Below are positions 1-64,000 of a stretch of DNA of 64,000 bases, in pieces (position 1 is the stretch's first letter; each line of letters opens with the position of its first letter). The notes under the pieces were generated by a model. It saw nothing but the letters and a program-made list of their open reading frames with translations. It made no database searches and was not told the origin of the DNA. The position numbers were made by a program, and so were the translations under genes. This stretch comes from Nitrospirales bacterium (GTDB lineage: Bacteria; Nitrospirota; Nitrospiria; Nitrospirales; UBA8639). The DNA lies in assembly GCA_029261295.1 (NCBI GenBank), contig JAJDBP010000031.1:1-64000 (forward strand), read 5' to 3'.

Positions 1-266
1 CCTTGGTAGAAGAGGCGACGTCGTCGTCGCAATCGATGAAACAACAAGCGGCGGCGCTCTTAGATCAAGTGGCCTTCTTTAAGGTTTCGGACGATGGTAG
101 CAGCTTGGGTTCGACTGGTACGTTTACCCGTCGTCCAGGGGAACATTCCACATCGCGAGAATCCAGTAGCACGACCCAACCTTCGGCATCAACACCCGTG
201 GGAGTAGGAAGTCGTAGGGGTGCGAAGAGTCGACAAGACGACGATGCCTTATTTGAAGAATTTTAA
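1..266 (+). CDS. methyl-accepting chemotaxis protein, C-terminal end only
   Basis: This is the last 88 or so codons of a chemoreceptor whose start lies left of the window. The visible part begins in the final signalling helix (LVEEATSSSQSMKQQAAALL, then QVAFFKV), which closely parallels the end of the next gene. A low-complexity Ser/Thr-rich linker of about 45 residues follows and ends in an acidic tail, DDDALFEEF. The last five residues, LFEEF, fit the x-[aromatic]-x-x-[aromatic] consensus of CheR/CheB-tethering pentapeptides such as NWETF on a flexible linker. Ligand specificity cannot be told because the sensor part is missing. A terminator follows within about 40 bases, so this transcript ends here. 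Confidence 0.9.
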   Translation, partial: LVEEATSSSQSMKQQAAALLDQVAFFKVSDDGSSLGSTGTFTRRPGEHSTSRESSSTTQPSASTPVGVGSRRGAKSRQDDDALFEEF

Positions 267-304
267 TGACTCAACAAGGAATGTAAATTATTAATAATAT
301 AGGA

Positions 305-346
305 AAGGGAAATGATATAGCTGTAAACTATTTCCCTATTTTTTTT
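305..346 (+). terminator. Rho-independent terminator after the first receptor gene
   Basis: GGGAAAT at 307-313 pairs with ATTTCCC at 330-336, around a 16-base loop, followed at once by TATTTTTTTT. It separates the partial receptor gene from the next one, so the downstream receptor needs its own promoter in the roughly 50 bases that remain. Confidence 0.75.
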
Positions 347-396
347 ATTAATTAGACTATTAATCATCTTCCATGTGACTAGGGAAAGGGTTAAGT

Positions 397-2205
397 ATGG
401 ATAGCCTTCAAATACGAAAGTGGAATGAATTAGGTATTGGACCAAAAGTTGTCTTAACGACGTTAATGGTCATTGCCAGTTTGTTGGCAGTGGGAGCGTA
501 TTTTCTTGGACAACAATTGCAAGCTGATTTAAACCGAGTGTTGAGTAATCAGGCTGCCATCATTGAAAAACAAATACAGGTCACGCGTGCCTATGTAGCC
601 AAGCAATTTGTCATAAAGGCGAAAGCTTCAGGTATGAAAGTGAGTATGAATCATGATGCCCCTGATACCGTGCCATTTCCAGCCACTTTTACACGTGAAA
701 CGTCTGAAACTCTTGCCAAAGAAGGTGTCTACAATGCACGTGTCATAAGTGCCGCACCATTGAACGCTGCAAATGGGCCTCAAGATGGGTTTGAACAACA
801 GGCCCTGGAAGCTCTTGGGGGTGGACAAGCAGAATTTTCCGCCATTGAATCGATCAATGGCATGATGATGTATCGTCGTGCGACTCCAGACTTGGCTAGT
901 GTCCAAGCATGTGTTTCCTGTCATAAAGGTAAGGCTGTTGGAGATATGTTAGGGGCGGTATCTGTTCAAATTCCTATGGATGCACCAATGGCACAGCTCA
1001 ATAGCAATCTTCAATCAATGTATTTAGGTATTTTGGTGGTTGGGTTAGTGACCATGGCTTTGTTGTATATTTTGCTCTCCCGGTTAATTATTAAACCTAT
1101 GAGAGAATTAGAGGCCATGGCGGCCAAAGCCAAAGAAGGAGATTTGACTGCCAGAACAGCCATCGTGAGTCGTGATGAAATTGGGAGGACAGGGGAATCA
1201 TTTAATGTCATGTTTGATCGAGTGGGTGAGGTTGTACATTCTGTAAAGACTGCTGTTTCAGGAATCACCACCGGAACCACCGAAATTACGCAGGGCAATG
1301 AAGATCTCTCACAACGGACATCTGCCCAGGCTGGGGCACTAGAAGAAACCAGTGCCTCTATGGAACAGATGACTTCCACCATTAAGCAAAATGCTGATAA
1401 TGCGAAACAAGCCAATCAGTTAGCGGTGACGGCCCGGGAAGTGGCCGAAAAAGGCGGCGCGGTGACGGAAAAAGCCGTTGAGGCGATGGATGAGATTAAT
1501 AAGAGTAGCAAGAAAATTGCCGATATTATTAATGTGATTGATGAGATCGCCTTCCAAACCAATCTGTTAGCACTGAATGCCGCGGTGGAAGCGGCGCGAG
1601 CAGGTGAACAGGGAAGAGGGTTTGCGGTGGTCGCCTCAGAGGTACGTAACTTGGCGCAACGCTCGGCAACGGCCGCAAAGGAGATTAAGGCTTTAATTAA
1701 CGAGTCAGTAGAAAAAGTGGGTGATGGCAGTGACTTGGTCAATCAATCGGGGCAGACACTTGAGGAAATCGTGAATTCGGTGAAGCGAGTGACAGATATT
1801 ATTGCAGAGATTAGTGCGGCGTCACAGGAGCAAGCCAGTGGGATTGATCAGGTGAATAAGGCGGTGATGCAGATGGATCAGGGGACGCAACAGAATGCGG
1901 CGTTGGTGGAACAAGCCACATCGTCATCCCAAGCCATGAAGCACCAAGCAGAAGATTTATTCCAACAAGTCTCTTTCTTTAAAACACATGATGGTAAGGC
2001 GAATCTAGGTAGAGGGAACAAGACTCCTCGAAAAGCAGCTTCAAGGTCATCAGCTTTTAGTCGTTCCGCAAGTCTGAAATCTCACAATACCATGAATAAG
2101 ACAGATACGGTTTCCCAAACCGTACCTTCGGAGCTTGTGAAGGTGGGTAGTACTAATGGCCATAATCGCCGTAATACAGAAGATGATCTTTTTGAAGAAT
2201 TCTAA
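397..2205 (+). CDS. haem-binding (DUF3365/Tll0287-like) methyl-accepting chemotaxis protein
   Basis: A 602-residue transmembrane chemoreceptor. One membrane segment lies at about 17-38, then a periplasmic domain to about 205, a second membrane segment at about 208-228, HAMP to about 285, and the cytoplasmic signalling coiled coil. The periplasmic domain has a c-type haem site C172-V-S-C175-H176 and the layout of DUF3365/Tll0287-like sensors, so it probably senses redox state or a small gas or ligand through covalent haem (inference). The signalling tip, with [15 protein letters not shown], starts near residue 382. The C-terminus is a Ser-rich linker ending EDDLFEEF, a CheR-tether-type pentapeptide matching the gene before it. 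The ATG at 397 follows GGGAAAGGG. It is the paralogue of the upstream receptor, at least over the C-terminal part that can be compared. Confidence 0.93.
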
Positions 2206-2226
2206 CCGATTATTCTAGAAGGTCGG

Positions 2227-2275
2227 GCAAGAAAAAAGGAGCTTGCGCTTTGTAGAGTCGCTCCTTTTTTCTTGC
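2227..2275. terminator. strong stem-loop terminator, symmetric
   Basis: A perfect 16-bp stem: 2227-2242 (GCAAGAAAAAAGGAGC) pairs with 2260-2275, with a 17-base loop. The A-run in the left arm and the T-run in the right arm would allow it to act in both directions. It closes the receptor transcript, and the downstream haem-protein gene has its own promoter-like region. Confidence 0.85.
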
Positions 2276-2349
2276 TTTCGCTTACCCTTTTCTTTTTCTT
2301 TTCATTCCCGTTTTTAATTGCATGGTATATTGACCTAACTGCAAAATTA

Positions 2350-2383
2350 TGGAACAGTTTAATTATTGACTGTTCCATATAAT
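2350..2383 (+). promoter_or_regulatory. inverted repeat abutting a TATAAT -10 box
   Basis: TGGAACAG (2350-2357) and CTGTTCCA (2370-2377) form a perfect 8-bp dyad with a 12-base spacer. A perfect TATAAT begins at the next base (2378-2383). No good -35 box is found 16-18 bases upstream, where the left dyad arm lies. This looks like a regulator-binding operator that replaces or covers the -35 region of the promoter for the haem-protein gene at 2467. The dyad and the TATAAT are seen directly; the operator role is inferred. Confidence 0.5.
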
Positions 2384-2466
2384 GTCGGATAGGGTTAGGC
2401 CCCCAAATAAGACCAGGATCGTTCACCTTTATTCAAGGGTTTCAACATTCACCGGAGGAGGGTTCA

Positions 2467-3003
2467 ATGAAACGATTGACTGCGATTGGCACAATGTTGG
2501 GCGTGTTTATGCTTGGCCTGTTGTTGGTTTTGCCTGCAGGGCAAGCGGCCGACATGAGCAAGGGTAAAGCTATTGAAATGGTTTTGGCCACCGTCAAGGC
2601 TGCTCGAACCGTGTATGTTAAAGGTGTTTTGGCCGATGCCAAAAAAGGTGGGATTAAAGGTAATGAGGCCTGGGTCAAAGATGATCATGGCATTATGCTT
2701 CCAGCCCAGTTTGTGAAAGAAATTGGCAAGGAAATTCGTGGTTTTGAGCTCGGTCTGCTTGGAACCGATCCTCTCTATGCGTCTAATGCTGCCAAAAGTC
2801 CCAAAGAAAAGGAAATGTTAGCAGCTTTAGCCGGAGGGAAAAAAATTCTGACAGGAGAAGATGGCGGCAAGACTATTGGGATGTCGGCAGATTTTGCCAT
2901 TGTTCAAGGTTGTGCTGATTGTCATAACAAACATCCCAAGACGACAAAAAAAGATTGGAAAAAAGGCGATTTCATGGGTGCCATTGTTGTCCGTATGAAA
3001 TAA
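2467..3003 (+). CDS. periplasmic monohaem c-type protein, DUF3365/Tll0287-like
   Basis: A 178-residue exported protein. It has an N-terminal signal peptide (basic MKR, hydrophobic core to about residue 22, predicted cleavage after AGQA or AGQAA near residues 26-28) and one c-type haem motif, C149-A-D-C152-H153. The rest fits a stand-alone DUF3365 domain, the same fold as the periplasmic parts of the chemoreceptors at 397 and 28293. The soluble form may carry electrons or serve as a ligand- or redox-sensing partner; neither can be shown from sequence. The ATG has a strong ribosome site (CGGAGGAG, 2451-2458). It is a single-gene unit, bounded by a terminator on each side and preceded by an operator-like repeat, so it is probably regulated independently of the receptors. 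Confidence 0.85.
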   Translation: MKRLTAIGTMLGVFMLGLLLVLPAGQAADMSKGKAIEMVLATVKAARTVYVKGVLADAKKGGIKGNEAWVKDDHGIMLPAQFVKEIGKEIRGFELGLLGTDPLYASNAAKSPKEKEMLAALAGGKKILTGEDGGKTIGMSADFAIVQGCADCHNKHPKTTKKDWKKGDFMGAIVVRMK

Positions 3004-3033
3004 CCAAATTTTTCTGAAGTAGTCCTCACATTT

Positions 3034-3074
3034 AGGCGTGGGTGGTTCTTAAACCATCCACGCCTTTTTTTTTT
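3034..3074 (+). terminator. Rho-independent terminator after the haem-protein gene
   Basis: AGGCGTGGGTGGTT (3034-3047) pairs with AACCATCCACGCCT (3052-3065) with a single G-U pair and a 4-base loop. A run of about ten T follows. Confidence 0.88.
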
Positions 3075-3120
3075 GCCCTTCCTTCCTTTTAGAAATATTC
3101 ACCGAAAACAAAATCTTTCC

Positions 3121-3148
3121 TAAGTTCTGTCTTGCTGTTTGCCGATAC
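3121..3148 (+). promoter_or_regulatory. candidate sigma-28 (FliA) promoter before cheR
   Basis: TAAG (3121-3124), 16 bases, then GCCGATAC (3141-3148). The flagellar sigma-28 consensus is TAAA-N15-GCCGATAA, so the -10 matches 7 of 8, the -35 core 3 of 4, and the spacing is one base long. It lies in the 307-base gap (3004-3310), about 160 bases before cheR. The remainder of that gap holds only the terminator at 3034-3074. Confidence 0.45.
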
Positions 3149-3310
3149 CAAGATAGAGGAAGCACTAGGTAAAGGGCATATGCTTGGGAAGTCTCGTCAC
3201 TAGATTTTTGGTTTACTTAGGAATAAAGAATTTTCAAATGGGACTAAGAATTTTGATGAGTATGGTTTCATTGTTTGTATCAACAGACTCTTAACTCGAA
3301 GGACTCAGCC

Positions 3311-4132
3311 ATGGCACCAACGATCACTGATCAAGAATTTGAGCTTTTCCAATCCCTGATCTATGACCAGGTTGGCATAAAGTTAGAAACGCAAAAAAAG
3401 ACCCTATTGGTTTCTCGATTAGGGAAACGACTTCGAGAGTTAGAGCTTTCCTCGTATCAGGCCTATTATGATCGTGTGAATGGCAGAGGCGGAGAAGAAG
3501 AGTTGACTCGTCTCGTCGATCTTATTTCGACAAATAAAACTGATTTTTTTCGTGAGCCGGTGCATTTTGATTTTCTTCGAGAGCAGGTCATTTCTCAAGC
3601 TCAGGTGACTCGTACCATACGAATTTGGTCTTCTGCATCTTCTTCTGGAGAAGAACCCTATACCATTGCCATGACTCTCTGTGACGGTATCCCTGATCGG
3701 TCAAGATGGGATTTAAAGATCCTTGCCTCAGATATTTCTACCCGAGTGTTAGCCAAAGCGGCATCGGGGATATATGAAGAAGAACGAGTTGCCCAACTTC
3801 CACAAGATGTGATTCGTCGCCATTTTCTTCGTGGCAAGGGAGAACAGTCAGGCAAATTGAAAATGCGTCGAGAATTGATAGACATGATTGCCTTTCGTCG
3901 AATCAATCTTATGGGTCCAACCTTTCCTATTCGCACTCCCCTAGACGTCATTTTCTGTCGTAATGTCATGATATATTTTGATCGGCCCACTCAGAGCACA
4001 TTGATGAATAAGTTTTTTCAGTATCTTCGCCCAGGGGGCTATCTGTTTATTGGGCATTCGGAAAGTTTGCAGTGGATTGACCACCAGTTCGATTATATTC
4101 AACCCACGATTTATCAAAAGCCATTTGAGTAA
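3311..4132 (+). CDS. cheR: chemotaxis protein methyltransferase CheR (copy 1)
   Basis: A 273-residue SAM-dependent enzyme that methylates glutamates on chemoreceptors for adaptation. An all-helical CheR N-domain spans about 1-75, followed by the TNKTDFFRE signature (about 74-82) and a Rossmann methyltransferase domain. That domain has the SSASSSGEEPYTIAM SAM-binding loop (about 107-121) and CRNVMIYFD near residue 214. The ATG at 3311 is chosen over an upstream alternative start because AAGGA at 3298-3302 lies the right distance before it and homologues start here. It heads a cheR-cheD-cheB adaptation group. A second CheR lies at 14288, so the two may serve different receptor sets. The receptor tails ending LFEEF would be natural docking sites for one of them. 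Confidence 0.95.
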   Translation: MAPTITDQEFELFQSLIYDQVGIKLETQKKTLLVSRLGKRLRELELSSYQAYYDRVNGRGGEEELTRLVDLISTNKTDFFREPVHFDFLREQVISQAQVTRTIRIWSSASSSGEEPYTIAMTLCDGIPDRSRWDLKILASDISTRVLAKAASGIYEEERVAQLPQDVIRRHFLRGKGEQSGKLKMRRELIDMIAFRRINLMGPTFPIRTPLDVIFCRNVMIYFDRPTQSTLMNKFFQYLRPGGYLFIGHSESLQWIDHQFDYIQPTIYQKPFE

Positions 4133-4219
4133 AACAGAAAACGGAATTGCCAGAAAAAAGAAGTCAAAAAACGCTGGTTCTTATTGGCGTAAAAATTTTG
4201 TCAACACAAATAGGAAAAT

Positions 4220-4828
4220 ATGTCTGCCTCAGGGTTAATGGAATTCGGTCATATTCGGCGGATTCAAGATGCTCGATTCCCGTATGAAGTTGCGGTGATT
4301 CTTCCTGGAGAATATTTCGTGAGCCAGGAGCCGAAAGTGGTGTATACCATTTTAGGATCGTGTATTTCGGTATGCCTACACGATCCTTTCGTCAAGGTCG
4401 GAGGGATGAATCATTTCATGCTAGCCTCTCCTTCAAAAACGGAAGGCCATGACAATTGGTCTGATTCTGGTCGCTATGGCAGTTTTGCCATGGAGATGTT
4501 GATCAATGAAATTCTTAAGCGTGGAGGGAAAAAAAAACGTCTTGAAGCCAAAGTGTTTGGAGGAGCAAAGATCTATGATGGCACGATTGATATTGGAGCA
4601 AAAAATGCGGCTTGGGCATTAGATTTCCTCGATAAGGAAGGGGTGCCGCTTATGAAAGCCAATGTGGGAGAAGCCTGCCCTCGCAAAGTCTATTATTTTA
4701 CCGATTCAGGAAAAGTGTTATTAAAAAAACTTGACAAAGTTGTGGCTAAAACCATTGCAGAGGAGGAGGTGCAGTATCAGGCCAAGCTGCAGCGAGCTCC
4801 TTTGCAGTCGGATGTGACTCTATTTTAA
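4220..4828 (+). CDS. cheD: chemoreceptor glutamine deamidase CheD
   Basis: A 202-residue CheD. This family deamidates selected glutamines on chemoreceptors and, in many bacteria, binds CheC or CheX. The catalytic pair is visible: C48 in TILGSC and H65 in GGMNHFML, 17 residues apart as in characterised CheD proteins. A conserved VFGGAKIYDG segment and GEACPRKVYYF follow. The protein is somewhat longer than usual at both ends: about 20 extra residues before the fold and a tail after residue 170. It lies between cheR and cheB, 17 bases before cheB, so the three adaptation enzymes are probably co-transcribed. A CheX-type phosphatase, a possible partner, is encoded at 15133. Confidence 0.94.
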   Translation: MSASGLMEFGHIRRIQDARFPYEVAVILPGEYFVSQEPKVVYTILGSCISVCLHDPFVKVGGMNHFMLASPSKTEGHDNWSDSGRYGSFAMEMLINEILKRGGKKKRLEAKVFGGAKIYDGTIDIGAKNAAWALDFLDKEGVPLMKANVGEACPRKVYYFTDSGKVLLKKLDKVVAKTIAEEEVQYQAKLQRAPLQSDVTLF

Positions 4829-4845
4829 GAAGGGAAGGGTTAAGC

Positions 4846-5931
4846 ATGAAGCCGATACGAGTCTTGATCGTTGATGATTCCGCGTTGATTCGTGGGTTGC
4901 TAAAAGAAATTCTTTCTGAAGATCCCGATATTGAGGTGGTAGGAGTCGCCCCTGATCCTTATATCGCTCGGAATAAAATTAAGGCGTTAAATCCAGACGT
5001 TCTGACTTTGGATGTTGAAATGCCAAAAATGGATGGGTTAACTTTTTTGCAAAAATTGATGGCGGCTCGTCCCATCCCCGTGATTATGGTGAGTTCTCTC
5101 ACAGAGCAGGGTGCCGCCACGACCATGCATGCCTTAGAAGCCGGAGCCGTTGATTTTGTGACGAAGCCAAGTATCGACATTCGACAGGGTCTAGAAGAGC
5201 TTTCTCATCAAATTGTCAGTAAAGTCAAAACGGCAGCTCAAGCATCTCTGAAAAAACGTACTCCTTCGACAGACTGCTCAGATCGCATAAAAGAATTAGC
5301 TGCTCAGTCATCTATGATTAAAACAACTGATTCGATTATTGCCATTGGTTCTTCAACCGGAGGCACCGAAGCCCTTCGAGAGTTACTTGAGGTGTTACCT
5401 CCCAATACTCCTCCTATCCTGATGACACAACATATGCCTGAACGGTTTACAAAAACATTTGCCAATCGGCTGAATGAGTTGTGTCAAATCAATGTGAAAG
5501 AAGCTGAGGAGGGTGATAGCGTGATTCCCGGTCAGGCCCTCCTCGCGCCAGGCAATTTCCATATGGAGTTGAGGCGAAGTGGGGCACGCTATTATGTCAC
5601 CTTAAATCAAGCGCCCCCCGTGAATCGGCATCGGCCCGCAGTCGATCCGATGTTTCAATCCGTGGCGAAGTTTGCAGGCGCGAATAGTATTGGAGTGATA
5701 TTGACAGGGATGGGTAATGATGGAGCCTCAGGCATGCTGGATATGAAAAAAACTGGTGCGTTTAATTTGGCACAAGATGAGGCATCTTGTGTCGTCTTCG
5801 GCATGCCGAAGGAGGCCATTAAGGCTGGTGCTGTTGATAAAATTCTTCCACTGGCTGATATCCCTTCGGCAATTCTTGCCCATCTTCGTGTTGAGAAATC
5901 AAAGCCTAAGAAAGTGTTAGTTGAGGCGTGA
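4846..5931 (+). CDS. cheB: chemotaxis methylesterase/deamidase CheB (copy 1)
   Basis: A 361-residue response regulator that removes receptor methyl groups when phosphorylated by CheA. The receiver domain (1-120) has D11/D12, the phospho-acceptor D56 (LDVEMPKMDG) and K107. The C-terminal esterase domain has the full catalytic triad: S170 (GSSTGG), H196 (TQHMPERF) and D292 (GMGNDG). GAAGGGAAGG upstream is a good ribosome site. It is one of three complete CheB genes in the window, the others being at 13179 and 30464. Its place directly after cheR and cheD suggests it serves the CheA at 7189. Confidence 0.95.
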   Translation: MKPIRVLIVDDSALIRGLLKEILSEDPDIEVVGVAPDPYIARNKIKALNPDVLTLDVEMPKMDGLTFLQKLMAARPIPVIMVSSLTEQGAATTMHALEAGAVDFVTKPSIDIRQGLEELSHQIVSKVKTAAQASLKKRTPSTDCSDRIKELAAQSSMIKTTDSIIAIGSSTGGTEALRELLEVLPPNTPPILMTQHMPERFTKTFANRLNELCQINVKEAEEGDSVIPGQALLAPGNFHMELRRSGARYYVTLNQAPPVNRHRPAVDPMFQSVAKFAGANSIGVILTGMGNDGASGMLDMKKTGAFNLAQDEASCVVFGMPKEAIKAGAVDKILPLADIPSAILAHLRVEKSKPKKVLVEA

Positions 5932-6036
5932 TAAGTCATTAAAAGGTTCAAGAGGAAGTATTCTGTCAACCAGTGGAAGTAGTCAATTTATAGACGAGAC
6001 TTTCACTGTTCCCTTCAAAATTTTTTTCATAAATTT

Positions 6037-6063
6037 TCAAGCCGGAGATTTTTGAGCCGACAA
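6037..6063 (+). promoter_or_regulatory. candidate sigma-28 promoter before the CheZ-motif receptor gene
   Basis: TCAA (6037-6040), exactly 15 bases, then GCCGACAA (6056-6063). Compared with TAAA-N15-GCCGATAA this is 3 of 4 and 7 of 8 with perfect spacing. It lies about 100 bases before the ATG at 6164. Nothing else is recognisable in the 232-base gap. Confidence 0.38.
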
Positions 6064-6163
6064 GTTGAATAGCGAAGAATCCTCTTCGGTGGTATGGCCA
6101 TGTAGCGGCATGGGTATTTTCAGTGAAGAAAAGTAGGGAATTGTGGTGTGAGGAACAATTGTT

Positions 6164-7171
6164 ATGATTCTTGAGACATTGTGTGGCGTTGTCGGCATTC
6201 TCGTTGGAGCTGGGATGATGTATGGGATCCAACAAAAAAAATGGCAACAAAAGTTTTTGGATACCCAGCAAGTTGTCGAACAACGGGTCAAGCGAGAAAT
6301 TTATTCTCAAAATGCCGAAATCGTTGAGCCTATCGTGGATCATGTGGTTTCTCAAATTCAAGAAGTCGCGAATCTTGTAGAGGATGCGGTACTTGAGCTT
6401 ATCGTGCGCTTTCAAGAAATTACGGATATGGCTATTCAAGATGCTCATTCTACGGCTTCTCAACTCCAAAGTTGTCCGACTCCTGGAGAGACAGCAGAGA
6501 GTGATGACTCGCTGTTAGAAGAAACGAATTCTATTATTGGTACCTTTGCACAGAGTGTTACGGAGTCATCTCAGTTGGGCATGAACGTAGCCTTAGTGGT
6601 GGATGATATGGAATGTAGCACCAAACGTATTAGCCCCCTATTAGAGGAAATTGAGTTTATTGCCGATCAAACACGATTGTTAGCTCTGAATGCGGCAATT
6701 GAAGCAGCCAGAGCCAAAGAACATGGCCGGGGGTTTGCCGTTGTTGCGGAGGAGGTGGCTAAGCTTGCGAATCGTTCAGGCGTGGCTGCCGCTAATATTA
6801 AAAGTGTGGTCTCAGAGGTGACCCAAAGTACTGAAAAGGCGATGAATTCTTTACAAGGCTTTGCTTCGATTGATTTGTCGGGAGCGATAAAAACACAAGA
6901 GCGCGTGAAGGAAATCACGTCATTAATAGAGGCGAAAAGTTCGAAATTAGAGGAAGGGGTATTGCATGCAACCTCTACTGCCCAAAAGCATGCGAATCAA
7001 GTCACCGATATCGTGATGTCTATGCAATTTCAGGATATATCACGCCAGCGGTTAGAAAAAGCTGTACGTGAGTTAGCCTCACTGAGTGAAAAAGCTCAAA
7101 CATGGAAACGCTATTCCGTGGAGATGTCCAAGTGTGATTTGTCACCTGGGAACGAAGAACTCAAGGTTTGA
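6164..7171 (+). CDS. short receptor-like signalling protein with a CheZ-type motif
   Basis: A 335-residue protein with one N-terminal membrane segment (about 4-22) and no periplasmic sensor domain. The middle is a truncated chemoreceptor signalling hairpin: [20 protein letters not shown] (about 165-184), then [18 protein letters not shown]. After it, a helix contains MQFQDISRQ. Its D291-I-S-R-Q295 matches the D-x-x-x-Q spacing of the CheZ active site (FQDLTGQ), which also occurs in the real CheZ of this window. A degenerate copy, RFQEITD, sits near 82-88. It may therefore scaffold CheA/CheW and also dephosphorylate CheY-P. The receptor part is certain; the phosphatase idea is inference. GAGGAAC precedes the ATG, and cheA starts 17 bases after the stop. 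Confidence 0.8.
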
Positions 7172-7188
7172 CAGAAAAGGACTGCGGT

Positions 7189-9498
7189 ATGAGCGAAATG
7201 GACTTGGCCATTCAAGAGTTCTTAGTCGAAAGCGATGAGAATCTCAATGCTGTTGAGAGAGATCTGGTCGATTTTGAAGGACATCCCGAGCAAGGGGATA
7301 CACTCGCCAGTATTTTTCGTGCTATCCATACGATCAAAGGGACCTGCTCATTTTTAGGGTATTCCAATTTAGAAAACCTGGCACATGTAGGGGAGACCCT
7401 TTTGAGTCTTGTACGGGATGGGGAAATTACCTTAACGAATAAAATTTCCAGTGCGTTGTTATCGATGGTGGATGCGGTTCGGCAAATGTTGGCCTCTATC
7501 GAGCGAACTGGAAACGATGGGGCTGAAGACTATGCGGAATTAAAAGCCGTGTTAGTAGCTTTGCAAGATGGAGAGGTTTCCGAGGATATGGCTTCTGATG
7601 AGGGGAGGACCTTGTCCGAACCGCTCGCTATTGATGCGCCAAGTAATAGAGAAGGTGGATTTTCTGGGGAAAGAATACGAGATCCAGAAATACTGCCTGT
7701 CGAGGAGTCTCCTTCTTCTCTTTCTACCCTAGAACAAAACGTTGAATTTCTCAAAGTTGAATCTCCTGCGGCAAGCGGAGACACTCGAGGGTCATCAGTT
7801 ACGGAATCTTCTATCCGAGTTGACGTGGGATTACTGGATAAATTGATGAATATGGTAGGAGAGCTCGTCTTGACACGAAATCAAATTGGCCAAGGTTTGT
7901 CACGAATAGAAGACCCGTCATTATTGAAGGCCTCACAGCGGCTCAGTGTAATTACGACAGAATTGCAAGAAGGCATTATGAAAACGCGCATGCAACCCAT
8001 TGGCAATATTTGGAGTAAATTCCCTCGAGTGGTTAGGGATCTAGCTATCTCATGTGGGAAAGATATACGCATTGAAATGGAAGGTAAGGAAACAGAGCTT
8101 GATAAGACACTCATTGAAGCGATTAAAGACCCTTTGACCCATTTGGTTCGAAACTCTGTTGACCATGGGATTGAAGCCCCAGCGGTACGAGAGGAACGTG
8201 GCAAATCCCGGGAAGGAGTCCTCTTCCTTCGGGCATTTCATGAAGGCGGGCAAGTCAACATTGAGGTGAGTGATGATGGTGGTGGCATTAATGTCCAGCG
8301 TGTGGTTGAGACGGCAATAAAGAAAGGTCTGGTGACGAAAGAGCAGGCAGAAAAGATGGTGGACCGTGAATTATTAAGCTTGATTTTTCAAGCGGGATTT
8401 TCGACAGCGGATAAGGTGACCAATGTGTCTGGCAGGGGAGTGGGGATGGATGTGGTGAAGACCAATATTGAGAAAATAGGTGGGACCATTGATATTGTGA
8501 CAGAGTTAGGAAAGGGTACAACTTTTAAGGTCAAGGTTCCGTTGACCTTAGCCATTATTCCCGCATTGATTGTGACTACGGCTGGTGAGCGTTTTGCTAT
8601 CCCTCAAGTCAGTTTACTGGAACTCGTCCGAGTGGATAGAGAGCAGGGATCACAGGTTATTGAAGTCATTCATGATGCACCAGTCTTTCGATCGCGCGGG
8701 CAATTACTTCCTCTCGTTTATCTGAATACTGTTATCGGTCTGGATCAGAGTAGCCAGAAGGATCTTCCCAATTTCTCAATGCCTCCCATCTCCAATATTG
8801 TGGTGCTACAAGCTGATACGGAGCGGTTTGGGTTGGTGGTTGATGAAGTAAACGACACGGAGGAAATCGTCGTAAAGCCTCTTGGGCAACAACTCAAGGG
8901 CGTTTCAATATATGCGGGCGCAACGATTATGGGAGATGGCAAGGTGGCGTTAATCCTTGATGTTGCCGGATTAGCTGCCAAGGCGAAATTAGGAAATCGT
9001 GAAACGGAACAAGCAGAAAAGGAAGACTGCACACGTGCGGATAATCAAGCACGTCAGACTCTTCTCTTGGTGCAAGTAGGTTCTCAGAGTAGAGTGGCCA
9101 TCCCTATTTCTCATATTGCTCGACTGGAAGAAATGTCAGGCAAAGTCAAAGAAACGGCTGGAGGACAACAAGTTGTGCAATATCGTGGGGCCATTTTGCC
9201 TATCCTTCGACTTAATTCTCTATTGGCAGAAGGTGGTATCACGGCAACAGACCGTACCGAATCTTTTCAAATGGTTGTCGTAGATGAGCAGGGGCGTCAG
9301 GCTGGAATCATGGTTGATAAAATTATAGATATCGTTGATGTCATGGTTAGCTCGCTTGTCATATCCGAACAGCCAGGGATTCTAGGGTCAGCTGTTGTGC
9401 AAGGCTACGTCACGGACATCTTAGATGTGAATGCGGTGTGGCGAAACACCCTCATGCCTGAAGTCGCATATGAGTTACCAGAAAGTGTTGGAGTTTAA
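7189..9498 (+). CDS. cheA: chemotaxis histidine kinase CheA with a second CheW module
   Basis: A 769-residue kinase. An HPt domain (P1, about 1-105) carries the phospho-histidine H47 in FRAIHTIKG. A poorly conserved linker (about 110-205) follows, without a clear P2. P3 dimerisation (about 208-275) is followed by the ATPase domain with the N box HLVRNSVDHGIE (about 317), DDGGGI (361) and GRGVGMDVV (415), and a P5 CheW-like domain (about 455-595). A further CheW-like domain fills about 618-755, so the protein has two coupling modules in tandem. It phosphorylates CheY and CheB in response to receptors. The ATG at 7189 has AAAGGA eight bases upstream and is preferred to a TTG that overlaps the previous stop. 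cheW follows four bases later. Confidence 0.95.
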   Translation: MSEMDLAIQEFLVESDENLNAVERDLVDFEGHPEQGDTLASIFRAIHTIKGTCSFLGYSNLENLAHVGETLLSLVRDGEITLTNKISSALLSMVDAVRQMLASIERTGNDGAEDYAELKAVLVALQDGEVSEDMASDEGRTLSEPLAIDAPSNREGGFSGERIRDPEILPVEESPSSLSTLEQNVEFLKVESPAASGDTRGSSVTESSIRVDVGLLDKLMNMVGELVLTRNQIGQGLSRIEDPSLLKASQRLSVITTELQEGIMKTRMQPIGNIWSKFPRVVRDLAISCGKDIRIEMEGKETELDKTLIEAIKDPLTHLVRNSVDHGIEAPAVREERGKSREGVLFLRAFHEGGQVNIEVSDDGGGINVQRVVETAIKKGLVTKEQAEKMVDRELLSLIFQAGFSTADKVTNVSGRGVGMDVVKTNIEKIGGTIDIVTELGKGTTFKVKVPLTLAIIPALIVTTAGERFAIPQVSLLELVRVDREQGSQVIEVIHDAPVFRSRGQLLPLVYLNTVIGLDQSSQKDLPNFSMPPISNIVVLQADTERFGLVVDEVNDTEEIVVKPLGQQLKGVSIYAGATIMGDGKVALILDVAGLAAKAKLGNRETEQAEKEDCTRADNQARQTLLLVQVGSQSRVAIPISHIARLEEMSGKVKETAGGQQVVQYRGAILPILRLNSLLAEGGITATDRTESFQMVVVDEQGRQAGIMVDKIIDIVDVMVSSLVISEQPGILGSAVVQGYVTDILDVNAVWRNTLMPEVAYELPESVGV

Positions 9499-9502
9499 TT
9501 AA

Positions 9503-9958
9503 GTGGCTACTCAACAATTTTGTACTTTTTATGTTGGTCAACTCTTTTTTGGTATTGACGTGCTTAAGGTACAAGAAGTCATTCGGTTGCAAGCAATGAC
9601 TCGTGTTCCACAGGCGTCTTCAGTCGTTCGTGGCTTAATAAATTTGCGAGGGCAAATTGTGACGGCCATCGATTTACGCCGTCGACTTAATATTTCCGAA
9701 TGTGACAATAAAGATCCTATGAATATTGTGATTCAAACGGATGAAGGTGCAGTGAGCCTTTTGATCGATGAAATCGGGGATGTGTTGGAAGTGTCCAGTG
9801 ATTCGTTTGAAACTCCTCCAGCGACTATTCATGGTGTCCCCCGAGAATTAATTTCCGGTGTCTATAAATTAGAGGGGCGATTGTTGTTAGTTTTGGATTT
9901 AGATAAAGCACTGCTTGTCCCTTCCCAGGAAGACACGAAAAAAGAGGATGCCGCCTAA
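9503..9958 (+). CDS. cheW: chemotaxis coupling protein CheW (copy 1)
   Basis: A 151-residue protein consisting of one CheW domain: FYVGQLFFGIDVLKVQEV at the N-terminus, then the conserved VVRGLINLRGQIVTAIDLRR and DEIGDVLEV segments. It links receptors to CheA. The GTG start lies four bases after the cheA stop, with GGAG ten or so bases upstream, so translation is probably coupled. The tail (SQEDTKKEDAA) is charged and likely disordered. Being adjacent to the CheA that already carries two CheW-like modules, it should form that kinase's signalling arrays. Confidence 0.95.
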   Translation: MATQQFCTFYVGQLFFGIDVLKVQEVIRLQAMTRVPQASSVVRGLINLRGQIVTAIDLRRRLNISECDNKDPMNIVIQTDEGAVSLLIDEIGDVLEVSSDSFETPPATIHGVPRELISGVYKLEGRLLLVLDLDKALLVPSQEDTKKEDAA

Positions 9959-10157
9959 GGAAATTATAAAATATTGATCTGGAGAGGGCCTCCCTTGTCA
10001 GTCTTCAATGGCTCAACGCTGTTTCCTAGATGTGGTGGAAGGAATCAGTGGGCGAATGTTAAATGAGAGTTCAAGTCGTTAATATTGGAGTTGTGTACAT
10101 TCATCTGAATTCTAGTAGGAAAGGGTAGGTCATGGGAAATATTTCGGAGGTGAGGAC

Positions 10158-12614
10158 ATGAAGCAGTTAGCTGATATTAAAATGAAACCAAAATTAATTG
10201 GATTGTTTTTAGTGCTGAGTATCCTTCCCTTGGTCGTGGTGTCTTGGATTGCATACAGTAATGCCACTGTGGCGCTTGGTGAAGCAAAAGAAGCAGCAGG
10301 TCAAGCACTAAAAAACCAAGTCTTTGAGCAATTAGCTTCTACTCGTGCCATTAAAGGAGCAGCCGTAGAACGTTATTTTCATATGATCAATGATCAAATA
10401 GTGACATTTTCTGAAGATAAGATGGTGGTTAAAGCCATGGGACAGTTTCGCCAGGCTTTTAAAAATTTCGAAAAAGACAATCAGATTACAAGTAGGCAAC
10501 TCCGCGTTATGCGACCAAAACTGGAAACCTATTATGTCGGGGAGTTTTCTCAAGAATTTAAATCGCAAAACCAAGGACACGATCCTCTCGTCCTAGAAAA
10601 GCTTGGTCAGTTGGATGATGATTCTATTGCGTTACAACAAGCGTACATTCGAGAAAATACTCACCCCTTGGGTTCCAAACATTTATTAAATCACCCGGGC
10701 GATCAATCCCGTTATAGCGCTGTTCATAAAAAGGTCCACCCCGTTATTCGTAACTATTTAGATAAATTTGGCTATTACGATATTTTTCTCGTTGATAGTG
10801 AAACGGGTGATATCGTGTATTCCGTCTTCAAAGAACTTGATTTTAGTACCTCTTTGATCAATGGCCCATATGCACAAACAAACTTTGGAGAGGCATTTCG
10901 AAAAGCGAATGCTGCTCAGACACCGGAAGAGGTGGTTCTCGTGGATTTCGAGCAATATTTCCCTTCCTATCAAGCTCCCGCTAGTTTTATTGCCTCTCCG
11001 ATTTTTGACGGAAACAAAAAAATTGGTGTTGCCATGTTTCAGATGCCAATTGACCGGATCAACCTGATTATGGGGGAACGAGCGGGGTTGGGGAAAACGG
11101 GGGAAACCTATTTGGTTGGATCGGACAAACTGATGCGGTCCGACTCATTTGGGGACCCAACTCATCGTAGTATCATTCATTCTTTTCGAAACCCCAAGGA
11201 AGGAAGCATTGAAACCCCAAGTGTGGCAGCGGCGTTAAATGGGATGACCGGTGAACACATGATCACCAGTTATTTGGGGAAAACGGTGTTGAGCGCCTAT
11301 GCTCCGGTGAAATACGGATCATTTTCATGGGCGTTGGTAGCCGAAATTGAAGAGGCCGAAGCTTTTGGGCCGATACAGCAAATTGTTGAAAAAGCCAATG
11401 AAGCAACAAGGAGTTTGTTGTTTTGGATTATTGGCATTGCGGTGTGTACGGGTGTGGTGATTGCCAGTATTGCTTGGGGTATTTCGGCCATGATTGCACG
11501 GCCTTTACAAGAAATGGCTGCTGTGGCCACTCACCTTGCTGAAGGTGATACCCAGCAAACCATTAAGCATAAATCTGATGATGAAATTGGAATTCTTGCC
11601 GATGCATTTCGGGGAATGATTGATTATTTTAAAGGGATCGAAAGTGCGGCCAATACGTTGAGCAAGGGCGATCTGACGGTCCAGGTCCAAGCAAAATCTA
11701 CAACAGATTCTTTGGCGTATTCATTTAATTCGATGGCTGAAGAACTACGAAAAACTCACGCGGCTCAATTGGAAAATGTCGAAAGAGAAAAGATTCTGGC
11801 TGAAAAATTACAGGCAGGGGTCACCAATATTGCTGAGATTGGCTCAAATCTGGCGAGTGCATCTGAAGAGTTGACGGCGGTGAGTTCGACCATGGGTTCT
11901 ACGGCAGAAGAAACTTCAAATCAGGCCAACTTTGTGGCTGCTGCGGCAGAGCAGGTCAGTATTAATGTTCAATCTGTTTCGATCGGATCGGAAGAAATGA
12001 CTGCCAGTATCCAAGAAATTGCAAAGACCACCACTGATGCGGCCAAAGTTGCAGCTAAGGCGGTAGACGTGGCGGAGTCCACCAATGCCATGGTGGGGAA
12101 ATTAGGTCAAAGTAGTGCTGAGATAGGCAGTATTATTAAGGTGATTACAACTATTGCGGAGCAGACGAATCTATTGGCCTTGAACGCAACAATTGAGGCG
12201 GCTCGGGCCGGTGATGCAGGGAAGGGTTTTGCAGTTGTGGCTAATGAAGTGAAAGAGCTCGCGAAAGAAACGACGAAAGCTACAGAAAATATTAGTCGCA
12301 TGATTGAAGCCATTCAAGAAGATACGAAAGGTTCTGTAGATGCGATTGGCCAAATTTCTACAATCATTACACAAGTAAATGATCATATGAATACCATTGC
12401 GAGTGCGGTAGAAGAACAAACGGTGACCACGAATGAGATGGCACGTAATGTCACGGAAGCTTCAAAGGGAAGTACCGAAATTGCTGGGAACATCGTCAGT
12501 GTGGCAGATGCTGCGAGGGGAACCACAGAAGGGGCAACACAAACACAGCAGGCTTCTGCCGAATTAGCCAAAATGGCTGCTGATTTACAGACGGTTGTTT
12601 CAGGGCTCACTTAA
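10158..12614 (+). CDS. methyl-accepting chemotaxis protein with a large periplasmic sensor
   Basis: An 818-residue receptor. Membrane segments lie at about 14-33 and 419-440 and enclose a sensor domain of roughly 380 residues, whose length and layout fit a double-Cache or related sensor. Two HAMP-like segments follow (about 440-545), then the signalling domain. Its tip ([18 protein letters not shown], about 667-684) has Thr in place of the usual Ala/Val in LNAxIEA. No CheR-tethering pentapeptide is present; the protein ends VVSGLT. The ribosome site CGGAGGTGAGG is among the strongest in the window, so this is probably an abundant receptor. The 199-base gap before it may hold its own promoter, but none is clearly recognisable. 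The ligand is unknown. Confidence 0.92.
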
Positions 12615-12721
12615 TAAAAAAACAAAGGTGACAGATGGGGTAATGGAGCGATAGCAAGAACAGCCATCTTCTTGTTTCTGGCTATTAATAATCTTACTGT
12701 TTAATGGATGAAGGAGGGCGT

Positions 12722-13087
12722 ATGCGTGCATTGGTTATCGATGATTCAAAAGCCATGAGAATAATTTTAAAGCAAATTTTGCAATCAGTGGGTGGGACAG
12801 TCGAAGAAGCTGGAAATGGCAAGGAAGGCCTTGAGAAATTGAAGACGATGGAAAAGCCGGATTTGGTGCTCGTTGATTGGAATATGCCAGAGATGAATGG
12901 TTTGGATTTTGTGCGCGCAGTTCGATCGAATCCAACCTACCGGCAATTGCCGTTAATGATGGTAACTACTGAAACAGAATCATCTCAAATGGGTAAGGCC
13001 CTAGCTGCTGGAGCGAATGAATATGTCATGAAGCCATTTACAAAAGACGTTATTCAGGAAAAATTGAAAATCTTAGGAATAAAATAG
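12722..13087 (+). CDS. CheY-like single-domain response regulator
   Basis: A 121-residue receiver domain without an output domain. Acidic pair D7/D8, phospho-acceptor D52 (VDWNMPEMNG), T82/T83 (MMVTTE) and K104 (MKPFTKD) are all present. Its place among cheW, a receptor and cheB-cheR suggests it is a target of the CheA at 7189, possibly distinct from the motor-binding CheY at 21946, which fits classical CheY better. The ATG at 12722 is chosen because AAGGAGGG ends two bases before the T that precedes it. An in-frame ATG 18 bases upstream would place that ribosome site inside the gene. Confidence 0.92.
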   Translation: MRALVIDDSKAMRIILKQILQSVGGTVEEAGNGKEGLEKLKTMEKPDLVLVDWNMPEMNGLDFVRAVRSNPTYRQLPLMMVTTETESSQMGKALAAGANEYVMKPFTKDVIQEKLKILGIK

Positions 13088-13178
13088 AATATTCATTCAT
13101 ACTTGAATGCCATGAATTAACCACGAAGGGGTTGGTTACTTTCTTGATTGAAATCTCCCTTTTTTCTTGGAGTTGAAG

Positions 13179-14273
13179 ATGCCAAAAATTCGAGTGTTGG
13201 TTGTTGATGACTCGGTCGTGATCCGGCGATTACTCACGGCAGAATTGTCAGAAGATCAAAATATTGAGGTCATTGGTACTGCAGCGACCGGGAAAATTGC
13301 CCTTTCTAAAATACTGAACACTCCTCCAGATGTGGTCACGATGGACATTGAAATGCCAGAGATGGATGGATTGACTGCTGTCACTGAAATTCGAAAAATC
13401 CATGAACATCTTCCGATCATTATGTTTAGTACGATGAGTCAACGCGCGGCGCGTGAAACTCTGGAAGCACTAGCCCGAGGGGCTAATGATTATGTGACCA
13501 AGCCCGCCAATATGGGTAGCGCCACATTAGCCATGCAACGCATTCGTGAAGAACTTGTCCCAAAAATTAAAGCATTGGCGGCAAAACATACTTCTGGGAA
13601 AACGAGCGATCCGTCACTTTTGATTCAGACCAGAACTGCCTCAGAAGCGAAATCAAGGGTTTCAAGTAAACGGGCCTCAGTAGATATTGTGGCAATTGGT
13701 GTTTCAACGGGCGGTCCAAGTGCCTTGGCAGAGATACTTTCTCATATGCCGCACGATTGTCCCGTGCCGATCTTGATTGTCCAACATATGCCTCCAATTT
13801 TTACCAGGTGTTTGGCTGAGCGTTTGGCTGCCCAAGCTCAAGTTCCCATTCAAGAAGGGCAAACAGGGGATATTCTTAAGCCCGGCCACGTATCCATTGC
13901 CCCTGGGGATTATCATATGGTGGTCGAACGTCACGGAACACAGGTGGTATTGGGCCTTAATCAACTTCCTCCAGAAAATTCTTGTCGTCCTGCTGTGGAT
14001 GTCATGTTTCGGTCAGTCGCGAAGGTTTATGGTGGGCGTGTTTTAGCTGTGCTATTGACTGGAATGGGGAAAGATGGATTACGAGGGGCCCAAATGATCC
14101 ATGAGGCTGGAGGTCAAGTCATCGCACAAGATGAGTCGTCGAGTGTAGTTTGGGGGATGCCTGGGGCGGTGGTTCAAGCGGGATTGGCTCATGCCATCGT
14201 ACCTCTTTCTCTCATTTCTGCTGAAATAATGAACAAAGTTCGTGCTGGCCGGGTTCAACCTGTGATCGTCTAA
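13179..14273 (+). CDS. cheB: chemotaxis methylesterase CheB (copy 2)
   Basis: A 364-residue CheB with a receiver domain (D10/D11, phospho-acceptor D56, K108) and a methylesterase domain with the complete triad S176 (GVSTGGPS), H203 (VQHMPPIF) and D299 (GMGKDG). The ATG at 13179 follows GGAG at 13169-13172. An earlier in-frame TTG overlaps that site and is less likely. The second cheR starts 14 bases after the stop, so a second esterase/transferase pair is made together, next to the CheY-like gene and cheX. It is clearly diverged from copy 1 in the interdomain linker (about 130-168). Confidence 0.95.
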   Translation: MPKIRVLVVDDSVVIRRLLTAELSEDQNIEVIGTAATGKIALSKILNTPPDVVTMDIEMPEMDGLTAVTEIRKIHEHLPIIMFSTMSQRAARETLEALARGANDYVTKPANMGSATLAMQRIREELVPKIKALAAKHTSGKTSDPSLLIQTRTASEAKSRVSSKRASVDIVAIGVSTGGPSALAEILSHMPHDCPVPILIVQHMPPIFTRCLAERLAAQAQVPIQEGQTGDILKPGHVSIAPGDYHMVVERHGTQVVLGLNQLPPENSCRPAVDVMFRSVAKVYGGRVLAVLLTGMGKDGLRGAQMIHEAGGQVIAQDESSSVVWGMPGAVVQAGLAHAIVPLSLISAEIMNKVRAGRVQPVIV

Positions 14274-14287
14274 GCGAAAGAACGGTA

Positions 14288-15121
14288 ATGGATTCAGCTG
14301 AATTACGATCACAGGATTTAGATTTTGTCCGCGAAATGGTACGGACACGTTCTGCCATTGTGTTGGAAGTGGAAAAAGCCTATCTCGTGCAATCAAGGCT
14401 GGAACCTCTTGCTAAAAGGGAGGGCTTCGTTTCCTTGGATAGATTGGTAGATAAGCTCCGATCTACCCCCTATGGGATTTTACATCAAAAAGCGGTGGAA
14501 GCGATGACCACGAACGAAACAAGTTTTTTCCGTGACCTGACTCCATTTCATGTATTACGGGATCAAATTTTTCCAGATCTCATTGAACGTAAAGGACAGA
14601 TGAAACACTTGAAGATGTGGTGTGGCGCAAGTTCAAGCGGGCAAGAACCCTATTCCGTCATGTTTACCATTTTCGAACATTTTCCTGCCCTCAAGAATTG
14701 GAATATTCAATTTATTGCGACGGATATTTCAGAGGAAATGGTCGATAAATGTCGGGCTGGACAATATAGCCAGCTTGAAGTGAATCGAGGTCTTCCTGCG
14801 AATTGTTTGACGAGATATTTTTCTAAGAAAGGTATGAATTGGCAGGTGCAAGATGACATTCGTCGACGAATAGATTTTAAGCCAATGAACCTTGCTGGAT
14901 CGTGGCTTCCTTTTCCCAAATTGGATTTGGTCTTTCTTCGCAATGTCATGATTTATTTTGATATGGAAACAAAAAAACAAATTTTAGCGAATATTCGTAC
15001 CTTATTAGATCCCAATGGCTATTTATTCTTAGGGGGATCTGAAACCACGATTAATGTTGATGGAGGGTACGAGCGAGTTCCAGTAAGTGGAACATCCTGT
15101 TTTCGAATAAAGAGGGCATAG
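14288..15121 (+). CDS. cheR: chemotaxis protein methyltransferase CheR (copy 2)
   Basis: A 277-residue SAM-dependent receptor methyltransferase. A helical N-domain (about 1-75) is followed by the TTNETSFFRD signature, then the methyltransferase core with MWCGASSSGQEPYSV and LRNVMIYFDMETKK. It differs from copy 1 in using GQEPYS rather than GEEPYT in the SAM loop. It lies between cheB copy 2 (14-base gap) and the CheX-type gene (11-base gap), so cheB-cheR-cheX form one transcript segment. Either CheR could be the one that docks the LFEEF receptor tails. Confidence 0.95.
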   Translation: MDSAELRSQDLDFVREMVRTRSAIVLEVEKAYLVQSRLEPLAKREGFVSLDRLVDKLRSTPYGILHQKAVEAMTTNETSFFRDLTPFHVLRDQIFPDLIERKGQMKHLKMWCGASSSGQEPYSVMFTIFEHFPALKNWNIQFIATDISEEMVDKCRAGQYSQLEVNRGLPANCLTRYFSKKGMNWQVQDDIRRRIDFKPMNLAGSWLPFPKLDLVFLRNVMIYFDMETKKQILANIRTLLDPNGYLFLGGSETTINVDGGYERVPVSGTSCFRIKRA

Positions 15122-15132
15122 GAGGAATTTGA

Positions 15133-15579
15133 ATGCAATTTCTTGAGAAGGAAATACTGGAAATTACCGAGACGACTTGGGCCTCCATGCTGGGGTTGAA
15201 TATTGGCCCTCGAGAGTTTTCCGGTGGTATGGGTCCGATTGAAGAGTATTTAACTGGAAAAATTGAGATTACAGGTGCCTGGACGGGAGCGGTGTTGTTG
15301 CATGGATCGCGCGAATTGGCAGCCGCAGCTGCAGCGATAATCTTTTCGCATGAGTTTGGTTGTGGCACTGAACAAGATTCCTTGGATGCCATGTATGAAT
15401 TGACCAATATTATTGGCGGGAATATTAAGTCCTTGCTTCCTGAGCCCTGTCAGCTCTCACTTCCTAGTGTTGAGGCCACCACGGAGAATCATTTACAGCC
15501 TCTGGGTCTAGAGCGAATGAGTGAATTGGTTTTTGATTGCCAAGCCCAACCGTTGTTTGTTTCAGTCTGGAAAAAATAG
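15133..15579 (+). CDS. cheX: CheX-type CheY-P phosphatase
   Basis: A 148-residue protein of the CheC/CheX/FliY phosphatase family, which dephosphorylates CheY-P. The active helix D85-A-M-Y-E89-L-T-N92 fits the family's D/S-x3-E-x2-N signature. It is followed by IIGGNIKSLL and a Pro-containing strand (LSLPSV), as in the family. There is one such signature, as in CheX, rather than two as in CheC. AGGAGG overlaps the region just before the ATG. The gene directly follows cheR copy 2. The window therefore encodes two unrelated CheY-P phosphatases, this one and the CheZ at 22392. The CheX assignment rather than a CheC-like relative is likely but not certain. Confidence 0.82.
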   Translation: MQFLEKEILEITETTWASMLGLNIGPREFSGGMGPIEEYLTGKIEITGAWTGAVLLHGSRELAAAAAAIIFSHEFGCGTEQDSLDAMYELTNIIGGNIKSLLPEPCQLSLPSVEATTENHLQPLGLERMSELVFDCQAQPLFVSVWKK

Positions 15580-15609
15580 AACCAGAAAATTTTTATTGAA
15601 AGGTGTCAT

Positions 15610-15999
15610 ATGCCTAGCCAAGAGAATAAACGAGAGTTTACACGTGTGAAAGTGGCTCTTCATGCTGAGCTGCGGGTTGGAGGGAATGTAATTATTCAAG
15701 GTAAGTTGGAGAATGTTAGTTTTAACGGTCTTTTACTTCGATGTGAGACGATTCTGCCTCCAGATACACCCTGTCGGGTATTTTTGCATCTTGATGGGGG
15801 GCAGGGTGGGCCAACGATTGAAGCACAAGGTATGGTCATCCGAGATGAATCCCCAAGATTAGCTGTGCAATTTACCGAGCTGATCGGTAATGAGAGCCCA
15901 CACCATTTACAAAATCTTGTTTTGTATAACAGCGGTCCTGAATTGAATCAGGTAGAGGAGGAATTTGAATCTCATGTTGGTCTTCATGCCAAATCCTAA
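15610..15999 (+). CDS. PilZ-domain protein, probable c-di-GMP receptor
   Basis: A 129-residue protein consisting of one PilZ domain. Both c-di-GMP-binding motifs are intact: R8-x-x-x-R12 (KREFTR) and N35-x-S37-x-x-G40 (ENVSFNG). It would bind the second messenger and act on an unknown partner, perhaps the motor or a chemosensory protein. It has no YcgR-type N-terminal domain. It lies 30 bases after cheX, in the same direction, with AAAGG before the ATG. Other genes here make (42676) and degrade (16689) c-di-GMP, so all three steps of that pathway sit among motility genes. Confidence 0.88.
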   Translation: MPSQENKREFTRVKVALHAELRVGGNVIIQGKLENVSFNGLLLRCETILPPDTPCRVFLHLDGGQGGPTIEAQGMVIRDESPRLAVQFTELIGNESPHHLQNLVLYNSGPELNQVEEEFESHVGLHAKS

Positions 16000-16078
16000 A
16001 GTTGTCCCTGTGGTCAAGGGGCACAATATCCTTCCTTCATAATTTTTGTACTTACTCCATGTTTTGATAAATAGCCCT

Positions 16079-16105
16079 TAACTCTTAACCAGCATGAGCC
16101 GATAT
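16079..16105 (+). promoter_or_regulatory. candidate sigma-28 promoter before the STAS gene
   Basis: TAAC (16079-16082), exactly 15 bases, then GCCGATAT (16098-16105). It fits TAAA-N15-GCCGATAA at 3 of 4 and 7 of 8 with perfect spacing and is the best sigma-28 candidate in the window. It lies 85 bases before the ATG at 16190, in the 190-base gap that ends the cheB-cheR-cheX-pilZ run. Confidence 0.5.
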
Positions 16106-16189
16106 AAACGACAAGGTTGAACTGTTAAGGCAAGTTGGATCCATGGTCTGAGATATGAGACTGATGATTATGAATGGAGAGGCCGATTT

Positions 16190-16543
16190 ATGAATATTAC
16201 GAAAGAACAAATCCAGGGTACGGTCGTTGTGCATTTGGAAGGACGATTTGATTTTGGTTCGAGAAAAGAGTTTAAGGATGAAATGGAGCTGGCAACTGAG
16301 GCTATGTGTGCCATTGCCCTAGACTTGGAAAAAGTCACCTTTGTAGATAGTTCAGCATTGGGTCTACTTGTTATTTGTCATCAGAACCTCAAAAGTAAAA
16401 AAGTTCCCTTCTATTTAGTGAATCCCCAAACCTACGTGAAGCAGGTATTGAATTTGGCCAATATTGGTAAAATGATACCTCTGTATTCGACCATAGACGA
16501 AGTCCCCAAGAGTCACGAAGGTTCTGTCGTGGCTTCAACCTAA
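16190..16543 (+). CDS. STAS-domain anti-sigma factor antagonist-like protein
   Basis: A 117-residue single STAS domain like SpoIIAA/RsbV. The phosphorylation loop is intact: FVDSSALGLL with S55 in the position of the serine phosphorylated by the partner kinase. No RsbW/SpoIIAB-type kinase or PP2C phosphatase is encoded nearby, so the partner must lie elsewhere. The next gene is an HD-GYP phosphodiesterase. Alternatives are a scaffold role in the chemosensory or c-di-GMP circuit, since stand-alone STAS proteins also occur in such clusters. AGAGGCC precedes the ATG. Confidence 0.87.
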   Translation: MNITKEQIQGTVVVHLEGRFDFGSRKEFKDEMELATEAMCAIALDLEKVTFVDSSALGLLVICHQNLKSKKVPFYLVNPQTYVKQVLNLANIGKMIPLYSTIDEVPKSHEGSVVAST

Positions 16544-16688
16544 ACCTTCTCTCTCACGCGGTTATTTTTGCCCATGTTGTGAGTGCCTATTGGTTGTTCT
16601 AGCCATGAGGAAATTTCCAGTCACTCGCTCAACATTACAGAACTTTGGCATTAGATCTTGAGGTATAAACTCATCTTGTTGACTTGCA

Positions 16689-18011
16689 ATGCCTAATCTA
16701 TCTAGCCCATCTTCAACCGTTAGCCCTTCTGTTCGCCAACGTATCTCTACAGCTCAATTGCAGCCTGGAATGTTTTTAGTGCGTATTCTGGATTCTTGGT
16801 GGAAATCTCCCTTCTTTCGCCACCGACGTCTTCTAAAAACTATGACGGAGGTCGAACAATTAAAGCGGTCAGGAATTCGTGAAGTAGAAATTGACACCTC
16901 TAAAGGTATAGGTCTTTCCGATGAATCTGAAGTGGGGGTTGATGGTGGAAGTGTAATTGAGAGAGATGAATTAGAAGAGACTGGCGAACACGGTCAATCG
17001 ATTATCAAAGAAACAGAGGGAAGCTTTTCCGCGATTGACCAGGAGCCTGAATTGGAGGGTGTGTCTGAGGAAACGAAAACTCAGCAAGAGATCGTGGAGT
17101 TGCGTGACAATGCGATGGTTGCCGTAAAAGAGGCATTTGAAGGGGGGAAGACCGGCCAGCCCCTTCCGCAACCCACACTGCATGCCCTTGCTCAGAAACT
17201 AATCAAGAAGGCCGTTGCTCATCCTGGCCTTTTGTCACAAATCCTTTTGATTGATTCCCTGAAACAATTTGATAAACCTCTTTATGCCCATGTTCTAGAT
17301 ACGGCAGTGTATTCGATTTTGGTTGGTCTTCAATTAGGATGGGATGAAGGGAAGCTCGAGCAAATTGGTGTTGCGGGGTTATTACATGATGTCGGCTATA
17401 TTCGGTTGCCACAAAATGTGGTCAAGGCAGGGAGGGAACAAGGAAGACATTCTTCACTGCTAAAGCAACATGTCACGATTGGGATCGCGCTGCTTCAGCG
17501 GCAGGCACAATTTTCTCCAAATATTGTCCGAATGGTTGGTGAGCACCATTCGTATCAGGATGGTTCTGGATACCCTCCCTCCCATGGAGCTCATAGCCTC
17601 ATGGAGTCTAGCCAACTGTTAGGAGTCATGGATTATTTTGATGAGCTGTTGACTGGAGGAGGAACCTTGAGAGCTTTGCCGGCGGCCTTAGCTATTCGAA
17701 AACTGTATAAAGAAGCCCAAACAGGTAAATTCCCCATTTTACATATTGAAGCGTTAATCCGAACTTTGGGAGTGTTCCCTATTGGTACGGTGGTCCAACT
17801 TTCTACGCATGAGCAGGCCGTCGTGATAAAGCCAAACTCGGATGTGAGTGTCAAGCCGGTCGTGAAAATTTTTCGGAGCAAGGATGGAGAAAATATTGAA
17901 GAACCTTGGCTTTGTAACTTGGCAAATAAGGAAAATCAAACTGATGATGTTCATATTGTGAAGGTTTTGGAATCTACAGAGTATTCTATTGATCCTCGGG
18001 AGTTTTTCTAG
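16689..18011 (+). CDS. HD-GYP domain c-di-GMP phosphodiesterase
   Basis: A 440-residue protein. The N-terminal part (about 18-75: [17 protein letters not shown]) resembles the DUF3391 module found before HD-GYP domains. An acidic low-complexity linker (about 75-140) follows. The HD-GYP domain (about 165-330) has H-x-LLHDVG near 230 and [12 protein letters not shown] at about 284-295, so the metal-binding HD and the GYP signature are both intact. It is predicted to hydrolyse c-di-GMP to pGpG or GMP. No receiver domain is present, so activity is not directly phospho-controlled. There is no obvious strong ribosome site at the ATG. The hybrid kinase gene begins six bases after the stop, suggesting one transcript. 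Confidence 0.9.
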
Positions 18012-18016
18012 CCAGT

Positions 18017-21000
18017 ATGTGGGGGAACCCAGCCATCGCGCAGTGTTTATGGGATAGCTTGATAATTGGTGCGTGTCTCGTGAATGGTGACGGTGTGATC
18101 ACAGAAGTCAATGCGGTCGGTTCTCGTCTTTTAGGCCGGGGAGCTGGGAAACCCCCCAATGTGTTCTTCATGGAAGTGTTTGATTCTCTAGGGGTGGATG
18201 AAGATGAAGTGAGTCCACAGTCCATACTAGAACGACTAAAAGTAGAAATGGTGGTCTGGATACCACGTGCTCGCCTGAAATCCAAGCAAGGCATATGGAC
18301 CTGGGTGGAGTGGAAGGGGGTGTTGGTAGAACATTCGCCAACCCCTGTTTTTCTCTTTCTGTTTCGAGATTTACACTCGGAAACCGAATTAGCAAAAGAA
18401 TTTAGTCGGTTAGCCTCTATTCCCGAAGAAAGCCCCTTTCCCATAATCGAGGTGAATGCATTAGGCCATATTCTGTATGCCAATCCTTCTATGGTCTCTT
18501 TGATGGAAGAAAACTCGATTAACCAAGATGGATTTTCAACTGTATTGCCCCAACCCTTTCTTCCAATGGTGACTCGCTGTTTGAATCAAAAAACTCTGGA
18601 GACCAATGTCGACGTTCAAATTGGAGAGGGACACTATGTCTGGACTTTCGCCCCTCATCCAGAAATTGGACTCCTTCGTGGTTACGGTATGGATATTACT
18701 GAACGAAAATGTGCTGAAGAGGAATTATCGGCCTTTGCTGATACCTTAGAAATAAAAAATCAAGAACTGGATCAGGCATTAATGAAAGCCGAAGCTGCGA
18801 CCCACGCAAAAGCGGCTTTTTTGGCCACAATGAGTCACGAAATTCGAACCCCTCTCAATGGTGTCATTGGCATGGCGGAGTTGTTGTTAGATTCCTCTCT
18901 GGATGTGGACCAAAAGGAATGTATCCACATAATCCAGAAATCTGGAGAAGGATTGCTCGCTATTATCAACGATATTTTGGATTTTTCTAAAATCGAATCA
19001 GGGCATATGGCATTAGAGAAAATAGGATTTAATCCTTTGGCGTTAGTGGAAGATGTGATGAATTTGTTTGCTGAGCGGGCGTATCACAAGGGTTTAGATC
19101 TTGCGGCATATGCGGCCTCAGATATTCCTGTTCACCTTTTAGGTGACCCACATCGATTGCGACAAATTTTGAGTAATTTCATTTTCAACGCACTTAAATT
19201 TACCACCAATGGATCGGTGTCTATCGAGATAAGGAAGGTTGACGTTGAATCTGAAGAGCCTCTTGTCCGTTCTAGAAGCGAGCCAGGGGTCTCTGAATCT
19301 CAAGGAGAGGGCTCCGTGGGTTATGTCAGGTTTTCCGTGAAGGATACTGGAATCGGAATTTCTGATGTTGTGCAACAGAAAATTTTCCAAGTATTTACCC
19401 AGGCTGATAGCTCCATGAGTCGAAAGTATGGTGGTTCGGGTTTAGGGTTGGCCATTTGTAAACAGTTGGCTGAATTAATGAACGGCCAGGTCAGAGTCAC
19501 GAGTCAAATTGGAAGTGGGGCGACTTTTTGGTGTGATCTCCCATTCGTTTTTCCCGTTGGTTCAATCATTGATCAGGAGAAGAATAGATTTAGTTCAACC
19601 AAATATTTGCTTGTCTGCTGTACGTCATCTTCATTGGATGCGTCTATTGAAGTGATATCCCGTTATTCCCAAGACAAAGGTGTGCGTGTTTTACGAATGA
19701 ATAATGCACAAGAGACATTAGCCATTTTAGAAAGCAAACGAGAGTGTCTTTCAGATGTGTTGGGGGTTGTCCTTGGTAACGAAGTGATGCAGGCAGAGTG
19801 GAGAGTTTTGCTGGAATCGATTCAATTAACGCCTTTTACAGATCTACGTCTGTTCGCCCTTACTCCCTTTTGGTTGAGGAAAGAACATAAGGACTATCCC
19901 ATACCGTTTGATGAAGTGATTACGATGCCCATTCATCGAGACCAATTCTATCATTGTGTGATAAATGAGCTTGATACAGGTGATGCTTCTTGTGTGACTC
20001 CAATGGTGCATACTAGGGAACCTGATGAATTGATAGCCGCTGACCGTAATCAGCATGTAGAGGAAGGTTCGGTGAGTGAGGAAGTGTTGAAGGAGAATGG
20101 GGGGGGGGAGCCTGCAGTCCTCGTTGTTGAAGATAACCCAATCAATCAAAAAGTTGCTGTCGGGTTTCTTGAAAAGCTTGGATGTCAGGTCCATGTGGCA
20201 GAGTCTGGTCTTCAGGCCCTAACCTATGTTCTCGAAAAAGATCTAGATGTCATTATGATGGATTGGGAATTGCCAGGGATGGATGGATTCGAAACTTCGC
20301 GAGTCATTCGAGAGTTAGAAACTACGGCCTGCTTTCAAGAGCGGTATTCATTGCGTCAGGTTGAACCCTCCTCAAGCTCGCCCGCCCCTTGGCATATTCC
20401 TATCATTGGAATGACGGCTCATAGTTTAACTGAGCAGGCTCAAAATAGTTGGAGCGATGTGATGGATGATTGTGTGTCCAAGCCCATTCATTTACCAGAT
20501 TTAGTAACAGTTCTTGAACGTTGGATAAGCACTGAATGGCGAAATATCGACCGTCCATATTCTCCAAATATGGTTGAACATATCGAACATTTGATTCAAG
20601 GGGAAGCTGTACTCAATATTGCTGAGGATAAGCTACCCGGAAAAGACACGGCATTAAGCCCTCCTTACGACTTTATTGCTGCTCTTCAAGCCCTGGAAGG
20701 GGATGAAAAATTATTCTGTGACTTATTGAGAATTTTTCTTGAAACAACACCTTCATTAATTCAAGAGATGCAGGAGGCTGTCAAGACAGATAATCGACGC
20801 GAGCTCCAACGAAAGGCCCATCAATTGAAAGGGGCCTTATTCGCACTAGCGGCAAATCACGTTGCCAAAAAGGTAGAGTGGCTGGAGAATTCCACTTTTG
20901 ATAGTCATCTCTCGGAGTTACAAAATGGGGTTGAAGAGATGAGCCACGAGTGGGTGGCTTTACGGTCCCAATTCCAGGATGCGCTGGTTTCATGGGAAAA

Positions 21001-21070
21001 AAATGGGGTTTTCACGCCAAAAAGAACAGTTTTAATCAATGGGAAAGGGGCTGAAGGAGAAAGACCGTGA
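18017..21070 (+). CDS. hybrid sensor histidine kinase with receiver and HPt domains
   Basis: A 1017-residue cytosolic phosphorelay kinase with no clear membrane segment. The N-terminal 1-235 has two PAS-like segments (the second ends [10 protein letters not shown]). A coiled coil leads to HisKA with H274 ([11 protein letters not shown]), then HATPase_c ([10 protein letters not shown] box, [16 protein letters not shown]). A receiver-like domain at about 520-650 lacks the acidic pocket and phospho-Asp, so it is a pseudo-receiver. A true receiver (about 700-830) has phospho-acceptor D749 ([11 protein letters not shown]), and a C-terminal HPt has H935 (KAHQLKGAL). A run of ten G lies at codons 695-697 between the two receivers. 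The output regulator is not evident nearby. Confidence 0.9.
20099..20108 (+). repeat. poly-G tract (10 G) inside the hybrid kinase gene
   Basis: Ten consecutive G encode Gly-Gly-Gly in the linker just before the functional receiver domain. Loss or gain of one base would cut off the receiver and HPt domains while leaving the kinase core. Confidence 0.9.
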
Positions 21071-21176
21071 AACAGGAAGAAATATATTCCTATAATCTTA
21101 AAGCAAGTCTCAAGTTTTGTAAAAATCAGTCCGATACTAGAAACATTATTGGCCAAATTCTAACGAGGGTAACACG

Positions 21177-21404
21177 ATGAAAGATTTGCTGACCTTAAGT
21201 GAAGTTTCGACTTTTTTGAAAGTTCCGAAGTCGACCATTTACAAATTAGCTCGAGAACGCCGGCTTCCTGGTCATAAGGTAGGAAAGCATTGGCGTTTTG
21301 TTCGAGAGGAAATTGAAGCCTGGGTACAAAATGCTGGAGGCGAAGAAGATATGGTTGGTGCCGCTTCTGGAAATGGGGGTCGAGATCGATTTAGCTTAAA
21401 TTAA
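21177..21404 (+). CDS. small helix-turn-helix (excisionase/BldC-type) DNA-binding protein
   Basis: A 75-residue protein with a MerR-like winged helix of the excisionase family: LLTLSEVSTFLKVPKSTIYK, then RRLPGHKVGKHWRFVREEIEAWV. These proteins bind DNA as small regulators (BldC-like) or as phage or plasmid excisionases. No integrase or phage gene is nearby, so a housekeeping regulator is more likely. A Gly-rich tail follows the domain. It stands alone, about 100 bases after the hybrid kinase and before the longest non-coding gap of the window, and could regulate either neighbour. The start is supported by GAGGG upstream. Confidence 0.85.
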   Translation: MKDLLTLSEVSTFLKVPKSTIYKLARERRLPGHKVGKHWRFVREEIEAWVQNAGGEEDMVGAASGNGGRDRFSLN

Positions 21405-21945
21405 ACGCATTTTTCCGTCCTAATTCTCATGTTCTCGGTAGGGTTCCCATTGTTTCTTGATCAGCATGCAGATGGTTTCGACGACTCAAATTCTGAGGAG
21501 AGGATGCCTCAGGTTTGGTCGCCGGTAGGATCTAACTGCCAGCAGGCTTTTCACGGTTTCTTTTTCAAGCCTTTTACCTCCCCTTTGATTTCGATAAACC
21601 ACTAATTCTCCCGTTAGCCACTGATGTAATCGCGGGTCTTATTCTTCTTATTCCCAATCTTAAACCCCTTCAGAAATTCCCACGTTCCAAATTTCAATAA
21701 AGACACCAGAATAAAAGTTTTCCTTATTTTCTTTAGGGGGTGTTGTGCCCTAAAGGGCTTGCCAGGCTTAAGAGGGAAAACTTTTTGAAAGAAAATCTAA
21801 AGAATGGAGAAAAATAAACCGAATTTCAATGTACTGCATGTATTACGTCTCTAGAATTAGTGCGTGTTCAAGGGTGTATCTATATTTTCTTTTTAATAGG
21901 GATGTCTAACAGAGGGTCTTGGGCCCTAGTAGTAAGGAGTTCAGC
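21405..21945. other. 541-base non-coding gap upstream of cheY
   Basis: No gene, tRNA or convincing sigma-28 or sigma-54 site is visible. The notable content is the nested inverted repeat at 21713-21785. The last 40 bases hold the cheY ribosome site (TAAGGAG, 21932-21938). This gap separates the phosphorelay block from chemosensory set 2 and must hold the promoter of cheY-cheZ-cheA. Confidence 0.6.
21713..21785. repeat. nested inverted repeats, possible structured RNA or operator
   Basis: AAAAGTTTTCC (21713-21723) is repeated in reverse complement at 21775-21785 (11 of 11). Inside it, CTTTAGGG (21731-21738) pairs with CCCTAAAG (21748-21755) around a 9-base loop. The two stems nest and could form one folded RNA or a two-site operator about 160 bases before cheY. 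No T-run suited to a terminator follows. Confidence 0.5.
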
Positions 21946-22344
21946 ATGATTGATACAAGTATTAAAGTGTTAGTCGTAGATGATATGTCCACTATGCGCC
22001 GAATTGTGAAAAATGTCTTAAAGCAGATCGGCTTTTCCGATATTACAGAAGCCGAAAATGGGCAAGAGGCTTTGACTAAATTGCGAGGAGGAGATTTTGG
22101 TTTAGTTGTTTCGGATTGGAATATGCCTGTGATGCAAGGAATCGAGTTATTGCGAACGGTGCGTGCCGATGAGGAACTAAAAAATCTCCCGTTTCTAATG
22201 GTAACGGCCGAAGCACAAAAAGAAAATATTATCGAAGCTGTTCAGGCTGGGGTGAGTAACTATGTGGTGAAGCCATTTACAGCGGAAGCTCTTCAAGCAA
22301 AACTAGAGAAAGTATTTGCCAACGTGCAACCTGCAAAAGCCTGA
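21946..22344 (+). CDS. cheY: chemotaxis response regulator CheY
   Basis: A 132-residue receiver domain that, once phosphorylated by CheA, would bind the flagellar switch. The key residues fall at the very positions known from E. coli CheY: D12/D13, phospho-acceptor D57 ([10 protein letters not shown]), T87 (MVTAEA), Y106 and K109 (NYVVKPF). This makes it the classical motor-directed CheY of the two in the window. TAAGGAG lies eight bases before the ATG, so this start is preferred to an upstream in-frame alternative. cheZ follows 47 bases later and a second cheA after that, the usual order in polar-flagellated bacteria. Confidence 0.96.
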
Positions 22345-22391
22345 CGATTATCTCGGATGGAATTTATTGTTTGGTGTATAAGGAGAAACCT

Positions 22392-23012
22392 ATGCTGGTA
22401 GATCGTCATATTGAACAAAATACAACGGATTCTCAAGATGAAAATCATTCCATCAATAATGAATTGGCGGAACTGACTAAATACGTTGAAGTGATTACCA
22501 GCACTATCCGTGACATGGAATCCCCAGTCACGACCACCTCTGACCAGCTTCCACAAGCAACGGCACATTTAAACGATTTAGCAAAAATGACTGAAGATGG
22601 CGCTCATCGTGTGTTGACCTTAACTGAGGCTCTTGAGGCCAATCGAGTTTCCATGAAAACCATCCTCCAAAAAATGGGGGGAAATTTAACGGCGGAGCAT
22701 GCCTCTGATGTTGCAGCTCTGGAGGAAATAGTAAAGTCGGACGAGGGAAAACTCATGGATATCCATGTGGCACTTGCTTTTCAGGATCTTGTTGCCCAAC
22801 GGGTGGCCAAACTTGTCACAATTTTAAATGAAGTGCAGCATAAGCTTTTAAAGCTTGTGGTGATCTTCGGTATCCAGCAAAAGAAGGATGGGGCAGTCGA
22901 GAAGGAAGAGGGACGTGGCTATGAAATGCTTCGTCAACTGGAATCTTCGCAAACGACAGCTCTTGAACAAGATCTTGTGGACGATATTTTATCGGAATTT
23001 GGGTGTGATTGA
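22392..23012 (+). CDS. cheZ: CheY-P phosphatase CheZ
   Basis: A 206-residue helical protein, close to the usual CheZ length. Its long hairpin carries the catalytic signature AFQDLVAQ, with D132 and Q136 in the positions of the catalytic Asp and Gln of CheZ (FQDLTGQ). The extreme C-terminus, LEQDLVDDILSEFG, matches the CheY-binding helix of CheZ, joined by a flexible linker. It would speed loss of phosphate from CheY encoded just before it. The ATG at 22392 lies seven bases after AAGGAG; an upstream in-frame GTG would put that site inside the gene. Confidence 0.92.
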   Translation: MLVDRHIEQNTTDSQDENHSINNELAELTKYVEVITSTIRDMESPVTTTSDQLPQATAHLNDLAKMTEDGAHRVLTLTEALEANRVSMKTILQKMGGNLTAEHASDVAALEEIVKSDEGKLMDIHVALAFQDLVAQRVAKLVTILNEVQHKLLKLVVIFGIQQKKDGAVEKEEGRGYEMLRQLESSQTTALEQDLVDDILSEFGCD

Positions 23013-23080
23013 TTGTGAGCCTTTTGGATCAAAAAGGTGGAAAAACCCATGAAATGGTGTCGTGTTGAAAAAGGTATTGT

Positions 23081-24967
23081 ATGAACGATGAAATGCAAGA
23101 AATACTGAACGATTTCCTTGCGGAAAGTTCAGAAATGTTGGAAGCGCTTGATCAACATTTTGTGAAGTTAGAAACTGAACCAACCAATACTGAACTGCTC
23201 AATGAAATTTTTCGTTGCATGCATAGCATGAAGGGCTCAGCAGGTTTCCTTGGGTTTACCCATCTTGTTGAAGTGGCTCATCAGGCCGAAAGTTTGTTGA
23301 ATAAATTGCGACAAGGAGAAATAAGTGTTTCACCTTTTATTATTGACATCATTCTTGAGGCTGTGGATGCCGTCAAGCTTTTACATACCGATATTCGAGA
23401 AACGGGTGGAGATTCCAATGTCGATACAGCCCTGATTGTGAATAAATTAACCCTGACAATGGATAGTGCGGCAGATTTAATGGATGTTAAGCCAGCATCT
23501 CCATCGATAAGCCATGTGCTAACAGATTCTGGGGATCTCTCTGAAGGCAAAGGGAATCAGGAGGAGGACAGGTTGTCACAAGCTTCGGGATCTGTAGATG
23601 GGAGCCTGGTGGATATGGCAGAAACGCCCTCCAATAGCACTCCTGTTTCCGAAGCTGAAAGTCCGGTGGCTCTTTCCGAAGTATTAAACAAAATGCAGGA
23701 GGCAGCGTCTCGAACAGTCCAGGCTGCTTCTGCTGGACAGGCAAAGACTGCTGGTGGAAAAGAAGAAGACATGACCGTTCGTGTCGAGACCAAGCGTCTT
23801 GATCATGTCATGAATTTGGTTGGCGAATTGGTTCTCGGACGCAATCGACTCATGAAGATTGGATCTGGACTTGAGGAACAAGATGAGACGAACCTTTTGG
23901 TTCGTGAACTGAGTCTCACCTTGGCCCAACTCAACCTTGTGACGTCAGATTTGCAGCTTGCCGTCATGAAAACACGGATGGTTCCCATTCGGAAAGTCTT
24001 TTCCCGATTTCCTCGGTTGGTGCGAGATCTTTCGAGTAAATTAGGCAAGCAAGTACGTTTAGAGCTTAATGGGGAAGATACAGAAGTTGATAAATCAGTG
24101 GCTGATGAGCTCGGGGATCCTTTAGTCCATTTAGTTCGAAATTCGATGGATCATGGGCTAGAGTCGATCGAAGAGCGGAAACAATCTGGAAAGAATCCTG
24201 AAGGCACGGTTCGCTTGGCTGCCTTTCAAGAAGGGAATAGCATAGTTATTCGGATTGAAGATGATGGTCGAGGGTTACAAGTTGAAAAAATTGCGGAAAA
24301 AGCCTTAGCTAAGGGATTGATTAGTGAATCTGAGCTGACCGCGATGAGTCCTCAAGACATTATGAAACTTATTTTCCTTCCAGGTTTTAGTACCGCAGAT
24401 CAGGTGAGTGATTTATCTGGCCGTGGAGTTGGAATGGATGTGGTTCGGACAAATATTAGCCGAATGAATGGGAGCTTGGAGTTGGATTCAGAGCCCACTT
24501 TAGGTAGTCAAGTTACGATTAAGCTTCCACTTACTGTGGCGATCATTCAAGCCCTCATGGTTGAAGTAAAAGGTGCCATCTTTGCTGTTCCCTTAGCCTC
24601 CGTCATTGAAGCCGTCAAAGTGACAAAGGAGGACATCAAAAGTGTCAATGGCCAGGCAGTACTTAATCTTCGAGAACGTATTCTTCCTTTATTAGATTTG
24701 GCCCAGACTTTTCAAATTCCCAATGATCATTTGGGAGATGAACGGTATGTGGTTGTGGTGGCTATAGGCGCACAACGGTTTGGGGTTGTCGTGGATCGTT
24801 TGCGAGCACAAGAAGAAGTCGTCATCAAACCGTTAGGAGAATTTTTGGCTAATGTTCAAGGAGTGGCTGGTGCGACTATTACGGGTGATGGAAAAGTGGT
24901 GCTAATTTTGGATATGGCCGATTTGGTGCAGAATGTGGCTGGGACATCTTTTGCGTCCATCCAGTAG
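23081..24967 (+). CDS. cheA: chemotaxis histidine kinase CheA (copy 2)
   Basis: A 628-residue kinase with standard domain order. HPt with H48 (FRCMHSMKGS), a variable acidic linker (about 130-225) in place of P2, P3 dimerisation (about 231-300), an ATPase domain with HLVRNSMDHGLE (about 349), DDGRG (392) and GRGVGMDVV (446), and one CheW-like P5 domain (about 490-620). Unlike copy 1 it has a single CheW module. Placed after cheY and cheZ and before cheV, it is the likely kinase for flagellar steering. GAAAAAGG precedes the ATG. Confidence 0.95.
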   Translation: MNDEMQEILNDFLAESSEMLEALDQHFVKLETEPTNTELLNEIFRCMHSMKGSAGFLGFTHLVEVAHQAESLLNKLRQGEISVSPFIIDIILEAVDAVKLLHTDIRETGGDSNVDTALIVNKLTLTMDSAADLMDVKPASPSISHVLTDSGDLSEGKGNQEEDRLSQASGSVDGSLVDMAETPSNSTPVSEAESPVALSEVLNKMQEAASRTVQAASAGQAKTAGGKEEDMTVRVETKRLDHVMNLVGELVLGRNRLMKIGSGLEEQDETNLLVRELSLTLAQLNLVTSDLQLAVMKTRMVPIRKVFSRFPRLVRDLSSKLGKQVRLELNGEDTEVDKSVADELGDPLVHLVRNSMDHGLESIEERKQSGKNPEGTVRLAAFQEGNSIVIRIEDDGRGLQVEKIAEKALAKGLISESELTAMSPQDIMKLIFLPGFSTADQVSDLSGRGVGMDVVRTNISRMNGSLELDSEPTLGSQVTIKLPLTVAIIQALMVEVKGAIFAVPLASVIEAVKVTKEDIKSVNGQAVLNLRERILPLLDLAQTFQIPNDHLGDERYVVVVAIGAQRFGVVVDRLRAQEEVVIKPLGEFLANVQGVAGATITGDGKVVLILDMADLVQNVAGTSFASIQ

Positions 24968-25091
24968 CGAGATCCTTTGGTAGGTTTATTTTTATTGACT
25001 ATCGCGCAATATGGAAAGCCAATGTTGACAACAATTGAAAGATCAAACGGGCAAAGGCTTTGGCTTCCGTTTAAGGGTTGAGGAGTACGTT

Positions 25092-26048
25092 ATGGCGAAA
25101 TGGATGGCAGAGATTGATCAACGCACTAGCTTAGCTGGGGCAAATAAAATGGAACTATTGATGTTCCATCTTAATACTGATGAAGTCTATGGCATCAATG
25201 TTTTTAAGATTCGGGAAGTGATGAAAATGCCTTCTGTGACGAAGATCCCTGAGACTGATTCACGAATCTTGGGGCTCATAAACTTACGTGGGGAAAACCT
25301 AGCTCTGGTGGATCTGAAGCAAGCGCTAGGTTTGGGAACTTTAGATTTCCAGGGAGCCAAACTCATCATTACGGAATATAACGATAATAAACAAGGGTTT
25401 CTTGTTGGTGGTGTGGATCGGATTATTCGTATGTCTTGGGAAAGTATCAAAGTCCCCCCCCCCATGGTGCATTCCAGTCAGCAGGGGGCGGTGACGGCCG
25501 TCACAAAACTAGAAGATGGTCGGATGGTTCTCATTTTAGATGTGGAAAAAGTATTGGCTGATTTACATCCCCGAGCGGATGAAGAAGTGTTTGTCGGAAT
25601 CGAAATGGTTCGAGGTCTTGCTGGTAAACGAGTTCTGGTCGCTGATGATTCGATTGTGGCTAGAAAACAAATCGTCAAAACTTTGGAACGATTGGGAATG
25701 AAATGGGAAGAAACCCAAACAGGAAAAGAGGCCTTGACACGATTGCGGCAATTAGCCGAAGTGGCTGAAGGTGCGGGGAAATCTATTTGTGAATACCTAT
25801 CAGGAGTGATCACAGATATTGAAATGCCTGAAATGGATGGTTTTTCTCTTACGAAACATATCCGTGCAGACTCTCACCTGAAAGATTTACCCATTTTGAT
25901 GCATTCCTCACTTTCCGGCAAATGTAATGTAGAGAGGGGACAGTCGATGGGGGTGACAGACTACGTCACAAAATTTAATCCCTCTGATCTTCGAGACAAA
26001 CTTGTGAAGCATCTTGGAGGGGGGGAATATGAACCGGTTCATGGGTGA
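25092..26048 (+). CDS. cheV: chemotaxis coupling/response-regulator fusion CheV
   Basis: A 318-residue protein with an N-terminal CheW-like domain (about 18-165: MELLMFHLNTDEVYGINVFK, LGLINLRGE) joined to a C-terminal receiver (about 180-312) with the acidic pair in VADDS and the phospho-Asp in TDIEMPEMDG. CheV couples receptors to CheA and may act as a phosphate sink or adaptation device. GAGGAG eight bases before the ATG at 25092 fixes the start; a longer upstream reading is unlikely. A run of ten C within the CheW domain encodes Pro-Pro-Pro near residue 122, so a one-base slip would remove the receiver domain. Confidence 0.93.
   Translation: MAKWMAEIDQRTSLAGANKMELLMFHLNTDEVYGINVFKIREVMKMPSVTKIPETDSRILGLINLRGENLALVDLKQALGLGTLDFQGAKLIITEYNDNKQGFLVGGVDRIIRMSWESIKVPPPMVHSSQQGAVTAVTKLEDGRMVLILDVEKVLADLHPRADEEVFVGIEMVRGLAGKRVLVADDSIVARKQIVKTLERLGMKWEETQTGKEALTRLRQLAEVAEGAGKSICEYLSGVITDIEMPEMDGFSLTKHIRADSHLKDLPILMHSSLSGKCNVERGQSMGVTDYVTKFNPSDLRDKLVKHLGGGEYEPVHG
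25454..25463 (+). repeat. poly-C tract (10 C) inside cheV
   Basis: Ten consecutive C encode three prolines near residue 122 of CheV, within the CheW domain and before the receiver domain. It is the second ten-base G/C homopolymer in a signalling gene of this window. Confidence 0.9.
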
Positions 26049-26149
26049 ATGGATGTCATCGTTTGGGTTGTGTTTCTTCACGGGTTTTTCCCCATTCACA
26101 TTTCGCGTCGTACCATCCTTTCTAAGCGAACACAGGAAATCTAGATAAA

Positions 26150-28252
26150 ATGCAATATTTTCGACATATTGGTATCACAAGCAAGCTCGTTGCGATCCTG
26201 GTGTTTTTTTCTCTCATACCTCTTAGCATCCAACTCTATTCAGTCTTTGAGGCAGCCAAGGCATTAGAAACAGAAGTCGGGGCAAGGTATCAGACTGTGG
26301 CTGAACGTTTAAGTCGCACCGTTATTCAGTCCTTGCGAGAACGGATTGTTGATGCCCAAATCATGAGTCGGAATCGGATTCTGCAGGACCGTACCCTGTG
26401 GTATCAAGTCGGAGGTGAAGCCAATGAAATTGTCCAGGTCTTAAACGACTATATTCGGGATTCTCGTGCGTATTATTTGATTCAGATTGTTGATAAAGAT
26501 GGGCAACTCATTGCAGCGAATGACCGAGATAGTCAAGGCCAGTCGATCCAGACTGAGGGTCTCTACGAAATAAATTTTCGTTCAACAGACTGGTTTCAAG
26601 CGTTTCAACAAAACCGCGTTGATTCAGGATCGGATAATCCTATTTTTCAGTCTATAAACGGAACAAGAGTTTTTGTAGAAGATGTGAAAGTGGATCGAGA
26701 TGTTAAGGCTATTTTTCCTAGTAAAAATGGGTTGACGGTAGGTTTGTCCATTCCCTTTTATGATGGAAGCGAGGTGGTTGGTTATTGGACACAGCGTATG
26801 AAGTATTCCGTCATTGAGGAAGTTATTCAACAAGCTTATCAGGATTTGAAGCAATCTAGATTTCCTGGGGCAGAAATTACGGTGCAGAATGGCGAGGGAT
26901 TTACCATTTTAGAATATGCACCGGCTATTCACCAGAGCGACATCATCGTGCATGATCTTGAAAATGTGCTGTTCCGAACCAATCTCGCTCAACTGGGTTT
27001 GGCGGCAGCCCAGTCTGCGCTTCAGGGACAATCAGGGTTTTCCACCAATTTTCATCCTGGGAAACAGGGGAGGCAGGTCATTGGCTTCAGTCACTTTGAG
27101 CAAGACGGAGGGTTCCTGGGGTTGGAATGGTCCTTCCTTGTACAAATTCCTGAAGAAGAGGCCTTTCGAAATGTTGAACATTTTATACAAAATACGTTGT
27201 TCGAAATGTTAGTTGGCTTACTCATTGTTGTTCCCTTAGGACTACTCATGGGCCGAAAAGTCATTAGTCGTCTGAAGCCTTTTTGGGATGTTGCTGTAAA
27301 AGCCTCTGAAGGTGATCTTACTCATCGAGTACCGGTCACGACCCAAGATGAGTTAGGGCAGATGGGGAAAGCCTTGAATCATTTGTTAGATCAATTAAAT
27401 AGTATGCTGCTCCAAACTCAAGGGGTCGCGCGATCTTTGTCCCAGTCTTCTGTTCAATTGTCCGCAATTGGGAATCAGGTGGTTCACGTCAGTCAATCGC
27501 AGGTGAATCAGGCAACTCAGGTAGCCATGTCTGTAGAGAAGATGGCGGCGACAGCTGAAGGTATGGCTCGAAATACTCAAGGTTTAGCTTCGACAGCTTC
27601 AGAGGTAAATGTTCAAGCAGTTCGAGGAGGCGAAATTGTGTCTTCTTCCATTCAAGGCATGGAATCAGTTTCGAATCGGATGCAGGAATCCGCAGGCAAA
27701 ATTCAAACATTAGGGGAACGGTCTCAGGAAATCGGAGATATTATAGGTGTGATTGAAGATATAGCAGACCAGACAAATCTTTTAGCTCTGAATGCGGCGA
27801 TTGAGGCTGCCAGAGCTGGAGAGCAGGGACGAGGATTTGCTGTTGTTGCCGATGAGGTGCGGAAACTAGCTGAACGAACGGGAAAGGCGACCAAAGAAAT
27901 TTCCAATGTTATTGAAATGGTTCAAAAGGGGACAAATGAGGCCGTTCATTCTATGGAGGCAGGAACTCGGGAATCCGAAGCTGGTATGGCTTTGGCTCGA
28001 GAAGCGGGAATTCGACTTACCGAGATTATGAAAGGTGTTCAACGGGTCGTGGATATGATTCAGCAATTTGCTGTATCGACTCAACAACAGTCGGAAGTCT
28101 CAGGGGAGCTTTCCTCCAGTATTCAGCAAGTGGCACATTTTAGCCAGGAAAATGAAGAACATGTTCAAGGGGTAGCGGTAGCCACGCACCAATTTTCGGG
28201 ATTGGCTGCGGACCTACAGACTTCACTGAATCGATTTACGCTAAAAGAGTAA
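26150..28252 (+). CDS. methyl-accepting chemotaxis protein (Cache-type sensor)
   Basis: A 700-residue receptor. Membrane segments at about 13-32 and 351-372 flank a periplasmic domain of about 320 residues. Its long N-terminal helix and the [18 protein letters not shown] segment are typical of double-Cache sensors. HAMP (about 373-425) and a signalling domain with tip [19 protein letters not shown] (about 537-555) follow. It ends LNRFTLKE with no tethering pentapeptide. ACAGGAAA precedes the ATG. It lies between cheV and a haem-type receptor gene that starts 40 bases later. The ligand is unknown; Cache sensors of this kind often bind amino acids or organic acids, but nothing here identifies one. 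Confidence 0.92.
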
Positions 28253-28292
28253 AATGCTGGTATTTTTGAATTGTTTCTCTTGAGGAGTGTCT

Positions 28293-29969
28293 ATGTTGAA
28301 CTTAAGAATAGGACCAAAATTCCTTGTCTCTCTGGGCGTCATGGCTACGGTATTAATTGTGTGTGGTCTCTTGGGGATTTATCAGCAGGAAGAACGCCGA
28401 ATGCGAATCCTATTGGAAGAGGAAGGCAAAATTATTCAAGCCCAAATTGAGGTCACGCGAGCCTATATTGCAAAAAATTATGTTGGGAAAATGAAAAAAT
28501 CTTCTGCTGGGCCGTATTTGCAAGTTGCTCGTGACCATCATTTAAATTCTGAGGCCATTCCATTTCCTGCAACCGCCACACAAGAAATTGGGCAAAAACT
28601 TGCGGAGCAGGGAGTGTATCAATCTCGTTTGGTAAGCGATGAGCCAATGAATCCTGCTAATGCTCCACAAGATGCCTTTGAGGAAAAAGCCATAGCCATG
28701 ATCAAAGGTGGAGCTGAAAGTGTGAGCGATATTCAAATCATGAACGGGGTGCCAACGTATTTACGAGCCAGTGCGGATAGGGCATCTGTGGAAGCCTGTG
28801 TCAATTGCCACGCAGGTAAAAATATTGGAGATGTGATTGGCATGCTATCTGTGGCGATTCCTATGACACAGGCACAAGCCTCCATGCAGAATTCAGTCAT
28901 GCATTCTGGATTATGGATGATAGGAATTATTGCCGTGTTTCTTCTTGCGGTCTATTGGCTTGTTCATATCTTTGTCTTAAAGCCTCTTCATGCGTTAACA
29001 GCTATTTCTCATAATATTGCTCAAGGTGAAGGGGATTTAACCAAGAGAGTACCTGTTGGTGGTGGATCGGATGAAATCACGGATTTAGCACGTGATTTCA
29101 ATTTATTTATACAGAAAATGCAGGGCGCGGTTTCCTTAGTTAATCAAGCAACTAATCAATTAGCCACCTCGACAGTAGAATTGTCATCGACGGCTGATGA
29201 AGTTGTTCGTGCGGCGGAAGGTCAGGATGCTCGTGCAATCCAGTCTGCATCGGCAGTCGAGGAAATGACAATGACTGCAGGAGAAGTTGCACGTAATTCA
29301 ACAGAAGCAGCACGGATTGCTCAAGAAACATCAGAAACAGCACGAAGCGGGCAAGAGGTCATGGCTCAAACCGTGACAGGAATGGAGCAAGTATCTGAGG
29401 CAGTTGTTCAAGCAGCGAATATTATTACCAATTTAGGTCGGTCATCAGATCAAATTGGAGAAATTGTGCGGGTTATTGAGGATATTGCTGATCAAACAAA
29501 TTTATTAGCTCTCAATGCGGCAATTGAGGCAGCACGAGCTGGGGAGCAAGGTCGGGGATTTGCCGTGGTTGCCGATGAGGTGCGGAAATTAGCTGAGCGG
29601 ACAACCAAAGCTACCAAAGAAATTGGAGATATGATTCGGCAAATTCAACAGGATACCAAAATTGCTGTGGCGTCTATGGAGCAAGGAACTAACCAGGTCG
29701 GACAGGGTGTGGAGCTAGCCAATAAAACCGGAGAGGCTCTTTCAAAAATACAATCAATGATTAATTCAACGACTGGCATGATTCAACAAATTGCCAGTGC
29801 TGCGGAAGAGCAATCCAGCGCGACCCGCCAAATTGCAGGTGATTTGGAATCCATGACGCAAACCACTCGGCAAACGACAAGTGGGATCGGTGAATCAGCT
29901 CAAGCCTGTCATCAGCTTAGTATGTTAGCCAGCGACTTACAGAAAACGGTGAGTGCCTTTAAAGTATAA
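28293..29969 (+). CDS. haem-binding (DUF3365/Tll0287-like) chemotaxis receptor (second)
   Basis: A 558-residue receptor with the same periplasmic module as the protein at 397. Membrane segment at about 12-32, DUF3365 domain with c-type haem motif C169-V-N-C172-H173, second membrane segment at about 204-225, HAMP to about 280, and a signalling tip with [19 protein letters not shown] (about 397-415). The periplasmic parts align closely (for example QVTRAYVAK and [11 protein letters not shown], then PFPAT). The signalling part instead resembles the adjacent receptor at 26150, and it lacks the LFEEF tail, suggesting domain shuffling. GAGGAG precedes the ATG at 28293; a GTG six bases upstream overlaps that site. 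Confidence 0.92.
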
Positions 29970-30029
29970 CGTGAGCCTAAATGCTTTCTTTTTTCATGTA
30001 TCCATGACTTTCCTTTGATGCCCTCAACA

Positions 30030-30287
30030 CTAAAGCGATTGAAGAGGATCGGAGGACGAAGTAGAGGGTGGCAATTGTTTTTGTTGCGTCACGGCCTTTT
30101 CCAACAAACAAACCGAGTCTTTCAGCAGGTCTGCTGCACAGGAAAGGGTGACATGAAGTTGCTTCCAAGCTTCATCCCAGCGTTCTTCACGCTGAAGGGC
30201 TTGGAAGCGCTGATGCTGTTCTTGAAGTATGGCTTTTTTCGCGTCAAGCATCAGACGTTCGGCTTGGGAACTTGCTTGTTTATCCAT
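30030..30287 (-). CDS. small helical protein of unknown function, only leftward gene
   Basis: I do not recognise this 85-residue protein. It is mostly predicted helix, rich in Gln, Glu, Lys and Leu (QAERLMLDAKKAI, then ERWDEAWKQL), and ends in a Ser/Pro-rich tail. On the minus strand AAAGGA lies nine bases before its ATG, which supports a real gene. The region has no competing gene on the plus strand. It sits between a chemoreceptor (convergent) and the third cheB (divergent), and is the only minus-strand gene in 64 kb. A small chaperone- or FliT-like role is imaginable from size and helix content, but there is no signature for it. Confidence 0.6.
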   Translation of the reverse strand: MDKQASSQAERLMLDAKKAILQEQHQRFQALQREERWDEAWKQLHVTLSCAADLLKDSVCLLEKAVTQQKQLPPSTSSSDPLQSL

Positions 30288-30349
30288 GATGAATATCCTT
30301 TATGAAAATAATAATACGAATAATACTTTTCACCCTATCAGAGTGGGGA

Positions 30350-30361
30350 TTGAGGCCTCAA
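30350..30361. promoter_or_regulatory. 12-base palindrome in the divergent promoter region
   Basis: TTGAGGCCTCAA is a perfect palindrome at the centre of the 176-base gap between the leftward small gene (start 30287) and cheB copy 3 (start 30464). It could be a dimeric regulator site acting on both genes. Only its symmetry and location support this. Confidence 0.3.
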
Positions 30362-30463
30362 GAATCCATTGTATGGAATTAATGGAAAGTCAGTGAAGTT
30401 ACATGACATTGATACTGGTTTGTGGACATTCCTCTTGGTCTTTCGTTGCATGAGGACGTTGAA

Positions 30464-31669
30464 ATGAATGTCAACCAGCAACCTATACGCGTCTTAGTTG
30501 TTGATGATTCGACTTTCATGCGTAATCGGCTTTCCATGATGCTTATGAAATATGATGATATGAAAGTGGTGGGAACAGCAAAAAGTGGACAAGATGCCAT
30601 TGAGCAGGTTCAACGAATTCAACCAGATGTGATGACCTTGGATATAGAGATGCCTGGTATGAATGGGTTACAGGTATTAGACCATATGATGGCTCACACC
30701 CCTCTGCCTATCATTATGGTGAGTGCCTATACGGAAGAAGGAGCATCCGTAACTTTGCAAGCGCTTGAACGGGGTGCAGTTGATTTTATCCCAAAACCTA
30801 CCGCACAGGAGGTGAAGGCAATCGAAGAATTGTTACCCTCCAAGATTCGAGCAGCCCATGAGATGCGACATCGCTTGCTTAGGAAGAAGGCGTTGGGATT
30901 GCCAATGAGCGGCACTGAACTCCTTGGCTCATCATCGAGTGTTCGTAAGGAATTCCATTCAACATTGCCTCCAGTTGTGAGAGGAAAACGAGGATGTGGT
31001 GAGGGTAAATCAACCATGTCAACCGATTTTCCTCTGGTTGTCATTGGAGCTTCGACTGGTGGGCCAAGCCTCCTAAAAACGCTTATTCAGGATCTGCCAG
31101 AATCTTTCCCTGGAGCGCTTCTTATTATTCAGCATATGCCAAAATTCTTTTCCAAAGTATTTGCGGAGAATTTAAATGGGGTTTCAGCAATCCCCATTCG
31201 TGAAGCTCAAGATGGAGATGTTCTGCAACCTGGTCTAGGCTTTGTTGCGCCTGGAGACCAGCATACCTTTATAACGCGGCAGGGGAATGGACAAGCGATG
31301 ATTTCCCTTCCGACTCAAACGTTTCCTTATCCCTATCGGCCTTCTATTGATGGAGCGATGGTTTCAGCTGCTGAACAATTTGGACGATCAACTATTGGCT
31401 TTGTGCTAACGGGAATGGGCAATGATGGTTTGGTTGGCAGTCAAGCTATTAAGGAACATGGGGGTATAGTTATTGCTCAGGATGAATCAACTTCTTTAAT
31501 TTATGGAATGCCCCGAGCGGTAGTGGAGGCGAAATTAGCCGATGCTGTGCTTCCGGATATTCAGTTAAGTACAGGCTTAATGCAGGCGGTTGTTTCCGTC
31601 TGTTTACTCATAGGGAGATCGGATTTCCCTTCGAGATGTGTTCAATCCTGTGAGGTAGAACATGCTTGA
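30464..31669 (+). CDS. cheB: chemotaxis methylesterase CheB (copy 3)
   Basis: A 401-residue CheB, the longest of the three because of a 60-residue linker (about 130-190) between domains. Receiver: D14/D15, phospho-acceptor D60 (LDIEMPGMNG), K111. Esterase triad: S197 (GASTGGPS), H224 (QHMPKFFS), D321 (GMGNDG). The ATG at 30464 lies seven bases after GAGGA and homologues begin at this point; an in-frame GTG 42 bases upstream is less likely. No cheR is adjacent. It is followed by cheW and the stator genes, so it belongs to chemosensory set 2, and its methyltransferase partner must be one of the two CheR of set 1 or lie elsewhere. Confidence 0.94.
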   Translation: MNVNQQPIRVLVVDDSTFMRNRLSMMLMKYDDMKVVGTAKSGQDAIEQVQRIQPDVMTLDIEMPGMNGLQVLDHMMAHTPLPIIMVSAYTEEGASVTLQALERGAVDFIPKPTAQEVKAIEELLPSKIRAAHEMRHRLLRKKALGLPMSGTELLGSSSSVRKEFHSTLPPVVRGKRGCGEGKSTMSTDFPLVVIGASTGGPSLLKTLIQDLPESFPGALLIIQHMPKFFSKVFAENLNGVSAIPIREAQDGDVLQPGLGFVAPGDQHTFITRQGNGQAMISLPTQTFPYPYRPSIDGAMVSAAEQFGRSTIGFVLTGMGNDGLVGSQAIKEHGGIVIAQDESTSLIYGMPRAVVEAKLADAVLPDIQLSTGLMQAVVSVCLLIGRSDFPSRCVQSCEVEHA

Positions 31670-31699
31670 AATTGTTAGCCAGGCAGGAGGGAGTTTGCC

Positions 31700-32188
31700 A
31701 TGATGAATGCCATTGCGAATGGGGTAGCTCCAAAGGAGACACTTGAAGATGCAATTGAAGAATTGCAACTTGTGAGCTTTCAGTTAGGCCCTGAGGAATA
31801 TGCTATTGATATTCTTGGGGTGCAAGAAATTATTCGCATGGTAGAAATTACGCATGTGCCCAATGCCCCACATTATGTAGAGGGTGTCGTCAATCTTCGT
31901 GGAAAAGTCATTCCGATCATTAATCTTCGGACCCATTTAGGTTTGCCGATGGCCGAATATACGAAGGATACGAGGATTATCGTTGTGGAAGTAGGGCGGT
32001 TAATTCTGGGATTTATTGTGGATTCAGTTGAAGAAGTGATGAGACTTTCCCAAGACTTAATCGAACCTCCGTCATCCAGTGGGCGAGGTGGAGCAGAGCT
32101 ATATCATAGAGGTGTGGGACGTGTTGATGGGCGCTTATTGATTTTGCTGGATTTGAAATTGTTATTCGGCCTTGGTGCTATCTGTTAA
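31700..32188 (+). CDS. cheW: chemotaxis coupling protein CheW (copy 2)
   Basis: A 162-residue protein with one CheW domain starting near residue 20 (LQLVSFQLGPEEYAIDILGV) and the conserved VEGVVNLRGKVIPIINLR segment. It links receptors to a CheA, most likely copy 2, which shares this part of the map. GGAGGGAG before the double ATG is a strong ribosome site; translation could start at 31700 or 31703. It lies 15 bases before the stator genes. Confidence 0.95.
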   Translation: MMNAIANGVAPKETLEDAIEELQLVSFQLGPEEYAIDILGVQEIIRMVEITHVPNAPHYVEGVVNLRGKVIPIINLRTHLGLPMAEYTKDTRIIVVEVGRLILGFIVDSVEEVMRLSQDLIEPPSSSGRGGAELYHRGVGRVDGRLLILLDLKLLFGLGAIC

Positions 32189-32203
32189 GGAGAGCAGAAT
32201 AGA

Positions 32204-32962
32204 ATGGATATTTTATCTGTACTAGGAATTCTTATTGCCCTTGGCTCTATCGTTGGAGGACAACACCTAGAGGGTGGTCACATCAGTTCCATTCTCCAAT
32301 TTACGGCGTTCCTGATTGTTTTTGGAGGAACGATTGGGGCTGTCATGCTTCAGTTCCCGCTCCCAATATTTTTGAAATCTCTTGGGGCCGCGGGTATGGT
32401 TTTTGGCAATGTACATGTAGATATGCACGGGGTCATTACCAAGGTTGTGGAGTTGTCCAATGTGAGTCGAAAGCAGGGTCTTTTAGCCTTAGAGGGACAG
32501 ATGAAAAGTCTGTCCGACCCTTTTATGGCCAAAGGAGTGCAACTTGTGGTGGATGGTACTGAACCGCCAAAGATTAGAGAAATTCTTGAAGTGGAAATTG
32601 GGGTGCTTGAAGATGAATATTCCTCTTATGCCAAAGTGTACGAAGCGTTTGGAGGCTATGCCCCATGCGTGGGAATTATTGGCGCGGTTTTAGGTCTGAT
32701 TCATGTGATGGAAAATCTTGCTGATCCATCGGCCTTAGGCGGTGGTATTGCTGTCGCGTTTGTGGCCACTGTGTATGGGGTAGGGTTAGCTAACCTGATA
32801 TTCCTGCCAATGGGAAATAAAATCAAGCTTAAAGCCAAAGATCTTATTGCTGGAAAACTGATGGTGGTGGAGGGGCTCTTGAGCGTGGCGCAAGGAGAGA
32901 ATCCTCGGATGATTGAAGAAAAGTTGAGCGGTTTTTTGCCGAGTTCTCAAAAAAATAAGTAG
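32204..32962 (+). CDS. motC: flagellar stator protein, MotC/MotA family
   Basis: A 252-residue inner-membrane stator subunit with four membrane segments (about 4-22, 33-50, 150-170, 180-200). The N-terminus, MDILSVLGILIALGSIVGGQ followed by LEGGH, and the FGGTIGAVMLQFPLP segment are those of the MotC group of Pseudomonas rather than enterobacterial MotA. The cytoplasmic loop has the RKQGLLALE motif, and the charged residues that engage FliG lie near residues 85-125. It conducts ions together with the next gene's product and drives rotation. AAGGAG lies eight to nine bases before the ATG. Confidence 0.93.
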   Translation: MDILSVLGILIALGSIVGGQHLEGGHISSILQFTAFLIVFGGTIGAVMLQFPLPIFLKSLGAAGMVFGNVHVDMHGVITKVVELSNVSRKQGLLALEGQMKSLSDPFMAKGVQLVVDGTEPPKIREILEVEIGVLEDEYSSYAKVYEAFGGYAPCVGIIGAVLGLIHVMENLADPSALGGGIAVAFVATVYGVGLANLIFLPMGNKIKLKAKDLIAGKLMVVEGLLSVAQGENPRMIEEKLSGFLPSSQKNK

Positions 32963-33000
32963 ATGGCGGATTCTGTCTTTTTTAGGTTGCAAGCAGACGA

Positions 33001-33741
33001 ATGAAGAAGAAGCACGAAGAGCATGAAAATCATGAACGGTGGCTTGTCTCTTATGCCGATTTTATTACTCTCCTTTTTGCTTTCTTTGTCGTGATGTATT
33101 CGGTGTCCTCGGTCAACGAAGGAAAATTAAAAGTCCTGAGTGATTCACTTTCCATATCGTTTTCAAACGCCAAACCGGTTGGTGAACTTTCTATTATGAA
33201 TCTGCCGATCGAGAAAAGTCGGCAAATTGTCGTGAAAGAACGGCAAAATTCCAAACTGAATCGACGAGCCTTTCTCAAGGTTGCCAATGCGATTAATACT
33301 GTGAAAGCACCACAAGGCGTCAAAATTTCCTCCACCGAACGAGGATTGACCATACGAGTTACCGATGACGCGTTGTTTGCAAGTGGGAGCGCTGCGATTA
33401 ATCCCCAGATCAAAGAATTTTTGGATTTAATCGCTGGAATGGTGCGAGATCTTCCAAATTTGATTTCGGTTGAAGGGCATACCGACAATCAACATATCAA
33501 TACGGCTGCATTTCCCTCAAACTGGGATCTTTCCACGGCACGGGCTAATACGCTCGTTCGGTATATGACGGAATTTCATCATTTACGATCCGATCGTTTT
33601 TCTTCAACAGGATATGCGGGTACTCGTCCTCTTGAATCAAATGGGACTTTGAAGGGGCAGGCTGCTAATCGACGAGTGGAGTTAGTGATCTTGCGAGCCA
33701 CCAAGGCTCCGGAAAGGAATTCTCAACCCTTTCTCCCCTAA
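33001..33741 (+). CDS. motD: flagellar stator protein, MotD/MotB family
   Basis: A 246-residue stator subunit with one membrane segment (about 17-38). The proton-binding aspartate is D20 in RWLVSYADFITLLFAFFVVM, and the stretch from NHERWL to SVNEGKLKVLS is very like Pseudomonas MotD. A periplasmic linker follows, then an OmpA-like peptidoglycan-binding domain (about 125-235) with EGHTDN and LSTARA. The sequence around D20 is of the proton-driven MotB/MotD type rather than the sodium-driven PomB type. The ATG lies 38 bases after motC with only a weak ribosome site, so coupling to motC is likely. Confidence 0.93.
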   Translation: MKKKHEEHENHERWLVSYADFITLLFAFFVVMYSVSSVNEGKLKVLSDSLSISFSNAKPVGELSIMNLPIEKSRQIVVKERQNSKLNRRAFLKVANAINTVKAPQGVKISSTERGLTIRVTDDALFASGSAAINPQIKEFLDLIAGMVRDLPNLISVEGHTDNQHINTAAFPSNWDLSTARANTLVRYMTEFHHLRSDRFSSTGYAGTRPLESNGTLKGQAANRRVELVILRATKAPERNSQPFLP

Positions 33742-34109
33742 GTACCAACATCGGGTCCAAAAGAGCCTACATTTTTAGAAATTGAAAAAATATATTTTGC
33801 CTCCTGTTTTTCCTCTCACTCTTCCTTGTCTTTTTAACTAGGCAGGATTCTGCTTTGGTGGAAAGTTCTGCCGATTGTTATTGAAGCAATCGAGATAGTC
33901 TCACCCCCTCACTTATCTAAAAACTCTTCATTATTGAGTGGAAACCGCACCAGGAAGTTCTCCTGGGCGTTATATTTCGGCAAAAAACTACATTGGAGCT
34001 GTATTGAGGGGAAGTGGGTTGAAGGATTGCTTTTTCAAGGCTTTGCCTGAAGTGATCATTGGCACATCCGTTGCACAAATTGCTGTGAACTCTAGGCAAG
34101 GAGATACTC
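33742..34109. other. 368-base gap carrying the flgF operon promoter
   Basis: No gene on either strand is convincing. It contains the sigma-54 promoter at 34059-34075, a 6-bp inverted repeat CGATTG/CAATCG (33872-33892) that could be an activator site about 180 bases upstream of that promoter, and the flgF ribosome site (AAGGAG) just before 34110. No clear terminator after motD is visible. Confidence 0.6.
34059..34075 (+). promoter_or_regulatory. sigma-54 (RpoN) promoter for the flgF operon
   Basis: TTGGCAC-ATCCG-TTGCA: the -24 element TGGCAC (34060-34065) and -12 element TTGCA (34071-34075) have exact consensus bases and spacing. Transcription would begin near 34086, about 25 bases before flgF. 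Middle-class flagellar genes in polar-flagellated bacteria commonly use such promoters with an FleQ/FlrC-type activator, which is not encoded in the window. Confidence 0.82.
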
Positions 34110-34829
34110 ATGAACCGTGGAATCTATCCTCCCCTGTCAGGGGCTATTACCCTCGAACGTCGACTGGAAGTTCTCTCCCATAACATTGGGAATGTGAATA
34201 CGACAGGGTTTAAAAAGGATAAGCCAATTTTTGCAACAGTTCTAGGGCAGGTGTCTGGTCCTTCGGTTGCGGGAATTGATTTATTCCCCATGATGGAAAC
34301 GGTGCATCCAGACCGGACTCAAGGGGTTCTGGCTCATTCGGGTGAAGCTTTTGATGTGGGGCTGCAAGGGGAAGGCTTTCTTGTCGTCCAAACTCCAGAC
34401 GGGCTTCGCTATTTCCGTGGAGGAAAACTGCACCGGAGTCCCGAGGGGAATCTTGTGACGCATACTGGTGATCCATTGGTTGGAAAAAAAGGACCGATTA
34501 AATTACCTCCTGGAGATATGGTCATTGATAATGTTGGAAATATCAGCGTGAATAATAAAGGCGTGGACAAATTTCGACTGGACAAAGTGTCAGACGGAGA
34601 ACGAATCGTCAAAGTCGGGGATTTATACTGGACTGTTCCTGAGAAAACCACTCAAGCTCGGGAGACAACGGTTCACCAGGGCATGTTGGAAAAATCGAAT
34701 GTGAATCCGTCGATGGATATGGTGGAGTTGATTAAAGTCACCCGAGAATATGAGCAAATGCAAAAAGCCATTCAAGCGATGGATGAAATGGCGAGTCAAG
34801 CCATTCAAGCAGGTCGAGTCCAAGGGTAA
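34110..34829 (+). CDS. flgF: flagellar basal-body rod protein FlgF
   Basis: A 239-residue rod protein. The N-terminal axial motif (LSHNIGNVNTTGFKKDKPIF) and C-terminal axial helix (EKSNVNPSMDMVELIKVTRE, then YEQMQKAIQAMDEM) are both present, framing the FlgF/FlgG central domain. It forms the proximal part of the flagellar rod and is exported by the flagellar type III system. It opens the flgF-flgG-flgA-flgH-flgI-flgJ run. AAGGAG precedes the ATG. FlgF rather than FlgG is chosen by order and by the shorter, less glycine-rich central domain. Confidence 0.94.
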   Translation: MNRGIYPPLSGAITLERRLEVLSHNIGNVNTTGFKKDKPIFATVLGQVSGPSVAGIDLFPMMETVHPDRTQGVLAHSGEAFDVGLQGEGFLVVQTPDGLRYFRGGKLHRSPEGNLVTHTGDPLVGKKGPIKLPPGDMVIDNVGNISVNNKGVDKFRLDKVSDGERIVKVGDLYWTVPEKTTQARETTVHQGMLEKSNVNPSMDMVELIKVTREYEQMQKAIQAMDEMASQAIQAGRVQG

Positions 34830-34867
34830 TCTAGGCCTATGTTTATGAACAAAGGAGAAACCCACGA

Positions 34868-35659
34868 ATGATCCGAGCGATGCACACAGCTTCTACGGGT
34901 ATGTTCGCCCAACAACTCAATATCGATACGATTGCCAATAATTTAGCCAATGTGAATACCACAGGGTTTAAACGCAGTCGTGCGGAATTTGCCGACTTGC
35001 TGTACCAAGTTTCGCGCGCACCTGGGGCGAGTGCCTCGAATGTTGGGGTATTTCCGGTGGGGATGCAAGTTGGGTTGGGAGTTCGACCGGTCACGGTGTC
35101 AAAAGAAAATGTACAGGGAAGTTTAAAGCAAACGTTTAATGAATTGGATATGGCAATTGAAGGGGCTGGCTTCTTTCAAGTCACTCGACCTGACGGAACA
35201 ACCATGTATACCCGAGCTGGTTCCTTTAAAAGCGACAGTACTGGCAATGTGGTGACGGGTGATGGGGATCCACTCATCCCGAGTATCACGATCCCCTCTG
35301 GAGCCTTGTCAGTGAATATTGGGCAAGACGGCACGGTCTCCGCGCTTTTATCGGGTGTGTCTCAGGCCACACAAGTGGGTCAAATTCAATTAGTAAGATT
35401 TGATAATCCCGCAGGACTCATTGCTCAAGGGAATAATTTGTTTACCGAGAGTTCAGCTTCCGGCCCTGCCCAACAAGGGACGCCCGGATTTTCAACAGGT
35501 TTTGGACTAATCCAGCAAGGGTTTTTAGAAATCTCAAATGTAAATATTGCTGATGAAATGGTGAATATGATCGTGGCGCAACGAGCCTATGAACTCAATG
35601 CCAAAGCGATTCAAGCTTCGGATGACATGATGCAGGTCGTGAACACACTGAAGCGATAA
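34868..35659 (+). CDS. flgG: flagellar distal rod protein FlgG
   Basis: A 263-residue distal-rod protein, the family's usual length. It has the classic N-terminus MIRAMHTASTGMFAQQLNID, ANNLANVNTTGFKRSRAEF, a central YTRAGSFKSDSTGNVVTGDG stretch, and the C-terminal LEISNVNIADEMVNMIVAQR motif. It builds the drive shaft that crosses the periplasm and is surrounded by the P and L rings encoded just downstream. AAAGGAG lies before the ATG. Confidence 0.97.
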   Translation: MIRAMHTASTGMFAQQLNIDTIANNLANVNTTGFKRSRAEFADLLYQVSRAPGASASNVGVFPVGMQVGLGVRPVTVSKENVQGSLKQTFNELDMAIEGAGFFQVTRPDGTTMYTRAGSFKSDSTGNVVTGDGDPLIPSITIPSGALSVNIGQDGTVSALLSGVSQATQVGQIQLVRFDNPAGLIAQGNNLFTESSASGPAQQGTPGFSTGFGLIQQGFLEISNVNIADEMVNMIVAQRAYELNAKAIQASDDMMQVVNTLKR

Positions 35660-35662
35660 TTG

Positions 35663-36406
35663 ATGAATAAGATTTTGTTCATAGGGTTGCTGATTGTCGG
35701 GGTTTCTGGGTGGCCCGACGTGAATCACGTCTGGGCCATCAAATCCCAAGCTGCTCCCTCTAAAGGGAAGTTTGTAGTTGCTGAGGATTTCAGGAAAGTT
35801 ATTGTATCTGCCTTTACGCGACAATATGGCCGACGAAATCATCTGGTGAGTCTACGAATCCTATTTCCTAAAAAACCATTAGTTATTCCACGAGGAAAAC
35901 TTCAACTTGAGATTGAGAAATTGGCGGGAGGGGCACGAATGGGGCGCCGTAGTTTCCGAGTTGGTTTATTCGTGAGTGGCCAATTTTTTAAGACTGTGAA
36001 TGTTGTAGGAGAAATAAAAGCTCAAGCCAGGGTGGCTACCCCAGTGAGATGGATAAAACCGAATGAAGTGGTCGTAGCAGAAGATATCACCACTATTAAG
36101 GTGGACGTGCCCTCACTCACGCATGATTTCATTCTTGATCCAAATGCGGTCATAGGAAAACAGGTGCTTCGCCCTCTTCCTCCTCGCCAACCCATTCGGA
36201 AAATCATGTTGGATGATCCTCCAATTGTACATAAAGGAGATCGAGTGATGCTTGAAGTCCGCCGAGAGGGGTTATTCGTTCAGGCCGTTGGTCTGGCGAA
36301 GGCATCTGGAAAGTCCGGTGATACCATACCCGTAAAGAATCAACATTCTGGCCGAGAGGTCATAGGGACGATCATGGGTTCTGGTTTAGTTGAGGTGAGG
36401 TTTTGA
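35663..36406 (+). CDS. flgA: flagellar P-ring assembly chaperone FlgA
   Basis: A 247-residue periplasmic protein with an N-terminal signal peptide (about 1-24) and, from about residue 120, an SAF domain typical of FlgA (VRWIKPNEVVVAEDI, then GKQVLRPLPPRQPI, then HSGREVIGTIMGSG). It assists FlgI assembly into the P ring. Its ATG comes just three bases after the flgG stop, without a strong ribosome site of its own, and its stop overlaps the flgH start by four bases. The middle region (50-115) is weakly conserved. Confidence 0.9.
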   Translation: MNKILFIGLLIVGVSGWPDVNHVWAIKSQAAPSKGKFVVAEDFRKVIVSAFTRQYGRRNHLVSLRILFPKKPLVIPRGKLQLEIEKLAGGARMGRRSFRVGLFVSGQFFKTVNVVGEIKAQARVATPVRWIKPNEVVVAEDITTIKVDVPSLTHDFILDPNAVIGKQVLRPLPPRQPIRKIMLDDPPIVHKGDRVMLEVRREGLFVQAVGLAKASGKSGDTIPVKNQHSGREVIGTIMGSGLVEVRF

Positions 36407-37104
36407 GACACCAGCCATCTTCTTTAACCTGCCTGCTCCTGTGCTTGCTGTTCTGTGTTGGGGGAAGTGGATTTATCGGGTGTGTGAAGCTCCCCAAGCG
36501 TGCACAGGTGGAGACTGAATCTCATGTATTGGCTGAGCCTGAGGCAGCCAGCTTGGGTTCATTGTGGGAGCCTGACAATGGTCGAGCCTTTATGTTTGAA
36601 GATCGTCGAGCCAGTCGTGTAGGTGATATTGTCATTGTTCAAATTGTGGAACAACACAGTGGATCGAAGACAGCTAATACGACAGCGGACAGAAGTTCCA
36701 GCATCGGTGCCAATGTCAGTGGGGGATTCTTTGGCATTCATGATTTGGCGCAAGACTTTGCCAATTTTTTTGATGTTGATGCCGAAACATCTAATGAGTT
36801 TGAAGGGGAGGGGTCAACGAGCCGTGAGGATCGTTTGACCGGGACGATTGCTGCCCAGGTTGTGGAAGTCTTGCCCAATGGCGACTTGCGAATTCAAGGA
36901 AAACGACAAGTAAAGGTGAATAGTGAAAAGCAGACGATGACGATAAAGGGAATCGTCAGACGAATTGATTTAGATACACAAAATACCGTGGTGTCATCAG
37001 CTGTGGCGAATGCAGATATTTCCTATACTGGGTTGGGAGTGGTGGATGATGTGCAGTCTCCAGGATGGGCCCTTCGAATTTTTAGTTGGTTGACTCCATT
37101 TTAG
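36403..37104 (+). CDS. flgH: flagellar L-ring lipoprotein FlgH
   Basis: A 233-residue outer-membrane lipoprotein of the L ring. The signal peptide ends in a lipobox (FIGC, lipidated C27). The mature part has SLWEPDNGRAFMFEDRRASR, VGDIVIVQIVE, and a C-terminal block IVRRIDLDTQNTVVSSAVAN typical of FlgH. The TTG start at 36403 overlaps the flgA stop by four bases and has GAGGTGAGG just upstream, so translation is coupled. An L ring implies a true outer membrane. Confidence 0.94.
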   Translation: MRHQPSSLTCLLLCLLFCVGGSGFIGCVKLPKRAQVETESHVLAEPEAASLGSLWEPDNGRAFMFEDRRASRVGDIVIVQIVEQHSGSKTANTTADRSSSIGANVSGGFFGIHDLAQDFANFFDVDAETSNEFEGEGSTSREDRLTGTIAAQVVEVLPNGDLRIQGKRQVKVNSEKQTMTIKGIVRRIDLDTQNTVVSSAVANADISYTGLGVVDDVQSPGWALRIFSWLTPF

Positions 37105-37161
37105 AGTAACGCAATGTCCTATGAATGATGAAATCATTTTTTTTACTGCGGGGGAGAGGGT

Positions 37162-38337
37162 TTGAATAAAAAACCGACCAGGTCTTGGAAATCGGTTTGT
37201 TGGCTGGTCGTGATTTCCCTGCTCGTAACCTCGTTCATACCGTTTGGATTGAGCCTTGGAACGCTGGAATTAGCTGAGGCGGCACGTATAAAAGATATTG
37301 CATCAATTGAAGGCGTTCGTGACAACCAGTTAATTGGATACGGGTTGATTGTTGGACTGGATCGTACGGGTGACTCCGTGGTTGGAGGGCAGTTTACTGC
37401 TCAGGCCATCATTTCTATGTTGAATACCATGGGCGTGAATTTAAAAATTGATCCCATTCAGTTACTCACTCGTAATACAGCGTCGGTCATGGTCACGGCG
37501 AAGCTTCCTCCGTTTGCCAGGCCTGGGATGAAATTGGATGTCCAAGTGTCATCGCTGGCGAATGCCAAAAGCTTAAAAGGTGGAACATTGCTGCTGACCC
37601 CACTCAAAGCAGCAAATCAACAGGTGTATGCGGTTGCCCAGGGTCCTATTTCTACTTCGGGGTTTGAAGTGGGAGGTGGGGGAACATCGGTAGTGAAAAA
37701 CCAACAATCTGGTGGCATTATTCCCAGTGGCGCCATTGTGGAACGAGCCGTAAAAGTTGATATGAATGCATGGGAGAATTTTTCTTTGACCATGCACCAA
37801 GCAGATTTTACGACAGCCTTGCGTGTGTCTGAAGTCATTAATGCACACTTGGGGGATGGGTTGGCATCGCCGGTGAGTTCTGGGCAAATTCAAGTAGCAG
37901 TGCCGGAGCGATTTCAAGGGAAAATTGTACAAATGATAGCGGCAGTTGAAGGCCTGGATGTACACGTTGATGTGAGTGCGAAGGTTGTCGTGAATGAACG
38001 GACCGGCACGATTGTCATGGGAGAACATGTCAGGCTATCGAGTATGGCCATTTCTCATGGAAATCTGACTATCAAAATACAAACGAAGTTTAATGTCTCT
38101 CAGCCCGAGGCCCCTGGACTTATTGGGTCTGCTGCCGGAGAAACAGTAGTCACTCCTGATGTGGAAACTGAGGTTGAAGAAGATCAAAAACGTGTGGTTC
38201 AAATTGATGGGTCAGTGACTCTTGGTGATTTAGTAAAGGCCTTAAATTCAGTGGGAGTCACGCCTCGTGATTTGGTAGCGGTGTTGACCGCAGCCAAGGC
38301 GGCTGGGGCCCTACAAGCTGAGTTAGAGCTTATTTAG
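37162..38337 (+). CDS. flgI: flagellar P-ring protein FlgI
   Basis: A 391-residue periplasmic P-ring protein. The Sec signal peptide ends near AEAA (about 37-40). The mature start ARIKDIASIEGVRDNQLIGY and the NTMGVNL, VMVTAKLPPFARPG and GGTLLLTPLKA segments are highly conserved in FlgI. The C-terminal region includes VTLGDLVKALNSVGVTPRDL. It starts at TTG 37162 behind GGGGGAGAGGG, which fixes this unusual start. Confidence 0.96.
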   Translation: MNKKPTRSWKSVCWLVVISLLVTSFIPFGLSLGTLELAEAARIKDIASIEGVRDNQLIGYGLIVGLDRTGDSVVGGQFTAQAIISMLNTMGVNLKIDPIQLLTRNTASVMVTAKLPPFARPGMKLDVQVSSLANAKSLKGGTLLLTPLKAANQQVYAVAQGPISTSGFEVGGGGTSVVKNQQSGGIIPSGAIVERAVKVDMNAWENFSLTMHQADFTTALRVSEVINAHLGDGLASPVSSGQIQVAVPERFQGKIVQMIAAVEGLDVHVDVSAKVVVNERTGTIVMGEHVRLSSMAISHGNLTIKIQTKFNVSQPEAPGLIGSAAGETVVTPDVETEVEEDQKRVVQIDGSVTLGDLVKALNSVGVTPRDLVAVLTAAKAAGALQAELELI

Positions 38338-38428
38338 TTTCTCTTAGCCCTCATCGCTTTCCTGGAGTTTCTTATCCATCGGAAATCTCGAGGCGTTTTA
38401 GGGTGTGGCTGCTTGAAAAAAGGAATAT

Positions 38429-38785
38429 ATGATCAACGGAATTGGGCCCTTAGAAACTTCTCAAGTCACGAATGCCTTAGCGGGAAGTAAGCTCGACCAA
38501 GTAGAGAAGTTGGCCCGGCGTGGGGAATTATCACGGGCCAGTCAAGAGTTTGAAGCGTATTTTTTGTCGTATATGCTAAAAGAGATGCGAGATACCGTCC
38601 CCAAAGGGCTCTTGACGGAAAATAAAATGGGAGACATGTTCTATTCCTTTTATGACGAAGAAATTGGGAAACGAGCAGCCCAAGCTGATGGAATAGGGCT
38701 TTCTGCCTACGTTTTAGATGCTGTTGCCCGTAATGAAGACCTCACTCATTCTCCTGCCAATCCTTCAACTTCTATGAAATATTAA
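38429..38785 (+). CDS. flgJ: flagellar rod-binding protein FlgJ, N-domain only
   Basis: A 118-residue protein equal to the rod-cap/chaperone half of FlgJ: QEFEAYFLSYMLKEMRDTVP, then NKMGDMFYSFYDEEIGKRAA. The C-terminal muramidase domain of enterobacterial FlgJ is absent, so a separate peptidoglycan hydrolase must open the wall for the rod, as in many non-enteric bacteria. AAAAAAGGA lies before the ATG. Confidence 0.92.
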   Translation: MINGIGPLETSQVTNALAGSKLDQVEKLARRGELSRASQEFEAYFLSYMLKEMRDTVPKGLLTENKMGDMFYSFYDEEIGKRAAQADGIGLSAYVLDAVARNEDLTHSPANPSTSMKY

Positions 38786-38846
38786 GGCGTTGAGTAAAGT
38801 TTCTTGGTGTTGTCTCCGATAGATAAAGATAAGGAGGCATGAAGCC

Positions 38847-39161
38847 ATGACGATACCGGGCCTTGATCCCAGTGGTGAACTGGGGAGACTGTTCTTTCAG
38901 ATCCAATCCAAAGACAATCAGGAAAAAGACACACGTCAGCCATCGACGGTTTCCCAAAGATCGGCGGATGCGGTGGACCTTTCTCGATTGGCACTGGAAA
39001 TTCGTACCCATTCTTCTCGCGCGGCTGAATTGCCCGACCTGCGAACTGACAGAATTCAAGGCATTCAACAGGCATTAGACAAGGGAATTGAGTTGGCAAC
39101 TCCCAATCAGCTTGCAAATGCGATTACTCGAGAGACCATTCTTAACGCTCTGGGATCTTAA
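38847..39161 (+). CDS. flgM: anti-sigma-28 factor FlgM
   Basis: A 104-residue protein with the FlgM C-terminal sigma-28-binding region (DRIQGIQQALDKGIELATPN, then QLANAITRETIL). The N-terminal half is polar and probably disordered, as needed for export through the hook. It holds FliA inactive until hook completion and then is secreted. AAGGAGGC lies before the ATG. Its presence implies sigma-28-dependent late genes, in line with the candidate sigma-28 sites at 3121, 6037 and 16079. Confidence 0.92.
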   Translation: MTIPGLDPSGELGRLFFQIQSKDNQEKDTRQPSTVSQRSADAVDLSRLALEIRTHSSRAAELPDLRTDRIQGIQQALDKGIELATPNQLANAITRETILNALGS

Positions 39162-39175
39162 GGAACTTGGTTGAA

Positions 39176-39685
39176 ATGGAAGGTACCCTTTCTATGAATC
39201 GTTCCTCGGAATCCTGGGATTATCTTTTGGTGCTGTTAGGGGAGATGCGTGTGGTCTTTCAAGAATTTATGGATCTCCTTGGTGATGAGAAGCAGAGGCT
39301 CCTTTCGATGGATAGACAAGGGGTTGCGAATGTGACGGAAAAGAAAGAACAAGTCTTGGATAGAATGTGCCGATACGAACAACAAGTGACAGGTCTCTTG
39401 CATCAGCTGGCAGGAAATGCACAGCAACCGCTGGGATTGTGGTTGAAAGGGACTTCAGGGTCTCAAGCGTCCTCTGCTGATTTACTGCTTCAAGACTTAT
39501 TTGAATTAACCGCGAAGATTCAGGAAAAAGGGAAAGAAAATGAGACGCTTACCCGGCGGACACAGCATGTGGTTCGAGAAGCCATCAACCTCGTTCATAC
39601 GAGTTTAGGAAGCGGTCCGGTGTATCAGGGGACTGGAAGTTTACATTTTCCTTCGGTTCCCAATTCAGTACATCTCCACGGATAG
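39176..39685 (+). CDS. flgN: flagellar export chaperone FlgN
   Basis: A roughly 170-residue helical protein with the FlgN pattern: WDYLLVLLGEMRVVFQEFMD, LLGDEKQRLLSMD, then VTEKKEQVLDRM. FlgN binds the hook-filament junction proteins FlgK and FlgL before export; both genes follow. The start is uncertain. ATG 39176 (ten bases after AAGGAA) and ATG 39194 (after GGAAGG) are both plausible, and a TTG at 39167 is possible. Confidence 0.88.
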   Translation: MEGTLSMNRSSESWDYLLVLLGEMRVVFQEFMDLLGDEKQRLLSMDRQGVANVTEKKEQVLDRMCRYEQQVTGLLHQLAGNAQQPLGLWLKGTSGSQASSADLLLQDLFELTAKIQEKGKENETLTRRTQHVVREAINLVHTSLGSGPVYQGTGSLHFPSVPNSVHLHG

Positions 39686-39692
39686 TAAGGTT

Positions 39693-41351
39693 ATGTCTGG
39701 CATAAGTCATATTTTCAATATTGCTCGTTCAGGAATTCAAGCTCATCAGCAGGGGTTGGCGACGACTTCTCATAATATAGCCAACATCAATACTAAAGGG
39801 TTTTCTCGTCAAGAAGTGGTGTTGGAATCGGCGAAGCCACCGGAAGGGGTGATTGGGAACGGCGTCAATGTCGGACACATACGGCGAACCGTAGACGTAT
39901 TTATCGAAAATCAAGTTACGGCCGGGAACGAAGATTTAGGTTTTCTCTCCACGCGGCATGCGTTATTGGCTCAAGCAGATGGCCTGATAGGTGAAACAGA
40001 TAATTCGGGATTGTCCCACAGTATCACTGAATTTTTTAATGCACTACGAGATGTTGCCACCAATCCGGAAAGTCCAATTCAACGTACGGTGCTCTTGTCA
40101 AAAGCGAATATTTTAAGTGATACGTTTGTAGCGAAAACACAAGCGTTGCATCAAATTCGGTTAGGTGCGAATGGCGAAATTGGCCGGCATGTCGAAACGA
40201 TTAATGGTCTAGCAGTACATATCGCGGCGTTGAATGATGATATTTTTAAAGCCGAATCGAGTGGGCGTGAAGCCTCAGATTTACGTGATCAGCGGGGTGT
40301 GTTAGTGAACAATCTTGCGGAATTGGTTGATATTGAACAAATCGAGCTTCGTGACGGCATTGGCATCAATGTCGGTGGGCAATTGTTAGTTGGTGGGAAC
40401 CATGCCAATGCCTTGTCTACAGTTCCCGATGCTGACAATCCACCATTCGATGATGTGGCATTTGTGAGAAGTGACGGAGGCGCGTTCGCTATTTCAGGAA
40501 AAATTCAAGGAGGGAAAATTGGTGGACTCCTCAGCGTCCGGGATACGGATATTGTCGCCTTTCAAGATCGACTTGATCGATTGGCAGCCGTAACCATCAA
40601 TGAATTTAATCAACAGCATCAGGTTGGTTTTGCGTTAGATGGAACAACCAATAATCTCTTTTTCTCCGCCTTAACACCCCAAGCACCCTTGGCGCGTGAT
40701 ACCAATAGTGGATCAGCCGTAGGGACTTCCCTGGCCATTACACCTGTCACTGGTCCTCCATTACAGACGTTCCAAAGTTATGAAGTGCGTTTTTCTGGTC
40801 CAGCGGTATTTGATGTTGTGAACATTGATACCGGTGCCACGGTCATTTCTGGTGGTGCCTATGCCTCAGGTAATCCTGTGAGTTTTGATGGCTTAGATGT
40901 GGTCATTACGGGATCTCCAGCTACAGGCGATGTGTTTGAAATAAGTGCTCATGAAGGGGCAGCTCAAGGCTTTGGGGTGGCACTCACCGATACCGATAAA
41001 ATTGCGACAGCCTCTACTGCTTTAAGTCTTCCAGGGGATAATACCAATGCGCTGGCCTTGATCGGTCTTCATACCGCTCGTCAAGCGACTCTTGGGAATA
41101 TCACGTTCAATGATTATCAGGCTCAGACCGTAGGGGATGTGGGAATCGCGACGCAGCAAGCTGAATCACGATTGCAATCAACGACTCTGGAATTCGAACA
41201 ATTAAGCAGTCTTCGGGAAAGTATTTCAGGAGTATCCTTAGATGAAGAATTGACCAACTTGTTGAGTTTTCAGCGATCGTTTGAAGCTTCAGCGCGGATG
41301 CTTACTGTGGCAGATGAATTGTTTCAAACCCTGTTGTCTCTAGGTCGATAG
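39693..41351 (+). CDS. flgK: flagellar hook-filament junction protein FlgK
   Basis: A 552-residue HAP1. The N-terminal axial motif (FNIARSGIQAHQQGLATTSH, then NIANINTKGFSRQEV) and the C-terminal LDEELTNLLSFQRSFEASAR helix are both intact. In the middle (about 360-430) lies a module, YEVRFSGPAVFDVVN through ASGNPVSFDGLDVVITG, that recurs in FlgL. It joins the hook to the filament and is exported by the flagellar system with FlgN. It starts eight bases after the flgN stop. Confidence 0.96.
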   Translation: MSGISHIFNIARSGIQAHQQGLATTSHNIANINTKGFSRQEVVLESAKPPEGVIGNGVNVGHIRRTVDVFIENQVTAGNEDLGFLSTRHALLAQADGLIGETDNSGLSHSITEFFNALRDVATNPESPIQRTVLLSKANILSDTFVAKTQALHQIRLGANGEIGRHVETINGLAVHIAALNDDIFKAESSGREASDLRDQRGVLVNNLAELVDIEQIELRDGIGINVGGQLLVGGNHANALSTVPDADNPPFDDVAFVRSDGGAFAISGKIQGGKIGGLLSVRDTDIVAFQDRLDRLAAVTINEFNQQHQVGFALDGTTNNLFFSALTPQAPLARDTNSGSAVGTSLAITPVTGPPLQTFQSYEVRFSGPAVFDVVNIDTGATVISGGAYASGNPVSFDGLDVVITGSPATGDVFEISAHEGAAQGFGVALTDTDKIATASTALSLPGDNTNALALIGLHTARQATLGNITFNDYQAQTVGDVGIATQQAESRLQSTTLEFEQLSSLRESISGVSLDEELTNLLSFQRSFEASARMLTVADELFQTLLSLGR

Positions 41352-41428
41352 ATTTGGTGAACCTCATGGTTGCAGCCTTTAAGCAAAAATATGGTTATGA
41401 CTAATAGTTTTTCTCGAGAAGGGAAGGC

Positions 41429-42580
41429 ATGCGAGTCACAAATCGTCAACAAGTTGATGCGTTAGTCTCCGCTATCCGTAATTTTCGGAACGAAATTTCT
41501 ATTCGAAGCGAACAAATTTCGTCTGGTAAGCGGGTTAACCGGCCCTCTGATGATCCGTCGGCCGCCGAACGAATTAGTCAGTTTCGCAATGTGTTACGGA
41601 CTACCGAACGTCGTTTGCAAACGGTGAATGAGGGGATTGGGCGCCTGAATTTTTCTGACGGTGTCTTAGATCAAGCAGGCCATACGTTTCAGCGTGCAAA
41701 AGAATTATCGATTCAGTTGCGTAATGATACGTACTCCGCAGATGAAAGGCGCAATGCCGCTCAAGAGGTTCAACAGTTAATCTTAGGATTGGCCAATATT
41801 GGGAATTCCCAATTGAATGGACGATTTGTTTTTGCCGGGAATGAAACCCAAACTGAGCCTTTTGTCCCGGGAAGCGCAACGAGTGTTGCCAGTTCCACGA
41901 ATTCAGGTGGTGCTTCTATTTCGACAGTGGTAGCTACGCCTTCAGCTTTAAAGCCTGATGGTTATCAAATTCAATTCACCTCTCCAACACAGTTTGACAT
42001 TCTCAATCTTTCTACCAATCAAACCGTATCGACTGGGAATACCTATGCCTCTGGGGCACCATTTTCTTTTGATGGGGTCAGCACCACTATTTCTCATGGC
42101 GGAGCCCCTCCAGTCGCTGGGGATCAATTTTTTGTTCGAGTGGGGTACGTCTATCAAGGGGATAATGCAGTGATTGACCTGGAAGTTGGAGACGGTCAAA
42201 CGGTTCAATCCAATATTCCAGGGAGTCAAGTATTTGCGGGGCCGACCACGGATGTTTTTCAAGACCTCCAAAATTTTTATCAAGCCTTAGTTTCCAATGA
42301 TGTGAATGGAATCGAAGCAGCGATTGGGCAATTTGACCAATCTTTGGCCCAGGTGACCAATGCCCGTACCACGATTGGAGCAAGTGTGAATCGTTTAGAC
42401 ACGATTCAAGATAGTTTAGATTTATTGAATGTGAATACCCAAGAACTCCGTTCGAATTTTGAAGATGCAGATTTTGCCAAAGTGGCCTCTGATCTGGCGT
42501 CCTTGCAAGTTACATTGGAAGCTTCCATGGCCACTTTGACACGGCAATTTGAAACAAGTTTGTTGAATTTTATTCGGTAA
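41429..42580 (+). CDS. flgL: flagellar hook-filament junction protein FlgL
   Basis: A 383-residue HAP3 of the flagellin superfamily. The N-terminus (ISSGKRVNRPSDDPSAAERI) and C-terminus (DFAKVASDLASLQVTLEASM) are the conserved flagellin-like coiled-coil ends. An inserted module at about 170-235 (YQIQFTSPTQFDILNLSTNQ, then YASGAPFSFDG) mirrors the one in FlgK. GAAGGGAAGG lies before the ATG. No flagellin gene follows; instead c-di-GMP and kinase genes come next. Confidence 0.95.
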   Translation: MRVTNRQQVDALVSAIRNFRNEISIRSEQISSGKRVNRPSDDPSAAERISQFRNVLRTTERRLQTVNEGIGRLNFSDGVLDQAGHTFQRAKELSIQLRNDTYSADERRNAAQEVQQLILGLANIGNSQLNGRFVFAGNETQTEPFVPGSATSVASSTNSGGASISTVVATPSALKPDGYQIQFTSPTQFDILNLSTNQTVSTGNTYASGAPFSFDGVSTTISHGGAPPVAGDQFFVRVGYVYQGDNAVIDLEVGDGQTVQSNIPGSQVFAGPTTDVFQDLQNFYQALVSNDVNGIEAAIGQFDQSLAQVTNARTTIGASVNRLDTIQDSLDLLNVNTQELRSNFEDADFAKVASDLASLQVTLEASMATLTRQFETSLLNFIR

Positions 42581-42675
42581 TTGTGAATTTGCGGACCTGA
42601 GATTATGGCAGGTAAGCAGGGTAATTTAAAAATGAAATCCATTGCCAATTATTGGTAAGGGGAAGGCCTTTTGTA

Positions 42676-43647
42676 ATGCGTATTCTTGTTGTTGATGATG
42701 ATCCCTTAACATTGCATATGGTGGTCTATCGATTGCGCCAATGGGGGCATGAGGTCATTTCTTGTACGGACGGAGAATCGGCTTGGAAGATATTAGAAAG
42801 CGGATCAGTCCCTAATGTGGCCATCTTAGATTGGATGATGCCCGGCATAAATGGTCCGGATTTATGCCAAAAAATTCGTTCACGTAAAGATTGCCCTTAC
42901 GTGTACATTGTCTTGTTAACTGGGAGAAATAATCCAGAAGATTTGATAACTGGTTTGGATGCTGGAGCTGACGATTATCTTACAAAGCCATTTCATTTGG
43001 GAGAATTAGAGGCCAGGTTGCGTGCTGGGAAACGTATTGTTGATTTGCAGAATGAACTGATCTCGGCTCGTGAAACCTTGCGGATTCAAGCGATGCAAGA
43101 CCCCTTAACTCAAATTCTTAACCATGGGGCGATCCTTGATGCACTGTTAAATGAAATCAATCGGGCTCAGCGTGAGCATCAGCCTTTGAGTCTTATTCTG
43201 GCTGACCTTGATGGATTTAAGAAGGTGAATGATTCGTATGGCCATGTGGCTGGAGATCAAGTTCTCATTGAAGTGGCGAGACGGATGCGAAATTGCTTGC
43301 GCTCGTATGATGCCATTGGACGTTATGGCGGAGAAGAGTTTTTAGTCGTTTTGCCCAATAGCGATGATTCCCAGGCCCTATTGCTAGCTGAACGGATTCG
43401 TCTTGCTGTCTCCTCTGAACCATTTCGTTTTCATCATGTCGATTTGTCAGTGACAGTGAGCCAAGGAGTGGCGACTTGGAATGATCCGGATTCAATTCCC
43501 ATTGAAAGCCTCATTCAAGCGGCGGATCGAGCATTATATGTTGTGAAAAATGGTGGACGCAATGGTGTAGAGCTTGTGCACTTTGATTCGCAAACAGAAG
43601 AAACCTTCTCTCCAATGTTTGTGTCGCCAATTACTTCTGAATCCTAA
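42676..43647 (+). CDS. diguanylate cyclase response regulator
   Basis: A 323-residue two-domain regulator. Receiver (1-125): D7-D9 acidic cluster, phospho-acceptor D52 (LDWMMPGING) and KPF loop. The GGDEF domain (about 140-305) has an intact active site G218-G-E-E-F222, and an RSYD inhibitory (I) site five residues before it, so it should make c-di-GMP and be product-inhibited. It belongs to the PleD/WspR-like class, with one receiver. The ATG at 42676 lies nine bases after GGAAGG; an in-frame GTG upstream is less likely. The hybrid kinase begins two bases after the stop and is its probable phosphodonor. Confidence 0.93.
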   Translation: MRILVVDDDPLTLHMVVYRLRQWGHEVISCTDGESAWKILESGSVPNVAILDWMMPGINGPDLCQKIRSRKDCPYVYIVLLTGRNNPEDLITGLDAGADDYLTKPFHLGELEARLRAGKRIVDLQNELISARETLRIQAMQDPLTQILNHGAILDALLNEINRAQREHQPLSLILADLDGFKKVNDSYGHVAGDQVLIEVARRMRNCLRSYDAIGRYGGEEFLVVLPNSDDSQALLLAERIRLAVSSEPFRFHHVDLSVTVSQGVATWNDPDSIPIESLIQAADRALYVVKNGGRNGVELVHFDSQTEETFSPMFVSPITSES

Positions 43648-43649
43648 AA

Positions 43650-45989
43650 ATGACCACTCTTCTCGTCATTAACGACGATCCAGTTCAATTGCATTTATTA
43701 GCAAGTTTGCTTGAGGCGGAGCATCAACACGTTATCAGTTTTTCCTGTTCTGCAACAGCCTGGCAGTGGTTACAAGAAGGACATGTGCCTGATGGAATCG
43801 TGTTGGATCTACATATGCCAGGTATGAATGGTTGGCAATTTTGTGAATTACTACATACCCAAGGTATCCCAGGGGAGGACAAGGCGCCTCCGGTGTTAAT
43901 CGTATCGGCAACCTATTCTGGAAAAGATGCGGAAAATTTATTGGCTGACATTGGGGCTTCTGCCTTTTTAGCATTGCCTGCAGAACCGTCCAGTATTCGA
44001 CAACAGGTTCAACGTCTTCTTCAGGAACCCATGGCGCCAAAAGGTTTTCTGGCTTGGATTGTATCCTCGAATAATTCAACAATTAAACGAATTCGATCAA
44101 CATTTGTGGAGCGTGGATGGCAAGTTCAGGGCTGGAGGAGCGGAAAAGAAATGCAAACGGCATCTGGATTGGCGGTTCCAGATATTATCATTATTGATGA
44201 TTCTGTTTTAGACAGTTCTACCCACGCTCTCTTGGCATGGTGTAAGAAAGCTTGTGCTCATTCGCTCTGTCTTGTGTTGGGTCAACCGGAGGAAGAGCGA
44301 GAATGTTCTTCTCTTGCCAATAGATCTGAAGTGTATCTACCAAAGGAGTGTTCTTCTCAAAGCCTCGTGGCCTTGTGTGAGAAATGGCGTTGGGAACGAG
44401 CGTTAACTCGCGTGGAGCATCTACTTGAAAAGCGAACGAATGACCTGACTGAGTCCGCGGCTCAATTTAGATCCCTGTTTGAAATACTTCCGGATATACT
44501 TGTGATTTATGACAAACAATATGTGATTCAACATATTAATGCCGATGGAGCTCAACAATTAGGATATTCGTCTCATGAGCTCATTGGCATGCCTCTCGTT
44601 AAACTTCTATTTCACCCTCCAGGATTTTCGTTTGATGGTCACCAAATACATACTGAACAGCGATCGAAGAAATGGCAAGAAACCATTTTGCAAAAGAAAG
44701 ATGGAGTAGAACTCTCTGTTGAAATGCTTGAGAGAAACGTTCTGTTTCAAGGGGATGAGCAAACCTTGGTGGTTGCGAGAGATACGTCCGATAGGAAACA
44801 CATGGCTCAAGAAAATGCCATCTTGGAACAACAATTGCGCCAAGTCCAAAAAATGGAAGCCGTCGGTCGCCTTGCCTCTGGTGTGGCACATGATATGAAT
44901 AATATATTGACGGCGATTCTTGCGCATGCGGGACTCTTGAAGATGCGAGTTGATGGATCTAATCCATTGTGGAAGGCGGGAGATGTCATTGCAAAAGCCG
45001 TGCATCGTGGCAAAGAACTCACGTCTCAACTGTTAGGTTTTGCTCGACAGGGAAAGCATCATCATCTTCCTGTTGATGTTCATAGTGTGATTCAAGAGGT
45101 TACAGGGTTGCTGGGGCGGACTGTGGATAAGACGATACGAATTCATACCGACCTCTGGGCAGAGGAGCCTTGGGTTGTCGGTGATCCAAATCAGTTGTAT
45201 CAGGTGCTCATGAATTTAGCCGTGAATGCTTCGCATGCCATGTCGGATAAAGGAGAATTAAATTTTCGTACGAGTAACGATCGAGTTTCCTCTGTACAAG
45301 CATCAACTATTCCTGGGATGGTTGCTGGAGACTATCTGGTTGTGCGCGTAACGGACACGGGGGAGGGAATGTCCCAGGAAGTACAAGCACATATTTTTGA
45401 GCCGTTTTTTACGACAAAGGAGAAGGGGCAGGGGTCAGGAATGGGGCTAGCAATGGCGTACGGGATTGTAAAAAATCATCATGGATATATCGAAGTAACC
45501 AGTCAAATTGGGGTCGGCACTACGATGGGTGTGTATCTGCCTTTTGTCTCCTGTGAGCAGTCTCCCTCTATGCTAGAGGAAGGGGTTGGGCCTTCAGTTG
45601 GAACAGGAACGGTGTTGATTGTGGACGATGAGCGAGCAGTCGCCGAAGCTGCGCAGGCTATCCTTGAGTTTTTAGGATATGTCACCACCATTTGTTTGAA
45701 TGGCCAGGAAGCTATTGCGTATGCCAAAAAAATGAGTAATCCAGTTGATTTGGTTTTGTTAGATATGGTGATGCCGGATATGAGTGGCCCAGAGTGTTTT
45801 TTCGAATTTAGGAAAATTCGTCCTGAGAGTAAAGTCGTACTTTGTACCGGATTTGATCGTAATCATGCAGTACAAGATTTGTTGAATCAAGGAGTCGTTG
45901 GGTTTATTCAAAAACCTTATGACTTAGATGAACTGGCGCGAGTATGTGCTGATGCGTTGCAAGAGTCTGTTCCTGTGGAAACCTGTTAA
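43650..45989 (+). CDS. hybrid histidine kinase with N- and C-terminal receivers
   Basis: A 779-residue soluble kinase. Receiver 1 (1-120) has phospho-acceptor D53 (LDLHMPGMNG). A second receiver-like stretch (about 130-245) is degenerate, although IIIDDS and a KE pair remain. A short coiled coil, a PAS domain (about 270-385), HisKA with H414 (GVAHDMNN) and HATPase_c (NLAVNASHAM, DTGEGM, GSGMGLAMAYG) follow. A C-terminal receiver has D705 (LDMVMPDMSG). There is no HPt domain, so phosphate could pass to the cyclase regulator encoded just upstream. The two-base gap after the cyclase implies coupled translation. It lies between flgL and fliW, an unusual place for a kinase. Confidence 0.9.
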   Translation: MTTLLVINDDPVQLHLLASLLEAEHQHVISFSCSATAWQWLQEGHVPDGIVLDLHMPGMNGWQFCELLHTQGIPGEDKAPPVLIVSATYSGKDAENLLADIGASAFLALPAEPSSIRQQVQRLLQEPMAPKGFLAWIVSSNNSTIKRIRSTFVERGWQVQGWRSGKEMQTASGLAVPDIIIIDDSVLDSSTHALLAWCKKACAHSLCLVLGQPEEERECSSLANRSEVYLPKECSSQSLVALCEKWRWERALTRVEHLLEKRTNDLTESAAQFRSLFEILPDILVIYDKQYVIQHINADGAQQLGYSSHELIGMPLVKLLFHPPGFSFDGHQIHTEQRSKKWQETILQKKDGVELSVEMLERNVLFQGDEQTLVVARDTSDRKHMAQENAILEQQLRQVQKMEAVGRLASGVAHDMNNILTAILAHAGLLKMRVDGSNPLWKAGDVIAKAVHRGKELTSQLLGFARQGKHHHLPVDVHSVIQEVTGLLGRTVDKTIRIHTDLWAEEPWVVGDPNQLYQVLMNLAVNASHAMSDKGELNFRTSNDRVSSVQASTIPGMVAGDYLVVRVTDTGEGMSQEVQAHIFEPFFTTKEKGQGSGMGLAMAYGIVKNHHGYIEVTSQIGVGTTMGVYLPFVSCEQSPSMLEEGVGPSVGTGTVLIVDDERAVAEAAQAILEFLGYVTTICLNGQEAIAYAKKMSNPVDLVLLDMVMPDMSGPECFFEFRKIRPESKVVLCTGFDRNHAVQDLLNQGVVGFIQKPYDLDELARVCADALQESVPVETC

Positions 45990-46076
45990 TCAGGGAGTCA
46001 AGTTTAATTCTACATTGAAGAACATTGCCTAGTGCTGTCTGTTGGCGATTCTTCAGAAATTTTGGGAGTACAATCG

Positions 46077-46556
46077 ATGATAACCATTCGATCAAGGCAA
46101 TTGGGTGAGATTGAGGTGACACAAGATTCGCTGTTGACGTTTCCCACCGGAATTGTGGGATTTCCTGCTATCCAGAAATTTGTGGTGTTGGACGTGGCAG
46201 ACGATTGCTTATATCAATGGTTTCAAAGCATGGAAGAACCTGATTTGGGTTTTGTCATCGTTGATGTCCATTTATTCAATCCTGAATTCCAAGTCGAAAT
46301 ATCAAATGAGGGCCTTGCGGAATTGGAGATTGGACAAACGGATCCAGTGTTGATTCTGGCTGTGGTGACTATTCCTTCTGGGCACCCTGAACAAGCTACG
46401 GCAAACCTTCGTGCCCCGCTTGTCGTAAATTTGCGAACTCGAAAGGGGAAGCAATTAATTTTGAATGAATCTCTGCCATTACGTTTTCCTCTTCTCGTGG
46501 AAGAAGAAGACAATCAGCAAGAAGTGGTCGCGACTAAGGAAGCGGCATCGGTTTAA
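46077..46556 (+). CDS. fliW: flagellar assembly factor FliW
   Basis: A 159-residue FliW. Conserved features: the N-terminal ITIRSRQLGEIEVTQD, the FPTGIVGFPAIQKFVVLD strand-turn-strand, the MEEPDLGFVIVDV block and LRAPLVVNLRTRKGKQLIL. FliW binds CsrA and flagellin in turn: free FliW frees flagellin mRNA from CsrA repression by sequestering CsrA. GGGAG lies eight bases before the ATG. csrA follows 58 bases downstream, the common arrangement outside the Gammaproteobacteria. Confidence 0.95.
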   Translation: MITIRSRQLGEIEVTQDSLLTFPTGIVGFPAIQKFVVLDVADDCLYQWFQSMEEPDLGFVIVDVHLFNPEFQVEISNEGLAELEIGQTDPVLILAVVTIPSGHPEQATANLRAPLVVNLRTRKGKQLILNESLPLRFPLLVEEEDNQQEVVATKEAASV

Positions 46557-46614
46557 CTTTGTTCAAAAGAATATTGTTACGAAATTTCTCAACTCATCGG
46601 CCAAGAAAGATACC

Positions 46615-46875
46615 ATGCTTATATTAACGAGAAAAAAAGATGAAGCCATACGTCTTGGCGAAGATATTCGAATCGTTCTTGTTCAAATCAAAGGGGGGCA
46701 AGTGCGCCTTGGTATTGAATGTCCCTCCCATATGCGTGTTCTCCGGGAGGAACTCTACGAAGCCGTCCGAAAAGAAAATCTGAATGCTCTTTCCATTGAT
46801 CCTTCGCAAATCCAATCTCTTCCCAAGGATCTTAAAGTTTTACCCAAGGGATTCAATCCTCAGTCATCTCCCTAA
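46615..46875 (+). CDS. csrA: translational regulator CsrA
   Basis: An 86-residue RNA-binding protein. The conserved core is complete: MLILTRKKDEAIRLGEDIRI, then RLGIECPSHMRVLREELYE with the RNA-contacting L4 and R44. It represses target mRNAs, notably flagellin, by binding GGA motifs at their ribosome sites. It is about 20 residues longer than typical CsrA owing to a C-terminal tail after residue 60 (SLPKDLKVLPKGFNPQSS). In FliW-containing bacteria the C-terminal extension helps bind FliW. The ATG at 46615 is chosen because the CsrA family begins at MLxLTRK; a longer upstream reading overlaps fliW and is not credible. Confidence 0.95.
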   Translation: MLILTRKKDEAIRLGEDIRIVLVQIKGGQVRLGIECPSHMRVLREELYEAVRKENLNALSIDPSQIQSLPKDLKVLPKGFNPQSSP

Positions 46876-46899
46876 CCGTTTTTGTCCTGCATCCTTCGG

Positions 46900-46928
46900 T
46901 TCAAGTGTTTATAAGTGGCACACTTGAA
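46900..46928. other. stem-loop after csrA without a T-run
   Basis: TTCAAGTGT (46900-46908) pairs perfectly with ACACTTGAA (46920-46928) around an 11-base loop. No T-run follows on either strand, so it is not a standard terminator. It may stabilise the csrA mRNA end or be an operator. The rest of the 276-base gap to 47152 holds only the weak sigma-54-like site at 47040. Confidence 0.4.
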
Positions 46929-47039
46929 TCTCCTCATCTCCACCTCCACACGTTCGAGTAGACGACCAAAAATAGGCAAAATTTTCCCTTAACTTTCACA
47001 AAACATTGAGACATTGAATCCCCATCTTTCGTGGAGCAA

Positions 47040-47055
47040 TGGCACAAAATTTGTA
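47040..47055 (+). promoter_or_regulatory. weak sigma-54-like promoter before the sugar island
   Basis: TGGCAC-AAAAT-TTGTA: the -24 element is exact and spacing is exact, but the -12 element has T in place of the conserved C (TTGC). It lies about 100 bases before the first sugar gene. If real, the sugar island would share flagellar sigma-54 control. Confidence 0.3.
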
Positions 47056-47151
47056 GTTCTTCTCAGATGTCATTCTTTGTATTCCGTTTCTTGATTGATG
47101 GCGCTTAGTCAATGAACTGCTAAAACAGAAGTAGATTGGATTGGAAATCCT

Positions 47152-47910
47152 TTGCTTGATCTAAAAAAAACAGAACATCCATCTCTAAAACGACTGACTG
47201 CGGTAGTTCTTGCCGGTGGATTGGGCACACGGTTACGACCTGTGGTGGAGGATCGAGCAAAAGTTATGGCAATTGTTGCCGGGCGACCGTTTCTTACCTA
47301 TGTCTTAGACCAGATTGTGAGAGCTGGGATTAAACGAGTGATTTTGTGTACCGGACATTTAGCAGATTCTATTTCAAGCACATTGAATCATGATTATCAG
47401 GGGCTCCAATTGATGTACTCTCATGAAAAGACACCGCTGGGAACAGGTGGTGCCTTGAAGCAAGTTGCACGGTTTGAAGACCCTTTTCCCATGCTCGTCT
47501 TCAATGGGGATTCATTCGTCAATATCCATCTTGAACAACTTCTTGAATTTCATTGGACACATCGCAGTGCCATAACTCTTGCACTTGCCACAAAACAATG
47601 TAGTGGATCATTCGGACTCGTGGAACTAGGGGAGGGTGGGGTGGTGAAGAGATTTTCTGAAAAAGAGGCCACCGGAAAATCTGAATGGGTCAATGCGGGG
47701 GTATATCTTCTAGAACAACAGGTTATTGAATCCATACCTGAAGGCCAATATGCTTCCTTTGAGCGAGAGATTCTCCCCCAATGGGTTGGGAATGGGTTAT
47801 ATGGCTATGCTCAGGGTGAAGAGGTCTTTGATATTGGCACCCCATCATCCTTCTCTGACGCCCAACGTGTTTTTGCGAAATATGATTTTCCCTCGTTGAC
47901 CTATTCATGA
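47152..47910 (+). CDS. sugar-1-phosphate nucleotidyltransferase, HddC-like
   Basis: A 252-residue nucleotidyltransferase. It has the signature LAGGLGTRLRP (about 20-30) with the following Lys (AKVMAIVAG), GTGGAL, FNGDSF and a GTPSSF end. The overall form fits HddC, D-glycero-alpha-D-manno-heptose-1-phosphate guanylyltransferase, and the HddA-like kinase at 51009 supports that. Mannose- or glucose-1-phosphate transferases are alternatives. It would make the NDP-sugar (probably GDP-heptose) that starts the pathway. The start is TTG (47152) after a weak ribosome site, and no better in-frame start exists. Confidence 0.8.
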   Translation: MLDLKKTEHPSLKRLTAVVLAGGLGTRLRPVVEDRAKVMAIVAGRPFLTYVLDQIVRAGIKRVILCTGHLADSISSTLNHDYQGLQLMYSHEKTPLGTGGALKQVARFEDPFPMLVFNGDSFVNIHLEQLLEFHWTHRSAITLALATKQCSGSFGLVELGEGGVVKRFSEKEATGKSEWVNAGVYLLEQQVIESIPEGQYASFEREILPQWVGNGLYGYAQGEEVFDIGTPSSFSDAQRVFAKYDFPSLTYS

Positions 47911-47929
47911 TCCTCGTACCGCGAGAAGA

Positions 47930-48865
47930 ATGGAAATGACTTCAACAAATCTATTTGAAGAATTGTTTTTTCAGGCACTGCGTATTCGGCTGGTTGAAGA
48001 ACGGATTATTGAGTTGTATCCCTCCGATGCCATTCAAAGTCCGGTGCATTTGTCGATTGGGCAAGAGGCGGTGGCTGTCGGTGCCTGTCATGCCCTGACA
48101 AGCAATGATCTCCTCTTTTGTACCTATCGAAGCCATGCCTTTTACTTGGCCAAGGGAGGAAATTTAAATGAAATGTTTGCGGAACTTTATGGAAAAGTGA
48201 CTGGATGTGCGAGTGGAAAGGCTGGATCGATGCATCTAGCGGCCCCTGAAGTTGGTCTAATGGGGGCTTCGGCAGTAGTCGCTAGCACGATTCCACATGC
48301 GGTAGGTGCAGCATTGGCTGCTAAACAGTTAGGGAAAGATCAGGTCATTGTTGGGGTATTCGGAGATGGGGCGACTGAGGAGGGTGTGTATCATGAATCA
48401 CTCAATTTTGCGGCCTTGCACAAGCTGCCGGTAATTTTCTTATGTGAGAACAACGAACTTGCCGTACATTCGTTTCGAAAGGCGAGGCAAAACTATGAAA
48501 TTGTTGAGCATGCCCAAATCTATGGCCTTCCGGTTTACCAAATTACTGAGGGATATGATTTTGTAAAAGTGTCAGAGACAATGGCAGAAGTCATAAAACA
48601 GGTTCGGTCTGGCCAAGGCCCGGTTTTTGTGGAGATTCAGACCTTCCGCTACAAAGAGCATGTAGGACCAGGAGAAGACTTTGCGTGTGGGTACCGGAAT
48701 ATTCAAGAAGCCCAATGTTGGAAACAACAAGATCCGCTCAATCTATACCCTGCATTAGTGGAATCTTTTCGGCCCTCCATCCTCCAAGAAATTGATGCCG
48801 CGGTTCATTTTGCAGAACGTAGTTCATTCCCCTCCATCGAGGAGTTACTCCGTGATGTTGTGTAA
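47930..48865 (+). CDS. TPP-dependent dehydrogenase E1 alpha-like subunit
   Basis: A 311-residue protein of the pyruvate/acetoin dehydrogenase E1-alpha family. Thiamine diphosphate and Mg binding motif: G145-D-G (VFGDGATEEG) through CENN (N174-N175). YRSHAFYLAKGG and ASGKAGSMHL are also family-typical. With the beta subunit directly downstream it forms an E1-like enzyme, but no E2 or E3 gene is nearby. Within a sugar cluster it may transfer a two-carbon acyl unit from a 2-oxoacid to a keto-sugar, as proposed for E1-like pairs in branched-sugar biosynthesis; that is inference. The stop overlaps the beta-subunit start by 11 bases. Confidence 0.85.
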   Translation: MEMTSTNLFEELFFQALRIRLVEERIIELYPSDAIQSPVHLSIGQEAVAVGACHALTSNDLLFCTYRSHAFYLAKGGNLNEMFAELYGKVTGCASGKAGSMHLAAPEVGLMGASAVVASTIPHAVGAALAAKQLGKDQVIVGVFGDGATEEGVYHESLNFAALHKLPVIFLCENNELAVHSFRKARQNYEIVEHAQIYGLPVYQITEGYDFVKVSETMAEVIKQVRSGQGPVFVEIQTFRYKEHVGPGEDFACGYRNIQEAQCWKQQDPLNLYPALVESFRPSILQEIDAAVHFAERSSFPSIEELLRDVV

Positions 48866-49991
48866 TACAAACCTTACTTCTTCTGTGACCGAAGAAAAGG
48901 GGCTCGATCAACATCTGGGCACCGAAGGGGGAGTCCTGAGTTATCGTGATGCGCTTCACTGGACTATGCGTGAAGCTCTTCAACGACACGACTCTGTCGT
49001 CATCATGGGCCAGGGAGCGGATGATCATAAAGGGATTTTTGGTTCAACCATAGGATTAGCAGAAGAATTTGGTTTTGATCGAGTGATGGATACACCCCTC
49101 GCGGAAGAAGGAATGACTGGAATTGCGATTGGTGCAGCCTTAAATGGGTTGTATCCAATCCAGACCCATATCAGGGCGGATTTCTCCTTGCTGGCAATGA
49201 ATCAAATTATCAATTTAGCAGCCAAATACAAATATATGTTTGGTGGCCGATTTGATGTTCCTATGCTGATTCGAATGATTGTGGGTCGTAGTTGGGGCCA
49301 AGGTGCGCAACATTCCCAAAGTCTTCAATCCCTCTTTGCTCATATCCCTGGCTTGAAAGTTGTGATGCCATCAAGCTCACAAACCATTTTACATACGTAT
49401 CCTAAGATCATCGCTGACTATAGAGGCCCTGTTATTTCGTTTGAGCATAGGCTCATGTATGACTTGAATTTTCACGTCGAGCCTGTAACTCCCAACTATG
49501 GGGATGACCCTTTTGGATCTTATCTGGTTAGACAAGGTGATGATGTCACGATAGTGGCTACGTCTATCATGGTGTTGGAAGCCATGAGAGCAGCAGACCA
49601 TTTAGCTAAGGTGTCTGGTATTCAATCTGAAATAATTGATTTGCATTGTGTCTCGAATCCTGACTGGAACTTAGTGATGCAAAGTGTGGAGAAAACCGGA
49701 CGATTAATAGTGGCAGATACGAGTTGGAAGGAATACGGGGTATGTGCGGAGGTCTGTCGAGTGGTGGCCGAACGAAATCCTGGATGTTTAAAGAAGCCAG
49801 TGGTGACCCTGGCAATGCAACCGGCTCCTTGCCCCACGGCTAAGTCGTTAGAAGACCTCTTTTATCCTGATCTTCGTCAATTTGTCCATGCGATAGCCAC
49901 ACTTGTTCTTGGGAGTGAAGAGCATGGAATTCAATTGCCAGATACCCAATCCATGGCTGATGTCTATAAACGGTTTAAGGGGCCCTTTTAA
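48855..49991 (+). CDS. TPP-dependent dehydrogenase E1 beta-like subunit
   Basis: A 378-residue partner of the preceding subunit (transketolase-like pyrimidine-binding plus C-terminal domains). The catalytic-type Glu region TPLAEEGMTGIAIGAALNGL, the MLIRMIVGRSWGQGAQHSQS loop, PGLKVVMPSS and GPVISFEHRLMYDLN fit E1-beta. The C-terminal domain has VIDLHCVS-like and GRLIVADTSWK stretches. The ATG at 48855 overlaps the alpha-subunit stop and has GAGGAG about 11 bases upstream; a longer upstream reading would overlap the alpha gene further and is unlikely. An N-terminal extension of about 30 residues precedes the fold. Confidence 0.85.
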   Translation: MLCNTNLTSSVTEEKGLDQHLGTEGGVLSYRDALHWTMREALQRHDSVVIMGQGADDHKGIFGSTIGLAEEFGFDRVMDTPLAEEGMTGIAIGAALNGLYPIQTHIRADFSLLAMNQIINLAAKYKYMFGGRFDVPMLIRMIVGRSWGQGAQHSQSLQSLFAHIPGLKVVMPSSSQTILHTYPKIIADYRGPVISFEHRLMYDLNFHVEPVTPNYGDDPFGSYLVRQGDDVTIVATSIMVLEAMRAADHLAKVSGIQSEIIDLHCVSNPDWNLVMQSVEKTGRLIVADTSWKEYGVCAEVCRVVAERNPGCLKKPVVTLAMQPAPCPTAKSLEDLFYPDLRQFVHAIATLVLGSEEHGIQLPDTQSMADVYKRFKGPF

Positions 49992-50034
49992 AAATAGCGA
50001 TACAACCTTAGATCAGTATAAGGGAAGAAGCATC

Positions 50035-51012
50035 ATGAAAATTTTGATCACAGGAATTACAGGAATGGTGGGTAGTCATCTTGCCGAGTATATTTTGGCT
50101 CAGCAACCTGGGGTAGAGGTTCATGGGATGCTGCGTTGGCGTAGCCCTTTAACCCATATCGATCATATCCAGGATCAGATCCATTTACATTATGCAGAGT
50201 TACGTGATCTTCATTCTTTGGTGGCTCTTCTTCGAAAAGTACAGCCTGAGAGAATTTTCCACTTAGCCGCCCAATCGTTTGTCACCACCAGTTTTGATGC
50301 CCCAGCCGATACTCTGCATACGAATGTCATTGGTACTACCAATTTATTGGATGCCATCCGAATCACAGGTATTGATACGAAAATTCATGTCTGTAGCTCT
50401 TCGGAAGTGTATGGACAGGTTTTAGAGGATGAAATACCCATTAAGGAATCGAATCCTTTTCGGCCTGCCAGTCCTTATGCGGTATCTAAGGTCGGGGAAG
50501 ATATGGTCGCCTTTCAATATTTTCTCTCTTACGGGATTAAAACGTATCGGACGAGGATGTTTACTCATACCGGGCCTCGCCGAGGCGATGTTTTTGCTGA
50601 AAGTGCCTATGCGAAACAAATCGTGGCAGTAGAATCTGGTTTTTGTGACAACCCGATTAGGGTGGGGAATCTGGACAGTATTCGAACTTTTGCGGATGTA
50701 CGTGATGCGGTTCGGGCCTATTGGCTGCTTTTAGAAAAATGCCAGCCAGGTGAAGTTTATAATATCGGGGGCAATCGAACGATGACTTGCGGCGATATGC
50801 TTGGATTATTGAAAGGGATGGCACGATGTCCTATCGAACATGTCGTGGATTCGGCTCTTCTTCGACCCTCAGATGTGACCCTACAAATACCAGATACGAC
50901 AAAATTTCATAAAGCGACTGGGTGGGTCCCAGAAATCCCATTTGAAGACACGCTTCATCACTTGCTCGACTATCACCGCGAAAAAACCAAAAATATAGTG
51001 TTGGCCGCATGA
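50035..51012 (+). CDS. GDP-sugar 4,6-dehydratase, GMD/DmhA-like
   Basis: A 325-residue extended SDR. The NAD(P)-binding motif TGITGMVGSHL (6-16) and active site SSSEVYG (121-127) with Y148-x-x-x-K152 are present. IFHLAAQSFV, NVIGTTNLLDAIR and FTHTGPRRGDVF fit GDP-mannose 4,6-dehydratases. Given the HddA- and HddC-like neighbours, the natural substrate may be GDP-D-glycero-D-manno-heptose (DmhA/DdahA-type activity giving a 4-keto-6-deoxyheptose). GDP-mannose remains possible. GGGAAGAAG precedes the ATG. The stop overlaps the kinase start by four bases. Confidence 0.85.
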   Translation: MKILITGITGMVGSHLAEYILAQQPGVEVHGMLRWRSPLTHIDHIQDQIHLHYAELRDLHSLVALLRKVQPERIFHLAAQSFVTTSFDAPADTLHTNVIGTTNLLDAIRITGIDTKIHVCSSSEVYGQVLEDEIPIKESNPFRPASPYAVSKVGEDMVAFQYFLSYGIKTYRTRMFTHTGPRRGDVFAESAYAKQIVAVESGFCDNPIRVGNLDSIRTFADVRDAVRAYWLLLEKCQPGEVYNIGGNRTMTCGDMLGLLKGMARCPIEHVVDSALLRPSDVTLQIPDTTKFHKATGWVPEIPFEDTLHHLLDYHREKTKNIVLAA

Positions 51013-52130
51013 TTATTTCCCGGACCCCGTATCGTTTATCATTTTTTGGAGGTGGGACAGATTTCCCACAATGGTATCTCAAAGAAACAGGGGCTGTTCT
51101 GTCTGTCACCATCGATAAGTATTGTTATTTGAGCTGCCGACATCTCCCACCATTTTTCAATATCAAACACCGTATTGTGTGGTCTCATATTGAAACGGTA
51201 TCAAGCATTGCAGAAATTCTGCATCCCGCGGTACGCGAAGGGTTACGGTTCTTAGGTTTCGATGATTCGGAGGGCATAGAAATCCAGCATCAAGGTGATT
51301 TGCCTGCAAGAAGTGGAATTGGATCCAGCTCTTCATTTTCCGTGGGGCTTATAAAAGCCCTCACGGGTTTGAAAGGAGGCATGCTGGGCAAAATGGAATT
51401 GGCTCGTCAGGCCACGATGCTAGAGCAGGAAGTTTTAAAGGAAACGGTGGGTTCTCAAGATCAGGTGGCTGCAGCGTTTGGTGGGCTAAATTTCATTCAA
51501 TTTTCAAAAAACGGACAGATTGAAGTTGAGCCGGTCACGTTATCTTCAGCGCGGGTAGAGGAATTGGAGCAGAGTCTTATTCTTCTGTACACAGGAACAA
51601 GTCGATTAGGTTCCGAAATCGCGATTAATTCAACCAAAAATTTCTGTAAACGCTCTGCTGTACTGAAAGAAATGTTTTCCATGGTGGACCAGGGAATTAG
51701 CATTTTAAGTGGGAAGGGGCCATTAGAGGAATTTGGAAAGTTGCTTCATAAGAGCTGGATGTTAAAACGATCACTCTCAGACGATATTTCCAACATCACC
51801 ATTGATGAAATTTATCAAAAAGCTTTAGCCAATGGAGCAATTGGAGGAAAACTGTCTGGTGCGGGCGGCAGTGGATTTATGTTGTTTTATGTTCCGATCC
51901 TCAAGCAGACAAATTTTCTTTTGGCAATGAAGCCATATATTTGCGTACCTTTTACCTTCACCCAATCAGGCAGCAGTATTATTTATTATGATGAATCCTA
52001 TAAAGCTACGAATGGAGGATATGCTTCTGGGGTTGAGGGCGCTCAAAAGGTTATGCAAAAAAGAGATCTTTCAATGATCAAAGCGAATAAGAAAATAAAA
52101 GAAAAAAATCTTGTGGGAAATCGCAACTAA
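51009..52130 (+). CDS. GHMP kinase, HddA-like heptose-7-phosphate kinase
   Basis: A 373-residue GHMP-family kinase. RTPYRLSFFGGGTDFPQWYL (5-24), the ATP loop LPARSGIGSSSSFSVGL (98-113), and the C-terminal KLSGAGGSGFMLFY are those of D-glycero-alpha-D-manno-heptose-7-phosphate kinase HddA. Fucokinase-like kinases are the alternative. It would make the 1,7-bisphosphate that a GmhB-type phosphatase then trims; GmhA and GmhB are not in the window. A Lys-rich tail of about 30 residues follows the fold. The ATGA overlap with the preceding gene implies coupled translation. Confidence 0.85.
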   Translation: MIISRTPYRLSFFGGGTDFPQWYLKETGAVLSVTIDKYCYLSCRHLPPFFNIKHRIVWSHIETVSSIAEILHPAVREGLRFLGFDDSEGIEIQHQGDLPARSGIGSSSSFSVGLIKALTGLKGGMLGKMELARQATMLEQEVLKETVGSQDQVAAAFGGLNFIQFSKNGQIEVEPVTLSSARVEELEQSLILLYTGTSRLGSEIAINSTKNFCKRSAVLKEMFSMVDQGISILSGKGPLEEFGKLLHKSWMLKRSLSDDISNITIDEIYQKALANGAIGGKLSGAGGSGFMLFYVPILKQTNFLLAMKPYICVPFTFTQSGSSIIYYDESYKATNGGYASGVEGAQKVMQKRDLSMIKANKKIKEKNLVGNRN

Positions 52131-52703
52131 ATGAGTGCTGAGAAGTCCTGCTCCCCTTTGGGTTATCCAAGATTGGTTAAGAGTAATGAGGTCTTTGGAT
52201 GTCCATGGTTTCATGTTCATGAAGAAATATGGGAGGAGGGTGTTGAGAAAGACCAACCCCCATTTTACCGGATTGAAAGTGCCGATGGCGTTTTGGTGCT
52301 GGGTTTAACGACTAAAGGCGAAATTATTTTGGTTCGGCAGTTTCGGCATGCGGTTCGGCGAATGACTCTAGAATTTCCCGCTGGATCTGTGGATCAAGAG
52401 GAAAGCCCGGAAGAGGCCGCAGCTCGAGAGTTATTCGAAGAGACCGGATATCGGTCATCACATCTTTTGCCATTAGGAAGCGGGCATTTAATGGTTAATC
52501 GATCTGGTGCAAGGGGGCATATATTTTTGGCCAAAGACTGCGAACGAGATCGAGTGGCTTCAATTCAAGGAAATGAAGAAGTACATGTCGTCTCCCCAGA
52601 AACCTTTAAGGATTTAGTGTTGACCGGAGAGGTTGAGCATATCCCGACTTTATCTCTCTTAATTTTAGCAGAATGGAAGACGGGAGTTCGGTTGGTCGCG
52701 TAA
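52131..52703 (+). CDS. Nudix hydrolase
   Basis: A 190-residue Nudix protein. The Nudix box is complete: G85-x5-E91-x7-R99-E-L-F-E-E-T-G-Y107. The N-terminal beta domain and QFRHAVRR before the box resemble the ADP-ribose/GDP-sugar pyrophosphatase branch. It may hydrolyse a nucleotide sugar and so control pools in this pathway, or clean up dead-end products. It starts at the base right after the HddA-like stop, so the two are tightly coupled. Substrate unknown. Confidence 0.85.
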   Translation: MSAEKSCSPLGYPRLVKSNEVFGCPWFHVHEEIWEEGVEKDQPPFYRIESADGVLVLGLTTKGEIILVRQFRHAVRRMTLEFPAGSVDQEESPEEAAARELFEETGYRSSHLLPLGSGHLMVNRSGARGHIFLAKDCERDRVASIQGNEEVHVVSPETFKDLVLTGEVEHIPTLSLLILAEWKTGVRLVA

Positions 52704-52728
52704 CCGAAAATTTAAGGGGAAAACCTTT

Positions 52729-53472
52729 TTGAGAAATTTTGACCACACATTTTTTCAAGAACAAGGTTTTTGTATTGTCGATAACATTTTTACTTCTAAA
52801 CAATGTGATGCCTTGATTGCTGCTTCACAGGAACTTCCTTCCTATAAGGATGGAACGTTGACTCCTGTGATGAATCCTCATTTTCTGCATGAGGAGGTTT
52901 TCCAGGCTATGCGGTGTGAAAAGATAATCGAAATTTTAGAAGGACTCTTTTCTGGACCAGTGAGTGGACTCCAAAGCCAATTCTTTTATTGTCGACCTGG
53001 AACACCAGGGTTTTCTCAGCATCAGGATAATTTTTATGTTCAAGCCAAACCAGAGGTCTTTGGGTCGGCATGGGTGGCCTTGGATGACGTGACTCCTGAA
53101 AACGGTGGATTAGTTGTTTTTCCAGGAAGTCATACTGAGGAGATCTTACCGACAGAGGCTATTCCACAGAGCAATACGTTCGGGCAAGATCCCAATGCTG
53201 TGTGTCAGCAAGCCCTCATACCCAAGAAGTATTCTCCTATTGATCTATGTGTCGATAAAGGAGGAGTGGTGTTTATTCATGGGCATTTGGTTCATTCCTC
53301 GCATAATAATTCCACAGAAAATAATTTTAGGCACGCGTTGCTGTTGACGTATATACGGAAAGGAGAGGCTTTTCGATCTGGTTTTTCGGCAAAACGTCAA
53401 GAAATATCCTTATCTAAAGATCATCTTCATGATCGAATGCTACAAGGGAGTGCTTGTGAACACACTTACTAA
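52729..53472 (+). CDS. PhyH-family Fe(II)/2-oxoglutarate oxygenase (first)
   Basis: A 247-residue phytanoyl-CoA dioxygenase-like enzyme. The iron facial triad is visible: H98-x-D100 (QHQDNFYV) and distal H189 (HGHLVHSSHNNST). R201 (NFRHALLL) is placed to bind 2-oxoglutarate. GGLVVFPGSH is also typical. In sugar or natural-product clusters such enzymes hydroxylate, epimerise or form orthoesters; the substrate here is unknown. The start is TTG 52729 after AAGGGGA. A downstream FkbM-type gene begins inside its last codons. Confidence 0.83.
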   Translation: MRNFDHTFFQEQGFCIVDNIFTSKQCDALIAASQELPSYKDGTLTPVMNPHFLHEEVFQAMRCEKIIEILEGLFSGPVSGLQSQFFYCRPGTPGFSQHQDNFYVQAKPEVFGSAWVALDDVTPENGGLVVFPGSHTEEILPTEAIPQSNTFGQDPNAVCQQALIPKKYSPIDLCVDKGGVVFIHGHLVHSSHNNSTENNFRHALLLTYIRKGEAFRSGFSAKRQEISLSKDHLHDRMLQGSACEHTY

Positions 53473-54490
53473 TCACCCTCTTTTCAAAATGATTGCACCC
53501 TATAGCGAATTAAAGAAAAGACCTTTGGGTTTTGTTGATATTGGTGCAAGGGGAGGAATTCATCCACTTGTTCAACCTTTAGCTGAAGTCACGGGAGTGT
53601 TGGGATTTGAACCTGATAAGGATGAGTGCCAACGATTGAAAGAGGATGGTCAGAACGGTTCCTCATGGGCCACTTGTGAATTCGAACCTGTTGCCCTAGC
53701 AGAAAAAACAGGAAATTCCATTCTTTATTTACTTGCAGCCGAAACGAATCATTCCTTGCGACCTCCCAATCAAGAGTTTATCGAACGGTATGACATGGTG
53801 AAGTTTGAACAAACTGGTAGCACAGGAGTGGAGACGACTACCCTTGACGAGGTGTTGTTTTCCCGTCGAGCACATGAGCCTTATTGGGGAGAATTTTTGA
53901 AGCTCGATACCCAGGGGACAGAATTTGAAATTTTAACTGGAGCAGAACGAACCCTTACAGAACGAACATCCGCAATTCTCATAGAGGTAGAATTTTGTCA
54001 GATCTATAGCGAACAAAAGCTTTTCTCAGAGGTAGAAATGTTTCTTCGAGAACGTGGATTTTCATTTTACGGGTTTTCTCAAATGGCCTTTCGTTCGTGT
54101 AAACAACTGAATAAACAAAAAGAAATGGGGCAGGAAAGGGTTCTTTGGGCGGATGCCATTTTTTTTAAAGAAACCGTCCATTCTCAATCGCTAAGTCCCT
54201 TCCAGCAATGTCGACAGCATTATGTCCTTTTCGTCACGGCTGTACTGCTTGGATATTTCGATTTTGCTTTAGAAATTGCCCGAAAGACATGGGCTAAAGG
54301 TACAGAGGGGCAGCAGGTACTTGAACTTATTCAAGATCTTGCCGCAATTCCTGAAGGGCACAGGTCGGCCCAGATTAGAGCACTTTCTGATGAGGTCCAA
54401 GCGAGTCCAACTCGTGCGAATGTCCTGATGGGAAAGTTCATTGATCAGCACCGTTTTGATGGGGATTACGGAGATGTGGTCTTACGTTGA
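53456..54490 (+). CDS. FkbM-family methyltransferase
   Basis: A 344-residue SAM-dependent O-methyltransferase-like protein. Motif I is FVDIGARGGIHPL (26-38), followed by GFEPD and the FkbM-typical FLKLDTQGTEFEILTGAERT. About 100 extra C-terminal residues (after 245) form a helical region without a clear match. FkbM enzymes methylate sugar or polyketide hydroxyls. GTG 53456 is preferred because AAGGGAG lies just upstream; an ATG at 53429 would extend the overlap with the PhyH gene. The seventeen-base overlap suggests coupling. Confidence 0.82.
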   Translation: MNTLTNHPLFKMIAPYSELKKRPLGFVDIGARGGIHPLVQPLAEVTGVLGFEPDKDECQRLKEDGQNGSSWATCEFEPVALAEKTGNSILYLLAAETNHSLRPPNQEFIERYDMVKFEQTGSTGVETTTLDEVLFSRRAHEPYWGEFLKLDTQGTEFEILTGAERTLTERTSAILIEVEFCQIYSEQKLFSEVEMFLRERGFSFYGFSQMAFRSCKQLNKQKEMGQERVLWADAIFFKETVHSQSLSPFQQCRQHYVLFVTAVLLGYFDFALEIARKTWAKGTEGQQVLELIQDLAAIPEGHRSAQIRALSDEVQASPTRANVLMGKFIDQHRFDGDYGDVVLR

Positions 54491-54496
54491 AGGTAG

Positions 54497-55225
54497 ATGA
54501 AAGGTCTTATGAATACCGCTATACGGTCTCGCCATTTTGTTGATCATGTGTCGGAGGGATTTTCGGTTGGTCTCCTTACAGCACTGAGACAACATCTTGA
54601 AAGAATCCAAGATGAACGGCAAATGAACGCTCCTACCCAACGTGAAGTAAATGGCTTGAAATTAGGAGCAGGAACTGATGCTTTAAGAATGGATCCTCGA
54701 TGGTATGAGGTTTGGAGAGAAACGTCTGCTGAGCTTTTGTTAGCTCTCGGTTCCTATACATGGGTGGTGTTTCCTCCACAAGTGAGGCTGGTGGAATCAA
54801 TACATCATTTAGTTCCTTGGCATCAAGATGTGGGGTATCAAAAGATCCTTGGTGCAGGAGGACATAAACGAATTATGACCTGTTGGATTCCCATGAATGA
54901 ATTTCCCTCTCGCCACTCCACTCTTCAATTTGCACTAGATGAAAACAGTGAACTTGCCCATGTTCCACTTGATGGGCATGGGGCGGGTCTTGCACGCCAA
55001 GAATGGGCATCGGTGAAACATTACAATTTAGCGTTTGGAGATTGTTTGCTTTTTGGAGACCTAACCATTCATCGAACATTTGTCCCAGAAGGCCGTACTC
55101 TGGCCCGGCGCTCTTTGGAGTTCCGGCTGGTATCTCCCGAGGATGCAATCGAAGGAAAAGACTACTTTAATATTATCGAAGGTCAATTCGTGCGAACAGA
55201 TGGCACGGTAAGGGAGTTTCCATGA
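54497..55225 (+). CDS. PhyH-like Fe(II)/2-oxoglutarate oxygenase (second)
   Basis: A 242-residue protein only distantly like the PhyH enzyme at 52729. The iron-binding pattern is present: H109-x-D111 (VPWHQDVGY) and H192 (FGDLTIHRTF), with R205 or R210 as the 2-oxoglutarate anchor. CWIPMNEFPSRHSTLQF matches the strand where PhyH enzymes read GGL-x-FxPGSH. A second oxygenase in the same cluster implies two separate oxidations or an oxidative ring closure. Translation could start at 54497 or 54509. Its stop overlaps the next gene by four bases. Confidence 0.72.
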   Translation: MKGLMNTAIRSRHFVDHVSEGFSVGLLTALRQHLERIQDERQMNAPTQREVNGLKLGAGTDALRMDPRWYEVWRETSAELLLALGSYTWVVFPPQVRLVESIHHLVPWHQDVGYQKILGAGGHKRIMTCWIPMNEFPSRHSTLQFALDENSELAHVPLDGHGAGLARQEWASVKHYNLAFGDCLLFGDLTIHRTFVPEGRTLARRSLEFRLVSPEDAIEGKDYFNIIEGQFVRTDGTVREFP

Positions 55226-56019
55226 GTCAGTCACAGGATGGTAATCCAAAAGGCAATGGGGTCATTGATGGACGAACCAATTGGGGGGCAGATGACAATA
55301 TTGAAACCCTTCTTGATGAGCATTTTGAAAAATTCGATATTTCAAAACGAGAAATTTGGAGAAATTTCCAAGTCTATTCTCGACGAGTTTTTTTGAAAAA
55401 ATTTCTCGCGCATTATGATTTTTATAAACAGGTAATGGGGCTACCCGGGGATATAGTTGAACTGGGTGTGTATCGAGGAGCCTCTCTGCTGTCATGGGCG
55501 AATTTCCTTGAGATTAGGAATATGGGCGATCGGCATAAGAAGGTCGTTGGATTCGATAATCACCAAGGATTTGGCAAGTTAGATGAGAAAGATGGCATAG
55601 AAAATCAGCAATTAGGGAAAGTGGAGGGAGGATTTGCCTGCGATCAATTTGAAGAGCAACTTCAAGATGCCATTCGGATTTTTGATCAAGATCGGTTTAT
55701 TCCTTACAAGCCGCGGGTGGTGTTAGTCAAAGGGGATATCGAACAAACGGTTCCTCAATATGTAAACGATAACCCAGGTCTTAGGATTTCTCTGCTGCAC
55801 TTTGATGCAGATTTATATCGTCCGACTCTAGTGGGCTTAGAACATTTGTGGCCGTTGGTGGTACCCGGTGGGATTGTTCTTTTCGATGAATATGGGATCC
55901 CTCCATGGGAAGGTGAAAGTAAAGCTGTCGATGAATTCTTTGCCGATAAAAAGGTAAAAATTCAACGACTGGATTGGTGCCCTAATCCCGGCGGATATAT
56001 CGTAAAGGAAACGTTTTAG
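55222..56019 (+). CDS. TylF/MycF-type O-methyltransferase
   Basis: A 265-residue enzyme of the TylF family, which methylates sugar hydroxyls using SAM and a metal ion. The SAM motif is DIVELGVYRGASL (about 77-89); VVGFDNHQGFG and LLHFDADLYRPTLVGLEHLW supply the SAM and metal-binding acids, and VLFDEYG the downstream one. MycF and TylF act on deoxysugars in macrolides, which fits a methylated deoxysugar here. The ATGA overlap with the preceding oxygenase gene shows coupling. Confidence 0.87.
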   Translation: MSQSQDGNPKGNGVIDGRTNWGADDNIETLLDEHFEKFDISKREIWRNFQVYSRRVFLKKFLAHYDFYKQVMGLPGDIVELGVYRGASLLSWANFLEIRNMGDRHKKVVGFDNHQGFGKLDEKDGIENQQLGKVEGGFACDQFEEQLQDAIRIFDQDRFIPYKPRVVLVKGDIEQTVPQYVNDNPGLRISLLHFDADLYRPTLVGLEHLWPLVVPGGIVLFDEYGIPPWEGESKAVDEFFADKKVKIQRLDWCPNPGGYIVKETF

Positions 56020-56045
56020 GGCATGACCGTAAGAAAGGTTATCGT

Positions 56046-57044
56046 GTGATGGGGGTCAGTGTTGGTTTGGCTGAATTAGAGGAAAACGGGCAGCGTCATT
56101 TGGAATGCGCCCAATCTGTATCCGAATTGAGCGTATCTGATTTTGCAAAGCTCATTGGGGAATCAGTTTCACATATCGGTCTTGATACACAAGATTTTTT
56201 GAGGAGATTTGATTTTCGGTACTCCCCTGTAGAATCGGAGGAAAAGGAAGGTCTTGTCCTTAAAATTTTGAAAAATCTGGATTCTAGAAAATTTTCCACT
56301 GTTGGACCTCAACGATATGGAATTTGGAATAGTGCGTGGGAAAAAACCTCACAACGGTTTTCTCAGGATAACCATTCTGGTGAGGCGTTAACTCCAGATT
56401 TTCTCGATGCGCACCCGGTTGTACGATTACATCGTGAATTTATTCGTCCTTGTGTCCCATCGTTTGAAGGCAATGTGTTTTCAGTGTTGCGCCATTGGTT
56501 GTTTCAGCAATATTTTTCTTCGATTCAAAGTATTTACGAATTTGGCTGTGGGAGTGGATTTAATTTAGTGGCCTTAGCAGAAATGTTTCCAAATAAAACT
56601 CTTGTTGGATTAGATTGGGCCCAATCATCAGTAGACCTAGTCAATAAAATCGGAGCGGTGAAGGCATTGCGTTTGACTGGGAGGAAGTTTGATTTTTTCT
56701 CGCCTGGCCATGACCTGGAATTGGAAACAAGCAGTGCCGTGTTGACAGTGTGTGCTTTGGAACAAATCGGAAAAGAATATCAACCCTTCATTGATTTTCT
56801 CTGTGACCAAAAACCTCAGGTCTGTATCCATGTGGAGCCCATTTATGAGTTGTACGATGAGGATAACCTCCTTGATTACCTAGCCATGCGGTACCACTCC
56901 GACCGGGGATATCTTATGGAATTTTTCCCATATTTACAAAAGCTTGAAGCTGACAAAAAAATCAAAATTATTAAAGTGAAAAGAATGTATTTTGGCAGTT
57001 TATATCATGAGGGTTATACCTGTGTGATATGGAAACCTTTGTAA
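56046..57044 (+). CDS. class I SAM-dependent methyltransferase
   Basis: A 332-residue protein with a methyltransferase core in the C-terminal half: YEFGCGSGFNL (about 164-174), NKTLVGLDWAQSS and VLTVCALEQIG. The N-terminal 130 residues have no recognised domain and may bind the acceptor. It is the third methyltransferase in this stretch. The start is GTG 56046 or ATG 56049, after AAGG. The SDR gene begins at the base after its stop. Substrate unknown. Confidence 0.8.
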   Translation: MMGVSVGLAELEENGQRHLECAQSVSELSVSDFAKLIGESVSHIGLDTQDFLRRFDFRYSPVESEEKEGLVLKILKNLDSRKFSTVGPQRYGIWNSAWEKTSQRFSQDNHSGEALTPDFLDAHPVVRLHREFIRPCVPSFEGNVFSVLRHWLFQQYFSSIQSIYEFGCGSGFNLVALAEMFPNKTLVGLDWAQSSVDLVNKIGAVKALRLTGRKFDFFSPGHDLELETSSAVLTVCALEQIGKEYQPFIDFLCDQKPQVCIHVEPIYELYDEDNLLDYLAMRYHSDRGYLMEFFPYLQKLEADKKIKIIKVKRMYFGSLYHEGYTCVIWKPL

Positions 57045-57827
57045 ATGAATTTAGGTTTGCAAGGAAAAAAAGTTTTGGTAACGGGAGGAAGTTATGGGAT
57101 TGGGCGTGCCATTGCTCTGGGGTTATCCGAAGAGGGGTGTGATGTTGCCATCTGCTCTCGACAATCTTTGCCTTTAGAAAAAACAGTTCAGGAATTGAAG
57201 TCTAAAGGGTGCCGTAGCCTTGGGATACAAGGAGATGTGACGCAAGATGCAATTCCCGATCAGGTGATTGGTGCGATTGTGGATGCATGGGGAACCATAG
57301 ATATTTTAATTAATAATGTTGGGGGCGGGGGAGGACGAGTTGAAGGAAGTATTGAAGAATTAGGGGAAGAGCCGTGGCTACATACCTATTCCCTGAATGC
57401 CATGGCCGCCATAAAATTTACAATGAAAGCCATTCCTCTCATGCGAAATCAACATTGGGGGCGTGTCGTCACTATTGCGTCTATTCAAGGACGAGAAGGA
57501 ACCGGACGTCCTTGGTATGCAGTTTCAAAAAGTGCGGAGATCACTTTGATGAAAACATTGGCTCGAAACCCTGATTTAGTAAGAGATGGTCTCACATTCA
57601 ATAGTATTGCCCCAGGTACGATCTTTACTGAGGGAAATGATTGGGGAAGGTTTAAAGAGGAAAATCCAGATAAATTTCATTCTGTGATTCAGGAAAAATG
57701 CCCAATGGGAAGGCCCGGAAGGCCGGATGAAGTTGCTGCGGTGGTCGGTTTCGTCTGTTCGGAATCAGCAAGCTTTATGAATGGAGCATGTCTGGTGGTA
57801 GATGGCGGGGAAAGTCGATGCATTTAA
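57045..57827 (+). CDS. short-chain dehydrogenase/reductase
   Basis: A 260-residue classical SDR. The cofactor motif T13-G-G-S-Y-G-I-G20, N90-N91-V-G and the catalytic triad S146, Y158 and K162 (WYAVSK) are all intact. It would reduce a keto-sugar or oxidise a hydroxyl, probably with NADP(H). FabG-like family members are common in such clusters, and nothing here points to fatty-acid synthesis. Its ATG abuts the previous stop, while a 77-base gap follows it. Confidence 0.9.
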   Translation: MNLGLQGKKVLVTGGSYGIGRAIALGLSEEGCDVAICSRQSLPLEKTVQELKSKGCRSLGIQGDVTQDAIPDQVIGAIVDAWGTIDILINNVGGGGGRVEGSIEELGEEPWLHTYSLNAMAAIKFTMKAIPLMRNQHWGRVVTIASIQGREGTGRPWYAVSKSAEITLMKTLARNPDLVRDGLTFNSIAPGTIFTEGNDWGRFKEENPDKFHSVIQEKCPMGRPGRPDEVAAVVGFVCSESASFMNGACLVVDGGESRCI

Positions 57828-57904
57828 AACGATTAGTTGAAAACTTTGTATGTCGGTATCACCCAAAATCACATGCTCGCGAATTGTAGGAGAGGAATTT
57901 GTTG

Positions 57905-59881
57905 ATGGGTAAAACGACAATTGGGTTGGTTCAAATCAATAACAGTTTTTCTGGGCAGAATTATCTTCCTTATTCGGTGGGTTTGCTTCAGGCCTATGCT
58001 CTAGAAAATATAAAAAACCCGGAGTCAATTCAGTTTTTGGTCCCTCTTTACTCGAGAATGAAAGTGGAAACAGCAGTTGAGCATTTAGCTCCTGCAGATA
58101 TTGTTGGGTTTAGCGTGTATGTATGGAATATTCGTCTGTCGTTAGCCATTGCAAAAAAGTTAAAAAAAATAAATCCAAAAACAGTCATTGTCTTTGGCGG
58201 ACCACAGGTTCCCGACCGGCCTGAACAATTCCTTCGAGAGCACCCATTTATTGATCTGGTCTGTCATGGCGAGGGAGAGCAGGTTTTTACTTCGATTATT
58301 GAAGGACATGGGAAGAAAGAATGGGAAGACATTCCCGCGGTAAGTTTTTTTAATACAAATAACAATTTTGTGACCCATGCAAGAGGGGGACGAGTTAAGG
58401 ATTTAGAATTATATCCTTCTCCCTATTTGAAGGATGTTTTTCAGCAATTGATACGTGAAAATCCCAATGAAAAATGGCTGGTCTTATGGGAAACAAATCG
58501 TGGGTGTCCCTTTGCCTGTACGTTTTGTGATTGGGGGTCTGCCATTGCTTCAAAAGTGTTCAAGTTTGACATGAGTCGATTGATGCAGGAGGTGGAATGG
58601 TTTGCCACCCACAAGATCGAATTCATTTTTTGCTGTGATGCGAATTTCGGTTTGCTGCCGAGAGATTATGAGATTGTTCAATTTGTCGGTGAGATGAAGA
58701 AGACTTCCGGTTTCCCTCAAGCCTTATCGGTGCAGAACACCAAGAATGCCACTGATCGAGCCTATAACGTTCAAAAGTTACTTCATGATGTCGGATTGAA
58801 TAAAGGAGTGACCATTTCATTCCAATCGATGGATCCTGCGGCCCTCAAAGCTTCCAAACGGCATAATATTTCAACCAAATCCTTTCAAGAATTGCAGATG
58901 AGGTTTGCTAAAGATGGTATTCCCACCTATAGCGATATGATTTTGGGGTTGCCTGAGGAAACGTATGAGAGTTTTGCTGAGGGTATTAGTGAAATTATTA
59001 CGAATGGACAACACAATAGAATCCAATTTAACAACCTTTCTATTTTGCCGAATGCAGAAATGGGTGATCCAGAATATCAAAAGCGGTATGGGATGAAAAT
59101 GGTGACTTCTCAGATCATTAATATTCATGGAACCCTGGAGGGGCAAGAAGATGGAGAAATTTTAGAGGATCAGGAATTAGTAGTTGGGACGTCGGCGATG
59201 CCTGAACAAGATTGGGTCAAAACTAGGGCCTTATGTTGGATGGCTGGCCTTACTCATTTCGACAAGCTGCTACAAATTCCCTTAGTTATTCTTCATGAGG
59301 TTGCCTCCTGTGAATACAGAAACCTATTGGAAGCGTTGATGATGCCACAACCCTCCCATCGCCCAATCTTTTCCGAGATTCAGCAATTTTTTCTGAATAA
59401 GGCGAAACACATACAACAGGGCGGACCGGAATATTGTTACTCAAAAGAATGGTTGAAGATTTGGTGGCCTGCAGATGAATTTATTCTCATTCAGCTTTGT
59501 GTGGAAGGAAAGTTAGAGGCCTTTTACCATGAAGCCGGAGAAATTTTTGACGAATTATTAATTGCTCGTGGTGAATCGTTTCCACCTGGACTGCTACAAG
59601 ATGCACTTTCACTGAATCGGCATTTATTGAAAATCCCATTTCAAAAAGAGGATATGGAGATTGAGCTCTCTTTTGGGGTTTGGGAATTTTACCAAGCCAT
59701 CATTCATGGAAAGGTGCTTCCAGTACTTGAACACTCCTCCCGCTATCACATTGACCGGACGAACCAAGCCTGGAACACATGGGATGACTGGTGTCGAGAA
59801 GTGGTCTGGTATGGGAATAAAAAGGGCGCGTATTTGTATGGGACTCATGCTTCTACGTTTGAATTAGCTGCGCACTATTGA
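57905..59881 (+). CDS. B12-binding-domain radical SAM enzyme
   Basis: A 658-residue enzyme. The N-terminal region (about 1-140) has the cobalamin-binding-like Rossmann fold of class B radical SAM enzymes (DIVGFSVYVWN, VIVFGGPQVPDRPEQFL, VCHGEGE) without a DxHxxG motif. The radical SAM core (from about 193) has the iron-sulfur motif C201-x3-C205-x2-C208 (NRGCPFACTFCDWG). About 200 C-terminal residues are unassigned. Such enzymes carry out C-methylation or ring rearrangement at unreactive carbons, so a C-methylated or rearranged sugar is a reasonable guess. GGAGAGGA precedes the ATG at 57905; a TTG six bases upstream is possible. Confidence 0.87.
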   Translation: MGKTTIGLVQINNSFSGQNYLPYSVGLLQAYALENIKNPESIQFLVPLYSRMKVETAVEHLAPADIVGFSVYVWNIRLSLAIAKKLKKINPKTVIVFGGPQVPDRPEQFLREHPFIDLVCHGEGEQVFTSIIEGHGKKEWEDIPAVSFFNTNNNFVTHARGGRVKDLELYPSPYLKDVFQQLIRENPNEKWLVLWETNRGCPFACTFCDWGSAIASKVFKFDMSRLMQEVEWFATHKIEFIFCCDANFGLLPRDYEIVQFVGEMKKTSGFPQALSVQNTKNATDRAYNVQKLLHDVGLNKGVTISFQSMDPAALKASKRHNISTKSFQELQMRFAKDGIPTYSDMILGLPEETYESFAEGISEIITNGQHNRIQFNNLSILPNAEMGDPEYQKRYGMKMVTSQIINIHGTLEGQEDGEILEDQELVVGTSAMPEQDWVKTRALCWMAGLTHFDKLLQIPLVILHEVASCEYRNLLEALMMPQPSHRPIFSEIQQFFLNKAKHIQQGGPEYCYSKEWLKIWWPADEFILIQLCVEGKLEAFYHEAGEIFDELLIARGESFPPGLLQDALSLNRHLLKIPFQKEDMEIELSFGVWEFYQAIIHGKVLPVLEHSSRYHIDRTNQAWNTWDDWCREVVWYGNKKGAYLYGTHASTFELAAHY

Positions 59882-59888
59882 GGAAATC

Positions 59889-60860
59889 ATGAATTATCGA
59901 GTGTTGGGGAAGACAGGACTTCTCGTTTCTGAAATTGGTTTTGGTTGTTGGGGAATTGGTGGGACCCACAATGGTGCAGTGGCATATGGGCCAACGGAGG
60001 AAACACAGTCTCTTCGAGCTCTATCCTGTGCGTTCGATCGAGGGATCAACTTTTATGATACGGCCGATTTTTATGGGTTCGGGCATTCAGAGTATCTAAT
60101 TGGAAAAGCGTTTAAGGATAAACGGACAAAAGTTATCATTGCCTCCAAGGGAGGAATGAATGCCAGTCCAAACCAAAAAGATTTTTCTCCCAGCTATCTT
60201 CGTCGTTCGCTAGAGGCAACTTTGCAGAGATTACAGACCGATTATCTGGATCTTTACCAATTACATGGTCCAAGTTTACATGATTTGGACAAGTATTGGG
60301 ATCTTCTCGAGCTTTTTGAAACGTTGAAGAGTGAAGGCAAAATTCGCACATTTGGAATTTCCGTACGATCTCCTGAAGAGGGCCTTGAGGTCGTTAGGAA
60401 GTTTCAATTTCCCTGTATTCAATCAAATTTTAGCCTCATTGATCAGCGTGCATTGGATAATGGCTTATTCCAACTTTGCGCCGAAAAACAGGTAGGAGTG
60501 ATTGGACGAACTCCCCTCTGTTTTGGATATCTTACGGGGCAGTACACGGGCCAAGAGATTTTTCCTGCTTCAGATCATCGTAGTCGGTGGTCAAAATTAC
60601 AGGTTGAAAAATGGGTCTCAAATAATCAACGCCTAGCCTCTCTCATTCCACACGATGTTCCTCGCTCGCCTTCCCAATTTGCTCTTCAATTTTGTTTGGC
60701 TTTTGAGATGGTCTCCACGGTGATCCCAGGGATGTTAACGGAAGACCAGGTCAATGAAAATTATCTAGCCACCAAAATCAAATCAATTCCCGGAAATGTT
60801 CTCCAGGAAATTAGGAATATATATGAACAGAGTCGAGAAGAATTAGCCATTTCTCATTGA
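59889..60860 (+). CDS. aldo/keto reductase
   Basis: A 323-residue AKR with the full catalytic tetrad: D57 (FYDTADFYG), Y62, K87 (IIASKGG) and H126 (LYQLHGPS). The form fits the AKR group that includes deoxysugar 3-ketoreductases and L-glyceraldehyde reductase-like enzymes. It starts seven bases after the radical SAM gene stop, with AGGAAA upstream. It may reduce a keto-sugar produced by the dehydratase or oxygenase steps. Confidence 0.9.
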   Translation: MNYRVLGKTGLLVSEIGFGCWGIGGTHNGAVAYGPTEETQSLRALSCAFDRGINFYDTADFYGFGHSEYLIGKAFKDKRTKVIIASKGGMNASPNQKDFSPSYLRRSLEATLQRLQTDYLDLYQLHGPSLHDLDKYWDLLELFETLKSEGKIRTFGISVRSPEEGLEVVRKFQFPCIQSNFSLIDQRALDNGLFQLCAEKQVGVIGRTPLCFGYLTGQYTGQEIFPASDHRSRWSKLQVEKWVSNNQRLASLIPHDVPRSPSQFALQFCLAFEMVSTVIPGMLTEDQVNENYLATKIKSIPGNVLQEIRNIYEQSREELAISH

Positions 60861-60879
60861 TGTGTAAGGGGCTTTTAAT

Positions 60880-61395
60880 ATGGAAGTTCGCAAAACAAAA
60901 TTAGAAGGCGTTTTACTCATGAAGCCTCCTACCATATTTGAAGACTTTCGAGGTACCTATGTTGAAACGTTCAATCAGCAGTTATATGCAGAATGTGGGG
61001 TGACCTGCTCATTTGTTCAAGATGATATATCCGTATCAACAAAAGGGGTTTTGCGGGGGATTCATGGTGATCAACAAACGTGGAAATTGATTTCATGCCT
61101 CTATGGCAAGTTCTATATGGTGGTAGTGAACTGGGACAAGAATTCGCCTCAGTTTGGCCAATGGGAGGCTTTTGATTTATCTGATCAAAATAGGCTGCAG
61201 GTTTTGGTGCCGCCTCATTTTGGCAATGGCCATCTCGTCCTTAGTGAAAAAGCCATTTTTCACTATAAACAAACGTCATACTATGACAGGGCTGGCCAAT
61301 TTACGCTTTTGTGGAATGACCCTCAGTTGAACATCTGGTGGCCCAATAAAAATCCCATTGTATCTAGAAGGGATGAGGGCAAGGAAAATGTTTAA
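60880..61395 (+). CDS. RmlC-like NDP-sugar 3,5-epimerase
   Basis: A 171-residue cupin of the dTDP-4-dehydrorhamnose 3,5-epimerase family. SFVQDDISVSTKGVLRGIHG contains the catalytic-base H62, and Y134/Y135 (YKQTSYYD) supply the acid. The usual PxGFAHGF is changed to PPHFGNGH. In GDP-6-deoxyheptose pathways of Campylobacter, RmlC-like enzymes (MlghB/DdahB type) epimerise C3 and/or C5 of the 4-keto sugar, the role proposed here. AAGGGG precedes the ATG. The stop overlaps the next gene by eight bases. Confidence 0.85.
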   Translation: MEVRKTKLEGVLLMKPPTIFEDFRGTYVETFNQQLYAECGVTCSFVQDDISVSTKGVLRGIHGDQQTWKLISCLYGKFYMVVVNWDKNSPQFGQWEAFDLSDQNRLQVLVPPHFGNGHLVLSEKAIFHYKQTSYYDRAGQFTLLWNDPQLNIWWPNKNPIVSRRDEGKENV

Positions 61396-62395
61396 AGATA
61401 AAAACATTTTGGTCACTGGAGGCGCAGGATTTATTGGGGTAAATTTGCTTGAAAAACTTTTAGGTGAAGGGTGTGAGATTCGTGCCACGTTTCACAATTC
61501 CCCCCCAGTTATTCGTGCTGAGAATATTGAATATGTTCAGGCCGATTTGACAGTTTTAGAAGACTGCCAACGGGTGGTTCAGGGTATGGATTACGTGTTT
61601 ATGTGTGCAGCGAATACTTCCGGTGCCGCGGTTATCGCTCAAACACCATTGGTTCATGTCACGTCAAATGTAGTGATGAATGCTCAAATGTTGGAGTCGG
61701 CATATAACGCGAAAATTAAAAAAATCTTATTTGTTAGTAGCAGCATTGTATATCCTCCCGCCGGTGGTCGGGCGAATCTGGAGGAGGAATGGCTAATAGA
61801 TGATCCGTATGAGGCCTATTACGGGGCGGGGTGGATGAAACGTTATAGCGAAATCTTGTGCAAAATATACTCTGAAAAAGTGAAGAACCCTATGTCAGCT
61901 GTGGTAGTCCGTCCGTCAAACCTTTATGGACCTCATGACAAATTTGATTTTCAACGTTCTCACGTGACGGCAGCTTTACTTAGAAAAGTTGTCGAAAGGC
62001 ATGATCCACTTGAAGTATGGGGAACCGGGGAGGATGTAAGGGATATTATATATGTTGAGGATTTCATTGAGGGAATGTTACTCGCATTTGAAAAGCTTGA
62101 CGGTTTTAATCCGATCAACCTGGCAAGTGGAGCCGGCTATCGTATCAAGGATATTCTGCAGACTTTACTTGAAATTGATGACTTTAGACGTGCTAACGTT
62201 ATGTTTAATTCGTCTAAACCTTCAACGATTCCCATCCGCTGTATTGATACAGCAAAGGCTCAAAAATTATTGGGATTCTCTGCCAAAACGACATTGGAGG
62301 AAGGTCTGAGGAAAACGCTTCAGTGGTACAGGGAGAATTGTTGTTTTGGTAAACAAGAAAGCACTATTGGGCAACCAATATCTGCAGCGGTCTAA
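61388..62395 (+). CDS. NAD-dependent epimerase/dehydratase (reductase-like)
   Basis: A 335-residue extended SDR, possibly of the GDP-fucose-synthase type. The cofactor motif TGGAGFIGVNL (10-20) and VSSSIVYPP (117-124) are standard. The active-site region reads YYGAGWMKRYSE: the Lys is K151, but the residue four before it is A147, where the family's catalytic Tyr should be, with Tyr at 144 and 145 instead. It is probably the C4 reductase or an epimerase acting after the RmlC-like step. The ATG at 61388 overlaps the previous gene. A 118-base gap with no recognisable feature follows. Confidence 0.85.
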   Translation: MFKDKNILVTGGAGFIGVNLLEKLLGEGCEIRATFHNSPPVIRAENIEYVQADLTVLEDCQRVVQGMDYVFMCAANTSGAAVIAQTPLVHVTSNVVMNAQMLESAYNAKIKKILFVSSSIVYPPAGGRANLEEEWLIDDPYEAYYGAGWMKRYSEILCKIYSEKVKNPMSAVVVRPSNLYGPHDKFDFQRSHVTAALLRKVVERHDPLEVWGTGEDVRDIIYVEDFIEGMLLAFEKLDGFNPINLASGAGYRIKDILQTLLEIDDFRRANVMFNSSKPSTIPIRCIDTAKAQKLLGFSAKTTLEEGLRKTLQWYRENCCFGKQESTIGQPISAAV

Positions 62396-62513
62396 CGCGA
62401 TTGACCATTTAGAATGCAAATGTATCTCGTAAATCTTTAAGTTCCTGGATTTTGTTTGACGGACAACCAAGAATATACCAAGAAATCAGAATAGATTGAT
62501 GGAGGAGGTTCTT

Positions 62514-64000
62514 GTGAATGTTCCCATAATCAACGGGCCTTTGGAGCAAACAGTGCATCAAAAATCTGAACCCCTAGTGTCCGTTTTTGTGTCTGTGTAT
62601 AACTCTGAAAGGTTTTTATGTGGAGCATTAGAAGAATTAGAAGGTCAAACTATTGTAGACAAATTAGAAATTATCATTATAGAAACGGGGTCTCCGGCTA
62701 ATGAGATTGAGATTGTTCGTGAATTCCAAAAAAAATATAACAATATCATTTATTTAAGGACTGGTGATCGAGAATACCCTCCAGCGGCAGTCAATCGTGG
62801 AATTAAGGTCGCATCAGGGAAGTTTTTCACGATTGCGAATTCTGATGATCGGTATCGACCTGATGCATTTGAAATTATGGTAGGGGAATTGTTGAAAAAT
62901 CCAGAGGCAGGTTTGGTCTACGGCGATATTTTCGTGACGAGTTATGCAAACCAAACGTTTCAACGTTTTATAAGGTGTGGGTATTCAATTCGCCCGGAAT
63001 ACTCCAAGGAAATTATGCTTTCAGGCTGTCATATAGGGCCACAACCCATGTGGCGTAGGGAGGTGCATGAAGAATTTGGACTGTTTGATGAATCGTTAGA
63101 GACTGCGGCCGATTATGAATTTTGGTGTCGGATTGCTCAAAAATATTCATTTAAATATATTCCGAAATTCTTAGGCGTGTATTTTCACAATCCTCAGGGG
63201 ATGGTTAATTCAAACAAGGATAAGGGTTTAGAGCAAACACAACTCGTCAAAAGAATATATCAAGACAAATTTCCTCCCCCGCAGAAGGATTTTGTGAAAA
63301 GGCTTCATTACCTTAAGAACGTGCCAGCTAACCGATATGTCAATATTGGGATGGTGACCTTTAATCGGCTTGAATTCACGAAATCATCGATTGCTTCTCT
63401 ATTAGAATTCACATGTTTTCCACATGTCATTACCGTTGTGGATAATGGAAGTACGGATGGGACTGGTGAATATCTTCAGGGACTGAAAAAAGAGGGGATC
63501 ATTACTAATTTAATTCTTTTAAAAGAAAATGTCGGGATTGCTAAAGCGTCAAACTTAGCTTGGAGTCAAGAACCCAATGCCGAATATTATGTAAAATTTG
63601 ATAACGATATTGTGATTCAAAAACCGAATTGGCTCGAACGGATGGTTGGGATTATCGATGCTGCTTCGGACTTGGCGATGGTAGGCTATAATTTTGAACC
63701 GAAAAGTTATCCGATTCAAATCATCAATGGACTAAAGGTCAGGCCCAAGACCGGGAATCTTGGTGGGGCCTGTGTCTTAATCCCCAAGCGAACTGAGCAA
63801 TTATTAGGATATTGGTGCGAGGATTATGGTTTATATGGTGAAGAAGATGCAGATTATGGGATCCGTCTCACTTTATCTGGTCTCATGCATGCCTATATGG
63901 AGGATGAGCAAGTCGGTGTCCATCTGCCTGCTGGAAGGGCTGCCCACATCGATCCTAGAACATCGCTAGCTGAGGATGGAATAGAAGAACGCCAATATGC
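62514..64000 (+). CDS. tandem two-domain family 2 glycosyltransferase, partial
   Basis: An open reading frame that runs off the right edge after 495 codons. It holds two GT-A glycosyltransferase modules. Module 1 (about 20-250) begins PLVSVFVSVYNSERFL and has the metal motif NSDD (109-112), with ETAADYEFW as acceptor-side motif. Module 2 (from about 275) begins NIGMVTFNRLEFTKSSI, has VVDNGSTDGT and the metal motif D363-N-D365, and includes GGACVLIPKR and YGEEDADYGIRL. Tandem enzymes of this kind add two sugars or alternate linkages. GGAGGAGGT lies just before the GTG at 62514, making that start firm. It probably transfers the sugar made by this island. Confidence 0.9.
   Translation, partial: MNVPIINGPLEQTVHQKSEPLVSVFVSVYNSERFLCGALEELEGQTIVDKLEIIIIETGSPANEIEIVREFQKKYNNIIYLRTGDREYPPAAVNRGIKVASGKFFTIANSDDRYRPDAFEIMVGELLKNPEAGLVYGDIFVTSYANQTFQRFIRCGYSIRPEYSKEIMLSGCHIGPQPMWRREVHEEFGLFDESLETAADYEFWCRIAQKYSFKYIPKFLGVYFHNPQGMVNSNKDKGLEQTQLVKRIYQDKFPPPQKDFVKRLHYLKNVPANRYVNIGMVTFNRLEFTKSSIASLLEFTCFPHVITVVDNGSTDGTGEYLQGLKKEGIITNLILLKENVGIAKASNLAWSQEPNAEYYVKFDNDIVIQKPNWLERMVGIIDAASDLAMVGYNFEPKSYPIQIINGLKVRPKTGNLGGACVLIPKRTEQLLGYWCEDYGLYGEEDADYGIRLTLSGLMHAYMEDEQVGVHLPAGRAAHIDPRTSLAEDGIEERQY

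Follow-up and report, generated by a model that had tools for sequence, protein, structure and literature searches.

The window analysed here, a 64,000-nucleotide stretch of a Nitrospirales genome, has received a block of tailoring enzymes into a GDP-heptose gene set that its relatives share in the same place but furnish with a different block. This block is likely a tailoring cassette that can be exchanged within a flagellin glycosylation island, in which the conserved arms on either side would make GDP-6-deoxy-4-keto-heptose, the cassette would decorate it, and glycosyltransferases would load the finished sugar onto flagellin. The best reading of the product is flagellin O-glycosylated with a 6-deoxyheptose that is probably C2-branched, C- and O-methylated, and oxidised. 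Because the heptose set lies between flagellar genes and contains a tailoring block, a heptose-derived sugar with unusual decorations is probably present on the filament.

All genes of the window described below are on the + strand. The left flagellar border of the island is formed by fliW (46077–46556; Pfam FliW 4e-34), followed by csrA (46615–46875; Pfam CsrA 5e-22). Next come an hddC-like gene, genes for E1 alpha- and E1 beta-like subunits, a GDP-heptose 4,6-dehydratase gene, an hddA-like gene and a Nudix gene, then the cassette, and after it genes for an RmlC-type epimerase, a reductase and four glycosyltransferases, ending in fliC-flaG-fliD-fliS. The first of these glycosyltransferases is a 1925-aa multidomain GT2 protein, which starts in the window (62496–64000) and continues past it; GT9, GT1-like and GT9 genes then lead to fliC, flaG, fliD and fliS (locus L009), ~12 kb downstream of the cassette's core run. 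The flagellar setting suggested for this DNA by a first-pass annotation was borne out, the fliC side of it lying beyond the sequence available to that annotation. Sugar and glycosyltransferase genes here directly adjoin flagellin and cap genes, and the place is conserved while the sugar content varies among relatives, both as expected of a flagellin glycosylation island.

The cassette spans 8.4 kb (~52.5–60.9 kb) and holds eight genes, all with open reading frames, whose neighbours overlap or sit no more than 71 bases apart. Its core is the run of PhyH, FkbM, PhyH-like, TylF, class I methyltransferase, short-chain dehydrogenase and B12 radical SAM genes that the first-pass annotation had singled out for its overlaps and short gaps, and whose order and coordinates were confirmed. 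The PhyH and FkbM genes overlap by 44 bp if FkbM begins at its first ATG, the PhyH-like and TylF genes overlap by 4 bp, and 71 bp separate the dehydrogenase gene from the radical SAM gene.

The slot and its arms were the same in four genomes of the same genus (G005, G010, G019 and G002) and in G028, from another genus, as well as in the contig-covered parts of G017, G012 and G001. In DNA comparisons with five genomes, the left arm was 71–75% identical from ~47.2 or 47.96 kb to 52.5 kb (to 51.5–52.0 kb in G002 and G028), and homology ended at 52454–52544, at the Nudix gene, in G005, G010 and G019. Identity of 66–68% resumed at 60925 in the right arm, and no DNA homology was reported between the arms in any of the five. 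In the relatives the slot mostly holds a split transketolase, epimerases, another aldo-keto reductase (AKR) and distant methyltransferase and TylF homologues. A neighbourhood search had been proposed for the same gene set beside fliW-csrA; the literal set was found in no other genome examined. The GC content of the cassette (0.41–0.46) was not distinct from that of the arms, so composition cannot date the swap.

The left arm begins with a putative heptose-1-P guanylyltransferase gene (HddC-like, NTP_transferase; 47152–47910), whose product gave its best NCBIfam matches to man1P_GTase (165 bits, cut-off 440) and HddC (135 bits, cut-off 300). The TPP enzyme pair follows: an E1 alpha-like subunit (47930–48865; E1_dh 7e-56, with a GDG motif), nearest in the PDB to pyruvate dehydrogenase E1 alpha, and an E1 beta-like subunit (48855–49991; Transket_pyr and Transketolase_C), so that the E1-like pair noted earlier is present at 47930–49991. 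The GDP-heptose 4,6-dehydratase (50035–51012) had 7us5, a GDP-D-glycero-D-manno-heptose 4,6-dehydratase, as its best PDB match (5e-75). The HddA-like heptose-7-P 1-kinase, of the GHMP type (51009–52130), had HddA as its top NCBIfam match (8e-47; 160 bits against a cut-off of 600), and its gene grouped with genus sequences in a tree. A Nudix hydrolase gene (52131–52703) is the last of the conserved left arm. The right arm opens with the RmlC-type epimerase gene (60880–61395), whose best PDB match, the GDP-4-keto-heptose 3,5-epimerase 8dco (2e-34), led dTDP-rhamnose RmlC only marginally, and continues with a GDP-fucose-synthase-like epimerase/reductase gene (61379–62395). The proposed GDP-heptose precursor is in keeping with these matches, since among PDB structures the dehydratase and the RmlC-type epimerase come nearest to GDP-heptose enzymes of the Campylobacter type; a flagellar role and a modified heptose are both supported. 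The 4,6-dehydratase, the RmlC-type C3/C5 epimerase and the GDP-fucose-synthase-like reductase all have counterparts in the Campylobacter GDP-6-deoxyheptose pathway (7us5, 8dco). That pathway serves the capsule, and we know of no TPP pair, PhyH enzyme or radical SAM enzyme in it.

The first oxygenase of the cassette (52729–53472) is a PhyH-type Fe(II)/2OG enzyme (Pfam PhyH 2e-28) with HQD at 98, a distal His and an Arg. The second (54497–55225) had no Pfam match at the default threshold, scoring 19.1 bits (E 0.0017) against a PhyH (PF05721) gathering score of 22 bits, but its HxD/His/Arg pattern is intact (HQD at 109, a distal His at 192 and a tail that contains Arg). The PhyH label thus stands for the first protein and, for the second, is better worded as divergent PhyH-like; searches of plasmids, viral contigs and the order's 235 other genomes gave no relative of this second protein. 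AlphaFold2 run without an alignment gave a pLDDT of 31 for the PhyH-like protein and 35 for the class I methyltransferase, and these models were left out of fold searches. Since the single-sequence models were poor, the PhyH-like fold is proposed from sequence motifs.

The matches of the PhyH enzyme were nearer to human PHYHD1 (2e-10) and PHYH (3e-9) than to the EvdO/AviO/HygX enzymes (EvdO2, 0.017; 4xaa, which we take to be an orthosomycin oxygenase, 0.34), and the PhyH-like protein had no orthosomycin match. These results weigh against the earlier link to orthosomycin-type clusters, by which the two PhyH enzymes would bridge a heptose glycan through an orthoester or methylenedioxy group. The idea draws on the fact that a PDH-like TPP pair and O-methyltransferases occur together with two oxygenases of the PhyH type. 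A PDH-like pair and sugar-acting oxygenases likewise occur in the everninomicin and avilamycin clusters, and in everninomicin the pair (EvdU5/EvdS3, hypothesised) and oxygenases have been invoked for eurekanate (PMC10338323). However, the window differs from those clusters in its heptose rather than pentose precursor and its flagellar context as well as in its oxygenases, neither an orsellinate PKS nor a halogenase was present among the 46–78 kb proteins scanned, and no other hallmark was found. Such chemistry is therefore improbable, and no result favours a bridge over hydroxylation. The bridge apart, the gene families do predict the heavily methylated, oxidised sugar that had been suggested.

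Three putative methyltransferases and a dehydrogenase complete the middle of the run. The FkbM-type enzyme (53429–54490) matched Methyltransf_21 (1e-15) and the TylF-type O-methyltransferase (55222–56019) matched TylF (3.5e-17). The window TylF was considered as a vertical orthologue of the genus TylF and rejected, as it sat on a very long branch apart from the genus sequences. The class I methyltransferase (56046–57044) has an N-terminal extension of ~150 aa and an EFGCGSG motif at 165, and scored below threshold against all Pfam methyltransferase models; homologues were present in 10 further genomes of the order and in G372, and the gene recurs in heptose/TPP clusters. The short-chain dehydrogenase (57045–57827; adh_short_C2 3e-47) carries GxxxGIG and YxxxK motifs.

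The last gene of the run (57899–59881; B12-binding 5e-13, Radical_SAM 6e-11) encodes a cobalamin-dependent radical SAM enzyme similar to TokK (1e-95) and CysS (1e-55). The similarity spans both domains and includes a Cx3Cx2C cluster motif at 203 and Trp76, which aligns with TokK Trp76 and CysS Trp75, the Trp on the lower face of cobalamin (PMC12846815). With all these TokK/CysS-type traits present, C-methylation is predicted. Against the KedN5 family (NF033712) the enzyme scored 279.9 bits, the cut-off being 700, so it is regarded as a homologue and not counted as a member. Unlike the genes of TokK, CysS and KedN5, which go with antibiotic genes, its gene is accompanied by nucleotide-sugar genes and an AKR gene, and the C-terminal third of the protein does not align. 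The AKR (59889–60860; Aldo_ket_red 8e-55) is encoded directly downstream of the radical SAM enzyme; six other loci, two of them alphaproteobacterial, show the same gene order, and the window AKR grouped with these radical-SAM-linked AKRs with 100/100 support. Present in at least two phyla, the pair forms a conserved module, for which no substrate assignment was found.

Of the order's 235 other genomes, 4 had an orthologue of the radical SAM enzyme, located in heptose/TPP sugar clusters; the stretches read around these orthologues contained no flagellar genes. Among 236 genomes the only other PhyH relative is that of G039, while the closest FkbM relative belongs to G032, inside a radical-SAM/heptose cluster; both lie ~1.4–4 kb from such an orthologue. 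That relatives of two cassette genes lie near so rare a gene, and that DNA homology to the five related genomes breaks at the block edges, argues that the run is more than a chance adjacency. Since TokK, CysS and KedN5 relatives work in antibiotic pathways, the cassette might instead make a small diffusible natural product. We find this very hard to credit, as nucleotide-sugar genes flank the cassette on both sides, heptose or nucleotide-sugar genes surround most of the radical SAM orthologues read, and no PKS, NRPS or resistance gene was seen among the genes scanned.

For the decorated flagellin heptose, we infer the following order of steps. A sedoheptulose-7-P isomerase (a GmhA-like gene lies elsewhere in the genome, at C19:28166-28624) would feed the HddA-like kinase and HddC-like guanylyltransferase, the dehydratase would give a 4-keto sugar, and the RmlC-type epimerase and the reductase would fix its configuration. 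The E1 alpha/beta pair would probably take two carbons from a 2-oxo acid and attach them at the keto carbon, in line with the proposal made for eurekanate; C2 branching has been ascribed to the TPP enzymes EvdU5/EvdS3 (hypothesised) and YerE (PMC10338323). The TokK/CysS-like enzyme may then C-methylate an unactivated carbon and its partner AKR reduce a carbonyl, while the FkbM, TylF and class I enzymes would O-methylate, and the two Fe/2OG oxygenases and the dehydrogenase would hydroxylate or oxidise. Finally, the GT2/GT9/GT1-like set that stays constant next to fliC would move the sugar onto flagellin in the cytoplasm, prior to export.

Polymorphic flagellin glycosylation islands are known generally, for example in C. 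difficile flagellin modification. The present locus resembles them in having variable sugar-synthesis and glycosyltransferase genes beside fliC with constant flagellar neighbours, and differs in its GDP-heptose-derived sugar, TPP pair, Fe/2OG oxygenases and B12 radical SAM enzyme. A limited literature search found no such combination, and nothing directly relevant on flagellin islands with radical SAM enzymes, on flagellin glycosylation in Nitrospira or on TPP-branched nucleotide sugars. We tentatively propose, at somewhat less than even confidence, that the flagellin sugar (a TPP-branched 6-deoxyheptose, radical-SAM C-methylated and Fe/2OG-oxidised) has not been described before, and that species vary it by swapping cassettes in a fixed slot. 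Enzymes best known from antibiotics, a B12 radical SAM C-methylase and Fe/2OG oxygenases, would here act on a probable flagellar glycan. The locus is also a natural experiment: slot, heptose arms and glycosyltransferases are constant and the tailoring cassette is different, which makes substrate identification tractable. It also illustrates how the sugars on the filament surface diversify, perhaps under pressure from phages or grazers.

The sugar is not necessarily a flagellar one, since the radical SAM core of G032 (with a Glycos_transf_4 gene nearby) and of G057 lies among WecA-like or other polysaccharide genes; the stretches read there held no flagellar genes, and fliW lies away from the cluster in both. 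The concern that relatives might carry such genes next to polysaccharide or natural-product genes was borne out in part: the radical SAM core does so in other families, whereas the heptose-E1 backbone is flagellar within the genus. That the island sugar serves a cell-surface polysaccharide (O-antigen or exopolysaccharide), with the flagellar neighbours incidental, is nevertheless unlikely. No flippase, polymerase or ligase was found among the 46–78 kb genes scanned, and the heptose-E1 arms and four glycosyltransferases hold their exact place, ending in fliC, across the genus and in one other genus. Flagellin glycosylation is further favoured by G009 and G014, which lack the hddA-E1 module and still keep the glycosyltransferases beside fliC; it is thus the sugar module that varies.

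In the same-genus genomes and in G028, from another genus, we read the slot that separates fliW-csrA from fliC, with kinship taken from assigned genus and family labels and the relatives' genes taken as simple longest open reading frames. G005, G010, G019, G002 and G028 carry the same heptose-E1 arm, with E1 and dehydratase 73–89% identical, and the same RmlC, reductase and glycosyltransferases. Parts of this set are present in G017, G012 and G001 as far as their contigs extend, and G009 and G014 keep the glycosyltransferases and fliC without the hddA-E1 module. The left DNA block collinear with the window stops at 52454 (G005), 52543 (G010), 52544 (G019), 51993 (G028) and 51503 (G002, query loci joined), and a second block begins at 60925 in all five. 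The intervening 8.4 kb encodes, in the window, PhyH, FkbM, PhyH-like, TylF, class I methyltransferase, SDR, radical SAM and aldo-keto reductase (AKR) proteins. In most relatives the same interval codes for a transketolase split into N and C halves, then an epimerase, a small protein, another kind of AKR, homologues of the methyltransferase (37–39%) and of TylF (about 30%), and an epimerase; in G002 it is rearranged and contains additional genes. Since the DNA blocks stop and resume around the run and the relatives have a different gene set there, the run picked out by the first-pass annotation corresponds, almost to the gene, to a replaced cassette.

The eight genes lie on a single strand at the coordinates originally assigned (52729–59881 for the first seven), neighbours overlapping by 44 or 4 bases or standing 0–71 bases apart; the AKR gene (59889–60860), directly outside the annotated interval, belongs to the same unit. 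Pfam matches were obtained for PhyH, FkbM, TylF, SDR and B12-binding plus radical SAM. The second PhyH label is weaker, as its Pfam score of 19.1 bits falls short of the 22-bit cut-off, but HQD, the distal histidine and the arginine tail are present. The class I methyltransferase falls under all Pfam cut-offs but has a plain SAM motif.

Among the order's 235 other genomes, only four, all outside the window's genus, carry a radical-SAM orthologue (57%); a few more occur elsewhere in the phylum, and two alphaproteobacterial MAG contigs have one as well. The same AKR is the next gene after radical SAM at six loci (G032, G039, G045, G057, L007 and L008), and the AKR tree places the window's protein with these radical-SAM-linked AKRs, apart from the AKR kept in the relatives' slot (100/100), unlike hddA, which groups with the genus. 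Within the order, PhyH has just one other relative (G039), 1.4 kb from the radical-SAM gene; the best FkbM relative (47%, G032) lies about 4 kb from that gene. G372 combines a radical-SAM orthologue (54%) with methyltransferase (41%), TylF, RmlC (67%), dehydratase (64%), hddA (52%) and split transketolase. No flagellar genes were found in the stretches read around these orthologues, and in G032 and G057 fliW is located elsewhere. Taken together, the parts of the cassette make up a recurring sugar-tailoring repertoire, with putative entry into the flagellar slot in the window genome. Separately, a same-genus genome has a second heptose cluster type (L076, G016:C14:1-11527; hddA, split transketolase, epimerase, AKR 49% identical to the window's, methyltransferase, RmlC) beside a carbamoyltransferase-like protein, with no flagellar context within its short contig. 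Two neighbouring radical-SAM genes of the family to which the window's belongs (469 and 657 aa; L040:13767-17142, G306) adjoin genes for an epimerase and a DegT aminotransferase, and the first of the pair may represent a shortened paralogue.

The radical SAM protein matches TokK (1e-95; profile 3e-118) and CysS (1e-55), with B12 and radical SAM domains aligned. Its invariant Trp76 (in YVWN) aligns with TokK Trp76 and CysS Trp75, residues covering cobalamin on its lower face (PMC12846815). Our best guess is that it would C-methylate an unactivated carbon, perhaps iteratively. The everninomicin E1-like pair EvdU5/EvdS3 is hypothesised to transfer a C2 unit onto a 4-keto sugar (PMC10338323), and by this precedent the window's pair would do likewise. 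Split transketolase occurs in relatives and distant clusters additional to the E1 pair or in its place, which is consistent with a requirement for a C2 unit bound to TPP and suggests interchangeable TPP chemistry. Its N and C genes recur at L036:2968-4609, L037:443-2084 and L071:6665-8501, in heptose/radical-SAM or flagellar heptose clusters. The remaining cassette enzymes, assigned from family only, would carry out O-methylation, oxidation or hydroxylation.

The proposed orthosomycin-type cluster was not borne out. PHYHD1/PHYH are closer relatives of the PhyH protein than EvdO2 or 4xaa are, the second PhyH-like protein gave no orthosomycin oxygenase match in its similarity search, and the scanned neighbours included no PKS or halogenase; on the features tested, the cluster is not a member of that group. 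A partial likeness may lie in the TPP pair and oxygenases acting on sugar.

The run is preceded by fliW, csrA and the arm: HddC-like NTP transferase, E1 alpha, E1 beta, dehydratase (best solved relative, GDP-D-glycero-D-manno-heptose 4,6-dehydratase), HddA-like kinase and Nudix. Downstream come an RmlC-type epimerase and a GDP-fucose-synthase-like enzyme; among solved structures, GDP-4-keto-heptose 3,5-epimerase is the epimerase's best match, narrowly ahead of dTDP-rhamnose RmlC. A GmhA-like isomerase gene is on a different contig. Downstream of the GDP-fucose-synthase-like gene, the gene for a 1925-residue GT2 protein runs past the window end, followed by GT9, GT1-like and GT9 genes, then fliC-flaG-fliD-fliS. 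Given this gene place and the absence of flippase and polymerase among the scanned genes, we infer that the fliC-linked glycosyltransferases would transfer the sugar to flagellin. A response regulator/GGDEF protein and hybrid sensor kinase (42676–45989) lie between flgL and fliW, as in G028 and G002. By eye, the GT2 protein (L009:496-6273, contig positions 62496–68273) has a C-terminal class I methyltransferase-like segment (DFGCNLGQAS), unreported by Pfam, that follows TPR repeats and a ParB-like region; a further methyltransferase may thus be fused to it. Between the last GT9 gene and fliC, L009:11260-11901 encodes a protein of ∼180–210 aa without Pfam match, whose homologues (about 56–72% conserved) occupy the same slot in the other genomes read.
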